Below are positions 1 to 64,000 of a stretch of DNA of 64,000 nucleotides, piece after piece. Numbering within the stretch: position 1 is the stretch's first letter; each line of letters opens with the position of its first letter. Both the position numbers and the translations under genes were made by a program. Source of the DNA: Chloroflexales bacterium ZM16-3 (lineage in GTDB: Bacteria > Chloroflexota > Chloroflexia > Chloroflexales > Chloroflexaceae); NCBI GenBank assembly GCA_004138175.2, contig RYFE02000021.1, positions 1 through 64,000 of the forward strand, read 5' to 3'. The notes beneath the pieces are model-generated. The model searched no databases. It worked only from the letters and a program-made list of their open reading frames with translations, and had not been told where the DNA came from.

Positions 1-96
1 TGTTGTGCTAGGACGGTGCTGTGTTGTTGTGCTAGGACGGTGCTGTGTTGTTGTGCTAGGACAGTGCTGTGTTGTTGTGCTAGGACGGTGCTGTGA
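1..96. repeat. 24-bp tandem repeat, four copies
   Basis: Four head-to-tail copies of a 24-bp unit (TGTTGTGCTAGGACGGTGCT plus GTGT) fill positions 1-24, 25-48, 49-72 and 73-96. Copy 3 differs at one base (ACGG to ACAG) and copy 4 ends in GTGA. The array touches the window edge, so more copies may lie upstream. The unit is a multiple of three, so a short open frame on the plus strand reads as a Cys/Val/Leu octapeptide repeat, but there is no ribosome binding site and no reason to believe it is translated. Confidence 0.9.
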
Positions 97-294
97 TGGC
101 GATTGCGTCACCCAGAGAACCAGTCCAACCTTAGACCCAGTGCAGTGTGCGGGTGGGGGAGGGGGGGGAAGTGAAGTGTATGTCCTGTCCGCACTTGAAT
201 GATATCACCTCCTGTTACCAAGCTCAATGGCGCATGGGTATGGACTCGCAGGTACCGTTAGTACTAGGCATCACATACCAGGAAGTACCAAAAG
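97..294. other. non-coding stretch, no gene seen
   Basis: No credible coding sequence lies between the tandem repeat and the btpA-like gene. The stretch includes a G-rich run at about 151-169. Open frames crossing it are opposite-strand shadows of the minus-strand genes that follow. Confidence 0.6.
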
Positions 295-312
295 GCCGAC
301 ATCTTTGTCGGC
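295..312 (-). terminator. hairpin terminator after the BtpA-family gene
   Basis: A 7-bp stem (295-301 with 306-312, arms GCCGACA/TGTCGGC, 4-nt loop) overlaps the first base of the TAG stop of the minus-strand gene at 312. In the direction of transcription it is followed by C and four T residues. The U-tract is short, so this is a weak intrinsic-terminator candidate. Confidence 0.5.
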
Positions 313-1163
313 TAAGAGCGGCTGGCGGCCGACACAAAGCGGTGTACCCGCTCAATATCGACCGGGTTGGTAATCTCACCGCCCTCCTTAATGCTGCTCC
401 CGACGATAACGCCGTCGGCGACATCCATAAAGGCGGCGATATTATGCTCATCGGTTCCGCTGCCGAGCAAGATTGGTGTGCCGGCGGCGAGGTCGCGGGC
501 GGCGCGCACCTTCGCCAGGTCGGGGGCGTCGCCAGTCATACGGCCCGAGATGATCATCGCGTCGGCGCCGAAGAAGTTTGTCCACTCCATATGCGTGGCC
601 AGATCGATGCCGGGGAAGCGCACCGAGTGCTTCTTATCGACATCGGCGAAGATCTTGATATGCTCAGCGTGCAGCTCCTTGCGGCGGCGCAGCAGGTCGG
701 CGGCGCAGCCCTCGTCCCAGCTTCCGGCATCCCACACGCCGGCGCCCGTAAACATACAGACCCGGATAAAGCTGGCCCCGGCGGCGATGGCGATGCCGAG
801 CAGGGCCACCCCACCGTTATGCACCAGGTTGATGCCGAGGGGCAGCTGGGGGACGGCCTGGCGCACCGCGCGGGCGACTACCGCCTGGGCGGCGATGCTC
901 TCGGGCTGGACGTGTGGGCCAGATCGGAAGGGGATGTCCCACATGTTCTCGACGATCAGGCCGTGGCATCCGCCTGCGGCCAGGGCGGATGCGTCGGCTA
1001 CGGCATGCTCGATGATCGTATCCATGCCGTAGCCGCTGTAGCCGGGCGCTCCGGGCAGCGGCCAGCAGTGTACCATGCCGATCACCGGCTTCGACGTGGC
1101 GAAGATCGCGCCCAGATCGCTAATACGGAGCGAGTCGAGGCGGGCTTTCCAGAGGGGGGGCAT
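312..1163 (-). CDS. BtpA/SgcQ family TIM-barrel protein
   Basis: A 283-residue protein of the BtpA/SgcQ family. Seen in the sequence: the N-terminal family motif KPVIGMVHCWPLPGAP, a central GLIVENMWDIPF block, GINLVHNGG, and a C-terminal phosphate-binding-like loop LLGSGTDEHNIAAFMDVADG followed by VIVGSSIKEGG, all typical of this TIM-barrel family. BtpA was described as a photosystem I accumulation factor in cyanobacteria, while SgcQ relatives sit in sugar operons; the chemistry is not established. The ATG is preceded by AGGAG at good spacing. It lies 15 bp downstream of a PfkB-type kinase on the same strand, so the two are probably co-transcribed and may act on the same phosphorylated sugar or nucleoside. 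Family assignment is firm; the role is inferred. Confidence 0.88.
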   Translation of the reverse strand: MPPLWKARLDSLRISDLGAIFATSKPVIGMVHCWPLPGAPGYSGYGMDTIIEHAVADASALAAGGCHGLIVENMWDIPFRSGPHVQPESIAAQAVVARAVRQAVPQLPLGINLVHNGGVALLGIAIAAGASFIRVCMFTGAGVWDAGSWDEGCAADLLRRRKELHAEHIKIFADVDKKHSVRFPGIDLATHMEWTNFFGADAMIISGRMTGDAPDLAKVRAARDLAAGTPILLGSGTDEHNIAAFMDVADGVIVGSSIKEGGEITNPVDIERVHRFVSAASRS

Positions 1164-1178
1164 CGCTATACTCCTAGA

Positions 1179-2150
1179 TTACGGCTCGATGAGGTAGTGG
1201 GTCTTGGGTGCGAGGCAGCTGCGGATCTCGGGGAGCGTCGGGATGGCATCGGCCGCGCCAGGGCGGGTGGCGGTCAGGGCGCCCAGCACATTCCCGAGGG
1301 TTGCGCAGTCGGCCAGATCGCCGCCGTTGAGCAGCGCCCAGGCGAAGCCTGCGGTAAAAGCGTCGCCGCATCCGTTCGTGTCTATAGCTGATACAGCAGG
1401 GGGGAGATTGTCGATTCGCTTCTCGCCATAGGCGATGCTGCATCCCTGGGCACCACGCTTAATAGCCACCGCATGGAGGCCCGCGCCAATCAGGGCGTCG
1501 AGCGCCTGCTGGATGCTCTGGCCGGGCAGCAGGGCGCGCAGCTCATCCTCATTGAGCGTAAGCAGCCAGAACTGCGGCATCAGCTCGGCGATCACCTGTC
1601 TTGCCGCGTGGATTGTCGGCAGGCACAGATCAAGGGCGCAGGGGATTCCCGCCGCCGCCGCGAGGTCTATCGTGTGGAGCGCCGCCGTCCGCTGCGAGTC
1701 GTCGAGCAGTGCGTGCCCGCTCACGATCAGCAGCCCGCAGCCAGCCAGGGCGGAGCTGTCGATGCCTGTCGGGTCGCAGCGCACATTGGCCCCGCGGAAG
1801 CTCAGAAAGCTGCGCTGCCCATCTGGGCTGACCATAACGCCGCACAGGCCGGTGGCCACCTCGGGGTCGATCTGGAGCAGCGAGAGATCAACCCCGGCGC
1901 GCTGGGCGACCCGCAGGGCGACGGCGGCGGCCGGGTCGCTGCCGACGCGCCCAATCATGCGAGCGCGAGCGCCCAGGTTCGCGAGGGCGACAGCAATGTT
2001 GAGCCCGCTGCCACCGCTCCCCCAGTGGAGCGCTGTGGCTGGCACATCGTCCCCCTCACGGGGAAAGATTGGCAGGGCAAAGCTCAAATCGACGTTAATA
2101 TCGCCGAGGACAGCGACGGCGAGTGGCGGATATTTATGCTGCATCGCCAT
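1179..2150 (-). CDS. PfkB-family carbohydrate/nucleoside kinase
   Basis: A 323-residue ribokinase-like kinase. The N-terminus has the family pattern LGDINVDLSFALPIF, then GGSGLNIAVALANLGARARMIGRVGSD, and near the C-terminus the ATP/anion-hole signature DTNGCGDAFTAGFAWALLNG with the catalytic Asp. It would transfer phosphate from ATP to a sugar or nucleoside hydroxyl; the substrate cannot be read from sequence. It is the first gene of a likely two-gene unit with the BtpA-like gene. A TGCTATAGT extended -10 sits immediately before the first ATG (minus strand, about 2153-2158), so initiation may be nearly leaderless, possibly from the second Met at 2144. Confidence 0.88.
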   Translation of the reverse strand: MAMQHKYPPLAVAVLGDINVDLSFALPIFPREGDDVPATALHWGSGGSGLNIAVALANLGARARMIGRVGSDPAAAVALRVAQRAGVDLSLLQIDPEVATGLCGVMVSPDGQRSFLSFRGANVRCDPTGIDSSALAGCGLLIVSGHALLDDSQRTAALHTIDLAAAAGIPCALDLCLPTIHAARQVIAELMPQFWLLTLNEDELRALLPGQSIQQALDALIGAGLHAVAIKRGAQGCSIAYGEKRIDNLPPAVSAIDTNGCGDAFTAGFAWALLNGGDLADCATLGNVLGALTATRPGAADAIPTLPEIRSCLAPKTHYLIEP

Positions 2151-2380
2151 ATACTATAGCACTGAGCGGAATGATTGACCCGCTGAGGTATTGAACCGGC
2201 AGCGACGTTGCATCAGCCATGAATAGGACAAAGGCCGACTCTTGCCACCGCTATCGTAACAGGGTACAATTCGATGCGCGATGTCTGTTGGTGCATCGGC
2301 GTACCCCCCATCGAAATCCCCATCGGGTCGATAGATTGAAGCATGGTCTTGCTAGGGTCAGGAACAGCGCGACGCTATTT

Positions 2381-4819
2381 ATGGAAGAGATCCTGATCAT
2401 CGACGACAGTGAGCAGATCTGCGGGCTTCTCGCCGATTATGTGCTGCCCGAGCTCGGCTATAGCCCGCTTGTCGCCAATACAGGCCGCCAGGGGCTTCAG
2501 CGCATCCGCGACCGGCTGCCAGATCTGATCCTGCTCGATCTCCAACTTCCCGATATCTCGGGCCTCGACCTGCTGCGCCTGCTGGCGCAGGAGGGCTACG
2601 ATGTGCCGGTGATCCTGATGACGGCCCACGGCTCGGAGAATATCGCCGTGGAGGCGTTTCGCCTCGGCGCGCGCAACTACCTGATCAAGCCCTTCTCCGA
2701 CACCGAGGCCCGCGCGGTGATCGACCAGGCCCTGCGCGAGCGGCGCCTGCGCCGCGAGAAGGATCGCCTCACCAGCTCGCTCCAGCAGCGCGTCCAGGAG
2801 CTCACCGTCCTCTCGCGGATCGGGAAGTCGGTGACGGGCCTGATGGGCCAGGAGCAGCTGCTTGAGCGGATCGTCGAGGCCGGGGTCTATATCACCCACG
2901 CCGAGGAGGGCTTCCTGCTGCTGCGCGACAACCAGCACGATGAGCTCTACCTGCGCGCGGCCAAGAACCTCGGTGAGCAGCGCGCCCAGAGCCTGCGCAT
3001 GCCGATCAACGACACGCTCGCTGGCCAGGTGGTGCGCACCGGCAAGCCCACCCGTACCGATAAGACCCGCGCCGGGGTGGCGCTGAAGGTGAAGACAGGC
3101 TTCCTGGTGCGGGCGATCCTCCAGGTGCCGCTGGTCGTCGGCGATCAGGTGATCGGCGTGCTCGCCGTGGATAACCAGCAGTCGGATCGGGTCTTTAGCG
3201 AGAATGACCAGTACCTTCTGGCCACCCTGGCCGACTATGCCGCGATCGCGATTGAGAATGCCCGGCTCTACGAGCAGGTGAAGCTCAGCGAGCGACGTTA
3301 TAAGGATCTCTTCGCTAACGCCTACGACATGATCTTTATGCTCGACCGCAAGCTGCGGATCACCAGCATTAATAAGGTGGGCGCGCAGATCACTGGCTAC
3401 CCGGTGCAGGATCTGGTCGGCCAGCCGCTCTGGACGCTCTGCGCCGCTGAGTCGTGGGCGGCGGCTCAGGTACACCTGCAGAGCCTGCTCGATGGCCAGA
3501 GCGTGCTGCCCTTCGAGCTGGAGCTGGCCCACCATAACCAGGACCCGATCTACCTGGAGGTGAGCGCCCACGTGATGCAGAACGGCGGCAACAAGCCCGC
3601 TGGTCTGCACTGTATCGCGCGCAACCTGACAGACCGCCGCCGCCTGGAGCAGCAGCTCATTCAGTCAGAGAAGCTCTCGGCGATCGGCCAGCTGGTGGCC
3701 GGCGTCGCCCACGAGCTGAACAACCCGCTCACCAGCGTGAGCGGCTACGCCCAGCTCACCCTGCGCGATAAGGGGCTCTCCGATGACACCCGCCAGGATA
3801 TCGAGCAGATCCACACTCAGGCCGAGCGGGCGGCGAAGATCGTGCAGAACTTGCTGATCTTTGCCCGCGAGCATACGCCCGAGCGCTCGAAGGTGGCGAT
3901 CAATGAGGTGCTGAAAAGCGCCCTGGCCCTCCAGGCATATCAGCTGCGCGTCGATAATATCGCTGTTGAGCTTGATCTCGCTCCTGACCTGGCCGCCACA
4001 GTGGCCGACCCGCATCAGCTACAGCAGGTCTTTCTTAATCTGATCACGAATGCCCGCCACGCGATGGTTGAGCGTGGCGGACGTGGCACGCTCACCCTGC
4101 GCACGCGCGTGGTGCCGCCCCGCGCGGAGGATGAGGGCGACGCGCAGATGATCCAGATTGAGGTGGGCGATACAGGTATCGGGATCCCCGAGCGCAACCT
4201 GCGCAAGATCTTTAACCCGTTCTTTACGACAAAGCCGGTCGGCCAGGGCACTGGCCTTGGCCTCTCGATCTGCTTCGGGATTGTGAAGGAGCACGCAGGT
4301 CACATCTGGGCCGAGAGCCAGGTAGGAATTGGCACGCGGGTGATGCTCACGCTGCCAGTACGTCAGATCTCCGAGGAGCTGCAAGAGCCAGCGCTGGCAC
4401 CGGCCCCAGAGATCACCGAGCCTGAGCCGTCGTTTAACGTGCTGGTCGTCGATGATGAAGAGCCGGTGATCCGGCTGATCTCGCGCCTGCTGAACGACCT
4501 TGGCCATCGCTCGGTGACGACGCTGAGTGCGGAGGAGGCGCTGCGCCTCCTCGACCGGGAGACTTTCGATGTGATTCTTACCGATGTCCGTATGCCCAGC
4601 ATGAGCGGATTTGAGCTGCTTGCCGCAATCCGCACCCGCGACCCGGAGCTCGCCGAGCGCATGATCTTCATCACCGGCGATACGCTTAGCCCGACCACCC
4701 GCGATCAGCTTGAGCAGAGCGGGAATCTCTATCTGCCCAAGCCCTTCTCCATTAGCCAGCTTGAGGCGGCGTTTCAGCAGTTGCTTAAGCGGCGATCTAT
4801 TAGCTCTAACAATCCGTGA
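2381..4819 (+). CDS. hybrid histidine kinase REC-GAF-PAS-HisKA-HATPase-REC
   Basis: An 812-residue cytoplasmic hybrid sensor kinase with no membrane segments. Order: receiver domain (residues about 4-118; acidic pair D8-D9, phospho-acceptor D53, T81, K103), GAF domain (about 145-300), PAS domain (about 310-425), dimerisation/phosphoacceptor helix with [18 protein letters not shown] (H444), ATPase domain with N-box [17 protein letters not shown] and [11 protein letters not shown], then a C-terminal receiver (D735). The frame is open further upstream to 2219, but the first receiver strand EEILIIDD starts right after Met 2381, so I use that start. A receiver at each end suggests it works in a phosphorelay. 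It is divergent from the PfkB kinase gene; the 230-bp gap holds no other gene. Confidence 0.92.
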
Positions 4820-4973
4820 GTAAATCTGTGGTATGCTCATGATGGGCTGGTGTTGTGCCTGTTCTGGCTGCTGACACCATTGCGCACAGGCTTTCGTCTC
4901 CGTCGTCGTAGGCCGAGAGCTGTACGGCATACATCCCCTATTACGATAAACACTAGTACGACGGGAACATACT

Positions 4974-5885
4974 GTGGAACGATATATGGCGCAGGCAATA
5001 GCTGCTATTGCCGAAGATGGAGTCTCGGGTGCTGTTGAGATCGCAGAGAAGAGCGCCGATATGTTTATCCAGCTGTCACGCCTCGATCAGAGCGGTGATC
5101 TTGGGCGTCTGCGCCAGAGGCTGCTGGATGTGGGTTGGACGCTGATTCGCGCCCACCCGACGATGGCGCCCCTGGTGAATCTGGTGAACGCGCTGCTGTG
5201 GAAGATCGATGCGGCGAAGGATTTTCCCCAGGGACAGCGGGTGATCGATGAGGCCGCGAACGAGTTTAAGCGGCGGCTCCACGTTCACGAGGCGGCGATC
5301 GCTGAGACGGCGCTGCGCCTGATCTCCGATGACGCGCAGATCGTCACCAATGGCCGCAGCACGACGGTGCGCGCGGTGCTGCGCCACGCCCAGCGGGCCG
5401 GCCGACGCTTCCGGGTGATCTGCGCCGAGGGTCGGCCCGCCTGCGAGGGCCGGATTATGGCCAGCGAGCTCGCCGCTAACGGGATTACAACCACCTTGGT
5501 GGTCGATGCGCTGGCCGTGGTGCTGGCCGGCCAGTCGCAGCTGGTTCTGGTGGGCGCCGACCACCTCAGCGCCCACGGGCTGATGAATAAGGTTGGCACC
5601 TACGGCATGGTGCTCTCGGCCAACGCCGCCGATGTGCCGGTCTACGCCCTCTGTAGCTCCGAGAAGTTCCTCCCGCCAGAGTACAAGCATCCCCAGCAGG
5701 CCCGCTGGCCGGCTGAGCAGGTCTGGCCCGATGTGCCGGAGAATATCCAGGTGGCGAATGTCTACTTTGACTCGACGCCCCTGAGCGCCCTGGCGGGGAT
5801 CGTCACCGAGCAGGGGGTGCAGCCGACGGCAGGCATCGAGGCATGGCTCGCCGCGATTCAGCTGAACCCCGCGCTGCGCGTGTAG
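4974..5885 (+). CDS. eIF2B alpha/beta/delta-like protein (sugar-phosphate isomerase family)
   Basis: A 303-residue protein of the eIF2B-alpha/MtnA/ribose-1,5-bisphosphate isomerase superfamily. Seen: ETALRLISDDAQIVTNGRST (substrate-loop region), VICAEGRPACEGRIMASELAANGI, and the signature LVGADHLSAHGLMNKVGTYG followed by DVPVYALCSSEKFLPPEYK. Bacterial members isomerise ribose-1,5-bisphosphate or 5-methylthioribose-1-phosphate; the full MtnA pattern is not evident, so the R15P-isomerase-like group is more likely. The start is GTG at 4974, with a GGGAA upstream; the helical N-terminal domain begins here. It follows the hybrid kinase by 154 bp on the same strand. Function beyond the family is unknown. 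Confidence 0.78.
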   Translation: MERYMAQAIAAIAEDGVSGAVEIAEKSADMFIQLSRLDQSGDLGRLRQRLLDVGWTLIRAHPTMAPLVNLVNALLWKIDAAKDFPQGQRVIDEAANEFKRRLHVHEAAIAETALRLISDDAQIVTNGRSTTVRAVLRHAQRAGRRFRVICAEGRPACEGRIMASELAANGITTTLVVDALAVVLAGQSQLVLVGADHLSAHGLMNKVGTYGMVLSANAADVPVYALCSSEKFLPPEYKHPQQARWPAEQVWPDVPENIQVANVYFDSTPLSALAGIVTEQGVQPTAGIEAWLAAIQLNPALRV

Positions 5886-6003
5886 ATCAACCACGGCCAG
5901 CTGTTGAGCTGTTTCCTCACATCCATGTGTGGCCGATCTACATGGATGGATATCTCGCCCTCCGGCTATAGGGCGTTAGCCGGAACTACGTTCGGGGACG
6001 CCT
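5886..6003. other. intergenic region with two stem-loops
   Basis: Two inverted repeats lie between the eIF2B-like gene and the giant kinase: a 9-bp perfect stem at 5920-5928/5940-5948 (CATCCATGT/ACATGGATG) and a 7-bp stem at 5961-5967/5978-5984 (TCCGGCT/AGCCGGA). Neither is followed by a T-run. They could end the upstream transcript with factor help or shape the leader of the kinase mRNA; I cannot tell which. Confidence 0.4.
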
Positions 6004-9000
6004 ATGTCGAGCGATCCGCGCACGAGATCTACCGCTGCCTCGTTGTCTGCCACTAGGCTGTACTATATCGTCGGGGTTGGCGTCGCGGCGGATGCCGCCG
6101 AGCCGCTCCGTCAGTTTCTCGCGGCTGCGGGCGATATGTCAGGCGTCGCCTTTGTGGTGGTGCCCTGCGGGCCAGCCAGCGATCTGGGCGCGCTCACCGA
6201 TCTTGTGGGTGGGCATAGCGCCCTGCCGATCCGCATGGCTGGCGATGGGGAGACTCTCGCCGCTGGTGAGGTCTATATCGCCCTGTCCGGCATGCGGGTT
6301 CATATGGAGGGCAAGCGGGCGGTGCTCAGGGCCAGTGGAGTTGCGGATCATCCGCTCGATACGCTGCTCCTATCGCTCGCCGAGCACTGCGCTGAGCGAT
6401 CAGTCGCGGTGCTGCTGGCTGGCACCGACGAGGATGGCATCGCGGGGATGCGGGCCGTCTCGGCCGCTGGCGGCTTGGTGCTTGTCCAGTCGCCTGGGGG
6501 CATTGATGGGCTGCCGACGATGATCGCTGAGCGGCTGGTTGACGCGGCCCTCGCCCCGGCGGATCTGCCGGGCGCGCTCCTGCGGGCGATCAGCGATGGA
6601 ACAGCGGTGATATCGCCCCCCAAAGAGGATAGCGCCGACCTCGACACGATCTTCCGCGCCCTGCGCGGTCGCTGGGGCGTCGACTTCGCCAGCTATAAGC
6701 CCAGCACTATCGGCCGCGGCATCCAGCGCCGCATATCCGCCCGAGGCACCCGCAGCATGGGCGAGTACGCGGCCTTGGTGGTGGCGGACGCTGACGAGCT
6801 CGACCGGCTCTACCGCGATCTGCTCATCCGGGTGACGGAGTTCTTCCGCACACCCGAGGCATTCCGCGTGCTTGAGGAGCGAGTCATCCCCGATATCTTC
6901 CGCAACCGGGGGGAAGATCAGGAGATCCGGGCCTGGGTGGCCGGCTGCGCTACCGGCGAGGAGGCATACTCGGTGGCGATGCTACTGCACGAGCAGGCGC
7001 TTGCGAGCGGCTTCAGCGGTAAGATCACGATCTTCGCCACGGATGTCCACCGGCCCTCGCTGAACCTGGCATCGCAGGGCATCTTCCTGGCGGATCGCCT
7101 GGTTCATGTGAGCCCCGAGCGGCGGGTCGGCTACTTCCAGGAGCTGGCCGACGGCTCGTATAAGGTGGCCGCCGAGCTGCGCAAGATGATCGTCTTCGCG
7201 CCACAGAACCTGATCAGCGACCCGCCCTTCACCCGGATCGACCTTGTCTGCTGCCGGAACCTGCTGATCTACCTGCGCTCGCCGCTGCAAGATAAGCTGC
7301 TGGCGGCGCTGCACTTCGCGCTGCGCACTGGCGGATTCCTCTTCCTGGGGCTCAGCGAGGGGCTGGGCGGCCTGGCCGGCGAGTTCACGGCGGTAGACTC
7401 GCGACAGAAGCTCTTCCGCAAGTCCCGCGACCTGAAGCTGCCGCTGAACCTGGCATCCCGCGAGCCTGCGGCGGCCCTGGCGGATCATCCCACCCCGCTG
7501 ACGATCGCCCGCCCGCTGGTCGGGGTCGACCGCCAGCTGCTCTATGACTATGACCGGCTGCTGGATCGCTATATGCCCGCTGGGGTGCTGCTCGATGAAC
7601 AGCGCCGGCCGCTGCACTTCTTCGGTGCGGTGTCGCGCTACATGCAGCCGCTGGCTGGCCGAACCGAGAGCGACTTCCTGCGTATGATCGACTCGACGCT
7701 CGGCTTGGCGATCAACGACGGGATCAGGCGTGTCTCCCTGACCGATCAGCTGACCACAATTCACGGGCTGCGTGTGATGACCGCCGAGGGCGAGCGCTAT
7801 GCGGATGTCACCTTCGATCGACTGCTCGACGCGCGCACGCAGGTGGCGCATACGATTATCACGTTCGCCGAGCTCGATCTACAGCCCACAGGCGCGGCGG
7901 CAGATACGGGCACCCCGACGGTCGCGCCCTTCGATGCCCAGCCGGAGTGGCATCGGCGGATCGATGACCTTGAGCACGAGCTGAGCTTCACCCGCGAGAA
8001 CCTCCAGGCAACGATCGAGGAGCTGCAGACGAGCAACGAGGAGCTACAGACGAGCAACGAGGAGTTGCTGGCGGCCAACGAGGAGCTTCAGTCGGTGAAT
8101 GAGGGGCTCCAGTCGCTTAACGAGGAACTCCAGTCGCTCAACACCGAGTTTGAGCTGAAGAACAACGAGCTGAAGGAGCTGAACCTCGACTACGACGACC
8201 TCATCCGCAGCACGCGGGTGGCCATCCTCTCGCTCGACCGCGAGCTGCGGATCAGGCGTTACAGCCCCTCGATTGAGACATTCTTCGATCTGAGGAGCTT
8301 CGACATGGGCCGGCCTATCACCAGCATTGCCTACAAGCTGGAGGGGCAGGCGGCACTGATCAACGACCTGCAGGAGGCGCTTGCTGGCACGAGCCAGATT
8401 GAGCGCGAGGTGCGGGCACCCGACGGGCGCTGGTTCCAGCAGCGGGCGCGGCCCATCCTGAGCGAGTATGAGGAGCGACAGGGCGCGGTGCTGATGTATA
8501 TCGACATCAGCGAGCTGAAGCTGGCGCAGGAGCTGGCCGTTCGCAGCGAGCAGCGCCTGCGCGGGGCGATGGAGAGCAGCCTCGACGCCTTCTATCTTTC
8601 CGAGAGCGTGCGCAACCTGCGCGACGAGATCGTCGACTTCCGAGTCGTTGAGGTCAACCAGGTCGGTAGCGAGCGACTTAACATCGCCGCCGATAAACTG
8701 CTTGGACAGCGGATCTCCGATGTGATACCTGACCCCGCATTCATTGCCGATATCTTCGACGTATACCGCCAAGTGATCGAGAAGGGCAACCCCATCAGCC
8801 GCGAGCGGCTGACCGACATAGGCGGGGATTCGCGCTGGCTGCGCCAGCAGATCGTGAAGGTGGGCGACGGCGTGGCGGTTACGAGCTCGGATATCACCGA
8901 GCAGAAGCGCTACGAGGTCGAGCGTGAGGCCCAGCGCCTGCGGTTGGATCTGGCGCTCGAAGGCGGCGGGCTCGGCACCTGGGATGTGAACCTCGTCAGC

Positions 9001-10881
9001 GGCGAGCTGTGGAGCGATGAGCGGGCGTTGGCGATCTTCGGCCTCGCCCAGGATGAGATCACGCATAGCCGGGCCTTCTGGCGGAACCGCATCCACCCCG
9101 ACGATCTGCCGCGTATGGACGCGGCCCTGGCGAGCTTCCTGCGTAGCCAGCAGATCGTCTTCGAGGTTGAGATGCGCGTGCGCCAGCGCGACGACGCGTG
9201 GCGCTGGATCATCTCGCGGGGGCGGGTGGTAGCGCGCGACGCCGAGGGCGCGCCCGTGCGCATGGCCGGCACCTACATGGACATCACCGAGCGGGTGCAT
9301 GCCGAGAACCAGCTGCGCGAGAGCGAGCGGCGCTACCACACGCTCAGCGACACGTCGCCGGCGGGTATCTTCCGCACAGATGCCGCCGGAAGATGCACCT
9401 ACGTCAACCCGCGCTGGTGCGAGATCGCGGGCATGTCATCGGCCGAGGCGGCGGGCGAGGGCTGGCAGCGGCACCTGCACCCCGAGGACGCCGAGCGCGT
9501 GGTTACGACCTGGAACAGATCGGTGGCCGCCCGCGAGGAGCTTCTGCTAGAGCTGCGCTTCCTGCGGCCCGACGGCACAACCTGCTGGGCGTTCACACAG
9601 GCCGCGCCCGAGATCGACGAGGAGGGCCAGTTGGTTGGCTATGTCGGCACAATCATCGACATCACCCGGCGGATCGCCGCCGAGGAGCAGCTGCGCCAGC
9701 AGTCGGCCGAGCTGGCGGCGGCGAACGAGGATCTGGCCAGGGCGGCCCGGCTAAAGGATCAGTTCCTGGCCAACATGAGCCACGAGCTACGCACCCCGCT
9801 CACCGGCGTGATCGGCTTCAGCGAGGCGCTCTCGCAAGGGATCTACGGCGACCTGACGGTGAGCCAGACGCGGGCGGTCCAGCAGATCTTCGACAGCGGC
9901 CAGCACCTGCTTAGCCTGATCAACGACATCCTCGACTTGGCACGGATCGGGGCGGGGCAGGTCGAGCTGAAGCTCGGCCCGGTGATCGTCGAAAATGTCT
10001 GCGCGGAGGCGACAGATCTGATCCGGCCGATGCTGTCGGCGAAGGGGCAGCGATTCAGCTACACGCGCCCGCCGGCGGGCCTGCAAATCGAGGCCGATGT
10101 GCTGCGGCTACGCCAGATCCTGATCAACCTGCTCTCGAACGCGGTCAAATTCACGCCCGAGGGCGGCGAGCTCGGGCTCGATGTCGCGCTCGACCCAGAA
10201 TCCGGCGTGGTGCGCTTTACGGTGTGGGATCACGGGATCGGGATCGCGCCAGCGCAGCAGCCGCTGCTGTTTCAGCCCTTTATGCAGCTCGATAACCGGC
10301 TGGCCCGCGAGCAGACAGGCACTGGCCTGGGGCTGGCCCTGGTGCGCCAGCTGACGGTGCTGCACGGCGGGCTGATCGATCTGCGCAGCGCCCCCGGCGA
10401 GGGCAGCGCCTTCACGATCTCGCTGCCCCAGCGGGCGCACATTGCCTCGGCTGTCCCCGCAGTGGTGTGGCCATCTGCCCAGAATCCCGCTGGCCAGACG
10501 GCTGCTGCGCGGAGGCGCATCCTGCTGGCGGAGGACGACCGCTCGGTGGCCACGCTCATGATAGACTACCTGCATGCCCAGGGCTACGAGCCGGCCCACG
10601 TGAGCCACGGCGACGAGGTGCTGGCGAGGGTGTGTGACATGCGCCCGCAGCTGGCCCTGATCGATATCCAGCTGCCGGGGATGAACGGTCTGGAGATCAT
10701 CGCCCGGCTGCGCGCCAACCCAGACCAGAGCCTGGCCCGCACGCCGATCATCGCCGTGACCGCGCTGGCGATGGTGGGCGACCGCGAGCGCTGTATGGCC
10801 GCCGGGGCCAACGAGTACCTGAGCAAGCCGATCCGGCTCGATATGCTGGGCGCGATGATCTCTCGCATGCTGGTGAGTTGA
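6004..10881 (+). CDS. giant CheB-like/CheR/PAS/histidine kinase/REC fusion
   Basis: A 1625-residue cytoplasmic signalling protein. Order: degenerate CheB methylesterase-like domain (about 18-195), CheR methyltransferase (about 215-480, with RVTEFFRTPEAF, WVAGCATGEEAYSVAM, ATDVH and CCRNLLIYL intact), a PAS-like segment, a long coiled coil of heptads such as ELQTSNEELQTSNEELLAAN (about 660-730), three or four PAS/PAC domains, HisKA with NMSHELRTPLTGVIGF (H1260), HATPase with WDHGIGIAP and GTGLGLAL, and a C-terminal receiver (D1554). CheB-CheR-PAS fusions are a known architecture. Here the CheB part lacks its catalytic Ser (A28 in GVGVAADA) and His (C55) but keeps Asp (D144), so methylesterase activity is unlikely. 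A heptamer repeat follows directly after the stop, then a REC-HD-GYP gene on the same strand that could be its output partner. Confidence 0.92.
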   Translation: MSSDPRTRSTAASLSATRLYYIVGVGVAADAAEPLRQFLAAAGDMSGVAFVVVPCGPASDLGALTDLVGGHSALPIRMAGDGETLAAGEVYIALSGMRVHMEGKRAVLRASGVADHPLDTLLLSLAEHCAERSVAVLLAGTDEDGIAGMRAVSAAGGLVLVQSPGGIDGLPTMIAERLVDAALAPADLPGALLRAISDGTAVISPPKEDSADLDTIFRALRGRWGVDFASYKPSTIGRGIQRRISARGTRSMGEYAALVVADADELDRLYRDLLIRVTEFFRTPEAFRVLEERVIPDIFRNRGEDQEIRAWVAGCATGEEAYSVAMLLHEQALASGFSGKITIFATDVHRPSLNLASQGIFLADRLVHVSPERRVGYFQELADGSYKVAAELRKMIVFAPQNLISDPPFTRIDLVCCRNLLIYLRSPLQDKLLAALHFALRTGGFLFLGLSEGLGGLAGEFTAVDSRQKLFRKSRDLKLPLNLASREPAAALADHPTPLTIARPLVGVDRQLLYDYDRLLDRYMPAGVLLDEQRRPLHFFGAVSRYMQPLAGRTESDFLRMIDSTLGLAINDGIRRVSLTDQLTTIHGLRVMTAEGERYADVTFDRLLDARTQVAHTIITFAELDLQPTGAAADTGTPTVAPFDAQPEWHRRIDDLEHELSFTRENLQATIEELQTSNEELQTSNEELLAANEELQSVNEGLQSLNEELQSLNTEFELKNNELKELNLDYDDLIRSTRVAILSLDRELRIRRYSPSIETFFDLRSFDMGRPITSIAYKLEGQAALINDLQEALAGTSQIEREVRAPDGRWFQQRARPILSEYEERQGAVLMYIDISELKLAQELAVRSEQRLRGAMESSLDAFYLSESVRNLRDEIVDFRVVEVNQVGSERLNIAADKLLGQRISDVIPDPAFIADIFDVYRQVIEKGNPISRERLTDIGGDSRWLRQQIVKVGDGVAVTSSDITEQKRYEVEREAQRLRLDLALEGGGLGTWDVNLVSGELWSDERALAIFGLAQDEITHSRAFWRNRIHPDDLPRMDAALASFLRSQQIVFEVEMRVRQRDDAWRWIISRGRVVARDAEGAPVRMAGTYMDITERVHAENQLRESERRYHTLSDTSPAGIFRTDAAGRCTYVNPRWCEIAGMSSAEAAGEGWQRHLHPEDAERVVTTWNRSVAAREELLLELRFLRPDGTTCWAFTQAAPEIDEEGQLVGYVGTIIDITRRIAAEEQLRQQSAELAAANEDLARAARLKDQFLANMSHELRTPLTGVIGFSEALSQGIYGDLTVSQTRAVQQIFDSGQHLLSLINDILDLARIGAGQVELKLGPVIVENVCAEATDLIRPMLSAKGQRFSYTRPPAGLQIEADVLRLRQILINLLSNAVKFTPEGGELGLDVALDPESGVVRFTVWDHGIGIAPAQQPLLFQPFMQLDNRLAREQTGTGLGLALVRQLTVLHGGLIDLRSAPGEGSAFTISLPQRAHIASAVPAVVWPSAQNPAGQTAAARRRILLAEDDRSVATLMIDYLHAQGYEPAHVSHGDEVLARVCDMRPQLALIDIQLPGMNGLEIIARLRANPDQSLARTPIIAVTALAMVGDRERCMAAGANEYLSKPIRLDMLGAMISRMLVS

Positions 10882-10937
10882 GGGGACAGGGGACAGGGGA
10901 CAGGGGATAGGGGACAGGAGACAGGGGACAGGGGACA
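10882..10937. repeat. heptanucleotide tandem repeat (GGGGACA)x8
   Basis: Eight consecutive 7-bp units start directly after the TGA stop of the giant kinase. Units 4 (GGGGATA) and 6 (GGAGACA) carry one substitution each. It belongs to the same length class as the GATTGCA, GGGAGTC and TGAATGT repeats elsewhere in the window. Confidence 0.92.
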
Positions 10938-11001
10938 GAAGCCTACTGCATAGCTCTCTCGATTCTGAAACAAGCCTACATCTTAGACTAGAGGTATCTC
11001 T

Positions 11002-12003
11002 ATGGCCGGCGCATCAATCCTGGTTGCTGATGACGAACCTGTAGCCCGTGAGCTGATCAATAACTACCTAGCCCGCGACGGTCATAGCCTGCATATGGCA
11101 ACGAATGGGATCGAGTGCCTCCGGCTGGCGCGCGAGCTGCTGCCTGATCTGATCTTGCTCGATGTTATGATGCCGCGGATGGATGGCCTGGAGACCTGCC
11201 GACAGCTACGGGCCGACCCGCTGCTGGCCGAGGTTCCTGTGGTGATCATCTCGACCCTCGATGACCGCACCTCGCGGCTGAACGGGATCGCCGCCGGTGC
11301 CGACGACTTCCTGACCAAGCCGATTGACTCGCTGGAGCTGCGGGTGCGGGTCGGATCAATCGTGCGCCTGAACCGCTACCGCAAGCTGCACGAGAGCCGC
11401 CGCGAGTTGGAGACGGCCTACAACGCGCTCCAGAGCGCCTACGACACCACAATCGCCGGATGGTCGCGCGCACTCGACCTGCGTGACCAGGAGACCGAGG
11501 GCCACAGCCAGCGGGTGACGGAGATGACGGTGCGGATGGCCCAGGCGGTGGGTCTGTCGGACACCGATATCCTCCATGTGCGGCGCGGGGCGCTGCTGCA
11601 CGATATTGGCAAGCTGGGTGTCCCCGACGCCATCCTGCACAAGCCAGGCCCGCTCACCCCCGAAGAGTGGGAGATTATGCGCATGCACCCAGTGTACGCC
11701 TACGAGTGGCTCACGCCGATCGACTACCTGCGCCCGGCCCTTGACATCCCCTACTGCCACCACGAGAAGTGGGATGGCAGCGGCTACCCGCGTAAGCTCT
11801 CAGGCACCGGCATCCCGCTGTCGGCGCGTATGTTCGCCCTGGCCGATGTGTGGGACGCGATGCGCTCGAACCGGCCGTACCGCTCGGGTTGGCCCGTGGC
11901 TAAGGTGAAGGAGCATATCGCTGGGCTGGCTGGGAGCCACTTCGACCCGGATCTGGCACCGATCTTTCTAGCGCTGCACGCGGAAGATCAGGACGATGCG
12001 TAG
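11002..12003 (+). CDS. REC-HD-GYP response regulator, probable c-di-GMP phosphodiesterase
   Basis: A 333-residue response regulator. The N-terminal receiver (residues about 4-120) shows ILVADDEPVARELI, the acceptor Asp in LILLDVMMPRMDGLETC and FLTKPID. After a short coiled linker comes an HD-GYP domain with HSQRVTEMTVRMA, GALLHDIGKLGVPDAILHKP, HHEKWDGSGYP and DVWDAMRSNRPYR, so the HD pair and the GYP triplet are present. HD-GYP proteins of this kind hydrolyse cyclic di-GMP. It lies 120 bp after the giant hybrid kinase on the same strand, which suggests a cognate pair, and a GGDEF cyclase occurs at 59805. A GAGG lies just before the ATG. Confidence 0.92.
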   Translation: MAGASILVADDEPVARELINNYLARDGHSLHMATNGIECLRLARELLPDLILLDVMMPRMDGLETCRQLRADPLLAEVPVVIISTLDDRTSRLNGIAAGADDFLTKPIDSLELRVRVGSIVRLNRYRKLHESRRELETAYNALQSAYDTTIAGWSRALDLRDQETEGHSQRVTEMTVRMAQAVGLSDTDILHVRRGALLHDIGKLGVPDAILHKPGPLTPEEWEIMRMHPVYAYEWLTPIDYLRPALDIPYCHHEKWDGSGYPRKLSGTGIPLSARMFALADVWDAMRSNRPYRSGWPVAKVKEHIAGLAGSHFDPDLAPIFLALHAEDQDDA

Positions 12004-12015
12004 GCTGGCTATCGT

Positions 12016-13104
12016 ATGATGCGTACGCCGATGATCGCGCAGCAGATCTCGATAGCGCGCGTGCTCACGAGCCCAACCGCCATGGCCCGCCCGCCGATCT
12101 CCGCCGTCATCCCGACCTGGAACGCCCTGCGCTTCCTCCCGGCTTGTCTGAGCGCCCTGCGCGCCCAGCTCCTGCCCCAGGACGAGATCATCCTGGTGGA
12201 TAACGCCTCGCGCGACCGCGCCGGGGACTGGGCGCGCAGCCACGCGCCGGACGTGCGCGTGATCGACCTGCCCGAGAACCTGGGCTTCGCCGGGGGCACG
12301 AACGCAGGCATCGCCGCCGCCAGGGGCGAGCTGCTGCTGCTGATCAACGATGACGCCATGGCCGAGCCCGGCTGCGTGGACTCGCTCTGGGCGACCCTGC
12401 GCGGCAGCCCGCGCGCCGGTGCCGCCGCCGGGGCGCTGGTCTTTAGCCGCCGCCCCGAGATCGTCGCCTCGGCGGGGATTATCTTCCAGGGCGATGGCAT
12501 CGCCACCGATATGCACCTGGGCACCCCCGTCGCACAGATGCCCACAGAGCCAGTGGAGATCTTCGGGGCCAGCGGCGGCCTGGCCATGCTGCGCCGCGAG
12601 ATGCTGGATGATGTGGGTCTGTTCGCCGGGGAGTTCTTCAGCTATCTGGAGGACGCCGACCTGGCCTGGCGGGCGCGGCTGCGCGGCTGGGGGGCGGTGC
12701 TGTCCCCAGGGGCGCGGGCGCGCCACGTCTACTCGGCCACGGGCGGCCAGGGCAGCCCCTTCAAGCAGCGGCTGCTCGGGCGCAACCGGCTGCGCCTGAT
12801 CATGCGCTGCCTGCCCGCGCCAATTCTGCGCGCCTGCTTGCCTGCCATCCTGCGCTACGAAGCGCTGGCCGTGGCCTACGGGCTGCTGCGCCGCCAGCCA
12901 GCCATCGCCGCAGGGCGCGCCGAGGCGCTGCGTGAGCTGCCCGCCTTGCTGGCCCAGCGCCAGCAGATCCAGGCCACACGCACCGCGCCGGTCGGCGAGC
13001 TGGCCGCGTGGGTCGCGCCAGCCCCCTCGCCCCTGGAGGCGCTGCGCACGCAGCGGCGGCTGGGTGCGCTGCTGCGGAGCGCTGAGGAGAATATCCGCCG
13101 CTAG
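12016..13104 (+). CDS. glycosyltransferase family 2
   Basis: A 362-residue GT-A fold glycosyltransferase. Family features: SAVIPTWNALRFLPACLSAL, DEIILVDNASRD, DLPENLGFAGGTNAGI, the metal/nucleotide motif LLLINDDAMAEPG, and FFSYLEDADLAWRARLRGWG, which resembles the ED-x-D-x-xWR motif of rhamnosyl- and other family 2 transferases. It probably adds a sugar to a cell-surface polymer. Two starts are possible: ATG 12016, used here, or ATG 12082, which begins right before the first strand (MARPPISAVIPT). It sits 12 bp after the REC-HD-GYP gene, so it may be co-transcribed with it. Confidence 0.87.
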   Translation: MMRTPMIAQQISIARVLTSPTAMARPPISAVIPTWNALRFLPACLSALRAQLLPQDEIILVDNASRDRAGDWARSHAPDVRVIDLPENLGFAGGTNAGIAAARGELLLLINDDAMAEPGCVDSLWATLRGSPRAGAAAGALVFSRRPEIVASAGIIFQGDGIATDMHLGTPVAQMPTEPVEIFGASGGLAMLRREMLDDVGLFAGEFFSYLEDADLAWRARLRGWGAVLSPGARARHVYSATGGQGSPFKQRLLGRNRLRLIMRCLPAPILRACLPAILRYEALAVAYGLLRRQPAIAAGRAEALRELPALLAQRQQIQATRTAPVGELAAWVAPAPSPLEALRTQRRLGALLRSAEENIRR

Positions 13105-13130
13105 TCGCTTCTCGTCAGCGGGCAGAGTGC

Positions 13131-13173
13131 TACAATGGCTGGACAGCATGATCGATCCAGTTAGTCAAAGGAG
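13131..13173 (+). promoter_or_regulatory. extended -10 and strong Shine-Dalgarno for hflX
   Basis: TGCTACAAT (hexamer TACAAT at 13131-13136 with a TG two bases before it) resembles an extended -10 element. Downstream, AAAGGAG at 13167-13173 is a strong Shine-Dalgarno sequence. Six bases after it comes ATA at 13180, in frame with HflX; there is no ATG, GTG or TTG in that frame until GTG at 13246. Confidence 0.55.
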
Positions 13174-13179
13174 ACCGCC

Positions 13180-14520
<1,341 letters not shown>

Positions 14521-14530
14521 GGATAAATAT

Positions 14531-15646
14531 ATGCGCCTAGAGAAGATTGAGCTTCGCCGGATCGTCCTGCCATTCCTGACGCCCTTCGAGACCAGCGGCT
14601 GGCGCGAGGAGGCCAACCACTCGGTGCTTGTGCGGCTCTTCGCCGATGGTGCGCAGGGCTGGGGCGAGGCCCCGGTGAGCACCGGCCCCTGGTATAACGA
14701 GGAGACCTACGCCACCGCCTGGGTGATGCTGCGCGACATCCTGGCCCCGATGGCCCTTGCGGCCGACCTGTCTGGCCCCGAGGATGTGGACGCGATCTTC
14801 GCCAGGGTGCGCGGCAACCGGATGGCCCGCGCGGGCCTGGAGTTCGCCGCGTGGGATCTCTTCGGCAAGCTGCGCGGCCAGAGCTTGAGCGCGATGCTCG
14901 GCGGCACTAGCGCGACGGTGGACGTGGGCGTGAGCGTGGGCGTGCAGAAGGATATCGAGACCCTGCTCCAGGTGGTCGGCGGCTACGTGGACGCGGGGTA
15001 CCGGCGGGTCAAGCTGAAGATTAAGCCGGGCTGGGACATTGAGCCGACCCGGGCGGTGCGTGAGCGCTGGCCGAACCTGAAGCTCCAGGTGGATGCGAAC
15101 AGCATCTACACCCTCGACGCGGCCGAGCACCTGGCCGCGCTCGACGCCTTCGACCTGCTGCTGATCGAGCAGCCCCTCGGCCACGACGATATCTTTGACC
15201 ACGCGAAGCTCCAGAAGCGCCTGCGCACCCCGATCTGCCTGGATGAGAGCATCGTCTCGCCAGAGCACGCGCGCTGGGCGCTGGAGATGGGGGCCTGCGG
15301 GGTGATCAACATCAAGCCCAGTCGGGTGGGCGGCCTCTCTGCGGCCAAGCAGATCCACGACATGGCCCAGGAGGCGGGCGTGCCTGTCTGGTGCGGCGGG
15401 ATGCTAGAGACCGGCATCGGCCGGGCGGCCAACGTGGCCCTGGCCAGCCTGCCCAACTTCACGCTGCCCGGCGACATCAGCGCGAGCGACCGCTATTTTG
15501 CGAGGGATGTCGTGTCGAACCCGTTCACCCTGAACGCAGACAGCACCCTGAGCGTGCCGACGGCACCGGGCAGCGGCGCCGAGGTGGACATGGACTACCT
15601 CGACAGCATTACGGCTGAATTACAGATTGTAGATTGCCGATTTTAG
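14531..15646 (+). CDS. menC: enolase-superfamily enzyme, o-succinylbenzoate synthase/N-acylamino acid racemase type
   Basis: A 371-residue member of the muconate-lactonising subgroup of the enolase superfamily. The N-terminal cap has VLPFLTPFETSGWREE, typical of the MenC/NAAAR branch. The barrel carries the general-base pair and metal ligands: KLKIKPG, QVDANSIY, LIEQPL, CLDESI and NIKPSRVGG. In menaquinone synthesis MenC dehydrates SHCHC to o-succinylbenzoate; NAAAR activity on N-acyl amino acids is an alternative, and no other men gene is near. It follows hflX by 10 bp. The last residues (QIVDCRF and the TAG) are encoded by the dispersed GATTGTA heptamer repeat, so the native C-terminus has been rewritten. 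Confidence 0.78.
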   Translation: MRLEKIELRRIVLPFLTPFETSGWREEANHSVLVRLFADGAQGWGEAPVSTGPWYNEETYATAWVMLRDILAPMALAADLSGPEDVDAIFARVRGNRMARAGLEFAAWDLFGKLRGQSLSAMLGGTSATVDVGVSVGVQKDIETLLQVVGGYVDAGYRRVKLKIKPGWDIEPTRAVRERWPNLKLQVDANSIYTLDAAEHLAALDAFDLLLIEQPLGHDDIFDHAKLQKRLRTPICLDESIVSPEHARWALEMGACGVINIKPSRVGGLSAAKQIHDMAQEAGVPVWCGGMLETGIGRAANVALASLPNFTLPGDISASDRYFARDVVSNPFTLNADSTLSVPTAPGSGAEVDMDYLDSITAELQIVDCRF

Positions 15647-15746
15647 ATTGTAGATTATAGCGCACGAATAGAGCCGCCGAGCAGATTCCTCATGGTGATC
15701 TGATCAGCGGCTCTGTATTTCAATCTGCAATCTACAATCTGCAATC
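15622..15746. repeat. inverted pair of GATTGCA heptamer repeats around a stem-loop
   Basis: Between two convergent genes. Left side: degenerate heptamers in direct orientation (15622-15656), overlapping the menC stop. Right side: four units in the opposite orientation (15721-15746). Between them an 8-bp stem, AGAGCCGC 15670-15677 with GCGGCTCT 15707-15714, could act as a bidirectional terminator. The whole block could fold into one long hairpin. Confidence 0.8.
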
Positions 15747-15747
15747 G

Positions 15748-16548
15748 CTAAGGCACAAGCGGCACGGTCGGGGTGGGCGTAAAGGCAGGCACCTGACAGG
15801 TAAGCTCCTTGAAGAGTGCGCTAGTATCGCGATCCTCAACCTCGATCAAGTAGGTGCCGGGGCGCTCATCGCCAATGCGCAGCCGGAGGCGATAGCTGCC
15901 ATCGTCGCGGCTGAACCCGCCGCCAACAGGCCGACCACCAAAGGTCACGATGAGAGCGACTGACGGATCGGCGCTACCATCAATGATAATCGTCTGCCCG
16001 GGGACACACAAGACTGCAGTGCTATCGAGAGGTGCCGTTGGTGTTGCGGTTGAGGTAGGGATCAGCCTGGTGGGCGAGCGCGTCGCTGAGGCAAACGCGG
16101 TCGCTATCGCGGTCTCGGTGAAGGTTGGCGTGACGGTGAACGTGGATGTCGGAGTGCTTGAGGGAGCCGCGCTTACTGGCGGAGGGATGGGCGTCGCCGT
16201 ATAGCCAGCCTGCTCTGTCTGGAGGAGCAGCGCCGTGCGTGTCTTCAGACAGTCCTCGTAGGGCGGGTAGGGGGGGGATAAGGACGCGCCATCTGTGGGG
16301 CAGCCCCGCATGATTCTGGCAGGATCTGTCGTTGGGCTGGTCAGTTCCCCTGTAGCCGTCTTCGCCTCGGCAGTCTGTGTGGCGAGACAGTCTGGGTAGG
16401 CGGGGTTGGCACCATCTGTGGGGCACTTTATGGCGGCGGAGACAGAAAATTCGCTCGGGCCAACTGGTGCGCCGATCAGGATAAGCACCAGCGTCGCGGC
16501 GACGATAGCGATCAGCGTGATTGGCCAGAAGAGGCTACGATGTGACAT
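15748..16548 (-). CDS. predicted exported/anchored Thr-Pro-Ser-rich protein
   Basis: A 266-residue protein I cannot assign to a named family. It begins with a short basic stretch and a single hydrophobic segment (LFWPITLIAIVAATLVLILIG, residues about 5-25), so it is exported or N-terminally anchored. Two imperfect repeats follow, CPTDGANPAYPDCLATQT and CPTDGASLSPPYPPYEDCL, each with a Cys pair. Then comes a Thr/Ser/Pro-rich linker (about 95-175), and a C-terminal region with IIIDGSADPSVALIVTFGG and RDDGSYRLRLRIGDERPGTYLIEV that looks like an Ig-like or carboxypeptidase-regulatory beta sandwich. An upstream in-frame ATG at 16620 exists, but the signal-like segment favours 16548. It is convergent with menC. 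Confidence 0.68.
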   Translation of the reverse strand: MSHRSLFWPITLIAIVAATLVLILIGAPVGPSEFSVSAAIKCPTDGANPAYPDCLATQTAEAKTATGELTSPTTDPARIMRGCPTDGASLSPPYPPYEDCLKTRTALLLQTEQAGYTATPIPPPVSAAPSSTPTSTFTVTPTFTETAIATAFASATRSPTRLIPTSTATPTAPLDSTAVLCVPGQTIIIDGSADPSVALIVTFGGRPVGGGFSRDDGSYRLRLRIGDERPGTYLIEVEDRDTSALFKELTCQVPAFTPTPTVPLVP

Positions 16549-16695
16549 ATGGGCGGTGCCTGCGTGCCGATGAGGGCGCACGATGATCTGCGGGAAGATT
16601 AACCTTCCATACTTTACCATAGGCGATGGGTAACAGGCAATATGCTAGAGGTCCTGAGTTTCTGGGGTTCGGGAGGCGGTGCCCCGATACAGAGG

Positions 16696-16725
16696 CTGGC
16701 AGCTTCCTGGGGCGTAGGGTATAAT
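16696..16725 (+). promoter_or_regulatory. putative dnaX promoter
   Basis: A consensus -10 TATAAT at 16720-16725 with CTGGCA (16696-16701) 18 bp upstream as a weak -35. Transcription would start about 25 nt before the dnaX ATG at 16756; AGAGG lies just ahead of that ATG. A stem of the TGGGG...GCCCC type (about 16664-16686) precedes it. Confidence 0.55.
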
Positions 16726-16755
16726 AGAAAAGATTTTTTCACCCCAGAGGCGCGC

Positions 16756-18492
16756 ATGGCTTCCCAGTCGCTTTATCGCAAGTGGCGATCACAAACATTC
16801 GACGAGCTCATCGGCCAGGAGCACGTCGTCCAGACTCTGCGCAACGCGATCATCGAGGAGCGGGTTGCGCACGCCTATCTCTTCACCGGCCCGCGCGGCG
16901 TCGGTAAGACGAGCATGGCCCGCCTATTGGCTAAGGCCGTCAACTGCACCGACCCGGCCCCGGCGGCGCGCCCATGCGGTCGCTGCGCAGCCTGCACCTC
17001 GATCGCCGATGGCCGTGCCGTGGATGTGATCGAGATGGACGCCGCCTCGCACACCTCGGTAGACGACGCCCGCGAGATCATCGAGCGCGTGCAGTTCCGG
17101 CCCGCCGAGCTGCAATCAAAAGTCTATATTATTGACGAGGTCCATATGCTCTCCACGGCAGCGTTCAACGCGCTGCTGAAGACCTTGGAGGAGCCGCCGG
17201 ACCACGCGATCTTCATTCTGGCGACGACAGAGGCCCACAAGATCCCGGCAACGATCCTCTCGCGCTGCCAGCGCTTCACCTTCACCCGGCACAGCGTGGC
17301 CGCCACCAGCGCGCACCTGCGCCAGATCGCGGCCGCCGAGCACCTGGAGCTTGACCCTGGCGCCCCAGAGGCGATCTCCCGCGCCGCCACCGGCAGTATG
17401 CGTGACGCCCTGGGCGTCCTGGAGCAGCTGGCCTCCTTCGGCCAGGGCGCCATCACCCTGGAGCAGGTGCAGAGCCTGCTGGGGATGACCGCCGCCGCCG
17501 AGGTTAATGCCCTGATCGCGGCGCTGCTCGACGGCGATGTCGGGGCGGCGCTGCGCGCCGTCAATGGCGTGGCCGACCAGGGGGCCGATATTCGTCAGTT
17601 CACCCGCGACCTTGTTGAGCGTCTGCGCGCCCTGCTGCTCTTCCGGGCCACGGGCGACCGGAGCCTGCTCGATGTTGGCGAGGACGAGCTGCTCGTCCTA
17701 GAGGGCTGGGCCGCCCGCGCAGACACGGCCGCCCTGGTGGAGTGGATCAAGCTCTTCAGCGGGCTCGACTTCCAGCTGCGCACGACGCCCTATGGCCACC
17801 TGCCCCTTGAGCTGGCGGTGGTTGAGTCGCTGGTGGGTGTGCGGGGGTCGGGGTTCGGGGGTCGGGAGTCAGGGGATAGGGGGCGGGCCGCCGCGCCGCC
17901 TGCGCGGGCCGTCGCCCCGCCGCGTCAGGCCGCGCCGCCCTCGCGGGCCGCCCCGCCGCCGGTGATGCCGCGCGCCGAGCCCGTGGCGCCGCCCGCCGCC
18001 GAGCCACCGCCTGAGTCGCCCGCGCCTGAGTCGCCCGCGCCTGAGTCGCCCGCAGAAGATCTGGCGGCGGCCCCGGTCGCGCCCGCCGCCGACCCCGAGG
18101 CGTTTATCGCCGCCAACGCCGACTTCACCGTGCTGGAGCGGATCGAGTCGCTGTGGGAGGAGATCAAGCGCGACGTGCGCCCGCGCAGCCCGACCGTGCA
18201 GGCCCTGCTGCACAGCATCAGGCCGATCGACGTGGAGAGCAACACGATCGTGCTGCTGGCATCATCGCAGTTCCATAAAGACAGCCTGGAGAAGCCGGTC
18301 AACCGCAAGATCGTAGAGGACGTGATCAACAAGCAGCTCGGCGGGATCTTCGCCATCCGCTGCACGATCGAGACGAAGGCCGAGAGCCGCGACCTGCGCG
18401 GGCAGATCCGCGAGGCCCGCAAGGATGAGCTGGTGCGCGCAGCTATGAATATTTTCGAGGCTCACATCGTTGATATTGAGTCAGAGACCTGA
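16756..18492 (+). CDS. dnaX: DNA polymerase III subunits gamma/tau
   Basis: A 578-residue clamp-loader ATPase. Seen: QSLYRKWRSQTFDELIGQEHV at the N-terminus, Walker A GPRGVGKTS (K51), zinc-binding cysteines C64, C74, C77 and C80, Walker B IIDEVHML, and ATTEAHKIPATILSRCQRF. Domain III is followed by a low-complexity Pro/Ala/Glu linker (about 360-445) and a C-terminal tau-like region. The start of the linker (VRGSGFGGRESGDRG) is encoded by the GGGAGTC-type heptamer repeat. The frame extends upstream to 16642, but the conserved N-terminus and the promoter place the start at 16756. It heads the operon dnaX-ybaB-recR-roadblock, a common bacterial order. Confidence 0.96.
   Translation: MASQSLYRKWRSQTFDELIGQEHVVQTLRNAIIEERVAHAYLFTGPRGVGKTSMARLLAKAVNCTDPAPAARPCGRCAACTSIADGRAVDVIEMDAASHTSVDDAREIIERVQFRPAELQSKVYIIDEVHMLSTAAFNALLKTLEEPPDHAIFILATTEAHKIPATILSRCQRFTFTRHSVAATSAHLRQIAAAEHLELDPGAPEAISRAATGSMRDALGVLEQLASFGQGAITLEQVQSLLGMTAAAEVNALIAALLDGDVGAALRAVNGVADQGADIRQFTRDLVERLRALLLFRATGDRSLLDVGEDELLVLEGWAARADTAALVEWIKLFSGLDFQLRTTPYGHLPLELAVVESLVGVRGSGFGGRESGDRGRAAAPPARAVAPPRQAAPPSRAAPPPVMPRAEPVAPPAAEPPPESPAPESPAPESPAEDLAAAPVAPAADPEAFIAANADFTVLERIESLWEEIKRDVRPRSPTVQALLHSIRPIDVESNTIVLLASSQFHKDSLEKPVNRKIVEDVINKQLGGIFAIRCTIETKAESRDLRGQIREARKDELVRAAMNIFEAHIVDIESET
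17843..17884. repeat. GGGAGTC-type heptamer repeat inside dnaX
   Basis: About six 7-bp units (GGGGGTC, GGGGTTC, GGGGGTC, GGGAGTC, AGGGGAT, AGGGGG) lie in the coding sequence at the junction between the DnaX ATPase/domain III body and its proline-rich linker. They read through in frame. Confidence 0.8.
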
Positions 18493-18564
18493 TCTTGTCG
18501 AAGCCCATGGCTTTGTGGTAAGCTATCCGAACGCAAGCGTACGAGCAAAAGCAAGGAGCGCCCG

Positions 18565-18876
18565 ATGAACCCACGTCAGCTTCAGCAGATGGCCCAGCAG
18601 ATGCAGCGTCAGATGCAGAAGATCCAGGAGGAGCTCGGCACGGCCATCGTCGAGGGGAGCGCCGGCGGCGGTGTGATCACGGTGAAGATGAACGGACATC
18701 GCGAGCTGCAGGCGATCACGATCTCCCCTGAGGCGATCGACCCCGACGATGTGGAGATGCTGCAGGATCTGCTGCTGGTCGCCTTTAACGACGCCTCGAA
18801 GAAGGCGCAGGATCTGGCCGAGCAGCGCATGGGCCCGCTCACCGGCGGCATGAAGGGCATCCCGGGGCTCTTCTAG
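18565..18876 (+). CDS. ybaB: YbaB/EbfC nucleoid-associated protein
   Basis: A 103-residue protein with the full YbaB/EbfC pattern: an N-terminal helix rich in Gln/Met (RQLQQMAQQMQRQMQKIQEE), the strand region VEGSAGGGVITVKMNGHREL, ISPEAIDPDDVEMLQDLLLVAFNDA and the C-terminal glycine-rich tail. Members bind DNA as dimers and are usually encoded between dnaX and recR, as here. AAGGAG precedes the ATG. Confidence 0.95.
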   Translation: MNPRQLQQMAQQMQRQMQKIQEELGTAIVEGSAGGGVITVKMNGHRELQAITISPEAIDPDDVEMLQDLLLVAFNDASKKAQDLAEQRMGPLTGGMKGIPGLF

Positions 18877-18923
18877 GAGGGTTCTAGGGAGGACTTGTCC
18901 TCCCTAGACTCTCCCCCTACGCT

Positions 18924-19541
18924 ATGACATCGCGCAGCGACAACAGCCTGATCGTCGAGCCGGTGGCGCGGCTGATCGAGGAGCTCGGCAAGCTCCCCGG
19001 CATCGGCCCGAAGACGGCATCGCGCCTGACCTTCTTCCTCCTGCGGGCGGAGGACGAGCAGGTGCGTGCGCTCGCCCAGGCCATCCAGGAGATGAAAGAG
19101 CAGGTGACGTTCTGCACGCGCTGCTTCAACATCACCGTCGGCGAGCTCTGTCCGATCTGCCAGAGCCCCAGCCGCGACCAGAGCAAGATCTGTGTGGTTG
19201 AGGAGCCGCTGGATGTGCTGGCGATCGAGCGGACTGGAGCCTTCCGTGGGCTCTACCACGTGCTCCACGGCCATATCGCGCCGCTTGAGGGGATCTACCG
19301 CGAGGATCTGAAGATCGACGCGCTGCTGGCCAGGGTGCGCGGCGAGCCGGTAGACGAGATCATTCTTGCCATGAACCCGAACACCGAGGGCGAGGCGACA
19401 GCATTCCTGCTCCTGCGTGACCTGGCGCCCCTCGGCGTGCGGGTGACGCGCCCGGCGCGCGGCCTGCCAACCGGCGGCGACCTGGAGTGGGCCGACCCAG
19501 ACACGCTTGGCTCTGCCCTGGAAGGCCGACGTGAGCTGTAG
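18924..19541 (+). CDS. recR: recombination mediator RecR
   Basis: A 205-residue RecR of normal length. It has the helix-hairpin-helix KLPGIGPKTASRLTFFLL, a C4 zinc finger (C64, C67, C76, C79), and a Toprim domain starting at ICVVEEPLDVLAIERTG with GVRVTRPARGLPTGGDLEWAD near the end. With RecO and RecF it loads RecA at gaps. It lies 47 bp after ybaB; the TAG stop is 14 bp before the next gene. Confidence 0.96.
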   Translation: MTSRSDNSLIVEPVARLIEELGKLPGIGPKTASRLTFFLLRAEDEQVRALAQAIQEMKEQVTFCTRCFNITVGELCPICQSPSRDQSKICVVEEPLDVLAIERTGAFRGLYHVLHGHIAPLEGIYREDLKIDALLARVRGEPVDEIILAMNPNTEGEATAFLLLRDLAPLGVRVTRPARGLPTGGDLEWADPDTLGSALEGRREL

Positions 19542-19555
19542 ACCAAGGAACCCCG

Positions 19556-19918
19556 ATGAGCCTGACCGACATCATCAATGAGGCGATCGACAAGATCTCA
19601 GGCGCGCTCTTCGCAGGCGTTGTCAGCACCGATGGGCTGGGCGTGGAGATGGTGTTCGCTGGCGACAGCCCTCACCTTGATCTTGAGCTGGCCGAGCTGG
19701 AGCTGAGCACGCTGGCGTCGGCCGCATCCGCCGCATCCGCCCGTATCGGCTCTGGGTATGTGTTTGACCTGACGATTGAGACGGAAGATGTGATGTACCT
19801 GGCCGGGATGATCACGCCCGGCTACTACGCGGTGCTCGGCGTGAAGCCCGACGCTAGCCTCGGGCGGGCCCGCTTCGCTGTGCGCCAGATGGTCGAACGG
19901 ATTAAACAGGAATTGTAG
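19556..19918 (+). CDS. roadblock/LC7-domain protein
   Basis: A 120-residue single-domain protein of the roadblock/LC7 (MglB-like) fold. The pattern is a helix (SLTDIINEAIDKI), then GALFAGVVSTDGLGVEMVFAGD, ELSTLASAASAASARIGSG, a strand pair EDVMYLAGMITPGYYAVLGV, and a final helix RFAVRQMVERIKQEL. Such proteins regulate small Ras-like GTPases; none is encoded nearby. It is the last gene of the dnaX operon. Its TAG stop lies in a partial copy of the GTAGGG palindrome, and two strong hairpins follow. Confidence 0.82.
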   Translation: MSLTDIINEAIDKISGALFAGVVSTDGLGVEMVFAGDSPHLDLELAELELSTLASAASAASARIGSGYVFDLTIETEDVMYLAGMITPGYYAVLGVKPDASLGRARFAVRQMVERIKQEL

Positions 19919-19924
19919 GGGCGC

Positions 19925-19989
19925 GTAGGGGCGGCTCACGAGCCGCCCCTACCCATCACGCCGGGGCGTCTCACAGAGACGCCCCGGCG
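19925..19989. repeat. two strong palindromes after the dnaX operon
   Basis: First, a 28-bp GTAGGGGCGGCTC...GAGCCGCCCCTAC palindrome (19925-19952) preceded by a half copy that carries the stop codon of the roadblock gene. Second, a 13-bp perfect stem (19959-19971 with 19977-19989, loop CACAG). No T-run follows either. Together they probably stop or stabilise the operon transcript. Confidence 0.8.
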
Positions 19990-20012
19990 TGTCTATATTA
20001 GGAGGCAATACG

Positions 20013-21041
20013 ATGCCGACATCATCGGCAGACCCAAGCGAGCAGGAGTGGCGCGCGCTCTATGCGGCCGCCGGCCAGCTCAAGGCTCTCGGCCCGTGGG
20101 CGTGGATGCTCGACTCGGATATCTTCGGCGTGCGCGACCCGGAGACGCAGCAGATCGGCTACTGCTGCGTGATGGGCAACCTGGGCGAGCACTTCGCCCT
20201 GGCCGTCTACCTGGGCGACGAGGGGCTGCGCGGCTATACGAATATCCAGTCGGGCATGTACGAGGATAACCCGATGGAGGCGATGTTTGTCCAGCACTGC
20301 CTCCAGGTCTCGTTCGAGGACCGCGAGCTCCTGTCGAAGGAGGACCGCGACCAGATTAAGTCGCTCGGCCTGAAGTATCGCGGGCGCAACGCCTGGCCCT
20401 TCTTCCGCAACTATGCGCCCGGCTACTTCCCCTGGCAGCTCACCGCCGCCGAGGTGCGATTCCTGACCCTGGCGATCACGCAGGTTTGCGAGGTGGCGGC
20501 GCGGTTCGCCGACGCCCCGGAGATCCTCGACCCGCCCACCGATGGGCTGCTGCTGGTGCGCGAGCTCGCGGGGGGGGCCTGGAGCGAGATCTGGCACCGC
20601 CCCAACCTGACGCCCCCGCCGCCCCAGCCCGCCCCGAGGGTCGATGAGCTGCGGCTCCAGCGGCTGCGCCAGGCGAACCTGCGCCGCACGGCCGCGTGGG
20701 AGAGCGGGCGGTTCATGATGCCCCAGCCAGTGCAGGACCAGCCAGATGATCGCCCGTACTACCCGGTGTCCACCCTGTTCGTCGACGCGGCGACGGGGAT
20801 GGTGCTGTCGCCGAGCCTCAGCTCTCCCGAGGGCTGGCGCGAGGCATACCAGAGCCAGCTCCTCGACCTGATCGAGCAGGGCCATGCGCTGCCGCGCGAG
20901 ATCGCCAGCACCGACGTTGAGATGCGCGATCTGCTGGCACCGATCTGCATGGCCCTCGGGATCAAGCTGAAGGCGGCCCGGCGCACCCCGATGTTGGACG
21001 AAGCTCTGGATGGCTTCTTAAGCTACTTCGAGCAGATGTAG
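20013..21041 (+). CDS. conserved hypothetical protein (resembles the DUF7309/DUF6930 type)
   Basis: A 342-residue cytoplasmic protein with no membrane segment. The N-terminus (WRALYAAAGQLKALGPWAWM, DSDIFGVRDPETQQIGYCCV, GNLGEHFALAVYLGDEGL) resembles a domain found at the front of pRiA4b Orf3-like proteins; I recall this as DUF7309 followed by DUF6930, but could not check. The middle has FRNYAPGYFPWQLTAAEVRFL. No catalytic motif is recognised. ATG 20013 is preceded by AGGAGG at ideal spacing, which decides the start over an in-frame ATG at 19989. The TAG stop is followed by a partial GTAGGG element, and the gene converges with the DUF3037 gene. Confidence 0.72.
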   Translation: MPTSSADPSEQEWRALYAAAGQLKALGPWAWMLDSDIFGVRDPETQQIGYCCVMGNLGEHFALAVYLGDEGLRGYTNIQSGMYEDNPMEAMFVQHCLQVSFEDRELLSKEDRDQIKSLGLKYRGRNAWPFFRNYAPGYFPWQLTAAEVRFLTLAITQVCEVAARFADAPEILDPPTDGLLLVRELAGGAWSEIWHRPNLTPPPPQPAPRVDELRLQRLRQANLRRTAAWESGRFMMPQPVQDQPDDRPYYPVSTLFVDAATGMVLSPSLSSPEGWREAYQSQLLDLIEQGHALPREIASTDVEMRDLLAPICMALGIKLKAARRTPMLDEALDGFLSYFEQM

Positions 21042-21056
21042 GGCGCACGAAACCCA

Positions 21057-21098
21057 TAGGGGCGGCTCGCGTAGGGGCGGCTCGCGAGCCGCCCCTAC
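21057..21098. repeat. GTAGGG palindrome shared by two convergent gene ends
   Basis: A perfect 28-bp palindrome at 21071-21098 (GTAGGGGCGGCTCG and its mirror) with a partial copy at 21057-21070. The right-hand CTA (21095-21097) is the TAG stop of the minus-strand DUF3037 gene; the plus-strand gene ends 15 bp before the partial copy with GTAGGGC. Confidence 0.88.
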
Positions 21099-21487
21099 GG
21101 ATTCTTGGCGATGTTCTGGGCGAAGAGCCGCTCCAGGGCGGACTCGGGGTCGGCGCAGAGGCCGACGTGGACGGATGATGGCTGCACAATGGCGCTGCGC
21201 GGGGCGGTGAGCCAGCGGAATCGCTCGTGGGCGGGCAGGTCGCCGATCGGGCCGGCCGCCCGCCCCCCGGCGCAGATGATCGGGATGTGGCCGAGCTGCT
21301 CATGCAGCAGCTCCAGATCTAGATCGGGCGCGAGGGCGCGCAGGCGCGGCTCGTCTATCGCCATACGAGAGGCTAGGAAGCGGCGCTCGCGGCAGAAGAG
21401 CACCACGCCCACGTTGATACACTCGCCCCGCTCGACTCGCGGCACGGCGCGGATCAGGGCGTACTCATAGGCGCTGCGCGTGGGCAT
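21095..21487 (-). CDS. DUF3037 family protein
   Basis: A 130-residue protein with the DUF3037 pattern: YEYALIRAVPRVERGECINVGVVLFC near the N-terminus, FLASRMAIDEPRLRAL, then SAIVQPSSVHVGLCADPESALERLF. The function is unknown. Its start overlaps the end of the upstream HipA-like kinase gene by 23 bp on the same strand, so the pair is translationally coupled; the two families are often neighbours in bacterial genomes. The stop codon lies inside a dispersed palindrome. Confidence 0.82.
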   Translation of the reverse strand: MPTRSAYEYALIRAVPRVERGECINVGVVLFCRERRFLASRMAIDEPRLRALAPDLDLELLHEQLGHIPIICAGGRAAGPIGDLPAHERFRWLTAPRSAIVQPSSVHVGLCADPESALERLFAQNIAKNP

Positions 21488-22247
21488 CGGCCGCCTCCTC
21501 CACAAACAGGCGCGGCGACTCTAGCCGTGTGCGTAGGTACTCGACATAGGCGGCGCGGTGATCGGCCACGCTGGCGAAGGTTGGCTCGCCCTCTAGCCAG
21601 GCGTCGGGGATCGAGTCAACCAGCTCCGCGATCAGCTCGGGGGTGACGAGCGGGGCCAGGGCCTCGTCGGCGGCCCGCAGGTCGCCCGCGACCTTCAGCA
21701 GAATATGGTCCTTGATCGGCTGGAAACGCCCGCGCGCCCTGGCCTGCCAGTCGGCCCAGGTGTGGTGTACGTAGAGCGCCGCGCCGTGGTCGATCAGCCA
21801 GAGCTTGCGGTGCCAGAGCAGCATGTTCGGGTTGCGCGGCGTGCGGTCGACGTTGGTGATATAGGCGTCGAACCAGACGATGCGCGCCGCAAGGGCAGGA
21901 TCTGCGTCCCGGGCGTTCAGCGGGTCGAAGTTGAAGGACCCCGGCAGGTAGTCGAGGGCCAGGTTGAGGCCGGCGCTGCGCACCACCAGATCCTGGATCT
22001 CGGCGTGTGGCTCGTTGCGACCGAGTGCGCCATCGAACTCGACGAAGACCAGCTCGGGGACGGGCAGGCCGAGGGCGCGGCCGATCCCGCCGCCGATCAG
22101 CTCGGCGATCAGGGACTTCGGCCCCTGGGCCGCGCCGCGAAACTTGAGCACGTACATCCCGTCGTCGTCGGCCTCGATGATCGCGGGCAGCGAGCCGCCC
22201 TCGCGCAGGGGCTTGACGTAGCGGGTGGCTGTTACGGTTCGGATCAT
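21465..22247 (-). CDS. HipA-like kinase domain protein
   Basis: A 260-residue protein with a HipA/phosphatidylinositol-kinase-like fold. Seen: an N-terminal strand pair, YVLKFRGAAQGPKSLIAELIGGGIGRALGLPVPE (nucleotide-binding lysine region), the catalytic-loop-like WFDAYITNVDRTPRNPNMLL and the metal-binding LWLIDHGAALY. It is shorter than classical HipA (about 440 residues) and has no HipB-type antitoxin beside it; instead DUF3037 overlaps its 3' end. The substrate is unknown. The open frame extends to 22754, but that part runs antisense through the GH13 gene; ATG 22247 matches the family N-terminus. Confidence 0.78.
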   Translation of the reverse strand: MIRTVTATRYVKPLREGGSLPAIIEADDDGMYVLKFRGAAQGPKSLIAELIGGGIGRALGLPVPELVFVEFDGALGRNEPHAEIQDLVVRSAGLNLALDYLPGSFNFDPLNARDADPALAARIVWFDAYITNVDRTPRNPNMLLWHRKLWLIDHGAALYVHHTWADWQARARGRFQPIKDHILLKVAGDLRAADEALAPLVTPELIAELVDSIPDAWLEGEPTFASVADHRAAYVEYLRTRLESPRLFVEEAADAHAQRL

Positions 22248-22270
22248 GGGTTTATTGTACCAGTAGCAGC

Positions 22271-22298
22271 GTAGGGACGCAGCGCGCTGTGTCCCTAC
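22271..22298. repeat. GTAGGG palindrome (GCGC-centre type)
   Basis: A near-perfect 28-bp palindrome, GTAGGGACGCAGCG with its mirror and one mismatch pair. Its right-hand CTA (22295-22297) is the TAG stop of the GH13 gene. Confidence 0.85.
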
Positions 22299-23968
22299 GG
22301 GGTAATCAAAAAGATGTACCCCGTCTGCGGGGGGATCTCGGCGAGCGGCGCGTAGCCCGCAAAGCTGCCCCCATCGCCCACGGTGAGGGCGGCGGGCGCG
22401 CCCGAGGGCGGGCCGTAGATCGGCGTGAGCTGGTAGATCCCGGCGGGCAGGCCGCTGGCTGCCGCGCCCAGGCTGAAGCCGCTGGCCGGGTCGCTGTCGA
22501 AGTTGATCACCACGAGGACACGGCTGTCGCCCTGGCTGCGGATGAAGGCGGCAAGCCCCTTCGCCTCCAGGGGCGTGAAGTCGCCGGTGGCCAGAGCGGG
22601 CGTGCCGACGTGCAGGTTGATCAGCGTACGGTAGGTGTTCAGTAGCGAGCCGGGGTCGCCGTCCTGGGAGGCCACGTTCTTCGTGGCCGCGTCGTCCTGG
22701 GGCGGCTCCCAGGGCGCGCCGCTGGTGAACCCGCCGCCCGCGCCGTCGGCCCACTGCATGGGGGTGCGGATGCGCTCATCGGGCTTCTTGCCGAGCATGC
22801 CGATCTCCTCGCCGTAGTAGACGAAGGGCAGGCCGGGCAGGGTCAGCAGGCCGAGGGCGGCCAGCTTGGCCTTGGGCATGCTGTCGCCCAGCACCGACAT
22901 GGCCCGGTTCTGGTCGTGGTTGGTCAGGAAGGGTGCCCAGCGCTGGGAGGGCAGCTTGCTGTAGGCATCGCTCACCGCCTTCATGTAGAGGCTGGAGATG
23001 CCCACGTTGGCCGCGCCGATGGTCTGCTTCGCCACCGCAAACTCGAAGTACATGTCGAGCTGGTCGGGGTAGTAGTCGGCCAGGGTCGAAGGCTTCCCGT
23101 CGAAGATCTCGCCGATGGTGAAGCTGCCGGGCGCGGTGGCCTGGAGGAAGGTGCGGTAGCCGCGCAGCCAGTTGTGGGTCTCGACCGTGTCGGCCTGGGC
23201 GGCCTGGTCCTCGATCAGGTGCTTGACCGCGTCCATGCGGAATCCGGCCGCGCCCATCTCATTCAGCCAGAAGGCGCTGATCTTCTCGGCCTCGGCCGTC
23301 ACCGCCGGGTTGCGGTAGTTCAGGTCGGGCATCTCGCTCCAGAACATCGCGTAGTAGTACTCGTCGGCCAGCGGCGATTTGTACCAGGCCTCGCCGCCGA
23401 ACGGGCCTCTGTAGGTCGGCTTCTGCTTGGCCCAGAGGTAGTAGTCGCGGTAGGGCGAGGCCGGGTCGCGCAGGGCGGCCTGGAACCAGGGGTGCTGCGA
23501 TGAGGTGTGGTTGAGCACGAGGTCGAGGATAACCTTGATCCCGCGCTTATCGGCCTCGGCCACCAGCCGCTTGAAGTCGTCGTTGCTGCCATAGGCCGGA
23601 TCGACCGTGTAGTAGTCGGTGACATCGTAGCCGTGGTAGCTGGCCGCCTTCATGATCGGCATGAGCCAGATACAGCTCGCCCCCAGGTCGCCGGTCGTCG
23701 CCGGGTCGCCATCGCTGATGTAGTCGAGCTTCTGGATGAGTCCGTTGAGGTCGCCAACACCGTCGCCGTCGCTGTCGTAGAAGGAGCGCACGAAGACCTC
23801 GTAGCAGACGGCGCTGTCCCACCAGCTAGCTTGTAGGGAGTCGGGAGGCGGGAGTCGGGAGTCGGGGGTTGGGGATTGGGAGGCGGGAGTCGGGAGTCGG
23901 GGGGGCGGCGAGGCGCAGGCGGCTAGGGTGAGCAGGATCAGCAGGAGGGCGGAGATATGGCGGGGCAT
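22295..23968 (-). CDS. secreted GH13 alpha-amylase-family lipoprotein
   Basis: A 557-residue glycoside hydrolase of family 13, extracellular. The N-terminus is a lipoprotein signal (HISALLLILLTLAAC, lipobox LAAC), followed by a Pro/Ser/Thr linker encoded by the GGGAGTC heptamer repeat. The barrel motifs are complete: CYEVFVRSFYDSDGDGVGDL, VILDLVLNHTS, nucleophile in GFRMDAVKHL, acid/base in FTIGEIFDG, stabiliser in LTNHDQNR. It probably cleaves alpha-1,4-glucans or malto-oligosaccharides (oligo-1,6-glucosidase-like subfamily possible). GGGGAT... precedes the ATG weakly; the upstream in-frame region is repeat DNA. The stop lies in a dispersed palindrome. Confidence 0.92.
   Translation of the reverse strand: MPRHISALLLILLTLAACASPPPRLPTPASQSPTPDSRLPPPDSLQASWWDSAVCYEVFVRSFYDSDGDGVGDLNGLIQKLDYISDGDPATTGDLGASCIWLMPIMKAASYHGYDVTDYYTVDPAYGSNDDFKRLVAEADKRGIKVILDLVLNHTSSQHPWFQAALRDPASPYRDYYLWAKQKPTYRGPFGGEAWYKSPLADEYYYAMFWSEMPDLNYRNPAVTAEAEKISAFWLNEMGAAGFRMDAVKHLIEDQAAQADTVETHNWLRGYRTFLQATAPGSFTIGEIFDGKPSTLADYYPDQLDMYFEFAVAKQTIGAANVGISSLYMKAVSDAYSKLPSQRWAPFLTNHDQNRAMSVLGDSMPKAKLAALGLLTLPGLPFVYYGEEIGMLGKKPDERIRTPMQWADGAGGGFTSGAPWEPPQDDAATKNVASQDGDPGSLLNTYRTLINLHVGTPALATGDFTPLEAKGLAAFIRSQGDSRVLVVINFDSDPASGFSLGAAASGLPAGIYQLTPIYGPPSGAPAALTVGDGGSFAGYAPLAEIPPQTGYIFLITP
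23836..23905. repeat. GGGAGTC heptamer repeat inside the GH13 gene
   Basis: Ten consecutive 7-bp units in perfect phase (GGGAGTC, GGGAGGC, GGGAGTC x2, GGGGGTT, GGGGATT, GGGAGGC, GGGAGTC x2, GGGGGGG) encode the linker between the lipobox cysteine and the catalytic domain. Confidence 0.9.
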
Positions 23969-23980
23969 GGGGATCTCCAA

Positions 23981-24031
23981 TGGTGAATGTTGAATGTTGA
24001 ATGTCCGGCATTCAACATTCAACATTCACCA
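23981..24031. repeat. perfect 23-bp stem of TGAATGT heptamers
   Basis: TGGTGAATGTTGAATGTTGA and three more bases (23981-24003) pair perfectly with 24009-24031 across a 5-nt loop, TCCGG. The arms are three 7-bp units. It sits between the uracil-DNA-glycosylase-family gene and the GH13 gene. Confidence 0.93.
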
Positions 24032-24042
24032 TTTGCGCTCGA

Positions 24043-24702
24043 TTATAGCCCATCGCGCCCAAGGGTGGCGGCGAAGGCGCGCAGTCCCTGGGCGAAGATG
24101 GTGGCCCCGCCCTGGGCCGGGTGGCGCAGCTTGATGTGGGGTGCGCCGAGCGAGGTGAGCGCGCGGTCGGCGGTGTTGCCCATGGCCACGGCGGGCGCGC
24201 CGGGGAAGAGGGCGCGCACGCGGGCGAGGAGCGGCATTCCGAGGGCAACCTCGGCGGCGCGCGGCGGGCGGTTGCTCTGGTCGTTGCCGGGGCGGTGCGG
24301 GTGGAGCGGGTAGGCGTTCCAGCCCACGGCGAAGAGCCCGAGCGCGGCCAGCTCGCGGTAGGCGATGGTGGCGGTCGGCTCGGCGGAGATGCGCCCGTCG
24401 TCGGTGGCCAGGGCGAAGCCCCGCTCGGCGCCGTACTGGCCGAGGGGCGCGACACCGGCCAGCAGCAGGCGCTCGCTGGTGAAGGGCACGCCGGTGCGGC
24501 GCGCCCCGTTGTAGCCGGGGGCCTCGCCGACTAGCAGCAGGTCGGGGCCGCGAGCCAGCGCCATCTGGAGGGCCATGCGTAGGTTGGCCCGGCGCACGGC
24601 GTTGCCCGGCGGGCCATCCAGGGCGTAGGGGTTCACCGCGTCGGCGGGGGCCGACAGGGCGGACAGATCCGCTATGATGGAGTCGATGGTGTCAGAGGGC
24701 AT
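24043..24702 (-). CDS. uracil-DNA glycosylase superfamily protein
   Basis: A 219-residue member of the UDG superfamily. Motif 1 region: LLLVGEAPGYNGARRTGVPFTSE; then AVGWNAYPLHPH, GAPAVAMGNTADRAL and motif 2-like KLRHPAQGG near the C-terminus. It has no N-terminal Fe-S cysteine cluster of the family 4/5 type. The substrate base is not certain. ATG 24702 has GGAG at suitable spacing; a GTG at 24744 overlapping the stop of the upstream hydrolase gene is an alternative start. Confidence 0.78.
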   Translation of the reverse strand: MPSDTIDSIIADLSALSAPADAVNPYALDGPPGNAVRRANLRMALQMALARGPDLLLVGEAPGYNGARRTGVPFTSERLLLAGVAPLGQYGAERGFALATDDGRISAEPTATIAYRELAALGLFAVGWNAYPLHPHRPGNDQSNRPPRAAEVALGMPLLARVRALFPGAPAVAMGNTADRALTSLGAPHIKLRHPAQGGATIFAQGLRAFAATLGRDGL

Positions 24703-24740
24703 GGTGCTGGCTCCGCTGGGCGACCGACGATCGCCTGCGA

Positions 24741-25619
24741 TCACTGGCCGTCGGTGGCGAGGAACCGCGTCACGGCATCATTCAGCTCCAGCGGGGCCTC
24801 CTCTTGCACGAAATGTCCGGCCGAGGCGAGTCGGACGACCTTAGCCTTGGGGAAGAGCGCCTCCCAGCGCGCCAGCTCCTGACGCCGAAATGCGATGTCT
24901 TTCATCCCCCAGGCGATCAGCGTCGGCAGATGCTGTAGCGCGCCCCGCTGCTTCCACAGGTCGTCCAGCCATGGCGAGGAGCCGATAATCTGCTTGGGGA
25001 AGACCATGCTGCCCGTGCGATCCTCTGGCCGGTCAAGCGGGCGGAGGTAGTGCTGGTGGATGTGCGGCGTGAGCTTCGTGCGATCGCCAAACCATTGGCG
25101 CATCACGCTGTCCGCAAAGAAGTTATAGCGACGGATGAGGAATCGCCCGATTCCGCCGCCCACCAGAGAGCTGAACGCGATATAGTACGGGTCGCGGTTG
25201 ACCGGCCAGCACCATGTGTTCAGGATGATCAGCCGCCGGACGTTCGTGATGTGCTGTAGCGCATACGAGAGACCGATTGGCCCGCCCCAGTCCTGCATCA
25301 CCAGCGTGATATCGCGCAGGTCGAGCTGATCAACAAGGTGCGCCAGGTTCCGCGCATGATCTGCGGGGAGATACGTCCAGCCCTGGGGCTTGTCGGACAG
25401 GCCAAACCCGATATGATCGGGCGCAACACAGCGGTAGCTCGGGCTCAGATGGGTGATAAGATGCCGATAGAGAAAAGACCATGTCGGGTTGCCATGCACC
25501 ATAAGGATGGGCTGCCCGCTCCCCTCATCAACATAGTGCATACGTCCAGCATCCACGTCAAGGTAGTGCGATGCAAACGGGTATGCCTGTCGATCAATCC
25601 ATGAGAGGTCTTCCATCAT
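24741..25619 (-). CDS. haloalkane dehalogenase-like alpha/beta hydrolase
   Basis: A 292-residue alpha/beta hydrolase. The oxyanion motif is VHGNPTWSFLYRH, the nucleophile elbow VMQDWGGPIG carries Asp110 followed by Trp111, and the catalytic His is in SAGHFVQEEAP. An Asp nucleophile next to Trp is the hallmark of haloalkane dehalogenases, which hydrolyse carbon-halogen bonds to alcohol and halide; epoxide hydrolases also use Asp but usually lack this pattern. The true substrate may not be a haloalkane. AAAGGA lies just ahead of the two adjacent ATGs. The downstream UDG-family gene is probably co-transcribed. Confidence 0.82.
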   Translation of the reverse strand: MMEDLSWIDRQAYPFASHYLDVDAGRMHYVDEGSGQPILMVHGNPTWSFLYRHLITHLSPSYRCVAPDHIGFGLSDKPQGWTYLPADHARNLAHLVDQLDLRDITLVMQDWGGPIGLSYALQHITNVRRLIILNTWCWPVNRDPYYIAFSSLVGGGIGRFLIRRYNFFADSVMRQWFGDRTKLTPHIHQHYLRPLDRPEDRTGSMVFPKQIIGSSPWLDDLWKQRGALQHLPTLIAWGMKDIAFRRQELARWEALFPKAKVVRLASAGHFVQEEAPLELNDAVTRFLATDGQ

Positions 25620-25718
25620 GATCCTTTTCTCGCAGTAGACAAGGCTTCACCATAACTGGTCGGGCGTGAGGGCGTGAGACCCTAGCTCAGCATATCAGCA
25701 GATTGCCGCAATGGCGCG

Positions 25719-25724
25719 TATAAT
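25719..25724 (+). promoter_or_regulatory. putative -10 box of the second PfkB-kinase gene
   Basis: TATAAT 38 bp upstream of the ATG at 25762, with no good -35 at the normal distance. GAGGAGG precedes the ATG. Confidence 0.45.
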
Positions 25725-25761
25725 AGCCTAAATGTGATCATACCGTGGCGAGGAGGGCGCA

Positions 25762-26751
25762 ATGGAGCGGAGACTCACCAGCCTGGGCGAGATTCTGTTT
25801 GACTTCCTGCCGGTGGAGGCGGGCGGCGAGGTGACGGGGTTCACGATGCGCCCTGGCGGCGGGCCGTACAATGTGGCTGTGGGCATGGCCCGGCTCGGCC
25901 AGCCGACCGCCTTTGTCAGCAAGGTCGGCGACGACTTCTTCGGGCGGCGGCTGCGTAAGGCGGTGCTGGCCGAGGGGATCGACGACCGCTTTCTGTCCAC
26001 GGCCCACGGCGCGCCCACCACCCTGGCATTTGTGGCGAATGAGGATGGCGAGCCGGCCTTCACCTTCTACGGCGACGGCGCGGCCGACACCTTGCTCGCG
26101 CCCGAGGATTTGCCGGAGGCGTTCTTTGCGGAGACGGCCCTGCTACACTTCGGCGGGATCAGCCTGCTGCGCGGCAGCACGCCTGCCGCCGCGCTGGCCG
26201 CCGCCGAGGGGCTGCGCGGGCGGGCGCTGATCTCGCTCGACCCGAACGTGCGCCCGGCAGTGATCGCCGACGCGCCGGCCTACCGGGCCACCCTGGAGCG
26301 CGCCATTGGCCTGTGCGACCTGCTCAAGCTTAGCGCCGCCGACATTGACTGGCTGGCTCCTGGGGCTGACCCGCTCGATTACGCGGAGGGCATGCTCTCC
26401 GATGGCCCTGCGATGATCACCGTGACCCGTGGGGGCGCGGGGGTGATGGCCCTGCGGCGCGGCATCGACGGCGTGGAGCGGATCGAGTCCCCCGGCTTCA
26501 GGGTACAGGTGGCCGATACGGTGGGCGCGGGCGACTCGTTCAGCGCGGGTTTCCTGGCGGCCCTGGCCGAGCGCGGCGCGCTCAGCCGACAGGCTCTAGA
26601 GGCGCTGCCCGCCGACGAGGTGCGCCAGGCCCTGCGCTTCGGCGCGGCCGTGGCCGCGATCAACTGCTCTCGCGTGGGGGCCGACCCGCCCCGCCGCGCT
26701 GAGGTTGACGCCTTCTTGGCAGGGGTCGTCACTGAACCGCTGAGGGTGTGA
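25762..26751 (+). CDS. PfkB-family sugar kinase (fructokinase-like)
   Basis: A 329-residue ribokinase-family kinase. Seen: LGEILFDFLPVEAGGEVTGF at the N-terminus, MRPGGGPYNVAVGMARLGQPTAFVSKVGDD, and the C-terminal signature DTVGAGDSFSAGFLAAL with the catalytic Asp. The GGGPYN motif and overall pattern are typical of bacterial fructokinases or 2-keto-3-deoxygluconate kinases. It is followed on the same strand by a hexose-phosphate mutarotase-like gene, which fits hexose entry into glycolysis. Confidence 0.88.
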   Translation: MERRLTSLGEILFDFLPVEAGGEVTGFTMRPGGGPYNVAVGMARLGQPTAFVSKVGDDFFGRRLRKAVLAEGIDDRFLSTAHGAPTTLAFVANEDGEPAFTFYGDGAADTLLAPEDLPEAFFAETALLHFGGISLLRGSTPAAALAAAEGLRGRALISLDPNVRPAVIADAPAYRATLERAIGLCDLLKLSAADIDWLAPGADPLDYAEGMLSDGPAMITVTRGGAGVMALRRGIDGVERIESPGFRVQVADTVGAGDSFSAGFLAALAERGALSRQALEALPADEVRQALRFGAAVAAINCSRVGADPPRRAEVDAFLAGVVTEPLRV

Positions 26752-26852
26752 TGGTACTGTCCCCTTGCGTAGATTAGACCGGCTCAGGCAATAGTTTTTT
26801 GCGGGGCGGCACGAGCCCTCCCCGCGTCCATCCTAAAGGATCTGCCATTACA

Positions 26853-27749
26853 ATGAAAACAAGCAAGCGTTTCACGATCCCAGGTCGGGCGCATGTGGTT
26901 GCGTGGGCGGGCGGCGCGCCCCATCTGTTGCTCGACTCGCCGGGCGCCCATGTCGAGCTGTCGCTACAGGGCGGCCATGTCCTCCGCTACGTCCGCGCGG
27001 GCGAGCCGCCCCTGCTCTGGGTGAGCCGAGCGGCGATCTACGCGCCGGGCAAGGCGGTGCGCGGCGGCGTGCCAGTCTGCTGGCCCTGGTTCGGCCCGCA
27101 CCCGACCGACCCGACGAAGCCGCAGCACGGGTTTGTGCGCACGGTGATGTGGGAGCTGCGCGAGACGGGCGCCGAGGGTGATCTGACATGGGCGCGCCTG
27201 GGGCTGCGCGACAGCGCTGCCACCCGCGCGCTCTGGCCCCACGCCTTCGACCTGGAGCTGGCGGTGCGGGTGGGCGACCGCCTGGAGATCGCCCTGACGG
27301 CACGCAATACTGGGAATGCGCCCTTCACCTGCGGCGGGGCGCTCCACAGCTACCTGGCCGTGGGCGATGTGGCGCAGATCGCTATCGATGGGCTGGACGG
27401 GGTGAGCTACCTCGACAAAGTGGGCGGCGGCGAGCACACGCAGGCTGGCCCAGTGACGATCAGCGGTGAGGTTGACCGGGTGTACCAGGACACCGCAAGC
27501 ACCTGCACCATCAGCGACCCGGCCCTGGGGCGGCGGGTGGTGGTAGAGAAGGCGGGCAGCCGCACCACCGTGATCTGGAACCCCGGCGTCGAGAAGGCGC
27601 GCGCACTAAAGGACTTTGCCGACGACGAGTACACCGGCATGGTCTGTGTGGAGGCAGTCAACGCGGGGGATGATACAGTTGAGCTCGCCCCGTGGGCGAG
27701 CCACACGCTACGGACGCTGATCACGGCATATACAGACGCAAATCAATAA
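26853..27749 (+). CDS. D-hexose-6-phosphate mutarotase-like (aldose 1-epimerase family)
   Basis: A 298-residue galactose-mutarotase-fold protein of the YeaD branch. Motifs: LSLQGGHVLRY, AVRGGVPVCWPWFGPHP, PQHGFVRTVMWEL (catalytic His region), GALHSYLAVGD, VVEKAGSRTTVIWNPG and a C-terminal CVEAVNAGDDTVELAPWASHTL with the catalytic Glu. It interconverts anomers of hexose 6-phosphates. AAAGGA lies upstream of ATG 26853; an earlier in-frame ATG at 26799 has no support from homology. The gap to the kinase gene holds a T6 run followed by a GCGGGG/CCCCGC stem. Confidence 0.87.
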   Translation: MKTSKRFTIPGRAHVVAWAGGAPHLLLDSPGAHVELSLQGGHVLRYVRAGEPPLLWVSRAAIYAPGKAVRGGVPVCWPWFGPHPTDPTKPQHGFVRTVMWELRETGAEGDLTWARLGLRDSAATRALWPHAFDLELAVRVGDRLEIALTARNTGNAPFTCGGALHSYLAVGDVAQIAIDGLDGVSYLDKVGGGEHTQAGPVTISGEVDRVYQDTASTCTISDPALGRRVVVEKAGSRTTVIWNPGVEKARALKDFADDEYTGMVCVEAVNAGDDTVELAPWASHTLRTLITAYTDANQ

Positions 27750-27768
27750 GGCGTCCCATGGCAAAACT

Positions 27769-28656
27769 ATGAATATTCCTGCGATCCAACACATCGATCT
27801 GTCCGTCGGACGGCTGGCCTACCGGAAAGGCGGCGATGGCCCGCCGCTGCTGCTGATCCACGGCTGGGGCGGCTCGTCGCGCCACTGGCTGGGCGCCTTT
27901 GCGACCCTGGCCGGGAGCCACACGATCTATGTGCTGGATATGCCCGGTTTCGGCGAGTCGCCGCCCGGGCATGGCGTCGGCGGGCTGCGCGGGATGACCG
28001 AGGCAGTGCTGGCCTTCATCGACGCGCTGAAGCTGGGGACGGTCAAGCTGGGCGGCCACTCGCTAGGCGGCGGCGTGGCGCTCATGGTCGCCGCGACCCG
28101 GCCAGACCTCGTCGATCAGCTGGCACTGGTGAGCTTTGGGCTGGCCAGCTCGCCCGAGGAGGAGGCCCGCTCCACCGCCATCGGCGTACATCTGAGCGTG
28201 ACGGCGGCGCTCTGGGCGCCATGGCTCATCCTCGCGCGGCCCTGGCTGGCCCTCTCGCGCCCCTGGCGCCAGCTGGCCTGGACGACACCGCCCCTGCCGA
28301 CGCTGCTTGCCGCGCCCCTGATCCATCGCCTGCCCGATGCCGCCGCCCTGGCCATAGGTGTCGCCGACCTGACGGCGATGGACGCTCTGGCCGCCATGGA
28401 GGGCGCGTCTAGCCAGGGGGATCCGCTGGTGAAGCAGGTGGCCTCCCTGGCGGCGATGCCGGCCCTGGTGCTCAGCGGGCGGCAGGACCGGATCTTCTCG
28501 CCGTCGAGCACAGCGACTCTGGCGAATGCGCTGCCCTACGCGCGCCTCACGATCATCGACGAGTGCGGCCACGTGCCCATGGCTGAGCAGCCGGAGATCT
28601 GCTACCAGGAGCTCACGGCGTTTTTTACGGGCAGCCTTGACAGGGCGGTGGGGTGA
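27769..28656 (+). CDS. alpha/beta hydrolase
   Basis: A 295-residue alpha/beta hydrolase with LLLIHGWGGSSRHWLGAF (oxyanion region), nucleophile elbow LGGHSLGGGVAL (Ser), an Asp in LVLSGRQDRIFSP and the catalytic His in IIDECGHVPMAEQPE. The cap region (about 130-225) is rich in Trp/Leu/Pro. The substrate is unknown; esterase or C-C hydrolase are possibilities. It follows the mutarotase gene by 19 bp. Confidence 0.82.
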   Translation: MNIPAIQHIDLSVGRLAYRKGGDGPPLLLIHGWGGSSRHWLGAFATLAGSHTIYVLDMPGFGESPPGHGVGGLRGMTEAVLAFIDALKLGTVKLGGHSLGGGVALMVAATRPDLVDQLALVSFGLASSPEEEARSTAIGVHLSVTAALWAPWLILARPWLALSRPWRQLAWTTPPLPTLLAAPLIHRLPDAAALAIGVADLTAMDALAAMEGASSQGDPLVKQVASLAAMPALVLSGRQDRIFSPSSTATLANALPYARLTIIDECGHVPMAEQPEICYQELTAFFTGSLDRAVG

Positions 28657-28669
28657 CAGACCGATAGCA

Positions 28670-29494
28670 TCACCCTGTCAGCTTGTCGCCTTGCTGGTAC
28701 CAGGCGCACACCCCGCGCAGCGGGCAGCCCTCGTCGCTGGCCAGGTAGCTCTCGCGGCCCGCCTGGGCGCTGTAGACCCGGCGGGCGGGCGGGCCGTCGC
28801 AGCGGGGCCGACTCAGGCAGTAGCGCACGCACGCCTCGTTGATCTGGGCGTGGAAGTCGGCGTAGATGGAGGTCAGGAGTCGGGATTCGGGAGTCGGTGT
28901 GGTCAGATCAGCCTCGATCACGAGGCGAACAGCCTCGTAGCTCGATTTTCGCCAGAACGACATCTGCTCCGGCCCCCGACTCCCGGCTCCTGACGCCTGA
29001 CTCCCAAGGCGATCAAACAGCCGCCGTGTGTACTCGTCTACCACAAACACCGGGTGGCCCCCCGCGTAGAGCATAATCACATCGCAGGTCTCGGGGCCGA
29101 TGCGGGGCAGGCCGAGCAGCTCGGCGCGCAGCTCGGGCGTGGGCATGGTGAGCATCGCCGCCGTGTCGCCCCCGTGCCGCGCGCAGATGTGGCGGGCGAT
29201 GGCGATCAGGCCGGCGGCCTTCTGGGTGTGGAAGGCGGCCGGGCGGATGAGCGCGGCCAGCTCCTCCGGCGCTGCGGCGGCCATGGCAGGGGGGGCGAGC
29301 CTGCTCGCGTCCAGCAGACGCCGCACCGCTGCCTCGACCGTCTCCCAGCGTGTCTGCTGGACGAGGACGGCGCCGACGATGATCTCGAAGTGCGCGTCCG
29401 CGCCGAAGAGCGGCCACCATGGGCTGTGCGCATCGGGGCCGTGAAGGGGGCCGAAGTGGGCGCGGAGGGTTTGGTAGAGATCGATCAGGCGCAT
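28670..29494 (-). CDS. endonuclease III-like DNA glycosylase (HhH-GPD) with repeat-encoded insertions
   Basis: A 274-residue HhH-GPD protein. Seen: GAVLVQQTRWETVEAAVRRL, helix-hairpin-helix LLGLPRIGPETCDVIMLYA and catalytic Asp153 in PVFVVDEYTRRLFDRLG. The Lys of bifunctional EndoIII (GVGRKTA) is replaced by Glu135, so a monofunctional glycosylase is expected. The Fe-S cysteines are C226-x5-C232 and C257-x5-C263, separated by 24 residues instead of two. Residues about 165-174 and 198-209 are encoded by GGGAGTC-type heptamer repeats. It overlaps the 3' end of the convergent hydrolase region closely but not its coding sequence. Confidence 0.82.
   Translation of the reverse strand: MRLIDLYQTLRAHFGPLHGPDAHSPWWPLFGADAHFEIIVGAVLVQQTRWETVEAAVRRLLDASRLAPPAMAAAAPEELAALIRPAAFHTQKAAGLIAIARHICARHGGDTAAMLTMPTPELRAELLGLPRIGPETCDVIMLYAGGHPVFVVDEYTRRLFDRLGSQASGAGSRGPEQMSFWRKSSYEAVRLVIEADLTTPTPESRLLTSIYADFHAQINEACVRYCLSRPRCDGPPARRVYSAQAGRESYLASDEGCPLRGVCAWYQQGDKLTG
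28872..29006. repeat. two heptamer-repeat blocks inside the EndoIII-like gene
   Basis: Block 1 at 28872-28899 (GTCAGGA, GTCGGGA, TTCGGGA, GTCGGTG) and block 2 at 28974-29006 (CCCCGAC, TCCCGGC, TCCTGAC, GCCTGAC, TCCCA) are the same repeat in opposite orientation. Between them about 75 bp encode conserved-looking glycosylase sequence. The pair could form a hairpin. Confidence 0.8.
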
Positions 29495-29502
29495 ACACAC
29501 AC

Positions 29503-29542
29503 GCGCAGGTAGGGCCGCAGCGCGCTGCGGCCCTACCTGCGC
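29503..29542. repeat. perfect 40-bp palindrome at the S2P gene end
   Basis: GCGCAGGTAGGGCCGCAGCG (29503-29522) is followed directly by its exact reverse complement (29523-29542). The core is the GTAGGGCCGCAGCG element seen at 40499. The right-hand CTA (29533-29535) is the TAG stop of the site-2 protease gene. Confidence 0.93.
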
Positions 29543-30690
29543 CCTCTCCGCGCCATCTGCACCTGCACGTACACGGCCACATCGCGGCGGTGCAGCAGGC
29601 CAACCAGGAGCGGGCCGTCGGTGACAGGGACGATCTCGTCGGGGCCAGCGTTGAGCAGGTAGAGCGCGTCGATCGCCGTGGCCTGCGGGCTCACGCTGCG
29701 TAGCTGGGCCAGCGGGGTCATCGCATCGCCCACAAGGCCGCTCGCCCACTCGGCCGTCGTGTGGTTGCGCAGGTTGCGCAGGGTCATCATGCCAAGCAGC
29801 ACATGGCTGGCCTCATCGTCCCCGCCCTGGGCCGTCACGGCGAAGCCCGTCTCCGACTGGCCGAGCACATAGCGGGCCACGAACAGGTCGAGCGTAAGGT
29901 CGGCAGCGACCGTGCGGCAGCGGCGCTGCATCAGGTCGGATACGTGGACATCGCGTAGCACCGTCTGGAGGAGCACCTGGCGGAAGCTGCCGTTGGCGGT
30001 GCGGTGGAGGAAGAAGCCGATCACGGCGGCCCAGAGGGCCAGCAGGGGCGAGCGGGCAGCTAGGCCGAGGGCCACGCCGCCCAGGCCGAGCAGCGTGCCG
30101 CAGAGTCGGCCGACATGGGCGGCTATGCGGGTGGCCGGCAGCATATCGTCGGCGAGGTACCAGAGGGTGGCCCGCAGCACACGCCCGCCGTCCATGGGGT
30201 AGCCGGGCAGCAGGTTGAACACGGCCATAATCGCGTTGGAGAGGGCCAGGTGTGCGGCCAGGGTGCCGAAGACCCCCAGGTCGGCGCGCTCCCCGAGCCA
30301 CCAGAGCATGCCGCCAGCGATAGCGATCAGCAGGCTGACGGCGGGGCCAGCTACCGCGATGGCGAACTCGGCCCCCGGCCCAGGCGACTCGGCGTCCACC
30401 TCGGCCATACCGCCGAAGGCGAACAGCGTGATGCTCTGCACCGGCACCATAAGCCTGATCGCCGTCAGCGCATGGCCCAGCTCATGGAGCAGGACAGAGA
30501 CGCCGATCAGCAGGGCCATCAGCACAGCAAGGGCCAGGTCTGTCCCGCAGATAGCCGCCCCGCCGCAGGCGTACTCGGCGTACACCGGCCGCAGCGAGGC
30601 CACCATCAACACAAAGATCCCCACCCAGCTCCAGTGGAGCCGGATGGGGATGGCGGCGATGCGGCCAAGTGTGATCGACCGTGAAAGCAT
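29533..30690 (-). CDS. site-2 protease family (M50) metalloprotease with CBS-like tail
   Basis: A 385-residue integral membrane protease. The active site HELGHAL (residues about 66-72) lies in a membrane helix, and the third zinc ligand is in NLLPGYPMDGGRVLRA. About six hydrophobic segments are visible (starting at SWVGIFVLMVASL and LALAVLMALLIGVSVLL). The C-terminal third (about 240-385) looks like a pair of CBS domains (VSDLMQRRCRTVAADLTL; GDAMTPLAQLRSVSPQATAI). This is the Rip-like S2P/CBS architecture, which cleaves membrane-bound substrates such as anti-sigma factors. ATG 30690 begins the conserved LSRSITLGRIAAIPIRLHWSW region. Confidence 0.9.
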   Translation of the reverse strand: MLSRSITLGRIAAIPIRLHWSWVGIFVLMVASLRPVYAEYACGGAAICGTDLALAVLMALLIGVSVLLHELGHALTAIRLMVPVQSITLFAFGGMAEVDAESPGPGAEFAIAVAGPAVSLLIAIAGGMLWWLGERADLGVFGTLAAHLALSNAIMAVFNLLPGYPMDGGRVLRATLWYLADDMLPATRIAAHVGRLCGTLLGLGGVALGLAARSPLLALWAAVIGFFLHRTANGSFRQVLLQTVLRDVHVSDLMQRRCRTVAADLTLDLFVARYVLGQSETGFAVTAQGGDDEASHVLLGMMTLRNLRNHTTAEWASGLVGDAMTPLAQLRSVSPQATAIDALYLLNAGPDEIVPVTDGPLLVGLLHRRDVAVYVQVQMARRGRR

Positions 30691-30705
30691 ATCGGTCCTA
30701 TGGGG

Positions 30706-30823
30706 CTTCCGAGGCGCTGCCCCGGAACTGCTTTTTGTTGGGGTTGGGCGGCTTCGCCGCCCAACCCCAACAAAAAAATATCGTGGGGGCGGCGAAGCCG
30801 CCCCCACACCCCCGCCAGGGGAG
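30706..30823. repeat. composite GGCGGC hairpin element
   Basis: From right to left on the minus strand: an ACCCCCGCCAGGGGAG tail (ends 30822), hairpin 2 (GTGGGGGCGGC 30783-30793 with its mirror 30797-30807, loop GAA), hairpin 1 (a 21-bp perfect stem, 30732-30752 with 30756-30776), and a weaker GGGGC...GCCCC stem near 30706. Hairpin 1 has its T-run 5' and its A-run 3' on either strand, opposite to an intrinsic terminator. Related composites occur at 37365, 55510 and 60836. Confidence 0.85.
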
Positions 30824-30824
30824 C

Positions 30825-32969
30825 CTACTTCGTCTCGGCGACGCCGGCGGCAGGCATGTAGAGCTGGCTGACGTACTCGGCCAGCATGCGCCGGAAGCTG
30901 AACTGCGGGGCGCAGGTGGCGATCGCCTCTTTACAGGTCTGCACCCAGGCCGTGGGCACGCCCGCCTCGGTGCGGCCGTCGTAGAAGCGCGGGACGATCT
31001 CATTCTCCAGGATCTGGTAGAGCGACTGAGTATCGTTCCAGTCCTGCTCGTCCAGGTTGGCGTACTCGCGCTCATCGCCGATCGCCCAGCCGTTCTTCCC
31101 GTTGAACGCCTCGGGCCACCAGCCGTCGAGGATCGAGCAGTTGGGCGCGCCGTTGAGGCTGGCCTTCATGCCGCTGGTGCCGCTGGCCTCGTGGGGGCGG
31201 CGCGGGTTATTCAGCCACACATCCACGCCCTGGGTGAGGGCGCGGCCCACCGCCATGTCATACTCCTCCAGGAAGATGATCCGCCCGGCCATGCCCGGCT
31301 GCTGGGCCAGCTGGTAGACGTGCTGGATGAAGTGCTTGCCCGGGTCGTCCTTGGGGTGGGCCTTGCCGGCGAAGATGATCTGGACCGGCTTGTCCGACCG
31401 GTTCAGGATGTTCTTCAGGCGCTCGAAATCCTTGAAGATCAGGGTGGCCCGCTTGTAGGTGGCGAAGCGGCGGGCGAAGCCGATCGTCAGGATGTCCTCC
31501 TCAAGCACCGGCCAGATCGGCGCCGGATTGCCGAGGTGGCGGTAGTGCTGGACGAGCCGCTGGCGCGCGAACGCGATCAGATCCTTCTTCAGCGCCTGGC
31601 GGGTGTTCCAGAGCACCTCGTCGGGGATCTGGTAGACCTTCTTCCAGGTCTTCGGGTCGTCCAGGTTATCCTCCCAGGTCTTCCCCAGGTACGAGGTGAA
31701 GAGCTGGCGGATGCTGGGGGCGAGCCAGGATGCCGTGTGGACGCCGTTGGTGATCGCGCCGATCGGCACCTCGTCCTGGCTCTTGCCGGGGTAGAGCCAC
31801 TGCCACATGCCACGGGCCACGTGGCCGTGGAGCTGGCTCACGCCGTTGTGGTAGTCCGAGAGGCGCAGGGCCAGCGCGGTCATCGCGAAGGTCGGCCCCC
31901 ATGACTGCTCCTGCTGGGCGATGGCCATGAACTCATCGCGGGTCAGGTTGAGCTGGGGCCAGTAGTTCCAGAAGAACTTCTCGATCATCGGCAGGGGGAA
32001 GGCGTCGTTCCCGGCGGGCACGGGCGTGTGCGTGGTGAAGACGCAGTGCTGCTTCACCTCGGCCATGGCATCCTCGAAGCTCATGCCCTCGACCACCAGC
32101 TCGCGGCAGAGCTCCAGCACCAGGAAGGCCGAGTGGCCCTCATTCATGTGCCAGACGCTGGGCTTATAGCCGAGGCGGCGCAGTGCGCGCACCCCGCCGA
32201 CGCCGAGCACCAGCTCCTGCGAGACGCGCAGCTCCTGGTCGCCGCCGTAGAGCCGTGCCGAGAGCTCGCGGTCGTGCGCGCTGTTCGGGTGGATGTCGGT
32301 GTCCATCAGCAGCAGCGAGACGCGCCCGACCTGGAACTTGTAGACCTTGGCGTAGATCGTGCGGCCGGGCAGCTCGACCTCGATCACCACCTCCTTGCCC
32401 TCGGGGTCGAGGGCGGGGATGGCGGGCACATCGGCGAAGTTGAGCTTGTTGTACTCGGCGAACTGCCAGCCGCTCTGGTCGAGGCGCTGGCGGAAGTAGC
32501 CCTGGGGGTAGATGAAGCCGACGGCCACGAAGGGCAGCGCCATGTCGCTGGCCTCCTTCACGTGGTCGCCGGAGAGGATGCCGAGGCCGCCGGAGTAGAT
32601 CGGCAGGGACTCGTGGATGCCGAACTCGGCGCTGAAGTAGGCGATCTGGGTGTCCTTCGCATCGGGGAAGTGCTTGCGAAACCAGGTCTTCTTCAGGCCC
32701 ATGTAGGCGTCAAAGCTCTTGAGCACCGCATCGTACTTCTGGAGGTAGGCCGGGTTGACGGCGAACTCCTCCAGCTTGCGCTGGCGCACATCGCGCAGAA
32801 CGTCCACAGGGTTGTGGTAGACCAGCTCCCACAGGTCGGGGTCAATCTCGCGGTAGAGGTCCTGGGCCTCGGGGTGCCATGCCCACCAGAGGTTGTAGGC
32901 CAGCTCACGCAGCCGCGCGATGCGATCGGGGATAGGGGTGAACAGAATCTCGCTCTCCAGCCGAACCAT
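30825..32969 (-). CDS. glgP: alpha-glucan phosphorylase
   Basis: A 714-residue phosphorylase of the shorter bacterial/archaeal alpha-glucan family. Seen: LAYNLWWAWHPEAQDLYREID at the N-terminus, YFSAEFGIHESLPIYSGGLGILSGDHVKEASD, SVWHMNEGHSAFLVLE, THTPVPAGND, and the PLP-site region EASGTSGMKASLNGAPNC followed by LDGWWPEAFNG. It releases glucose 1-phosphate from glycogen or maltodextrins, feeding glycolysis. GAGGAG precedes the ATG. It lies downstream of the Liv transporter genes on the same strand but is probably a separate unit. Confidence 0.93.
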   Translation of the reverse strand: MVRLESEILFTPIPDRIARLRELAYNLWWAWHPEAQDLYREIDPDLWELVYHNPVDVLRDVRQRKLEEFAVNPAYLQKYDAVLKSFDAYMGLKKTWFRKHFPDAKDTQIAYFSAEFGIHESLPIYSGGLGILSGDHVKEASDMALPFVAVGFIYPQGYFRQRLDQSGWQFAEYNKLNFADVPAIPALDPEGKEVVIEVELPGRTIYAKVYKFQVGRVSLLLMDTDIHPNSAHDRELSARLYGGDQELRVSQELVLGVGGVRALRRLGYKPSVWHMNEGHSAFLVLELCRELVVEGMSFEDAMAEVKQHCVFTTHTPVPAGNDAFPLPMIEKFFWNYWPQLNLTRDEFMAIAQQEQSWGPTFAMTALALRLSDYHNGVSQLHGHVARGMWQWLYPGKSQDEVPIGAITNGVHTASWLAPSIRQLFTSYLGKTWEDNLDDPKTWKKVYQIPDEVLWNTRQALKKDLIAFARQRLVQHYRHLGNPAPIWPVLEEDILTIGFARRFATYKRATLIFKDFERLKNILNRSDKPVQIIFAGKAHPKDDPGKHFIQHVYQLAQQPGMAGRIIFLEEYDMAVGRALTQGVDVWLNNPRRPHEASGTSGMKASLNGAPNCSILDGWWPEAFNGKNGWAIGDEREYANLDEQDWNDTQSLYQILENEIVPRFYDGRTEAGVPTAWVQTCKEAIATCAPQFSFRRMLAEYVSQLYMPAAGVAETK

Positions 32970-32981
32970 GTACGCTCCTCA

Positions 32982-33024
32982 ATTCAGATTGTAGATTGCA
33001 GATTGCAGACTACAATCTGCAATC
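32982..33024. repeat. GATTGCA heptamer repeat forming a hairpin
   Basis: Units of GATTGTA/GATTGCA in direct orientation (from about 32985) are followed at once by CAATCTGCAATC (33013-33024) in the opposite orientation, so the block can fold on itself. It lies just upstream of the glucan phosphorylase gene. Confidence 0.82.
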
Positions 33025-33088
33025 ACCCAGACGACTGCCTGCATTGTATGCGCTGTGGGCGTATCTGTCTATCTGGTTGTAGGGCGAA

Positions 33089-34129
33089 CTATCGCCGTGC
33101 GTCTGTGGCGGCCTGTCGGGCCTCGCCAAATCGCCTCCGCCAGAGCGACAGCAGGCTGCCGCCGCGCAGCCTCCAGGTGCCCACCAGGCCGTAGGGGAAG
33201 AACAGCACGATCAGGATGTAGACCACGCCGAAGATCAGCGGCCAGCGTGGGCCGAAGGCGGCGTTCAGCCAGTAGCCGAGCAGCTGCAGCACGCCCGCGC
33301 CCAGCATCGGCCCGACCAGCGAGCCCGCCCCGCCGATGATCGTCATCAGCAGCGCGTTGATCGTCGTGCCCACGCCCAGCATCGCGGTGTTGGCGTTCAG
33401 GTTCCAGATCGCGTTCATGCCCCCGGCCAGGGCCGCCATCACCCCCGAGATCGTGATCGCGATCAGTTTGTAGACGAAGGTGTTGTAGCCGAGCATGCGC
33501 GCCCTCGGCTCGTTCTCGCGGATGGCCACCATCACCGCGCCGGTGGGCGAGTTGACCACCCGGCGGGCCAGCAGGTACATGATCAGGGCGAAGCCCAGAG
33601 CCACAAAGTAAAAGCGCAGGCGCTGGTCGGTCGGGCTGAGCCACGCCGGGATGGGGATGCCCTGCAAGCCGTCCTCGGCCCCCGTCCACTCACGGAAGTC
33701 CGTCGCCTCGGCCAGGATGAAGAACATCTGCGCGAAGGCCAGCGTCACCATGGTCAGGTAGACCCCGCTGACCCGCAGCGAGAGCACGCCTACGATCAGG
33801 CTCTGGGCCACCGCCACAACCACGATCATCAGCGTGGCCTGCCAGAGCGGCCATCCGGCGTGCTTGAGCATAATGCCCAGCACGTAGGAGCCGGTGCCGA
33901 AGAACAGGGCGTGGCCGAAGGAGAGGATGCCGGTGTAGCCCATCAGCAGGTCGTAGCTCATGGCGTAGACGGCCAGGATGAAGACCTGGATGAGCATGCC
34001 CTGCCAGAACTTGGGCGCGCCCTCGCCCACCGGCTGGCCGGTGATCATGGCCATGGCGAAGGGGAACAGGCACAGGGCGGCCACCAGGGCGGCACCGGCC
34101 CATCCGGCGGGGGGGATACGGCGGATCAT
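33089..34129 (-). CDS. livM: branched-chain amino acid-type ABC transporter permease LivM
   Basis: A 346-residue permease with about nine hydrophobic segments. The family signature is clear: YDLLMGYTGILSFGHALFFGTGSYV near the N-terminus, SLRVSGVYLTMVTLAFAQMFF, AIRENEPRARMLGYNTFVYKL (the EAA-like cytoplasmic loop) and MLGVGTTINALLMTIIGGAGSLVGPMLGAG. It forms the translocation pore with LivH. In this window it is the last gene of the livKGFHM cassette. The substrate may be an organic acid rather than an amino acid, given the neighbouring CoA-ligase genes. Confidence 0.92.
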   Translation of the reverse strand: MIRRIPPAGWAGAALVAALCLFPFAMAMITGQPVGEGAPKFWQGMLIQVFILAVYAMSYDLLMGYTGILSFGHALFFGTGSYVLGIMLKHAGWPLWQATLMIVVVAVAQSLIVGVLSLRVSGVYLTMVTLAFAQMFFILAEATDFREWTGAEDGLQGIPIPAWLSPTDQRLRFYFVALGFALIMYLLARRVVNSPTGAVMVAIRENEPRARMLGYNTFVYKLIAITISGVMAALAGGMNAIWNLNANTAMLGVGTTINALLMTIIGGAGSLVGPMLGAGVLQLLGYWLNAAFGPRWPLIFGVVYILIVLFFPYGLVGTWRLRGGSLLSLWRRRFGEARQAATDARR

Positions 34130-34142
34130 AGAGGTACCTCTT

Positions 34143-34254
34143 GGCCCTCACCCCCCAGCCCCCTCTTCCGCACGCGGGAGAGGGGGAGCATTCCTCACCA
34201 GGAAAGGATATACTCCCCTCTCCCCTTGAGGGAGAGGGGCTGGGGGTGAGGGCC
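34143..34254. repeat. large inverted repeat between livH and livM
   Basis: The left arm (about 34143-34165, GGCCCTCACCCC...) pairs with the right arm (34233-34254, ...GGGGGTGAGGGCC) with one bulge. A smaller CCTCTCCC-TTGA-GGGAGAGG stem is nested near the right arm. A dispersed repeat rather than a terminator: no T-run follows. Confidence 0.8.
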
Positions 34255-34256
34255 GA

Positions 34257-35750
34257 TTAGTCTTTCTTCCCAAACAGACCGGTCGGCCGGATCAGCAGCA
34301 CCAGGGCCATAATCAGCACGGTGGAGGCGCGGGCGATCGAGGGCGAGAACTTGACCGCCTCGGCCATGAAGGGCAGCTGGATGCCCGAGAGCACGATCTG
34401 GTCGCCGAAGGCGCGGGCCAGGCCCACCAGCAGGGCGCCGGCGGCCGCGCCGCCGTAGCTGCCCATGCCGCCGATCACCACGGCGATGAACGCCTGGAGC
34501 TGAAACTCCTGGCCGATGCCGGGGTTCACGCCGATGAAGGGCGCGGCGGCCACCCCGCCTAGCGCGGCCAGCCCGGCCCCCAGGGCGAAGACCAGGGTGA
34601 AGACCCAGCGAACATTGATCCCGAGCGCCTGCACCATCTCGGCGTCCTGCACGCCGGCTCGGATGATCATGCCCAGCCGCGAGCGCCGCAGCAGCACGGC
34701 GATCGCGGCGAACATGATCAGGCCGAGCACGATGATGAAGATCCGGTAGCTGGGGAAGGGGCGGCCGAGCACGTCGATGCTGGCGCAGTGGTCGCCCAGC
34801 CAGGCAACTAGGTTGGGCGAGGGGCAGGCATCGCCGCGCTGGCTGAAGAAGTCCGGCGTGTCCATGTAGTAGCCGGTCGGCCCCCAGACGCCCTTGACCA
34901 GCTCGGTGCCGACGAGCACCAGGCCGAGGGTGACGAGCACCTGGTAGATCGGCCGGCTGTAGAGCGGGCGGATGAGGCTCCACTCGATCAGGCCGCCCAG
35001 GGCCGCGCCGCTGCCCGCGCCCACCACCAGGGCGATCACAAAGCGCAGGTTCGACGACAGGCCGAGGATGGCCCCCTCGCCGACGATGCGGGCCGGGGCG
35101 ATCAGCAGGGCCAGGGCCAGCAGCCCCGCGCCGAGCAGCAGCCCGCGCGGCCCGCGCGAGCGCCCGACGAAGGGCTGGCCCTGGGCCAGCGCGAATCCGC
35201 CAGCCAGGCCAGATGCGGCCAGGGCCAGCAGCCGACCCGCGAAGAGCCCGAGGGCCTCCTGGGCCTCGGCGGTGGGCACATCGCCCCCGGCGCTAATCCC
35301 CGTGCTGGCCAGGGGCGCCAGGTCGAAGCCCCAGGTGCCCAGCAGCAGCAGGGCCACCGCCAGCGCCCAGAGGCCCCAGCGCGCGGCCTGGCCGCCAGGG
35401 ATCCTGGGCAGCATCGGCGCGGCCCGCCGGGCCAGGATGGCCCCGCCGACCACCGCCAGCACCAGCGGCAGCGTGTTCAGCAGGATGCGCGGGTTCGCGT
35501 AGAGCGTGTAGCCCATATACGCGCCAACCATAAACAGCAGCCCGTGGGCGAAGTTCAGCACATCCATCAGGCCGAAGATCAGCGAGAGCCCCGAGGTGAC
35601 AAGGAAGTACAGCGCCCCCAGGGTCAGTCCGGAGAGCAGGATGCTGGCCGCGACCCTCGGCTCGTACTGGCTCAGCGCCCAGCCCATCGCGGCCACGGCG
35701 ATCAGCGTGCCGATGATCAGGGGGCGATTCTGTTTGAGGAAGTTCGTCAT
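34257..35750 (-). CDS. livH: LivH-type ABC permease with an unusual central insertion
   Basis: A 497-residue permease; LivH is usually about 290-300 residues. Family motifs are present at both ends: GALYFLVTSGLSLIFGLMDVLNFAHG with LFMVGAYMGY (about 45-81), then EWSLIRPLYSRPIYQVLVTLGLVLVG (about 256 on), ALGINVRWVFTLVFALGAGLAALGG and VIGGMGSYGGAAAGALLVGL. Between residues about 85 and 230 there are some 130 extra residues with about four hydrophobic stretches and a Gly/Ala/Arg-rich loop. The insertion is in frame and has the same composition as the rest, so it looks like real protein. Preceded by a heptamer repeat block. Confidence 0.9.
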   Translation of the reverse strand: MTNFLKQNRPLIIGTLIAVAAMGWALSQYEPRVAASILLSGLTLGALYFLVTSGLSLIFGLMDVLNFAHGLLFMVGAYMGYTLYANPRILLNTLPLVLAVVGGAILARRAAPMLPRIPGGQAARWGLWALAVALLLLGTWGFDLAPLASTGISAGGDVPTAEAQEALGLFAGRLLALAASGLAGGFALAQGQPFVGRSRGPRGLLLGAGLLALALLIAPARIVGEGAILGLSSNLRFVIALVVGAGSGAALGGLIEWSLIRPLYSRPIYQVLVTLGLVLVGTELVKGVWGPTGYYMDTPDFFSQRGDACPSPNLVAWLGDHCASIDVLGRPFPSYRIFIIVLGLIMFAAIAVLLRRSRLGMIIRAGVQDAEMVQALGINVRWVFTLVFALGAGLAALGGVAAAPFIGVNPGIGQEFQLQAFIAVVIGGMGSYGGAAAGALLVGLARAFGDQIVLSGIQLPFMAEAVKFSPSIARASTVLIMALVLLIRPTGLFGKKD

Positions 35751-35763
35751 GTGTTGTCTTTCT

Positions 35764-35889
35764 GGGAGTCAGGAGTCGGGAGTCGGGAGTTGGGAGTCGG
35801 GAGTCGGTGATGCAACTGTGTATTGACAACTCCCAGGGGGCTCACCCGGTGCTCGGCCCTGACTCCCGACTCCCGACTCCCGACTCCTG
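35764..35889. repeat. inverted GGGAGTC heptamer blocks between livF and livH
   Basis: The left block (35764-35808) has about six GGGAGTC-type units, the right block (35859-35889) four in the opposite orientation. About 50 bp between them include TGTATTGACAA. The pair can form a long hairpin. Confidence 0.88.
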
Positions 35890-35890
35890 A

Positions 35891-36578
<688 letters not shown>

Positions 36579-36589
<11 letters not shown>

Positions 36590-37346
36590 GGCGGTACGCC
36601 TCCCCGAGGTAGGCACTCTGCACGGCGGGGTTAGCGGCGATGGCGGCGGGGTCGCCCTCGGCCAGCACGCGGCCCTGGTGCATCACGGTAATCATGTCTG
36701 AGAGGCTCATCACCACGCCCATGTTATGCTCGACGAGCAGGATGGTCTTGCCGGTGTCGCGGCGAATGCCGCGCAGCACCTCCAGCAGCAGCGGCACCTG
36801 CTCGGTGGCCATACCGGCGGTCGGCTCGTCGAGCAGCAGCAGCTCCGAGTCGGCGGCGAGCAGGATGGCCAGCTCCAGGCGGCGCTTATCGCCGTGGGGC
36901 AGGGTCGCGGCCACATCGGCGGCGCGGGCGGCCAGGCCGACCAGCCCCAGCGCGTGGCGGGCGCGCTCCTCGTAGCGGCGGAAGGCGGCGGCGTGCGCCC
37001 AGATCTTCAGGCTGTCCCGCCCCTGCGCCTGGGCCGCCAGGCGCACATTCTCCAGCACCGAGAGGCTGGGGAAGACGTTGGTGATCTGGAAGGAGCGGCC
37101 GACCCCCAGGTGGGCGATGCGGTGCAGCGGCAGCCGGGTGATGTCGCGCCCGCGCAGCAGCACCTGGCCGCTGGTCGGCTTCATGAAGCCGCTCAGCAGG
37201 TTGAACAAGGTGGTCTTGCCTGCCCCGTTCGGCCCGATGATCGCGTGGAAGCTGCCGGCCGCCACCGCGATGTCCACGCCATCCACGGCGCGCAGGCCGC
37301 CGAAGTGGCGGGTCAGGCCCACGGCCTGGATGATCACTTCGCTCAA
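36579..37346 (-). CDS. livG: ABC transporter ATPase LivG
   Basis: A 255-residue ATPase of the LivG branch. Seen: LTRHFGGLRAVDGVDIAV, Walker A GPNGAGKTTLFNLLSGF, RSFQITNVFPSLSVLENVRL, a signature region with the degenerate LPHGDKRRLELAILLA (typical of LivG, in place of LSGG), Walker B LLLLDEPTAGM and ILLVEHNMGVVMSL. The best start is TTG at 37346, with a G-rich stretch five bases upstream; there is no ATG in the right place, and the in-frame sequence further upstream is hairpin-repeat DNA. Confidence 0.92.
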
Positions 37347-37364
37347 GGTGCCCCCGTAATATTT

Positions 37365-37489
37365 TTTATCTTGGGTGTGGGCGGCGCAGCCGCCCACACC
37401 CAAGATAAAGCGGTCTGGGGCGAAGCCCCAGAGACTCAGTGCCTCAATACCTCAGCGCCTCAGTGCCTCAACACCTCAGCGCCTCAGTG
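37365..37489. repeat. composite hairpin element plus octamer repeat after livK
   Basis: A 21-bp perfect stem (37365-37385 with 37389-37409, loop GCA; arms TTTATCTTGGGTGTGGGCGG...), then a CTGGGG-CGAAG-CCCCAG stem (37415-37431), then seven 8-bp units of CCTCAGYG type (37434-37489). The T-run/A-run polarity of the first stem is opposite to an intrinsic terminator. It fills the gap between livK and livG. Confidence 0.88.
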
Positions 37490-37493
37490 ATGC

Positions 37494-38861
37494 TTACTTA
37501 CAGCGGGCCAGCTCGGCGGGCACCGCGCAGGGCGGGGCGGTCTCCTCGGGCGTGAAGGCGCTGACCAGGTCGAAGAACTTGAAGTCGGGGTCGGTGGTGT
37601 TCTTCAGCTTGACCAGGGTCATCGGCTGGAGCAGCACGTGGTCCTCGGCGCGCACGGTGTAGCTGCCCTTGGGGCCGTCGAAGGTCATGCCCTCCAGCGC
37701 CTTGATCATCCCGTCGGCGGTCGGGTCGCCGCCGGTGGCCTCCAGCGCCCGCACCAGCATCACCGCCGCGTTGAAGCCGCTCTCGGTGAACAGGTCGGGC
37801 GGGGTGTTGTACTTCGCCTTGTGCTGCTCGACCAGCCAGTTGTTCACCTCGTTGTCGAACAGGCTGTAGTGGTAGACGCTGACGCCCACCGAGCCGATCG
37901 CGTCGGCGTAGCCCTTGGCCATGGTCTGGTTATCGCCGAAGCCGGTGGCGACGGTCATGGCGTCGAAGACGCCGAGCTGCTGCATCTGCTGGAACATCGG
38001 CACGAAGCCGGTGCCCGACCAGGTGACGATCAGGACCTCGGCGCCCGAGTCGAGCAGCTGGTTGATGTAGGGCGTGAAGTCGGTGGTGTCGGCAGGGGCG
38101 AAGACGGTGCCAGCGCCCTTGTCGTCGTCATTGGTGACGAAGGTGCCGCCGAGACCCTTGACGGTGGCGTAGAAGGCGGCGGCCGAGCCCTGGCCGAAGG
38201 CATTGTCCTGGGCGATCTGGACAAACTTCGTGCCAGTCTTCAGCAGGGCCGACCCCATGGTCAGGGCGTCCTGGGCGCTGGTGCGCCCGGCGCGGAAGGT
38301 GTACTCGTTGAAGTTCGCGCCGGTGAGCGCCGGTGAGGCGGCGGGCGTGCTGATGTAGACGATCTTGTTCTCGGCGGCCACCCCGGAGATGGCCAGGGCC
38401 ACCGGCGAGCTGGGTACGCCCACCAGGATCGTCGCGCCGTCCTTCTCGATCGCCTCGCGAGCCAGGGAGACGCCCGTCTCCGGGGTGCTTGCGGTGTCCT
38501 TGGTGACGACCTGGATGGGGTGACCGGCGACGGCGTTGGTGCCGCCGGTGGCGTAGTCGAGGCCCAGCGTAAAGCCGCGCTCAAGCATCGGCCCGTAGAC
38601 GGCGAGCAGGCCCGAGGCGTCGGTCATCATGCCGACGACGATCGGGTCGCCGCTGGCGGTCGGAGCCTCGGTGGCGGCCTCGGTGGCGACGGGTGCCTCG
38701 GTGCCGACTGGGGCAGCGGCCTCGGTGGCCTCGGCGGCCTCGGTGGCGGCGGGCTCGGTGGGCGCGGCGGCGGGCGCGCCGCCACATGCGGCCAGGGTCA
38801 GCATCACGGCCAGGGCCAGGGTCAGGAGCGCCCAGCGGGCGCGGCGTGCAGGTCCGTTCAT
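37494..38861 (-). CDS. Liv-type ABC transporter substrate-binding lipoprotein
   Basis: A 455-residue periplasmic-binding-protein-like lipoprotein. The signal peptide ends in the lipobox LAAC (ALLTLALAVMLTLAAC), followed by a Thr/Glu/Ala/Pro linker (TEAA-type repeats, about 35-70). The binding domain starts at GDPIVVGMMTDASGLLAVYG, with HPIQVVTKDTASTPETGVSLAREAI, AENKIVYISTPAASPALTG and FRAGRTSAQDALTMG, typical of the Leu/Ile/Val-binding (Peripla_BP_6) family. This family also binds urea, amides and aromatic or aliphatic carboxylates. Its genomic neighbours suggest an acid that is then converted to a CoA thioester. Confidence 0.92.
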   Translation of the reverse strand: MNGPARRARWALLTLALAVMLTLAACGGAPAAAPTEPAATEAAEATEAAAPVGTEAPVATEAATEAPTASGDPIVVGMMTDASGLLAVYGPMLERGFTLGLDYATGGTNAVAGHPIQVVTKDTASTPETGVSLAREAIEKDGATILVGVPSSPVALAISGVAAENKIVYISTPAASPALTGANFNEYTFRAGRTSAQDALTMGSALLKTGTKFVQIAQDNAFGQGSAAAFYATVKGLGGTFVTNDDDKGAGTVFAPADTTDFTPYINQLLDSGAEVLIVTWSGTGFVPMFQQMQQLGVFDAMTVATGFGDNQTMAKGYADAIGSVGVSVYHYSLFDNEVNNWLVEQHKAKYNTPPDLFTESGFNAAVMLVRALEATGGDPTADGMIKALEGMTFDGPKGSYTVRAEDHVLLQPMTLVKLKNTTDPDFKFFDLVSAFTPEETAPPCAVPAELARCK

Positions 38862-38921
38862 CGGTTGACTCCTTGATATCTTCGATAGGGCGGGCGGGGG
38901 CGATATGCTCCCGAGAGTGTG

Positions 38922-39287
38922 TCACACGTCAACATCCTTCACCAGCACCAGAGCCTCGCCCTCGGCCACGAGGCGCCCGTCTGCGCCGTGGCACGTGGTG
39001 AGCAGGTAGATCAGGTCCTTCTCCGGGCGCACCCGGCTGACCTCGACGGCGGCGATGAGCTGCTCGCCGGGGCGGGCCGGGCCAAGGAAGACGATACGCT
39101 GCTTGAGGTAGTTGGTGCCGGGGCCGGGCAGCCGAGTACCCAGCAGGTAGGAGAACATCCCGCCGATCAGCGGCTCGGGCACGGTGTCGCCCGGCGCGCC
39201 GCCGGCCAGCCCGGCGTAGCTCGCCAGATCCTCGGCGCTGAAGCTGCGCTTGCACTCGGCGCGGGCGCCTAGAATGAGATCGGGCAT
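38922..39287 (-). CDS. MaoC/hotdog-fold acyl-CoA dehydratase-like protein
   Basis: A 121-residue hotdog-fold protein of the MaoC-like group. The pattern FSAEDLASYAGLAGGAPGDTVPEPLIGGMFSYLLG aligns with the hydratase region, but the usual DxNPxHxD is replaced by an A-G-x-P-G-D stretch, so it may be a non-catalytic partner subunit or have a different thioester activity. The second half (LKQRIVFLGPARPGEQLIAAVEVSRV) is typical of hotdog proteins. A normal MaoC gene lies two genes upstream (40095), so the two could form a heterodimer. Confidence 0.75.
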   Translation of the reverse strand: MPDLILGARAECKRSFSAEDLASYAGLAGGAPGDTVPEPLIGGMFSYLLGTRLPGPGTNYLKQRIVFLGPARPGEQLIAAVEVSRVRPEKDLIYLLTTCHGADGRLVAEGEALVLVKDVDV

Positions 39288-39333
39288 AGCGCTCCTTAAG
39301 GGGCGGCCCTTGTGTCCGCCCCGAGGGATTCCT

Positions 39334-40098
39334 CTAACCCCTCCTCCGCTGTAAAAACGCCGCCATCCCCCGCTCGGCCTCGGCGCTGGCGATCTGGGCC
39401 ACGAAGGCGGCCCGCTCGGCCTCCAGGCGCGCGGCCAGGGCCGCCGTGTCGCCCCAGAGTAGCCGGCGGGCGCTGCGGGCGCTGCCGGGTAGCTGGACGG
39501 CCATGGCGTGGGCCGTCGCCATGGCCTCCTCGTCGATGCGGGCCGCCGGGACGACCCGGCTGGCTAGTCCTATGGCCACGGCCTCGTCCGCGCCGATGCT
39601 GCGGTCGAGCAGCAGGCCCTCGGCGGCCCGGCGGCGGCCGATCTGCTCGGGCAGCATGGCCGTCCAGCCGCCGTCGGGGCTGAAGCCGACGGTGGTGTAG
39701 TAGGGGGTGATGCTGGCCTCCGGGCTGAGCAGGGCGACATCGGCGGCCAGCATCAGGCCCAGCGATCCGCCGGTGAGCACGCCCTGGACGGCGGCCACCA
39801 GGGGCAGGGGCTGGCCGATCAGGGCCAGGATGGCCTGGTTGAGCAGGCCCACCAGCCGCGCCGCGTAGACGGGCCTGTCCTCGCTCTCGGCGATGGCGCG
39901 CACGTCGCCGCCGGTGGAGAAGGAGCGCCCCTCGGCCCGCAGCACGGCGGCGCGCAGCCCTGGCGCGGACGCCAGGCTATCGGCAGCGGCGATCAGCTGC
40001 TCCAGCAGCTCGGGCACCAGGCTGTTGTGGCGCTCTGGCCGACACAGGCTGATCGTCGCCACCGGCCCATCGATCTCCACTCGCACAAGCTGGCTCAT
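39334..40098 (-). CDS. enoyl-CoA hydratase/isomerase family protein
   Basis: A 254-residue crotonase. Seen: VRVEIDGPVATISLCRPERHNSLVPELL, the oxyanion-hole strand AEGRSFSTGGDVRAIAES, PLPLVAAVQGVLTGGSLGLMLAADVALLSPEASI and a C-terminal helical region. Position one of the usual catalytic Glu pair (GxCxxGE) reads LTGGSLGLM, so classic hydratase activity is doubtful; isomerase, hydrolase or another crotonase reaction is possible. The ATG overlaps the stop of the MaoC gene by four bases (ATGA). Confidence 0.85.
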   Translation of the reverse strand: MSQLVRVEIDGPVATISLCRPERHNSLVPELLEQLIAAADSLASAPGLRAAVLRAEGRSFSTGGDVRAIAESEDRPVYAARLVGLLNQAILALIGQPLPLVAAVQGVLTGGSLGLMLAADVALLSPEASITPYYTTVGFSPDGGWTAMLPEQIGRRRAAEGLLLDRSIGADEAVAIGLASRVVPAARIDEEAMATAHAMAVQLPGSARSARRLLWGDTAALAARLEAERAAFVAQIASAEAERGMAAFLQRRRG

Positions 40099-40487
40099 AC
40101 ACCCCCCCAGCGCAGCGTCGTCTCGCCATCGCAGACAAGGTCGCCGTCGCCGCGCATGATCTGCGTCGTAATACGGGCCTCGCGTCCGTCGCTCGCCAGC
40201 TCAAGCACCCGCAGCTCGACCGTCAGCGGGTCGCCGGCATAGGTCGGCGCAGGGAAGACCAGGCGTTGCTCGACCTGGGCGGCCCCCGGCGCGAGGCGAG
40301 CAAGCTCGGCGCGGATGAGCGCGTAGAGCAGCATCCCGTGGCTCACCGTGCGCCCGAAGCGCGTGCGCGCGGCGAAGTCCGAGTCCACATGGATCGGGTT
40401 ATCGTCGCCGCTCAGCCGGGCGAACAGGTCGAAATCGGCCTGGGTGAGCGTGCGCGCGGCTGCGTGTGTCTGTCCGACAGAAAGCAT
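40095..40487 (-). CDS. MaoC-family (R)-specific enoyl-CoA hydratase-like protein
   Basis: A 130-residue hotdog protein with the complete hydratase 2 motif: LTQADFDLFARLSGDDNPIH followed by VDSDFAARTRFGRTVSHGML. The catalytic Asp and His are present (D-x-N-P-x-H). Such enzymes hydrate trans-2-enoyl-CoA to (R)-3-hydroxyacyl-CoA or the reverse. It is coupled to the crotonase gene through an ATGA overlap. Confidence 0.9.
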   Translation of the reverse strand: MLSVGQTHAAARTLTQADFDLFARLSGDDNPIHVDSDFAARTRFGRTVSHGMLLYALIRAELARLAPGAAQVEQRLVFPAPTYAGDPLTVELRVLELASDGREARITTQIMRGDGDLVCDGETTLRWGGV

Positions 40488-40498
40488 GGATATTCCTC

Positions 40499-40535
40499 GT
40501 AGGGCCGCAGCGCGCTGCGGCTCTACACGTCCCTA
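40499..40535. repeat. GTAGGG palindrome (GCGC-centre type) with half copy
   Basis: A 28-bp palindrome with one mismatch (40499-40526) plus a half element ending CCCTAC. The CTA at 40533-40535 in the half element is the TAG stop of the acyl-CoA ligase gene. Confidence 0.85.
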
Positions 40536-42059
40536 CGGCGCACCAAATTCTCTTCTCAAATCCCCGCGATTCACCTTCCCGAGGGTGTTGCGCGGCAGGG
40601 CGTGTACGAACACCACGACGCGGGGCTGCTTGTAGCGGGCCAGGCGGCCCTCGCACCAGGCGATCAGCTCCTCGGCAGACGCCTCGGCATCTGGCCGCAG
40701 GGCCACGATGGCCCGGCCCACCTCGCCCCACTGCGCGTCGGCCACGCCGATCACGCAGCACTCAGACACGGCGGGGTGCTCGGCCAGCGCCGCCTCAACC
40801 TCGGCGGGGTAGACGTTCAGGCCGCCGCTCTTGTACATCTCCTTCAGTCTGCCGACGATGTAGGTGTAGCCCTCATCATCGCGCACGGCCAGGTCGCCGG
40901 TGCGGAACCAGCCGTCCACAAATGCCTCGGCGGTGGCCTCGGGGCGCTGCCAGTACCCTGCGAAGACGTTGGGGCCGCGCAGCCAGATCTCCCCGGCCTC
41001 GTCGGGTGCGGCATCCGCGCCCTCGGGCGTCACCAGGCGCGCCTCGGTGAAGGGCGCGGGCTTGCCGATGAAGCCAGCCTGCCGAGTGCCCGCCGCAAAC
41101 TCGGATGGCTCCAGCATGTAGGCGGTCGGCGAGGTCTCGGTGAGGCCGTAGCCGCCGCCGAAGGGCAGCCCGCGCCGTCGGAAGGCGGCGACCACCTCCA
41201 GCGGGCAGCGGTCGCCGCCGTTGTAGAAGAGCCGCACGCTGCCCAGGTCGGCGGCGGCGAAGGCCGGGCTGGCCAGCATGGCCTGGAAGACCGCCGGCAC
41301 GCCCATCACCACGCTCACATCCTCGTGGTCGATCAGGGCCAGGGCCTGCTCGGGCTCGAAGCGGCGAGGCAGCACCACCCGCGCGCCCAGCAGCAGGGCC
41401 GGCAGGGTGAACAGGCCCAGCCCGCCCACATGCACCATCGGCAGCAGGGTGATGATCGTGTCGTCGGCGGTGAGCCGCAGCGGGACAATGTCGTTCATCG
41501 CGTTCCAGAACTGGTTCGCGTGGGTGAGCAGCGCTCCCTTGGGCCTGCCGGTGGTGCCCGAGGTGTAGACCATCAGCAGCGGGCGCTCCCAGGGCAGCGG
41601 CTCGCCCGGCTCGTCGGCGGGGAAACCCGAGGCCATGTCAGCGAATGAGTCGGCCCCCTCGACCGATGGGCCATCCAGGGCGAACACCTGGCCCACGCCA
41701 GTGAGGTCGCGCAGGGTGCCCGCCAGGCCGACGTGCTCGGCCCCCAGAAACAGCGCCGTCGCGCCGCTGTCTGTGATCTGGTAGGCCAGCTCGGCGGGGG
41801 TGAGCCGGTAGTTGAGGGCCACCACCACCGCGCCGAGCTTGCCCGCGCCGAAGAGCAGCCCCAGGAACTCGGGCGTGTTTAGCGACAGTAGGCCGACCCG
41901 GTCGCCCTCAGACACGCCGACGGCGCGCAGGGCGTGGGCCGAGCGGTTGGCCAGCGCGTTCAGCTCGCCGTAGCTGTAGGTGCGCCCCGGCGCGCTGATC
42001 GCCGCCCGCCCTGGGTGCAGCTGGGCGTGGCGGGTGAGCCATGTTCCAATGCCGTACAT
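40533..42059 (-). CDS. acyl-CoA synthetase (AMP-forming), first of two
   Basis: A 508-residue adenylate-forming CoA ligase. Motifs: P-loop VYTSGTTGRPKGALLTHAN (about residue 165), GGYGLTETSPTAYML, the DGWFRTGDLAVRDDEGYTYIVGRLKEMYKSGG hinge region and the C-terminal catalytic lysine in PRNTLGKVNRGDL. It activates a carboxylic acid to its CoA thioester. Chain length or ring specificity cannot be read from sequence. It shares an operon with a second, distinct ligase. Confidence 0.92.
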   Translation of the reverse strand: MYGIGTWLTRHAQLHPGRAAISAPGRTYSYGELNALANRSAHALRAVGVSEGDRVGLLSLNTPEFLGLLFGAGKLGAVVVALNYRLTPAELAYQITDSGATALFLGAEHVGLAGTLRDLTGVGQVFALDGPSVEGADSFADMASGFPADEPGEPLPWERPLLMVYTSGTTGRPKGALLTHANQFWNAMNDIVPLRLTADDTIITLLPMVHVGGLGLFTLPALLLGARVVLPRRFEPEQALALIDHEDVSVVMGVPAVFQAMLASPAFAAADLGSVRLFYNGGDRCPLEVVAAFRRRGLPFGGGYGLTETSPTAYMLEPSEFAAGTRQAGFIGKPAPFTEARLVTPEGADAAPDEAGEIWLRGPNVFAGYWQRPEATAEAFVDGWFRTGDLAVRDDEGYTYIVGRLKEMYKSGGLNVYPAEVEAALAEHPAVSECCVIGVADAQWGEVGRAIVALRPDAEASAEELIAWCEGRLARYKQPRVVVFVHALPRNTLGKVNRGDLRREFGAP

Positions 42060-42079
42060 ACGATATCCCTTGAGTTTCA

Positions 42080-42139
42080 GATTGTAGATTGCAGATTGAG
42101 CGTAGTGTGTAGGTCAATCTGCAATCTGCAATCTACAAT
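42080..42139. repeat. inverted GATTGCA heptamer blocks
   Basis: The left block (42080-42100) has three direct units, the right block (42115-42139) has about four in the opposite orientation, with a 14-nt loop. The CTA at 42133-42135 in the right block is the TAG stop of the upstream alpha/beta hydrolase gene. Confidence 0.88.
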
Positions 42140-43200
42140 CCCGCAAGCAGCGCGTGGAAGCCCGCGTTAAACTCCTCGGGCTTCTCGATGTAGGGCGTGT
42201 GGCCGCACTCGTCCAGCACCAGCTCGGTGAAGCGGCCCCCGGCGTCGGCGTAGCGCTCCAGCACCCGGCGGGTCTGGCTGACCATCGGCTGGGGTGGGAA
42301 GACCTCGTCGCCCGGCCAGCCGGGGATGGCACCCAGCTTCCCGAGGGTGCCGATCTCAAACAGGCTCATGTCGCCGACGATCTGGTCATTCGCGCCGCGC
42401 ACCCAGAGGATCGGCGGCTTCGGGCTCGCGCCGATGATTCGCGCGACGCTGTCGCCCAGGTACTTAGGTGACAGCGCGTTGTTCGGCCCGTACACGCCCG
42501 GCCCGATGCCCGGCCAGTTCTCGCTGGCCACCATATCGCCGGGGTGATTGTCGGGGCGCACCTTGATGCTGAGCATGCCCGAGAGCAGCTCCTCCTCGCG
42601 GGCTGGCCTGAAGGGCGGCTTCCAGTAGTAGGTGTTCATCACCACGCGCGGGGCCGACTGCGGGTTCTCCTCGCCCCGGTCGCCCTCGCCCTCGCGGCGG
42701 GCGAACTCGGCGCTAACCAGGCCGCCGCCCGAGCCGGCGAAGTCCGGCCAGCTCGGCGTGCCGTCTAGATCCTTGGTGCCGCCAAAGCCGTAGGGCGAGC
42801 CGGGCGCGGCCAGGGTGACGCTGATCAGGCGGGCGGGGGCCGCCGCCAGCATAGCCCAGACGATCGAGCCGCCGAGGGAGTGGCCGACCACATGGAAGCG
42901 ATCTACGCCGAGCGCATCCATCAGGCCCAGCAGGTCGTCCACCCAGTCGTTACAGCCGCGCGTGGCGTCCACCGGCTTAAACTCGGTGTCGCCGTAGCCG
43001 CGATTATCCGGCGCAATAGCGCGGAAGCCGGGCGGCAGGGCCAGCATCGTCTCCTCCCAGTAGGTGGAGCAGGAGTTATTGCCGTGGACGAAGAGGACGG
43101 GCACGCCGTCGGTCGGCCCACTGGTGAGGGCGTGGATCTGGAGCCGGGGGGTGTCCACCAGCTGCGAGCTAATGCCTGGGAGATGAGGAATGCTACTCAC
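42133..43200 (-). CDS. alpha/beta hydrolase of the acyl-CoA cluster
   Basis: A 355-residue alpha/beta hydrolase. Seen: VPVLFVHGNNSCSTYWEETM (oxyanion region), APDNRGYGDTE, nucleophile elbow VVGHSLGGSIVW (Ser), an acid in ILWVRGANDQIVGD and the catalytic His in VLDECGHTPYIEKPEE. It is longer than most, with a large cap insertion (about 165-235). In this context it could be a thioesterase, a ring-fission (C-C) hydrolase or an ester hydrolase that releases the acid substrate. The stop codon is inside a heptamer repeat. Confidence 0.85.
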   Translation of the reverse strand: MSSIPHLPGISSQLVDTPRLQIHALTSGPTDGVPVLFVHGNNSCSTYWEETMLALPPGFRAIAPDNRGYGDTEFKPVDATRGCNDWVDDLLGLMDALGVDRFHVVGHSLGGSIVWAMLAAAPARLISVTLAAPGSPYGFGGTKDLDGTPSWPDFAGSGGGLVSAEFARREGEGDRGEENPQSAPRVVMNTYYWKPPFRPAREEELLSGMLSIKVRPDNHPGDMVASENWPGIGPGVYGPNNALSPKYLGDSVARIIGASPKPPILWVRGANDQIVGDMSLFEIGTLGKLGAIPGWPGDEVFPPQPMVSQTRRVLERYADAGGRFTELVLDECGHTPYIEKPEEFNAGFHALLAGL

Positions 43201-43223
43201 CGTTGAGTCCTTTCTTTATCCTG

Positions 43224-43277
43224 GTAGGGGTGGCTCGTAGGGGCGGCTCGTAGGGGCGGCTCGCGAGCCGCCCCTAC
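43224..43277. repeat. GTAGGG palindrome with two extra half copies
   Basis: Half copies at 43224 and 43237 precede a perfect 28-bp palindrome at 43250-43277. The right-hand CTA (43274-43276) is the TAG stop of the second acyl-CoA ligase gene. Confidence 0.9.
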
Positions 43278-44779
43278 GGTGTCACATACATACGCACCAG
43301 GGACTGCTTATCCACCTTGCCGGCGGCGGTCTTGGGCAGGGTGTCGGCGACGATCACCCGCTTGGGGAGCTTGTAGCGGGCCAGGCGCTCCCCGGCGAAG
43401 GCCAGCAGGTCGGACGGGTCGAGGCTCTGGCCAGGGCGGGGCACGGCCACCGCCCAGCCCACCTCTCCCCAGCGCGGGTCGGGGGCGGCGATCAGGGCTA
43501 CCTCGGCGACGGCGGGGTGTCCGGCCAGCACGCTCTCAACCTCGGCGGGGTAGATATTTTCGCCGCCGGAGATGATCACGTCCTTCAGGCGGCCCACGAT
43601 AGTGTAGTAGCCCTCCTCGTCGCGCACGGCCAGGTCGCCGGTGTGCAGCCAGCCGTCGATGATCGCCCGTGCCGTCTCCTGGGGGCGGCCCCAGTAGCCC
43701 GCGCACACGTGCGGCCCACGGATGAGCAGCTGGCCCACCTGGCCAGGGCCGAGCGCATGCCCGGCGTCGTCAACCAGCTTCAGGTCGATGAAGAAGAGCG
43801 GGTAGCCCACCGCGCCCGGCTTGCGCCGCACGTCGGCGGGGGGCAGGATGAAGGTGTTCGGCCCGGCCTCGGTCAGCCCGTAGCCGGTCTTAAAGTCGAT
43901 CCCGCGCTCCCAGAAGAGATCGAAGACCGGCCGGGGGCAGGGCGCGCCGCCGCTGATCACCAGCTTCAGCCTGGAGAAGTCGGCCCCCGCCCAGCGCGGG
44001 TGCTGCTGCATGGCGATGAAGACCGTCGGCACGCTGAAGTAGAGCGTCACCCCGGCCCGCTCGATCAGGTCGAAGACCTGATCGACAGCGACCCCCTTGC
44101 AGACGATCGAGCAGCCGCCGATCAGCACCAGCGGCGCGGTGAAGACATTCATCCCGCCGGTGTGAAACATGGGCGCGTTCAGCACCGCCACGTCGTCGGG
44201 GGTCAGCCCCCAGCCAGCCACCGTGTTCACCGCGTTCGCCGCGATATTCCCGTGGGTCAGCACCGCGCCCTTGGGCGTGCCGGTGGTGCCGCCGGTGTAG
44301 CAGATCACCCAGGGGGCGTGCCAATCTAGCTCGATGGGCTCTGTTTCGGCCGGAAGGCCATCTCGCTCGGAGATAAGGCGGGAGATCGGCACCCAATGCC
44401 GCACCGAGCCGGGGCTCGCGGCAATCTGGGCGACAACCTCAGCATACTCTGCGCCGTAGAGCAGCACACAGGGCGTGGCGTCATCCAGCAGGGCCGCCAG
44501 CTCGGCCGGGGTGAGCCGGTAGTTGAGCGGCTGCATGATCGCGCCGAGCTTGCCGCAGGCGAACCAGATGTCCAGGTAGGCCACGCAGTTCAGGGCCAGG
44601 ACGGCCACGCGGTCGCCCTTCTGCACGCCCAGGCCGCGCAGGAGGTTGGCCGTGCGACCGGCGGCCTCGTCCCAGGCGCGGTACGTGATCGGGGCCATCC
44701 CGTTCTCAGCATCGAGAAGGGCGACCTTATCCGGCGTCAGCAATGCCCGCCTGCCCAGCCAGTCACCTAAGAACATCAT
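43274..44779 (-). CDS. acyl-CoA synthetase (AMP-forming), second of two
   Basis: A 501-residue adenylate-forming ligase. Motifs: CYTGGTTGTPKGAVLTHGN, FKTGYGLTEAGPNTF, DGWLHTGDLAVRDEEGYYTI, GRLKDVIISGGENIYP and catalytic lysine in LPKTAAGKVDKQSL. The ISGGENIYP hinge is the common fatty-acid/aromatic-acid ligase type. It starts by an ATGA overlap with the end of the KASIII-like gene, so the two are translationally coupled. Confidence 0.92.
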   Translation of the reverse strand: MMFLGDWLGRRALLTPDKVALLDAENGMAPITYRAWDEAAGRTANLLRGLGVQKGDRVAVLALNCVAYLDIWFACGKLGAIMQPLNYRLTPAELAALLDDATPCVLLYGAEYAEVVAQIAASPGSVRHWVPISRLISERDGLPAETEPIELDWHAPWVICYTGGTTGTPKGAVLTHGNIAANAVNTVAGWGLTPDDVAVLNAPMFHTGGMNVFTAPLVLIGGCSIVCKGVAVDQVFDLIERAGVTLYFSVPTVFIAMQQHPRWAGADFSRLKLVISGGAPCPRPVFDLFWERGIDFKTGYGLTEAGPNTFILPPADVRRKPGAVGYPLFFIDLKLVDDAGHALGPGQVGQLLIRGPHVCAGYWGRPQETARAIIDGWLHTGDLAVRDEEGYYTIVGRLKDVIISGGENIYPAEVESVLAGHPAVAEVALIAAPDPRWGEVGWAVAVPRPGQSLDPSDLLAFAGERLARYKLPKRVIVADTLPKTAAGKVDKQSLVRMYVTP

Positions 44780-45795
44780 TCTTCACCCCACTGCACACAC
44801 GCCGCCGCCCAGGCGTAGCCGATCCCGGCGGCCACCATCACCATCAGGTCGCCGTCGCGCAGGCGGCCTGTCTCCAGACCCTTCTGGATCGAGAGCATCT
44901 GGTCCTGCTGGCCGACGTGGCCAGTCTCGCTGAGGTAGTAGCTCTGCTCCTCGCGCAGGCCAAGCTCGCGCAGCACAAACTCGTGGGCCGAGCGCTTCAT
45001 GTGCAGGATGTTCAGGTAGCCGATGTCGGCCCGCGTGCGCCCGCTGCGTTCCAGGGCGGTGTCGATCACGGCCAGGAAGTTGCGCATCGACAGCGCATCG
45101 AGGCGGCGCTTCATGCCCTCGGGGTCGGTCACATCAAGCATATTCCGCCCGGCCTCAATCGCCTTGGGCGTGATCCGCTCGACCGTGCCGCCGGCGGGGA
45201 TGACCACATCGAGCGAGAAGGAGCCGTCGGAGATGACAGAGACGCCGAGCAGCCGGTTGCGCGGGTGGTTGCGGCGCAGGATGAGCGCCCCGCCGCCGCA
45301 GCTCAGGTTGAGCATGAAGCGGGTGCGCGGGTTGCGCGGGTCCACCAGGTCGCCGTTGCGGTAGCCGCCAGCGATCAGCACCGTGTTGATGGCGGGGTCG
45401 GCGGCGAAGAGCCCACGGGCGAGCTGAAGCGCGGCGATGGTGGTGGCGCAGCGCAGCTGCACGTCGATCGCCCAGGCCCGCGTCGCCCCCAGGTCATAGG
45501 CCAGCTTCACGCCAGCCGTCCAGAGCGGGTATTCTTTATACTCCTCGGTGGTGCAGAGGACGACATCAAGCTCGCGGGGGTCGATCTGCGCGCGTGCGAG
45601 GGCGTCCTGGGCGGCCCAGAGGCCCATGGCGCCGGGGTGGTCATCGGGGCCGGGCACGGGGCGGCGCAGGATGCCCAGCTTCTCGGCGACAACCTGCTCG
45701 GGCAGGTCGGCGAGGCGGGCGATCTCGGCCGGGCCGAGGCTGCGCTCAGGGATATAGGTGCCTGCGGCAACAATGCCGATCGGGGTCGCGTCCAT
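44776..45795 (-). CDS. KASIII-like thiolase-fold enzyme with altered active site
   Basis: A 339-residue protein of the 3-oxoacyl-ACP synthase III fold. The nucleophile is Cys116 in DVQLRCATTIAALQLARG, and a His lies at 265 in YLNILHMKRSAHEF. Where KASIII has the catalytic Asn (GNTS/A), this protein has His293 in YLSETGHVGQQDQML, so the triad is Cys-His-His. It could form C-C bonds on CoA substrates or act in another way; the decarboxylating Asn/His pair of KASIII is not conserved. It is the first gene of the 12-gene cluster, 145 bp downstream of the regulator gene. The gap holds a heptamer hairpin. Confidence 0.85.
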   Translation of the reverse strand: MDATPIGIVAAGTYIPERSLGPAEIARLADLPEQVVAEKLGILRRPVPGPDDHPGAMGLWAAQDALARAQIDPRELDVVLCTTEEYKEYPLWTAGVKLAYDLGATRAWAIDVQLRCATTIAALQLARGLFAADPAINTVLIAGGYRNGDLVDPRNPRTRFMLNLSCGGGALILRRNHPRNRLLGVSVISDGSFSLDVVIPAGGTVERITPKAIEAGRNMLDVTDPEGMKRRLDALSMRNFLAVIDTALERSGRTRADIGYLNILHMKRSAHEFVLRELGLREEQSYYLSETGHVGQQDQMLSIQKGLETGRLRDGDLMVMVAAGIGYAWAAACVQWGEE

Positions 45796-45809
45796 TGCGG
45801 GTATTCCAA

Positions 45810-45892
45810 GATTGCAGATTGCAGATTGCAGATTGGCAATACGCCGTAGAGCTGGAGACAGCAGAGAACAATCTGCAATCTACAATCTGCAA
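45810..45892. repeat. inverted GATTGCA heptamer blocks upstream of the KASIII-like gene
   Basis: The left block (45810-45837) has four direct units, the right block (45869-45892) three to four inverted units, with a 31-nt loop. It lies in the 145-bp gap between the regulator stop and the start of the acyl-CoA operon, where a promoter for the operon would be expected. Confidence 0.88.
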
Positions 45893-45940
45893 TTGTGCGA
45901 AGGGATGCGGCCAGCTTACCATCCTGCGGTTGCGCGCCAG

Positions 45941-48900
45941 TTACAGATCGGTTACACGGGGCAGGGAGGCGTCGCCGTGCCGGATGCGCTCGTGCAGCTC
46001 GCGGGTAGCGCGGGCGGGAGGGAGCCCAAGCTCGGCGTCGAGGGTGTCGGCGCAGCGCTGGTAGCAGCGCAGAGCCTGGGGCCGGTTGCCCTGGCGGGCG
46101 TGCACGAGCATCTGGAGGCGGTAGGCCCGCTCCCAGCAGCTATCTTCGGCCAGGATGCGCCGACAGACCTCCAGGGCCACATCGTTCTGGCCGAGCTCGA
46201 CCAGGGCGGCGGCCAGCCGGTCGGCGGCGCGCAGGAAGACGGCGCGCAGACGCTCGCGCTCGGCGGCGGCCCAGTCCTCGTAGGCCGTGTCGGGCAGGTA
46301 CCCGCCCGCGTAGAGGCCGAGCGCCCGCGTCAGGGCGGCCACACCCTCGTCTGCACTGCCTACGTCAAGCATGCCCAGCCCCTCGGTGCAGGCGTCGGCG
46401 AAGACCGCACAGTCGAGCCAGAGGTCGGCCTCGGGGCGCAGCCGGTAGGCGCTGCCGTCGCGGGCGATGTAGGCGGCGGGCGTGTCGGCGGCGCGGGACG
46501 GCTCCAGCGCCTTGTTTAGCGCGTTCAGCGCCACCTTAAAGTCGCGGCCGGCGGCCTCGCGGCCAAGCTGCGGCCAGAGCAGATCCACAATCTCCTCGCG
46601 CTGGAGCCAGCGCCCCCGGCGGGTGACAAGCAGCTGGAAGAGCTGGCGGGCCTTGTCGCGCTGCCAGGCCCGCGCATCGATCTCCTGGGCACCGCGCCAG
46701 ACCTGGAAGGCCCCCAGCGTCTGCACGCGCAGCTGGTAGCCGGGGTGGGACTGAAGCTCGCCCAGGCCGAGCCCGGCCAGCAGGCGGCCGGCATAGTCGC
46801 CGTGGGCGCTGCGGGCGCGGGCGGCCAGCAGAAGCGGCACGGCCCGGCGCGGGTCGGGCAGACCGAGGAAGCTTGACCTCATCAGCAAGAAGTCGTAGCC
46901 GTTAGCCGCACAGAGGGCCAGCAGGTCGTCCACACAGGCGGCGGCGTGCTGGCGCTGGCCCAGGTCGCCGTGGGCGATGGCCATCCAGAGACGGGCGGCG
47001 GCGCGGCCGAAGCTATCGCCGCACTCGCGCATCAGGGCCAGGGCTCGCTCTAGGATCTTCAGACCCTCGACAGGGCGCTCGGCCAGCACATAGCTCGCGC
47101 CCAGCGTCAGCTCGATCATCGCGGCCACCCACTGGTCGCCAGCCCACAGGCTGATCTCAGCGCCCTCGCGGGCGCAGCGCGCGGCGGACTCCAGATCTCC
47201 CGAGAAGCCATAGGCCCGCGTGAGCCCCCAGTTAGCCTCGGCGCGGATGCGGCGCACTGCCAGGCGGTCGCCCAGGGCGATAGCGCGCTGGTAGATCGCC
47301 AGCGACTCGTCGCGCGGGGGCGGGCCACCGGCGCGCAGCTGCAAGGCGTGCCCCAGGCGCATATGGGCCACGGCGGTGATGAAGGGCGATCCAAGCCGCT
47401 CGCCAACGGCGACCCCGATCTCGGCCCGCTCGGCGGCCCGCTCGGCCTCACCGCAGAAGCTGTGGATAAGCGAGAGCACCAGCACCGTCTCGCGGTGTCC
47501 GCGCGGCGTGTGGCGCTGGCCGCGCTCGCTGGCCAGGCGCTCCTCCTCGGCCCAGCCCTCTAGGATAGCCCTAGCCTCGGCCAGACGCCCCGTGCGCAGC
47601 TTCACCCGCACGCTCAGCAGATCCTCGACCGGCCCCTCCTCGCGCAGGGTGCGCGCCTCGGCCCGCAGCGCCTCGGCCTCGTCCGGCTTGCCCATGTTCA
47701 GCTTATTCTCGGCCAGCAGATCAAGCAGACGCGCGCGGGCATGCCGGTCGTCCAGGCCATCGCTGATCCGCAGCGCCTCTTGGAGCAGGCTCTCGGCCTG
47801 AGCTGGGAGCACCTGATCGATATAGACCAGCGCCTGGCCGCGCAGCGCCCGGCTGACCCCGGGCTGATCGCGGCGCTCGCGGCAGGCCGCCTCAGACTGC
47901 GCATACCAAGAGAGCGCCTCGTCGAAGCGCGAGCGCAGGCGGTAGAGGTCGCCCATATAGCCGATCAGGCGCGGGCGTGCGCTGAACACCTCGGAGGGCA
48001 AGGCATCGATCCAACCGGCCAGGGTGTCGAGCCGCCCGGCGCGCAGGGCCGTCTCGCCAGCGCGGGCCACAGCCGCCGCCGCCTCATCATAGTCGCGTGC
48101 GGCCAGCCAATGATAGATCGCCTCCTCCTCATCGCCCCGGTCAGCATAGAAGTGCGCCGCGCGGCGGCGGCGATCCTCCATGGCCGGGTCGGAGGCGGCC
48201 TGCTGGCGCAGGAAGTCGTGGAAGAGGTGATGATAGCGCAGCAGCTCGGGGCCGATCTCCACCACGAAGAGGTCACGGTCGCGCAGCTGCTCGATCATAG
48301 CCGCGCCGTCGTGGGCCTGGCGCACCGCGTCGCAGGCGGCCGGGGTCAGCTCGCGCAGCAGGGCCGTCTCACGCATAAATGCGGCCAGGCCAGCGGGCTG
48401 GCGGCCCAGCACATCGCCAGCCAGATAGTCGAAGAGCGCCGCCAGCGAGGCCGGCCGGTCGGTGAGCAGGTCGGACAGGCCACGGGACGAGCCGCCGCGC
48501 AGACCCTGCCAGACAAGCTGGAGCGCGATCGGCCAGCCCTCGGTCTGGTGGGCTAGGGCGGCCACATCGGCGTCGGCCAGGCCCATGCCATAGACCTCGC
48601 GGAACAGGGCGGCGATCTCATCGGCGTCGAAGGCTAGCGCCTCGCGGCCCAGCTCCAGCACCTCGCCACGGGCGCGCCAGCGCAGCAGCTCGCCGCCAGC
48701 CAGCGGGTAGCGGCTAGATATGACCACCCGCAGGTCACGCGGGGCGTAGGCGATCAGGCGGTCGGTGAGCGCGCGGATCTCGGGCGAGCCTGCCACAAAG
48801 TGGTAGTCATCAAGCACCAGGATGGCCGGGCCAGCCAGAGCCTCGCCCACCGCATTAAGCAGAGCGTCGAGCGCAGCCGTCCAAGCTGCCGAACCGGCCT

Positions 48901-49222
48901 CGCCCCGTCGCTCGCGCAGCGTAGCGGCGGGCAGGTCGGAGAGACTAGGCAGAACGGCGGCGCAGGCGGCGATCAGATAGGAGAGGAATATCTGCGGGTC
49001 GGTATCGCTCTCCCCGACGCTATACCAGAGCAGGGGCAGCTCGCCGTCGGCCAGCGCCACCAGCGCGGTCGTCTTACCGTAGCCGGTGCCAGCCTGAAGC
49101 AGCGTAACCCTGTAGTCCAGCGCCTCGCGCAAGCGCGCGGCCAGCGCCGGGCGCGGCAGCAGCAGCCGGTGCAGGCGCGGGGGGGCCAGCTTCGCGCGGA
49201 GCAGGAGGGTCTCGTTTGGCAT
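45941..49222 (-). CDS. MalT-like ATPase transcriptional regulator with C-terminal wHTH-BTAD
   Basis: A 1093-residue regulator. The N-terminus is the MalT/LAL-type pattern LLRAKLAPPRLHRLLLPRPAL, with Walker A LLQAGTGYGKTTALVAL, Walker B ILVLDDYHFV and VVISSRYPL. The middle third is a TPR-like helical solenoid (about 380-800). The C-terminus has an OmpR-like winged helix (LRVQTLGAFQVWRG...QLLVTRRGRWLQREEIVDLLWP) and a BTAD domain (YLPDTAYEDWAAAERERL...ELGLPPARATRELHERI), instead of the LuxR HTH of MalT. Such regulators respond to small inducers and are common in Chloroflexota. ATG 49222 is chosen because MPNETLLLRAKL begins the conserved N-terminus; the frame extends to 49285. It precedes the acyl-CoA/Liv operon on the same strand and is its likely regulator. 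Confidence 0.9.
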   Translation of the reverse strand: MPNETLLLRAKLAPPRLHRLLLPRPALAARLREALDYRVTLLQAGTGYGKTTALVALADGELPLLWYSVGESDTDPQIFLSYLIAACAAVLPSLSDLPAATLRERRGEAGSAAWTAALDALLNAVGEALAGPAILVLDDYHFVAGSPEIRALTDRLIAYAPRDLRVVISSRYPLAGGELLRWRARGEVLELGREALAFDADEIAALFREVYGMGLADADVAALAHQTEGWPIALQLVWQGLRGGSSRGLSDLLTDRPASLAALFDYLAGDVLGRQPAGLAAFMRETALLRELTPAACDAVRQAHDGAAMIEQLRDRDLFVVEIGPELLRYHHLFHDFLRQQAASDPAMEDRRRRAAHFYADRGDEEEAIYHWLAARDYDEAAAAVARAGETALRAGRLDTLAGWIDALPSEVFSARPRLIGYMGDLYRLRSRFDEALSWYAQSEAACRERRDQPGVSRALRGQALVYIDQVLPAQAESLLQEALRISDGLDDRHARARLLDLLAENKLNMGKPDEAEALRAEARTLREEGPVEDLLSVRVKLRTGRLAEARAILEGWAEEERLASERGQRHTPRGHRETVLVLSLIHSFCGEAERAAERAEIGVAVGERLGSPFITAVAHMRLGHALQLRAGGPPPRDESLAIYQRAIALGDRLAVRRIRAEANWGLTRAYGFSGDLESAARCAREGAEISLWAGDQWVAAMIELTLGASYVLAERPVEGLKILERALALMRECGDSFGRAAARLWMAIAHGDLGQRQHAAACVDDLLALCAANGYDFLLMRSSFLGLPDPRRAVPLLLAARARSAHGDYAGRLLAGLGLGELQSHPGYQLRVQTLGAFQVWRGAQEIDARAWQRDKARQLFQLLVTRRGRWLQREEIVDLLWPQLGREAAGRDFKVALNALNKALEPSRAADTPAAYIARDGSAYRLRPEADLWLDCAVFADACTEGLGMLDVGSADEGVAALTRALGLYAGGYLPDTAYEDWAAAERERLRAVFLRAADRLAAALVELGQNDVALEVCRRILAEDSCWERAYRLQMLVHARQGNRPQALRCYQRCADTLDAELGLPPARATRELHERIRHGDASLPRVTDL

Positions 49223-49237
49223 GGGCCTATTATAATA
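49223..49237 (-). promoter_or_regulatory. putative leaderless promoter of the regulator gene
   Basis: On the minus strand TATTATAATAGGCCCATG: a consensus TATAAT ends six bases before the ATG, or TATTAT nine bases before it. The transcript would start at or next to the ATG, so the mRNA would be leaderless; there is no Shine-Dalgarno sequence. Confidence 0.5.
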
Positions 49238-49305
49238 CTGCGCCCCGGCTCCGCGTTGCACCCGTGCGCGGTGCGGGAGTTGCATTGCTACGAATCTACG
49301 CCTTT

Positions 49306-49479
49306 GTCCAACCTTGGACAGTCACTGTCCAGGGGGTAGACATGGCATGTCCAGGGGGTGGACATGCCATGTCCAGGGGGTGGACATGCCATGTCCAGGG
49401 GGTGGACATGCCATGTCCAGGGGGTGGACATGCCATGTCCAGGGCCGGACGGTGACTGTCCAGGGGGTGGACAGTGAGC
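49306..49479. repeat. array of eight 21-22-bp palindromic units
   Basis: Units start at 49306, 49327, 49349, 49371, 49393, 49415, 49437 and 49458. The consensus is GTCCAGGGGGTGGACATGCC plus AT. Each unit is an inverted repeat GTCCA-N5-TGGAC; across unit junctions GGACATG-C-CATGTCC is also a perfect palindrome. Units 3 to 6 are identical; the outer units diverge, with the first and seventh ending in CACT/GACT instead of CCAT. The array lies between the divergent regulator and AlkX-like genes, 84 bp upstream of the regulator ATG, and each unit spans about two helical turns. Confidence 0.95.
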
Positions 49480-49667
49480 ATAGTGCCACGGCATGTTCGT
49501 CCATGACCGCTGCCCGGCGGCTGCGGGGAGCGAACACTGATGCGTGCGTCGTCAAAACCTTGCGCTACTCCTGAGCATGGCAGGTGCGCAGCCGCAAAAG
49601 CGGACCGATTCCGTCAGGTTATGCTGGTATGATGGAGTTGTGTGATACCCAACCCCCAACCCCCATT

Positions 49668-50885
49668 ATGAAGATTACCCCCGACGCCGTCCAATATATG
49701 CTGCTCGCCGCCCAGGGACTGCTGACGCCGCTAACGGTGCCCGCCACAAAGGCCGATGTGCTGGACGCCATCCGGCGCATGGGCGTGCTACAGATCGACA
49801 CCATCCACATCGTGGCCCGCAGCCCCTACCTGGTACTCTGGGGTCGCCTGGGCCAGTACGAGCCGACATGGCTCGACGAGCTGCTCGCCGAGGGAGCGCT
49901 CTTCGAGTACTGGGCCCACGCCGCCTGCTTCCTGCCCAGCGAGGACTACGGCCTCTTTCGGCGGCGCATGCTCAGCCAGCGCGTCGAGACCGACTCGGCA
50001 TACCAGTGGGTGCGGGCCAACCCCGAGGAGACCGATGCCGTGCTCGCGCGGGTGCGCGCCGAGGGGCCGCTGCGCGTCGCCGACTTCGACGGCAAGGGCG
50101 GCGGCGGCGGCTGGTGGGACCACAAGCCCGCGAAGACGGCCCTGGAGTGCCTGTTCGATCTGGGCCACCTGATGATCGCCCGCCGCGAGCGCTTCCACCG
50201 GGTCTACGACCTTAGCGAGCGCGTGATGCGCGGCTGGGACGACGCGGCCACGCCGAGCGCCGCCGAGGTGCGCCGCGAGCTGCTGCTGCGCGGCGTGCGC
50301 GCCCTCGGCGCGGCCCCGGCCCGCTGGGTGCCCGACTACTACCGCCAGAAGGATAAGCGCGCCTGCCTGGCCGAGCTGGCGAGCCTGGTCGAGGAGGGCG
50401 CGCTCCATGCGGTCGAGGTCGCGGGCTGGGATGAGCCGGCCCTGGTTCACCCCGACAATCTGGGCCTGCTGGAGCAGGCGGAGGGAGGCGCGCTGACGCC
50501 GACCGTGACGACACTGCTCTCGCCCTTCGACCCGCTGGTCTGGGACAGAGACCGGGCACACGAGCTGTTCGACTTCTTCTACCGGATCGAGGTCTACACC
50601 CCGGCGGCGAAGCGGGCCTACGGCTACTTCACCTTGCCCATCCTACACCGTGGGCGGCTGGTCGGTCGGCTCGACCCGAAGGCCCACCGCCCCGATAGCA
50701 TCTTCGAGGTGAAGGCCGTCCACCTGGAGCCGGGGGTTACGCCCGACGACGGGCTGGTGGCAGGGCTGGCCGGGGCGCTGCGGGACTGCGCCGCCTGGCA
50801 CGGCACCCCCGAGGTGATCATTCGCCAGAGCGACCCGCCCGAGCTGGCGGGGATGCTGCGCTGCACTGAGGCATTGAGGCGCTGA
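49668..50885 (+). CDS. YcaQ/AlkX-like winged-helix DNA glycosylase
   Basis: A 405-residue protein of the HTH_42/YcaQ family. The catalytic motif Q-phi-D is visible as QID at residues 42-44 in RRMGVLQIDTIHIVARSPYL, which matches the AlkX (YcaQ) subgroup rather than AlkZ (Q-phi-Q). Further family blocks: LFEYWAHAACFLPSEDYGLF, WWDHKPAKTALECLFDLGHL, LLSPFDPLVWDRDRAHELF, RAYGYFTLPILHRGRLVGRL and DPKAHR. Relatives unhook interstrand DNA crosslinks or remove bulky alkyl adducts. ATG 49668 starts the conserved N-terminus; the frame is open to 49584. The last codons (CTEALRR, stop) lie in an octamer repeat. Confidence 0.86.
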   Translation: MKITPDAVQYMLLAAQGLLTPLTVPATKADVLDAIRRMGVLQIDTIHIVARSPYLVLWGRLGQYEPTWLDELLAEGALFEYWAHAACFLPSEDYGLFRRRMLSQRVETDSAYQWVRANPEETDAVLARVRAEGPLRVADFDGKGGGGGWWDHKPAKTALECLFDLGHLMIARRERFHRVYDLSERVMRGWDDAATPSAAEVRRELLLRGVRALGAAPARWVPDYYRQKDKRACLAELASLVEEGALHAVEVAGWDEPALVHPDNLGLLEQAEGGALTPTVTTLLSPFDPLVWDRDRAHELFDFFYRIEVYTPAAKRAYGYFTLPILHRGRLVGRLDPKAHRPDSIFEVKAVHLEPGVTPDDGLVAGLAGALRDCAAWHGTPEVIIRQSDPPELAGMLRCTEALRR

Positions 50886-50888
50886 GGT
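50865..50888. repeat. short CCTCAGYG-type octamer repeat at a gene end
   Basis: Three 8-bp units (CTGAGGCA, TTGAGGCG, CTGAGGTT) overlap the 3' end of the AlkX-like gene. This is the reverse complement of the octamer array at 37434-37489. Confidence 0.7.
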
Positions 50889-51613
50889 TACATTGCCTGA
50901 TCAGCACTCCAGCGGGCTAGCGTATCAGGGTTGATCGGCTCCAGCACCATCAGATCGGCGTCGTGGCGCACAAGCATCGCGAAGTCGAAGCGGTCGACTG
51001 CGGCTGCGTGGGCGACATCGGCGGCCGGCAGCGCCGGGTACGCAGGGGTGCCGAAGCGCCGCCCGAAGTCGGAGGCGGCGACCCGCGCCGCAAACACGCT
51101 CGGGTCCGGCGTCTGCCCGCGTAGCAGCGCCGTCAGATAGTCGGCGCAGGCCCGATCCTCGTCGCCGTCGCGGTCGGACCAGTCCCCAGTCACCACCAGT
51201 GTCACCTGGGCGGGGCGCAGGCGCAGCAGCAGGCGAGCCGTTGCGACGGCGCAGACGAGGCTGCCGGCGAGCAGCAGATCGGCGGTGGCACAGCGCACCA
51301 GCCCCTTGACGCCGGCGGCGGTGCAGTGGATCAGCGTCTTATCGACTAGATCATGGCCGGCCACCCGCGACGGCGCGTTGTCGAAATCGAAGCCTGGGAT
51401 CGCCCCGCCCCCGCCAACCCCGCCCATCGTGAGCGCGCCGGGCAGACGCTCACGCATCTGGAAGGCGTCATCCGGCGACTCAGCAAGATAAATCTGACGC
51501 GCGCCGGCGGCGAAGGCGTAGGCGGCGGTAGAGAACGAGCGCAGCACGTCGATCACAACCACTGCGCCGCTGTCTCCGCCGCAGCGGGCCAGCGTTGTCT
51601 GGATGATCTCCAT
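50888..51613 (-). CDS. comB: 2-phosphosulfolactate phosphatase family (ComB-like)
   Basis: A 241-residue ComB-family protein. Seen: VVVIDVLRSFSTAAYAFAAGARQIYLAES near the N-terminus, RLPGALTMGGVGGGGAIPGFDFDNAPSRV, LIHCTAAGVKGLVRCATADLLLAGSLVCA and LVVTGDWSDRDGDEDRACADYL. ComB hydrolyses 2-phosphosulfolactate in coenzyme M biosynthesis; bacterial homologues are widespread outside CoM synthesis and their substrate is often unknown. ATG 51613 is preceded by GAGGAG; the upstream ATG at 51643 lacks this. Convergent with the AlkX-like gene, two bases apart. Confidence 0.85.
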   Translation of the reverse strand: MEIIQTTLARCGGDSGAVVVIDVLRSFSTAAYAFAAGARQIYLAESPDDAFQMRERLPGALTMGGVGGGGAIPGFDFDNAPSRVAGHDLVDKTLIHCTAAGVKGLVRCATADLLLAGSLVCAVATARLLLRLRPAQVTLVVTGDWSDRDGDEDRACADYLTALLRGQTPDPSVFAARVAASDFGRRFGTPAYPALPAADVAHAAAVDRFDFAMLVRHDADLMVLEPINPDTLARWSADQAM

Positions 51614-51883
51614 CGTAGGTTGCTCCTCCGCATACACAAGCACCCTTCAGGGTACGTTATAGCACGGTTTTACTGCGATGGGGCGCGGACATATAACCAA
51701 GAATGTGGCTATAATGGCAGGAACGCATACGTCGCCCTATCCTCATTGCCCGGCGGCGGCTCCAGCCGCCGACGCCTCATTGCGAAGCCGCACACGGCGG
51801 CCTGTTCAGGCTCCCGTTGGGCGGCCTTCGCCATAAGAGCCCGTCCGTCGCTCGGCCGGGCGCAGACGAAAGCGAGCCCATCT
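51614..51883. other. divergent intergenic region upstream of GH31
   Basis: No gene seen. A TATAAT at 51710-51715 on the plus strand could be the -10 box of the GH31 gene, giving a leader of about 160 nt. That leader has a tight GC stem (CGGCGGCT at 51754 with AGCCGCCG ending 51771, 2-nt loop) and a larger imperfect stem (about 51782-51831, GCGAAG...CTTCGC). Confidence 0.45.
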
Positions 51884-54358
51884 ATGGCAGATGTCTCATC
51901 ACGCATTGCGCCGCGCCCGATTGATACGCGCTATGTCACTCGGCTCGCTCGGGTGACAGCTGTTAGCCGAACCGACAGCGGCGTCCTGGCCCAGGTGGAT
52001 CAGGAGCTGCTGCGGGTCGATGTCATCCGCGACGATATCGTGCGGCTGAAGATCAGCCGGGGCGGCAGCTTTGACGAGACGCCCACATTTGCTGTCTGCG
52101 CCGACCTAGCCGGGTGCGCCGCGCCCGCGTTCAGCGTCGAGGAGGATGCCCATGCGGTGCGGGTACGCACCGCGCAGCTTGTTGTCACGATCAGGCGCGA
52201 TCCCTTCTGCCTCGACGCCCACCGCGCCGACGGCAGCGCGATCTTTGAGACCTGGCGGGACGCTGACGGCACCCCCTGGCCCTACGCTACCCTGAATGAC
52301 TCGTTCGTGCTCAAGCGGCGCTGCCTCCGCGAGGACGCCTTCCTGGGCCTTGGCGAGAAGACCGGTCGGCTGAACCGCCGAGGGCGTGACTTCACGCTCT
52401 GGAATAACGATGTGCTCGACCCGAACAGCGAGCGCGAGTTCGCCGCAGGCCGCGCCGATGACGACCCGCGCGCCCACCGCACCAGCGTCGACTACGACCC
52501 CTACTATGTCGCCATCCCCTTTTTCTACCACTTGGCCCACGCCACGAGCATGGCGGCCGGGATCTTCCTCGACAACAGCTACCGCGCCCAGGTGGACTTC
52601 TCGCCCGCGACGGCCTACCACATCCAGTTCCAGGGCGGCCAGTACACCGAGTACCTCTTCGCCGGCCCCAGCATGCGCACCATCCTAGAGGGCTATACCT
52701 GGCTGACTGGGCGCATGCAGCCGCCGCCGCTGTGGGCGCTAGGCTACCACCAGTGTCGCTGGCACATCTACGACCAGGAGATGTTTGAGCAGCTGGCCCG
52801 CCAATATCGCGAGCGCGACCTGCCCTGCGACGCGCTCTGGCTCGACATCGACTACATGCGCGGCTTCCGGGTCTTTACCTGGGACGAGCAGCGCTTCCCT
52901 GATGTGCCCGCCATGCTTGCCCGGTTGACCGAGCAGGGCTACCGCACGATCTCTATCATCGACCCGGGCGTCAAGTATGAGCCCGGCTACCCGGTCTTCG
53001 ACCAGGCCGTGGAGCGCGATGTGCTCTGCAAGACCGAGGGCGGCGATATCTATATCGGCCAGGTCTGGCCGGGCAAGACCGCCTTCCCCGACTTTGTCAC
53101 CCCGGAGGCGCGGGCCTGGTGGGGCGAGCTGAACGCGGCCCACGTCCAGTCTGGCTTGGCCGGGATCTGGAACGATATGAACGAGCCTGCGACCGGCGAT
53201 ATCAAGCCGGACGCGATGCGCTTCGACCGGGGGCGGGCCGCGCACGCGCGCTACCACAACCAGTACGCGCTGCTGATGGCGATGGGCACGACCGACGGGC
53301 TGCTGCGGGCTATGCCCGACCGGCGGACCTTCGTGCTATCGCGGGCCGGGTTCGCTGGCATCCAGCGCTACGCCGCCAACTGGATGGGCGACAACCTCTC
53401 GCGCTGGGATCATCTCTGGCTGAGCATGCCTATGGCGATGGGCATGGGGCTCTCGGGCCAGCCCTTCATCGGCGCGGACATCGGTGGCTTCGACGGCGAC
53501 AGCAATGCCGAGCTGCTCACCCGCTGGGTGCAGTACGGTGCGCTGACGCCCTTCTGCCGCAACCACAGCGCGACGGGGACAACTGACCAGTACCTCTGGT
53601 CCTTCGGCGAGGCCCACGAGGATCTGGCCCGCCGGGCGATCCAGCTGCGCTACCGGCTGATGCCCTACCTCTACGCGGCCTTCATGCGGGCTGCCGAGAG
53701 CGGCGAGCCGGTGCAGCAGCCGCTGATCTTCGCCTTTCAGGACGACCTCACCCTGCGCGATATCGACGACCAGTACCTGCTGGGCAGCCAGCTGCTGGTG
53801 GCGCCGGTCTACAGCCCTGGCACGACAGCCCGCCAGGTCTACCTGCCTGCGGGCACATGGTACGACTGGCATAGCGGGGAGCGCCTGGCCGGCGGGCGCT
53901 TCGTGATCGCGCAGACGCCGATGGAGCACATCCCGCTCTACGCTCGCGGCGGCGCGGTGATCCCGATGTGGCCAGACGCGCCGCCCTCGACGGCGGGCTA
54001 CCACCCGAGCCTGATCGAGCTGCACATCTTCATCCCGACCGAGGACGGCACCACTCACTCGCTGCTGCACGAGGATGACGGGCTCAGCTTCGCGTTCCGC
54101 GATGGTGCCCACTATCGGACGACGCTCAGCCTTGAGCGGGCCGGCGACCGGCTCAGCCTACGGGCGACGGTGGACGGCCATGGCTACCCGGAGTTCGTCC
54201 GCCAGGCATTCGCGCTCGTCTTCCACGGCGGCGCGCCCGCCACGGTGCGCGCGGACGGGCAGACGATCGCGGTGCAGGATGGCCGATACAGGGTGGCCAA
54301 CACCGGGGCCGCTATGCTGGTCGATGTCGAGATCGCGGGCGAGGCAGGCGGGCGGTAG
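51884..54358 (+). CDS. GH31 alpha-glucosidase
   Basis: An 824-residue family 31 glycoside hydrolase with no signal peptide, so probably cytoplasmic. N-terminal beta domain with FLGLGEKTGRLNRRGRDFTLWN and YHIQFQGGQYTEYLFAGPSM, then the barrel: ALGYHQCRWHIYDQE, LDIDYMRGFRVFTWDEQRFP, nucleophile Asp431 in GIWNDMNEPA, acid/base Asp503 in WMGDNLSRWDHL, and the C-terminal VAPVYSPGTTARQVYLPAG. It releases glucose (or xylose) from the non-reducing end of oligosaccharides. The following genes are xylA and xylB, so an alpha-xylosidase role is a reasonable alternative. ATG 51884 starts the conserved region; open frame further upstream is antisense to comB. Confidence 0.92.
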   Translation: MADVSSRIAPRPIDTRYVTRLARVTAVSRTDSGVLAQVDQELLRVDVIRDDIVRLKISRGGSFDETPTFAVCADLAGCAAPAFSVEEDAHAVRVRTAQLVVTIRRDPFCLDAHRADGSAIFETWRDADGTPWPYATLNDSFVLKRRCLREDAFLGLGEKTGRLNRRGRDFTLWNNDVLDPNSEREFAAGRADDDPRAHRTSVDYDPYYVAIPFFYHLAHATSMAAGIFLDNSYRAQVDFSPATAYHIQFQGGQYTEYLFAGPSMRTILEGYTWLTGRMQPPPLWALGYHQCRWHIYDQEMFEQLARQYRERDLPCDALWLDIDYMRGFRVFTWDEQRFPDVPAMLARLTEQGYRTISIIDPGVKYEPGYPVFDQAVERDVLCKTEGGDIYIGQVWPGKTAFPDFVTPEARAWWGELNAAHVQSGLAGIWNDMNEPATGDIKPDAMRFDRGRAAHARYHNQYALLMAMGTTDGLLRAMPDRRTFVLSRAGFAGIQRYAANWMGDNLSRWDHLWLSMPMAMGMGLSGQPFIGADIGGFDGDSNAELLTRWVQYGALTPFCRNHSATGTTDQYLWSFGEAHEDLARRAIQLRYRLMPYLYAAFMRAAESGEPVQQPLIFAFQDDLTLRDIDDQYLLGSQLLVAPVYSPGTTARQVYLPAGTWYDWHSGERLAGGRFVIAQTPMEHIPLYARGGAVIPMWPDAPPSTAGYHPSLIELHIFIPTEDGTTHSLLHEDDGLSFAFRDGAHYRTTLSLERAGDRLSLRATVDGHGYPEFVRQAFALVFHGGAPATVRADGQTIAVQDGRYRVANTGAAMLVDVEIAGEAGGR

Positions 54359-54363
54359 CGTTT

Positions 54364-54398
54364 GATTGCAGATTGCAGATTGCAGATTGCAGATTGAG
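54364..54398. repeat. GATTGCA heptamer repeat, five units
   Basis: Four perfect GATTGCA units and one GATTGAG immediately after the GH31 stop codon and 26 bp before the xylA start. Only direct units are present, so no hairpin forms here. Confidence 0.92.
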
Positions 54399-54424
54399 CG
54401 CAGCGCTCATAAGGAGATACGCAT

Positions 54425-56056
54425 ATGTCCACTTACACACCTAAGCCGTCCGACAAGTTCACCTTTGGCCTATGGACGGTCGGCAACATCGGGCGCGACC
54501 CCTTCGGCGAGCCGGTGCGCAAGCCGATCTCGCCGGTCGAGATCGTCCACCTGCTGGCCGATGTCGGCGCATGGGGCGTCAACTTCCACGACAACGACCT
54601 GGTGCCGATCGACGCCACCCCGGACGAGCGCAACCAGATCGTCAAGGAGTTCAAGGCCGCCCTCGCGCAGACCGGCATGGTCGTGCCGATGGCGACGACC
54701 AACCTGTTCACCGACCCGGCCTTTAAGGACGGCGCATTTACCAGCAACGACCCACAGGTGCGGGCCTACGCCCTACACAAAACAATGCACGCGATCGACC
54801 TGGGTGTGGAGTGCGGGGCGAGCACCTATGTCTTCTGGGGCGGGCGCGAGGGTGTGGAGACCGACGCGGCGAAGAACCCCGCCGAGGCGCTCAAGCGCTT
54901 CCGCGAGGCGATCAACTTCCTCTGCGAGTATGTGCGCGCCCAGGGCTACAACCTGAAGTTCGCCCTGGAGCCAAAGCCCAACGAGCCGCGCGGCGACATC
55001 TACCTGGCCACCGTCGGCCACGCCCTGGCCTTCATCGCCACCCTTGACACCCCCGGGATGGTGGGCGTGAACCCCGAGGTGGCCCACGAGACGATGGCCG
55101 GGCTGAACTTCCTGCACGGCGTGGCTCAGGCATGGGATGCGGGCAAGCTCTTTCACATCGACCTGAACGACCAGGTGATCGGTCGCTACGACCAGGACTT
55201 CCGCTTCGCCGCCGTCAACCTGAAGTCGGCCTTCTTCCTGGTGAAGTTCCTGGAGGACGTGGGCTACGACGGGTCGCGCCACTTCGACGCCCACGCCTAC
55301 CGCACCGAGAGCTACGACGGGGTGCGGGCCTTCGCCCGCGGCTGCATGCGCAACTACCTAATCCTCAGGGAGAAGGCCCGCCAGTGGAACGCTGACGCCA
55401 AGATCCAGGCTCTGCTAGCCGAGATCAATGTCGGCGACCAGTCGCCGATCACCTACAGCAAGGAGGCCGCCGAGGCCCTGAAGGAGCGCGAGTTCGACCG
55501 CCAGACCCACGATAAAATATATGCGGGGGCGGCGCAGCCGCCCCCGCACCCCCACCGGGGAGGGAAGGAGCGAAGCAATCATGAGCTACCTGCTAGGGTT
55601 AGACATCGGCACCTCGGGTGCCAAGGCCATCCTCTGCGACGGGGAGGGCCGGGTGGTGACGAGCGCCACCGCCGGGTACCCCCTCAGCCAGCCGCAGCCC
55701 CTCTGGAGCGAGCAGGACCCGTCCGACTGGTGGGCAGGGGCGAAGCAGGCCCTGCGCGCCGTGGTGACAATGGCCGGAGTCCCCGCAGGCCAGATCGCCG
55801 GGCTCGGGCTGACCGGCCAGATGCACGGCGCGGTCTTCCTCGACGCGCAGGATCAGATCGTCCGCCCAGCCATGCTCTGGAACGACCAGCGCACCGCCGA
55901 GGAGTGTGCCCAGATCACCGAGTTGGTGGGCGCGGAGCGACTGGTGGCGATCACCGGCAACCCGGCCCTCACCGGCTTCCAGGCTCCCAAGATCCTCTGG
56001 CTGCGCCGCAACGAGCCAGATGCCTACGCGCGCGTGGCCCGTGTCCTGCTGCCTAA
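54425..56056 (+). CDS. xylA: xylose isomerase with replaced C-terminus
   Basis: Xylose isomerase of the short (actinobacterial-type, about 390 residues) group. Active-site regions are intact: [15 protein letters not shown] (catalytic His), [24 protein letters not shown] (metal Glu and catalytic Lys), HIDLNDQ and [11 protein letters not shown]. Similarity stops at about residue 362 ([10 protein letters not shown]), where the final 25-30 residues should follow. Instead the frame enters a dispersed hairpin element at 55510 and continues, without a stop, out of frame through the first 476 bases of xylB to 56056. The conceptual product has 543 residues, the last 180 or so being unrelated. AAGGAG precedes the ATG. 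Either the C-terminus was overwritten by the repeat or a single-base error hides a TAA (at 55512 in another frame). Confidence 0.85.
55510..55562. repeat. composite hairpin element joining xylA and xylB
   Basis: GATAAAATATAT, then a perfect 11-bp stem (GCGGGGGCGGC 55523-55533 with its mirror 55537-55547, loop GCA), then ACCCCCACCGGGGAGG. The same order occurs at 30783-30822 and, inverted, at 60836-60870; the AGATAAAATATT-like start matches the arm end of the 37365 element. Confidence 0.85.
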
Positions 56057-57062
56057 AGACTACATCCGGCTCCTGCTCACTGGCGACTACGCCACCGACG
56101 CATCGGACGCCGCAGGCACGCTGCTGCTCGACCTACGGGCGCGCGACTATAGCGATGAGCTGCTGTCTGCCCTGGAGATCCCAAGAGCATGGCTGCCCCA
56201 GGTCTACGAGGGGCCGCAGATCACTGGGGGGCTGCTTCCCGCCGTGGCCCAGGGGCTTGGCCTGACCGCCGGGCTGCCGGTGGTGGCGGGCGGCGGCGAC
56301 AACGCGGCGGCGGCCGTGGGCACCGGCGTGGTGCGGGCCGGCCTGGTCAGCAGCAGCATCGGCACCTCGGGGGTGCTCTTCGCCCACAGCGACAGACCCG
56401 CCCTCGACCCGCAGGGCCGCCTGCACGGGTTCTGCCACAGCGTGCCCGGCCAGTACCACCTGATGGCCGTGACCCTGAGCGCAGGCGGGGCCTTCCAGTG
56501 GCTGCGCAACACCCTGCGCGCCATCGCCCCCAGCCTCAGCTACGACGAGCTGACCGCCCTGGCCGAGGCCACGCCGCCCGGCGCCGGGGGGCTGCTCTTC
56601 ACGCCCTACCTCACCGGCGAGCGCACCCCGCACCTCGACCCGCTGGCCCGCGCGGCGTTTGTGGGGCTGACGGCCCGCCACGGGCTCGGCCACATGGCGC
56701 GCGCCGTGATGGAGGGCGTGGTCTTCTCGCTGCGCGACGGGCTGGAGATCATGAAGGGGCTAGGGGTGCCGGTGGACGAGATCCGGGCGACCGGCGGCGG
56801 GGCGAAGAGCCAGCTATGGCTGCAGCTCCAGGCCGACATCTACGGCGCGGAGGTGGCCACCATGGCCGCCGAGGAGGGGCCGGCCTACGGGGCGGCGCTG
56901 CTGGCCGGCGTGGGCACCGGGGTCTTCGCCAATGTGGCCGAGGCCGTGGCCCGCTGCGTGCGGGTGTCCAGCGTCACCGCGCCAAACTCGGCCAACGCCG
57001 AGACATACGCCGAGGCATACGCGGCGCACCGCAAGGTGTACCCGGCGCTGCGGGGGATATAA
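55581..57062 (+). CDS. xylB: xylulokinase
   Basis: A 493-residue FGGY kinase. Seen: [20 protein letters not shown] (phosphate loop), [31 protein letters not shown] (the QMHG motif of xylulokinases), [58 protein letters not shown] and [19 protein letters not shown]. It phosphorylates D-xylulose to xylulose 5-phosphate after XylA. GGAAGGAG lies about ten bases before the ATG, inside the tail of the hairpin element, so the element contributes the ribosome binding site. Confidence 0.95.
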
Positions 57063-57065
57063 ACG

Positions 57066-57091
57066 GAGGGGCGGCTCGTGAGCCGCCCCTC
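57066..57091. repeat. GAGGGGCGGCTC palindrome between xylB and a convergent gene
   Basis: A 26-bp palindrome with the same core as the GTAGGG family but with GGAGGGG at its end, so it carries no TAG. It lies three bases after the xylB TAA and could terminate both convergent genes. Confidence 0.85.
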
Positions 57092-57101
57092 CATCACACA
57101 A

Positions 57102-58316
57102 TCACCGCCGCCGGAGCATGCGCTTGAGCCTGCCGAGCCGCAGGCGCGGGCGGCGGCGCAGCGCCTGCGCCGGGCTGCCGTCGCGCAGCAGGCTCATCTG
57201 CCCGATCACCAGGCGCGCAATCTCAGCCGACCCATCGCGCGGCACCGAGTGAGTCAGCCGCTCCACCGTCGCCGCGTAGCGCTGCGGGTTCTCCAGGTCG
57301 CTCACCGCGCCGACGATCCGCTCGGCGGTGGGGCAGAACATCCCCAGATCATAGTTCAGCACAAAGTCGATGTTGCCCTGCTCCTGCATGCCCACCGCCT
57401 CGGTGACGATCACCGGCTTGCGCATCACCAGAGCCTCCATCAGCGTGCCGGGGCCGGCCTTCGTCACCACAATGTCGCTGGCCGCCATCAGTGCCTCCAT
57501 GTTCTGCACGAAGCCGTAGATGTGCGAGGTGGCCGGGCGCCCGGCAGAGATCAGATCGTCGCGCAGCGCGCGGTTCTTCCCCGTCACCACCAGCAACTGG
57601 TGGCCGGGGTAGGCCTGCTCCGTGGCCCGCACCAGGTCGCCCAGGCGGCCCGAGCCGACCCCGCCGGCGGTGAGCAGGATGGTGAAGCGGCCCGCGTCCA
57701 GGCCAAGCTCGGCCCGCGCCGATGCCCGGTCGCCCACGTAGTCGGCGAACTTCGGGTGGACGGGGAAGCCGGTGCGCTCAAGCTTGCTCGGGCGCATGCC
57801 GCGCTTCTGCATCAGCCGGTACGCCTCGTCGGTCGGCACCATGGCCAGATCGACGCCAGGGTAGGTCCACGATGCGTGCAGGCTCACCAGGTCGGTCACC
57901 ACCGTCACCACCCTACAGGGCAGCTGGTGGATGCGCCGCGCCGCGCAGACAAAGCGGTGGACGAGCGGGTGAGTCACCACCACCACCTTCGGGCGTGTCT
58001 CTAGCAGCAGGCGGGTGATGTTGCGCCGCGCCGTGACGAACACCAGCCGCGAGAGCAGATCCACCCGGCGCATGCCATTGGTGAGCTGGAAGGTCATATC
58101 GTACATGCGCAGCCAGCGCGTGGAGAGCTGGTCGTACAGGTTGGGCGCGTTGCGCACGCCGGGGAAGTCGGTGAGCTGTAGGATATCCTCGATCCGCCAG
58201 CTGAGGCTCTGGTCGCTGGCCAAGTCAAGGGCGGCGGCGATCGCTACGGCGGCGCTGCGGTGGCCGCCGCCCGTGTCGGATATAGCGAAGAGCACATCGA
58301 CAGAAGAGAGGGACAT
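57102..58316 (-). CDS. MGDG-synthase-like glycosyltransferase (GT28)
   Basis: A 404-residue glycosyltransferase of the MurG/MGDG-synthase/UgtP group. The N-terminus has VLFAISDTGGGHRSAAVAIAAAL, the lipid-acceptor GGGH motif; then RPKVVVVTHPLVHRF, VVTDLVSLHASW, TGFPVHPKF, and the C-terminal nucleotide-sugar site LLTAGGVGSGRLGDLV, VVTGKNRALRDDL and DIVVTKAGPGTLMEALVMRKPVIV. It would transfer galactose or glucose to diacylglycerol, giving membrane glycolipids; MGDG is a known lipid of phototrophic Chloroflexales. The tail is Arg-rich (RRRPRLRLGRLKRMLRRR), which suits a membrane-associated enzyme. GGAG precedes ATG 58316. Confidence 0.85.
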   Translation of the reverse strand: MSLSSVDVLFAISDTGGGHRSAAVAIAAALDLASDQSLSWRIEDILQLTDFPGVRNAPNLYDQLSTRWLRMYDMTFQLTNGMRRVDLLSRLVFVTARRNITRLLLETRPKVVVVTHPLVHRFVCAARRIHQLPCRVVTVVTDLVSLHASWTYPGVDLAMVPTDEAYRLMQKRGMRPSKLERTGFPVHPKFADYVGDRASARAELGLDAGRFTILLTAGGVGSGRLGDLVRATEQAYPGHQLLVVTGKNRALRDDLISAGRPATSHIYGFVQNMEALMAASDIVVTKAGPGTLMEALVMRKPVIVTEAVGMQEQGNIDFVLNYDLGMFCPTAERIVGAVSDLENPQRYAATVERLTHSVPRDGSAEIARLVIGQMSLLRDGSPAQALRRRPRLRLGRLKRMLRRR

Positions 58317-58403
58317 GAGGTCTCCATGTAGCAGGGCGACGCGCATCGCCACGCTCATCCTACCATAATTTAGTGCGCTCTCATCTCAGCCCCCATGGCC
58401 GGG

Positions 58404-58412
58404 TGTTATACT
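58404..58412 (+). promoter_or_regulatory. extended -10 upstream of the S41 protease gene
   Basis: TGTTATACT: a TATACT hexamer at 58407-58412 with TG at the extended position, 55 bp before the ATG. A GCGGCGC...GCGCCGC stem follows at about 58421-58440, and GAGG lies just before the ATG. Confidence 0.5.
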
Positions 58413-58466
58413 GCATAGCAGCGGCGCATTGTGGCGCCGCGCCGTTTTTAGTACCGAGGCCACCGC

Positions 58467-59750
58467 ATGTCATACCCGCCTGACGAATCCCCCTTCGCGA
58501 TCGTGCGGGTGCGCCTGCCGCTCTGGCTGGTCGCGCCGCTTCTGGGGATCACCCTCTTTATCGGAATCGTCGGCGGCCTCGCCACCGGCTATGTCTTTCT
58601 CCGCCCCGCCAGCTGCCCCGACTCGCCGGAGGTCTGCCAGGAGTTCGCGGCCTTCTGGGACACCTGGAAGATCGCCCGCAATAACTTCGTCGACCCGCAG
58701 GCCATCGACTCCCAGAAGATGATCGACGGCGCGATCAATGGCATGCTCGACACGCTGGGCGACCAGGGCCACACCCGCTACCTCAGCGCCGAGGAGGCGA
58801 CGAGCTGGGACGAGTCGCTGCGCGGGTCGTTTGAGGGCATCGGTGCCTACATTGATGTCCGCGACGGCCAGACGATCATCGTCAGCCCGATCGAGGGCTC
58901 GCCCGCCGAGCAGGCTGGGCTCAAGCCTGGCGACGCCATCCTCGCCGTAGATGACAAGTCTACTGAGGGCTGGAGCGTTCAGGAACTTGCGACGAATGTG
59001 CGCGGGCCGGCCGGGACAGAGGTGATCCTGCGCATCCGCCATGCGGGCGAGGAGACACCGCTCGATGTGCCGATCACCAGGGCCAGGGTGGTGGTGCCCA
59101 GCGTGAGCTGGCGCATGCTGCCCGACCAGGTCGCCCTGGTGCGGCTCAGCTCCTTCGACCAGAACGCTGGCGACCAGATGAAGCAGGCGCTCGAAGATGC
59201 GCAGGGCCAGGGCGCGCAGGCCGTCATCCTCGACCTGCGCAATAACCCCGGCGGCCTGCTCGACGAGGCGGTCAGCGTCGCCAGCCAGTTCCTGCCCGAG
59301 GGCAGCACGGTGCTCCTGGAGGCCAACCGCTCCGGCGACCGCAACCCGACGAAGACCAAGGGCGGCGGAGTGGCCCTCGATATCCCCCTGATCGTGCTGA
59401 TCAACAAGAACTCGGCCAGCTCCTCCGAGATCCTCTCCGGGGCGCTCCAGGACGCCAAGCGGGCCACGCTGGTCGGCGAGCCGACCTACGGCACCGGCAC
59501 GGTGCTGACGCCCTACCGCATCGACGGCGGCGGCCGGCTGCTCCTCGGCACCCAGCAGTGGCTCACCCCCGACGGTCGGCTCATCCGTGGCCAGGGGATC
59601 ACCCCCGACGAGGCGGTTGACCTGCCGCCCGATGTTGCGCCGCTCTCGCCCGCCGAGGCCGGCACGCTCAGCCTCGCGCAGCTCAGCAGCGGCGCAGATG
59701 TCCAGCTCGCCCGCGCGATCGAGCTGGCCGCTCAGGCCGCCAGCCGGTAG
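58467..59750 (+). CDS. S41 C-terminal processing protease (CtpA-like)
   Basis: A 427-residue protease. A membrane anchor lies near the N-terminus (LWLVAPLLGITLFIGIVGGL, about 12-31); then the N-terminal cap (IDGAINGMLDTLGDQGHTRYLSAEEA), a PDZ domain (about 105-190; GSPAEQAGLKPGDAILAVDD), and the catalytic core with VRLSSFDQNAGDQMKQAL, AVILDLRNNPGGLLDEAVSV, the nucleophile in NKNSASSSEILSGALQ and the base Lys in DAKRATLVGEPTYGTG. It trims or degrades extracytoplasmic proteins at their C-termini; in phototrophs relatives mature photosynthetic proteins. Its TAG stop abuts a heptamer repeat. Confidence 0.94.
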   Translation: MSYPPDESPFAIVRVRLPLWLVAPLLGITLFIGIVGGLATGYVFLRPASCPDSPEVCQEFAAFWDTWKIARNNFVDPQAIDSQKMIDGAINGMLDTLGDQGHTRYLSAEEATSWDESLRGSFEGIGAYIDVRDGQTIIVSPIEGSPAEQAGLKPGDAILAVDDKSTEGWSVQELATNVRGPAGTEVILRIRHAGEETPLDVPITRARVVVPSVSWRMLPDQVALVRLSSFDQNAGDQMKQALEDAQGQGAQAVILDLRNNPGGLLDEAVSVASQFLPEGSTVLLEANRSGDRNPTKTKGGGVALDIPLIVLINKNSASSSEILSGALQDAKRATLVGEPTYGTGTVLTPYRIDGGGRLLLGTQQWLTPDGRLIRGQGITPDEAVDLPPDVAPLSPAEAGTLSLAQLSSGADVQLARAIELAAQAASR

Positions 59751-59751
59751 G

Positions 59752-59803
59752 GATTGCAGATTGCAGATTGCAGATTGAAAGGCGCAATCTGCAATCTGCA
59801 ATT
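59752..59803. repeat. inverted GATTGCA heptamer blocks
   Basis: Four direct units (59752-59779) and three inverted ones (59785-59803) with a 5-nt loop form a near-perfect hairpin between the convergent S41 protease and GGDEF genes. Confidence 0.92.
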
Positions 59804-59804
59804 T

Positions 59805-60680
59805 TCACCCCTGCGCCCTAGCCTTCTCCTGCCCCCAGACGATCACCTGCACATCATCCTTGCCGCGCTGCTTAACCGCATACATCGTGTGGTCTGCCAG
59901 GCTGATCGCCTGATCAAGGCTCGTCGGCACCTCATAGAATGACACCGCCCCGACGCTGAGCGTGACCGGCCAATGGTTCGCCTGCATCGCTCCCTGGAGC
60001 AAGTCCTTGAGGCGGCTGAGCGCGATCTCGGCCGCGTGGGAGTCGGTGCCTGGCATGAGGATGACAAACTCATCACCGCCCAGGCGGGCAACCTGGTCGA
60101 TCGTGCGCAGGTTCTCACACATCAGCTCGGTGATCCGGATCAGCAGCTCGTCGCCGACGCTGTGGCCCAGCAGGTCGTTGATCGCCTTAAAGTTATCCAG
60201 ATCAATGTAGGCCAGGGTCAGCGGCAGAGCGATCCGACGCACGCGGGCCAGCTCATACTCAAGCTGGTCGTGGAACGCCCGCCGGTTAAACGCGCCGGTG
60301 AGCGGGTCACGCCGCGCCAGGGCGTGCTCGCGATGATAGGAGTCGCGCAGGTTGGTGAGCAGAGCGATGAAGATCAGGAAGAAGATCAGCCTGATCCCCG
60401 CATTCCAGAAGGCGATTGGGACGGAGACCTGGAAGAGCAGCCCGTCGGCCAGCCATACGATGGAGCTAAACGCTACCAGTATCTGGCCGGAGCGGGCCGA
60501 GACATACCAACTGCTGAGGGTGACTGGGACAAGGTAGAGCATTGTCAGGGCGAGGGAGGCATCGGTAGCGAGGTCAAAGATCATGAGGGCGGCCAGGCCC
60601 ACCGCACTAATGATCATATGGGCAGGCAGGGGCAGCCGCTCAAGTGCGCGCAGAGCCGTGCTGATCAACCTGTTGATCAC
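59805..60680 (-). CDS. membrane GGDEF diguanylate cyclase
   Basis: A 291-residue protein with about four to five membrane segments (residues 20-110, for example MIISAVGLAALMIFDL and LIFFLIFIALLTNL) and a C-terminal GGDEF domain starting at RDPLTGAFNRRAF. The active site is RLGGDEFVIL, and an inhibitory RxxD site (RTID) lies five residues before it, so product inhibition is expected. It makes cyclic di-GMP. The N-terminus resembles the short MASE-type sensory anchors, but I cannot name the type. It is one side of c-di-GMP turnover in the window; the HD-GYP protein at 11002 is the other. Confidence 0.92.
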   Translation of the reverse strand: MINRLISTALRALERLPLPAHMIISAVGLAALMIFDLATDASLALTMLYLVPVTLSSWYVSARSGQILVAFSSIVWLADGLLFQVSVPIAFWNAGIRLIFFLIFIALLTNLRDSYHREHALARRDPLTGAFNRRAFHDQLEYELARVRRIALPLTLAYIDLDNFKAINDLLGHSVGDELLIRITELMCENLRTIDQVARLGGDEFVILMPGTDSHAAEIALSRLKDLLQGAMQANHWPVTLSVGAVSFYEVPTSLDQAISLADHTMYAVKQRGKDDVQVIVWGQEKARAQG

Positions 60681-60835
60681 CGCGTGATCCTATGCCTTTG
60701 CACCCTGCTGATCAGCGCCGGAGGCAAAAATCTACAGGGAGCCTAAGCGGCCAGTTCACAAGTGTGGAGTGAGTTGTTGGTGATCATAGCACAGATTGGG
60801 CGAGGTGCTGCCAGAGCTGATGCAACGTCACCTCC

Positions 60836-60915
60836 CGGTGGGGGTGTGGGGGCGGCGAAGCCGCCCCCACAGTATTTTTTGTTGGGGTTGGGCGGCGAAG
60901 CCGCCCAACCCCAAC
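60836..60915. repeat. composite GGCGGC hairpin element (inverted copy)
   Basis: CCCGGTGGGGGT leads into hairpin 2 (GTGGGGGCGGC 60846-60856 with its mirror 60860-60870), then a T6 run and hairpin 1 (GTTGGGGTTGGGCGGC from 60881, mirror ending 60915). This is the 30732-30822 element in the opposite orientation, located after the CrtI gene. Confidence 0.88.
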
Positions 60916-60938
60916 AAGAAAACCGGGTCTGGATCGCT

Positions 60939-62414
60939 CTAGGCTGGGCCGATCAGGTTCTGGGCGATCACCGCCGAGGAGAGCACGCCCGGCACGCCCG
61001 CGCCGGGGTGGGTGCCCGCGCCCACGAAGTAGAGGTTGGCGAACTCCTCCGAGCGGTTGTGCGGGCGGAACCAGGCCGACTGGGTGAGCAGCGGCTGGAT
61101 GGCGAAGGCCGCGCCCATGTAGCTGTTCTGCTGCCGGGCGAAGTGCTGCGGGTCGACCATGCTCTCCACCACGATGTTGCTGCTCAGGTCGGGCATATAG
61201 CGATCCTCAAGGAACTCGATGATCGCGTCGCGGTAGGGCTTCGCCTGCTTTGTCCAGTCGATCCCCGCGCCCAGGTGCGGCACCGGCGCGAGCACGTAGA
61301 ACGACTCGCAGCCCTCGGGCGCCATCGAGGGGTCATCGACCGAGGGCATGTACAAGTAGAGCGAGAAGTCATCGGCCAGATGCAGGCGGTGGAAGATGTC
61401 GGACAGCAGGCTCTTGTAGCGGTCGCCGAAGATGATATTGTGCCGCAGCAGCCGCCCGTCGTTGTAGCGCCGCTTCGTGCCGATATAGAGCACCACCAGC
61501 GACATGCTGTGCTTGATCCGCTCCAGCTTCTTGTCGGTGTAGATCTTGCGGTGCTTCGGGTCGATCAGGTTGTGGTAGGTGTAGGCCACATCGGCGTTCG
61601 AGACGACAATGTCGGCGCGGCGCAGATCGCCGTTGGCCATGCGCACCCCGGCCACCCGTCGGCCCTCCACCACGATCTCGCTCACCGGCGCGTTCAGGTG
61701 CATCGTGCCGCCGATATCCTCGAACAGCCGCACCATCGCCGCGATGATCGACCCCATGCCGCCCACCGCGTAGTGAACGCCCCACTCGCGCTCCAGGTAG
61801 TGAACCATCGCGTAGATCGACGAGGCATCGAAGGGGCTGCCGCCGATGAACAGCGGGTGGAAGGAGAAGCAGCGCCGGATGAAGTCGTCTTTGAGAAACT
61901 GCGACACATAGCTGTAGGTGCTGATGTACGACTTGAGCTTGATCAGGTCGGGGGCCACCCGCAGCATATCGGTAAACTTGAGGAAGGGCGTATCGATCAT
62001 CCCAAAGCCCTTCTCGAAGATCGGCTTGGTGCTGGCGATAAAGCGCCGGTAGCCCTCAACATCGCCCGGGCTGAAGCGCCGGATCTCAGCCTCCAGCGAC
62101 TCCGCATCGCCCGAGTAGTCGAAGTGGCGGCCCTCGTGGTTGAACAGCCGATAGTAGGGCGAGCACGGCCGCAGCTCGAAGTAGTCCTCGCGGCGGCGTC
62201 CGGCGGCCTTCCACAGGTCGTCGAACATAAACGGCGCAGTCACCACGCTCGGGCCAGCGTCGAAGCGAAACCCGTCGCGCTCGATCACATAACCCTTGCC
62301 GCCCGGCCTGTCAGACTTCTCATAGACCTCAACGCGGTGGCCCTGGGCCGCGAGGCGAATGGCGGCGCTCAGCCCGCCAAAACCCGAGCCAACCACAATA
62401 ATGTGCTTCTGCAT
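60939..62414 (-). CDS. crtI: CrtI-type phytoene desaturase family protein
   Basis: A 491-residue FAD-dependent oxidoreductase. The N-terminal dinucleotide fold is IIVVGSGFGGLSAAIRLAAQGHRVEVYEK, followed by RPGGKGYVIERDGFRFDAGPSVV; the middle has HPLFIGGSPFDASSIYAMVHYLE and GGMGSIIAAMVRLFEDIGG; the C-terminus has NLYFVGAGTHPGAGVPGVLSSA, the bacterial-type phytoene dehydrogenase signature. It introduces double bonds into phytoene or desaturates a related carotenoid (CrtN or CrtD activity cannot be excluded). No other crt gene is in the window. ATG 62414 is the conserved start; the frame is open to 62522. Confidence 0.9.
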   Translation of the reverse strand: MQKHIIVVGSGFGGLSAAIRLAAQGHRVEVYEKSDRPGGKGYVIERDGFRFDAGPSVVTAPFMFDDLWKAAGRRREDYFELRPCSPYYRLFNHEGRHFDYSGDAESLEAEIRRFSPGDVEGYRRFIASTKPIFEKGFGMIDTPFLKFTDMLRVAPDLIKLKSYISTYSYVSQFLKDDFIRRCFSFHPLFIGGSPFDASSIYAMVHYLEREWGVHYAVGGMGSIIAAMVRLFEDIGGTMHLNAPVSEIVVEGRRVAGVRMANGDLRRADIVVSNADVAYTYHNLIDPKHRKIYTDKKLERIKHSMSLVVLYIGTKRRYNDGRLLRHNIIFGDRYKSLLSDIFHRLHLADDFSLYLYMPSVDDPSMAPEGCESFYVLAPVPHLGAGIDWTKQAKPYRDAIIEFLEDRYMPDLSSNIVVESMVDPQHFARQQNSYMGAAFAIQPLLTQSAWFRPHNRSEEFANLYFVGAGTHPGAGVPGVLSSAVIAQNLIGPA

Positions 62415-62537
62415 GGTTCTCTCATTCAACAAAAAGGGGGACGTGGGCCTAGTGTAGACGCCACGCCCCAGGCATTGCCAGGGAGATGCCTCAACCTGTA
62501 GGGGAGATCCATCACCCCTCATAGTAGTGTAACGCCC

Positions 62538-62570
62538 AATCTGTAATGCGCAACCTAGAATCTACAATCC
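62538..62570. repeat. degenerate GATTGTA heptamer repeat
   Basis: CAATCTGTAATGCG and AGAATCTACAATCC are decayed units of the heptamer family. CTA at 62562-62564 in the last unit is the TAG stop of the trans-sulfuration-enzyme gene. Confidence 0.6.
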
Positions 62571-63686
62571 CCCCAGCGCCTGCGCCAGGTCGGCGATCAG
62601 GTCGTCGGGGTGCTCCAGGCCGATGGAGAGCCGCAGCAGGCTCTGCGGAGTCTTGCTCTCCGGCCCCTCCACCGAGGCGCGGTGCTCGATCAGGCTCTCG
62701 ACGCCGCCGAGGCTGGTGGCCCGCGTGAAGATCTTCACCCGCGCCGCCACACCCATCGCAGCCGCCTGTCCGCCGCGCACCTCCACCGAGAGCATCCCGC
62801 CGAAGCCGCGCATCTGGCGGGCGGCCACCGCGTGGCCGGGGTGAGACGCAAGGCCGGGGTAGTAGACCCGCTCGATCTGCGGGTGGGCGGCGAGGAACTG
62901 CGCCACCCGCATGGCGTGCTCGGCGTGGGCGCGCACCCGGTAGGCCAGGGTGCGGATGCCGCGCAGCACCAGCCAGCAGTCGAAGGGGGCTGGCACCGCC
63001 CCGCCGTTGCCCTGGATGAAGCGCACCCGCTCGAAGAATGGCCCGGCCTCGCGGGCCACCACCGCGCCGCCCAGCACATCGCTGTGGCCGCCCAGGTACT
63101 TCGTCGTCGCGTGGATCGCCAGGTCGGCCCCCAGGTCCAGCGGGCGCTGGAGCACCGGCGTGGCCCAGGTGTTGTCCACCGCGCAGAGCGCCCCCGCCGC
63201 GTGGGCGATCTCCGTGATCGCCGCGATGTCGGCCACCTTCAGCAGCGGGTTCGAGGGCGACTCGACCCAGACCAGCCGTGTGCTCGGGCGCATGGCCGCC
63301 CGCACGTTCTGCGGGTCGTCCATGTCAACCTGGGTGTACTCCAGTCCCCAGGGGGCCATCAGCTCGCGCAGCAGCCTCGTCACGCCGTGGTAGGCATCAT
63401 CCGGGGCCACCACGTGGTCGCCGGGGCGCAGCACCTGGAAGACGGCCATAGCCGCCGCCTGGCCCGAGCTGAAGGCCGCGCACTCGGCGCCGCCCTCCAG
63501 ATCCGCCAGGCAGCGCTCAAGCATGGTGCGGTTCGGGTTGCCGCTGCGCGTGTAGATGTAGCCGTGGGGGAAGCTGCCGTCCTCAGCCCGCTCGAAGGTC
63601 GTCGAGAGATAGATCGGCGGGATCACCGACCCCGAGGTCGGGTCGATCTCCTGACCGGCGTGAATAGCGATAGTCTCAATGTTCAT
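62562..63686 (-). CDS. Cys/Met-metabolism PLP enzyme (cystathionine gamma-synthase/lyase family)
   Basis: A 374-residue PLP enzyme of the trans-sulfuration family. Seen: NIETIAIHAGQEIDPTSGSVIPPIYLSTTF, YIYTRSGNPNRTMLERCLADLEGG, FSSGQAAAMAVFQVLRPGDHV, VWVESPSNPLLKVADIAAI, CAVDNTWATPVLQRPLDLGAD and the PLP lysine in HATTKYLGGHSDVLGG. A late MLSVEVRGG and TSLGGVESLIEHRAS complete the pattern. Gamma-synthase, gamma-lyase and methionine gamma-lyase cannot be separated by eye. ATG 63686 matches the family start; the open frame begins at 63734. Confidence 0.9.
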   Translation of the reverse strand: MNIETIAIHAGQEIDPTSGSVIPPIYLSTTFERAEDGSFPHGYIYTRSGNPNRTMLERCLADLEGGAECAAFSSGQAAAMAVFQVLRPGDHVVAPDDAYHGVTRLLRELMAPWGLEYTQVDMDDPQNVRAAMRPSTRLVWVESPSNPLLKVADIAAITEIAHAAGALCAVDNTWATPVLQRPLDLGADLAIHATTKYLGGHSDVLGGAVVAREAGPFFERVRFIQGNGGAVPAPFDCWLVLRGIRTLAYRVRAHAEHAMRVAQFLAAHPQIERVYYPGLASHPGHAVAARQMRGFGGMLSVEVRGGQAAAMGVAARVKIFTRATSLGGVESLIEHRASVEGPESKTPQSLLRLSIGLEHPDDLIADLAQALGGL

Positions 63687-63758
63687 AGAAGAAACCCCTG
63701 TTAGCGCGAATAAGCGCTGGGTTAACCAGCGCATGTGGGTGGCAGCATATCATGGTCG

Positions 63759-63881
63759 CTGGCGACTGAAGTCGCGCCACAGGAGCCTGCGGCTGGCCAC
63801 CCGCCTACGCGGGCGGGTGCGGCGTCGGCGCAGACCGACGCCCGGCGCGCCGCGCCCCGCCGGCGCGACTTCAGTCGCCAG
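63759..63881. repeat. 20-bp inverted repeat with nested stems
   Basis: CTGGCGACTGAAGTCGCGCC (63759-63778) is matched exactly by its reverse complement at 63862-63881. Each arm also folds on itself (GCGACT/AGTCGC). The 83-bp interior holds two further GC stems (CCGCC...GGCGG and CGTCGG...CCGACG). It looks like a non-autonomous dispersed element. Confidence 0.82.
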
Positions 63882-63936
63882 CCGGGAGCGCTCCCAGCGA
63901 CGCAAAGCTTGACCAAAGGCTCGCGCTACCAAACCC

Positions 63937-64000
63937 TTACCCTCGCCGCTCGGCGGCGAGCCGCTTGCGCTCCTCGGCCAGAAAGCGCAGCGAGCGCACC
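63937..64000 (-). CDS. 3' end of a gene running off the window
   Basis: On the minus strand an open frame enters from the window edge and ends with TAA at 63937-63939; the 20 visible residues are VRSLRFLAEERKRLAAERRG, a basic amphipathic helix. Too short to identify, and chance cannot be excluded. Confidence 0.35.
   Translation of the reverse strand, partial: VRSLRFLAEERKRLAAERRG

Follow-up and report, generated by a model that had tools for sequence, protein, structure and literature searches.

The eight-unit array at positions 49306–49479 of the analysed DNA (the window, the whole stretch of 64,000 nucleotides) is probably, at roughly two chances in three, a dispersed noncoding tandem satellite of the VNTR kind that expands and contracts, and thus an element of a known kind. 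Bacterial VNTR minisatellites are built of tandem copies with a homogeneous centre and diverged edges, and the same architecture was found in this array, hereafter array A. The seed would have been a short intergenic palindrome, multiplied via replication slippage or unequal recombination; judging by the unit pattern, these processes may have kept the central copies identical while the edge copies drifted. From there the unit would have come to occupy a further, unrelated site of the genome, where a near-identical array (array B) was observed, and sampling shows that it is part of a broader set of intergenic 21–22 bp arrays with different units in the genus. A palindromic seed multiplied in either of these ways would account for the homogeneous centre, the drifting edges, the apparent absence in relatives and the varying number in a related family. 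Effects on adjoining promoters, by spacing, hairpins or cruciforms, are proposed to be incidental. The features are listed below, in window coordinates unless stated otherwise.

45941–49222, minus strand: large regulator (N part MalT-like, followed in the list of domains by TPR, weak Trans_reg_C and BTAD).
49226–54396, no strand: segment differing from the closest relative (G004), with array A at its left end.
49306–49479, no strand: array A, 21–22 bp units of GTCCA-N4/5-TGGAC plus a 7-bp spacer.
49306–49326: edge unit 1, diverged, 21 bp, with the spacer AGTCACT where the central units have ATGCCAT.
49349–49436, no strand: central units 3–6, all identical, GTCCAGGGGGTGGACATGCCAT.
49437–49457: unit 7, diverged, 21 bp, with the spacer GGTGACT.
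49629–50885, plus strand: AlkZ-like protein (PF06224), start uncertain (49584 or 49629).
C40:26238–26380 (= L021:6239–6381), same genome: array B, near-identical unit, 6.5 copies, period 22.

The units of array A, each opening with GTCCA, were read by their start positions (49306, 49327, 49349, 49371, 49393, 49415, 49437 and 49458; successive spacings 21, 22, 22, 22, 22, 22 and 21 bp). TRF reported 49326–49473 with a period of 22, 6.8 copies and a score of 231, and with genes predicted by our own gene caller the copies are tandem, near-identical and noncoding. The first-pass annotation had placed an eight-unit palindrome array between a regulator and an Alk-type gene, and both the array and its neighbours were found as described, the latter being a minus-strand regulator of MalT/SARP-like type and a plus-strand AlkZ-like gene (PF06224). 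Its unit formula, GTCCA-N5-TGGAC, holds for most units; in units 1 and 7 the centre is 4 bases long, and the right arms of units 2 and 7 read TAGAC and CGGAC. Similarly, its 22 bp stand as the period, within which the palindrome itself covers only 15 bp, and the identity which it gave to the central units is limited to units 3–6, unit 2 being two bases away from them. The recent expansion of the central units that it suggested fits the pattern. At up to one mismatch, GTCCA-N5-TGGAC was matched 7 times in the whole window, 6 of these inside array A, compared with a mean of 1.52 and a largest count of 5 in the shuffled control.

The spacer holds the centre of a second dyad, GGACATG-C-CATGTCC, which gives symmetry centres at 11-bp intervals in the central part of array A. 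In unit 1 the spacer is altered from ATGCCAT to AGT-C-ACT and stays symmetric although each arm departs from the central units at two positions, which counts against the satellite reading. Of the six complete starts in array B, five have GTCTA, an arm change without a matching change in the other arm, and the dyad symmetry is therefore not strictly kept. Folding of both strands of array A is much stronger than in shuffled sequences (z −8.7 to −11.1); an RNA or cruciform role was dropped, as strong folding is expected of any palindromic array and is not functional evidence. CRISPR arrays are defined by identical repeats with unique, longer spacers; array A was rejected as one, its spacers being just 7 bp long and repeating together with the unit.

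Arrays A and B share 94% identity over 119 bp, and the likeness is confined to the arrays. Array B is flanked by a small ORF without a Pfam match and by an MmeI-like type IIG restriction enzyme. When the genome was searched with GTCCAGGGGGTGGAC at up to one mismatch, all 11 places fell within arrays A and B; at two mismatches, 49 places were found and 44 for the reversed control, i.e. alike. The pattern GTCCA-N4..6-TGGAC occurred at 14 places genome-wide, 7 of them in arrays A and B, compared with 55 for the reversed pattern, which is a different word; single sites are thus not enriched in the genome. The single-site search advised by the first-pass annotation therefore gave nothing in its favour, the sole near-match of the window outside array A lying at 54545.

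A position between divergent genes is the usual place of an operator, which counts against the satellite reading. On the operator explanation, dimers of the MalT/SARP-like regulator, or of another factor, would occupy the dyads and regulate either one of the divergent promoters or the two together. We regard this as unlikely, although the dyad symmetry, a period near two turns and a gap of 84 bp between array A and the preferred start of the regulator speak for it in addition to the position. The start at 49222 was preferred because likeness to G004, the closest relative (88–92% identical over shared blocks), extends only to 49225; a TATAAT-like word stands just upstream of this start in both genomes, in surroundings that are otherwise unlike (by eye). 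The Trans_reg_C match of the regulator falls below its cut-off. According to the accessible part of PMC5930380, the repeats bound by SARP-type factors have a spacing of 11 bp, and array A resembles such operators in showing multiples of 11 bp beside a BTAD-domain gene. It differs from them in lacking direct repeats at 11 bp: identity at an 11-bp lag was 0.45 compared with 0.25 for shuffled units (P 0.11), on which the heptameric direct repeats of SARP operators were rejected. The further idea that bound dimers would line up on one DNA face holds only loosely, since with a helical repeat of 10.5 bp the starts of the units move from 0 to 171 degrees, onto opposite faces, and stacking would be imprecise.

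Against the operator also stands array B, the same array beside unrelated genes, together with the single-site counts and the results from related promoters and genomes. Upstream stretches of 400 bp were searched for five regulators, orthologous or nearest, and gave no good site, the best having 3 mismatches in each case, like shuffles (mean 3.4, smallest 2). At up to one mismatch, the two-unit pattern of array A was found in 0 of the 81 other genomes of the order searched, mostly drafts, which can lose tandem repeats, and in none of 60 relatives. The expected conservation was accordingly not seen, and with the unit arrayed at an unrelated locus, no enriched single sites and no array found in the relatives searched, the autoregulatory operator of the first-pass annotation is unsupported. 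It was rejected as first choice on the conservation, single-site and upstream-site results, and the tempting operator was removed from the annotation of the regulator. A reservation concerns an assembly gap of 100 bases in G004 (L082:6940–7039), 110–209 bp upstream of its regulator, one of the five mentioned, which could hide an array and leaves the absence there unproven; this gap and the draft state of most relatives count against the satellite reading too. Another 100-base gap of G004 (L114:3643–3742) directly adjoins a 21-bp array, and arrays may thus be under-counted in drafts.

A phage or plasmid origin was rejected, since array A gave no match among phages and plasmids (BLAST, low-complexity filter on) and a pattern of 1.5 units gave none in viral contigs. 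The sole GTDB contig match, L040 of Cryobacterium luteum, is a short 11-bp repeat and was treated as chance.

In G004, a single contig carries both the regulator and the block that begins at window position 54396; the stretch of about 5 kb separating the two is a different one, with a gene for a sugar-transporter-like binding protein among its contents. Array A thus stands at the left edge of a segment that has been exchanged (49226–54396). Array B sits in about 11.5 kb missing from G004 at that place, and both arrays therefore fall in segments not common to G004; because intergenic DNA diverges fast, these differences do not establish an array as the cause of exchange. To the right of array A, the AlkZ-like gene is accompanied by a 2-phosphosulpholactate phosphatase-like gene; this pair (window 49579–51666) is located on another contig in G004 (C13), which suggests that the two genes moved together.

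The nearest known counterparts of the satellite reading are the satellites of Chloroflexus aurantiacus, described in the accessible part of PMC6749651 as scattered, species-specific and probably transposed. As there, one unit stands in tandem at several genome places and is specific to a species or genus; the largest family of C. aurantiacus is, according to the same part of that source, built from a heptamer, (GATAGRA)n, in contrast to the 21–22 bp unit with dyad symmetry described here. Very unlikely, in our view, is a REP/BIME-like element, which a REP-associated tyrosine transposase (RAYT), working on hairpins of single-stranded DNA, would have inserted and amplified. Array A does consist of palindromic intergenic repeats, REPs likewise being extragenic palindromes that are sometimes clustered (PMC2817692, PMC3733652, both as far as accessible), GTAG-type REPs are reported from Chloroflexi, the presumed phylum of the window organism, in the available part of PMC3733652, and a RAYT-like ORF lies beside one 21-bp array (L214:12426–12953; NF047646, E 2.9e-19, 69.4 bits at a cut-off of 80). 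With this ORF as the query, however, tblastn in 2.14 Mb found only the ORF itself, and no RAYT copy near array A or B in the 27% of the genome searched. REPs usually exceed 100 copies per genome, as stated in the accessible part of PMC2817692, whereas here all places with up to one mismatch fall in two arrays and singles are not enriched; a REP/BIME identity was rejected on this high-copy feature. Within L214:9528–15203, HsdR and HsdS of a type I restriction system enclose the RAYT-like ORF and the 21-bp array.

For the wider set to which the satellite of array A would belong, TRF was run on a sample of 1.67 Mb, 27% of the window genome (1.70 Mb minus about 26 kb counted twice). Arrays were defined as intergenic by our own gene caller, of period 21–22, with a TRF score above 150 and not composed of heptamers, a definition set after the first defence neighbours had been seen; left out were L163 (score 83), L179 and L129 (heptamers) and L160 (at a stretch end, likely a coding repeat). 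Five arrays were obtained, namely A, B, L137:2717–2844, L140:13816–14095 and L214:13309–13413. Unit sequences differ among the intergenic 21–22 bp arrays of the window genome and its congeners, and the notion that all 21-bp arrays are palindromic was discarded, several having weak dyads. Tandem pairs of a second unit family, GAGGATGCRCGC-N9 (L137, L214), turned up in 5 of the 82 genomes from the order, namely 5 of 6 in the genus of the window and 0 of 76 others (reversed control 0), with two or more places in each carrier genome. At a congener locus common to G001, G003 and G005 (92–99% identical) the array is kept, with at least 5, 4 and 9 motif starts, respectively, the G001 count being a minimum as the array meets the end of the sequenced stretch examined. 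Copy number thus varies at a shared congener site, as in VNTR minisatellites, this being seen for the GAGGATGCRCGC-N9 family, a different one from that of array A. The repeated 21–22 bp period, near two helical turns, is beyond the prediction of slippage alone, which counts against the satellite reading, and hints at a helical constraint. Among sources short of most subscription journals, no title or abstract on the group was found to treat such 21–22 bp arrays; the genus-specific set that they form might be useful for the typing of strains.

Genes flanking the five arrays of the window genome were compared with PADLOC at E ≤ 1e-40, and 4 of 10 matched: the MmeI-like type IIG enzyme, Cas3d, PbeA and HsdS (L214; scanned from an alternative start, not that of our gene caller), with the arrays 5′ of each. 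Four of the five arrays therefore adjoin anti-phage defence genes, which counts against the satellite reading; array A has no PADLOC neighbour. As the first control, 88 genes flanking 48 arrays of period 7–16 were used (2 of 90 were dropped, L223 repeating L222), and nine PADLOC families (PD-T4-6, mad6) were matched by one member each; a kinase motif is present in 1 of the 88 genes, and these matches are therefore probably one or two proteins, control tallies being by family and not by protein. The second control comprised 120 random genes, among which 13 families (five names in all) were matched by one member each, probably by four proteins, and one of the matches is the HsdR beside array L214. 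Fisher's test for flanking genes (4 of 10 and 2 of 88) gave P = 8e-4, and by array, with the three arrays of G004 added (4 of 8 and 2 of 48), P = 0.0025. The arrays of G004 at L200 adjoin an alpha-amylase, a PfkB and a HipA_2-like gene, and no defence gene was recognised at ten congener loci, whose flanks were read by eye and are in several cases incomplete.

The leaning towards defence genes is a lead, noticed afterwards and with n = 5. An explanation built on it, that functional cis-arrays accompany exchangeable accessory genes, especially those of defence, and set their expression or exchange, draws on the excess over the controls and is distinctly improbable in view of that late and small sample, the missing PADLOC neighbour of array A, the congener loci and the L200 neighbours. 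Equally doubtful is the broader idea that the arrays of the genus hold their period at two helical turns (21–22 bp) while the unit is freely exchanged, and might act as cis-elements of horizontally exchanged accessory or defence genes, e.g. by serving as spacers that can be tuned, as platforms for silencer binding or as sites of exchange. If the leaning held in complete genomes, a common cis-signal of accessory genes would be suggested.

Several minor observations were made alongside. At L137 (C40:330001–350000), a type I-D CRISPR-Cas region with a WYL protein and long CRISPR-like arrays at 13505–19327 was noted, in which Cas3d begins 13 bp downstream of the 21-bp array. A family of small proteins (L021:5708–6079, L230:927–1229, L231:547–849 and L239:926–1228) is encoded in each case 160–270 bp downstream of a 21–22 bp array, a biased observation as 3 of the 4 loci were chosen for their arrays; the two members scanned (L021, L239) have no Pfam match. 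The L021 gene lies beside array B, and another small gene of this family is present at the locus shared by G001, G003 and G005. Further stretches similar to that gene in DNA were found in G004 on contigs where neither unit family was detected, so the link between gene and array is not obligatory. Heptamer tandem arrays (GGGAGTC, GATTGCA and others) are many in the window (10881–10938, 23836–23901, 35764–35807, 54364–54396 and 59752–59777), one of them marking the right end of the exchanged segment, and a 24-bp tandem array of four copies stands at the window edge (1–95). A dispersed repeat of about 175 bp, 83–92% identical, was found at L081:5112–5285 and at about 40 places in the window genome (G000).
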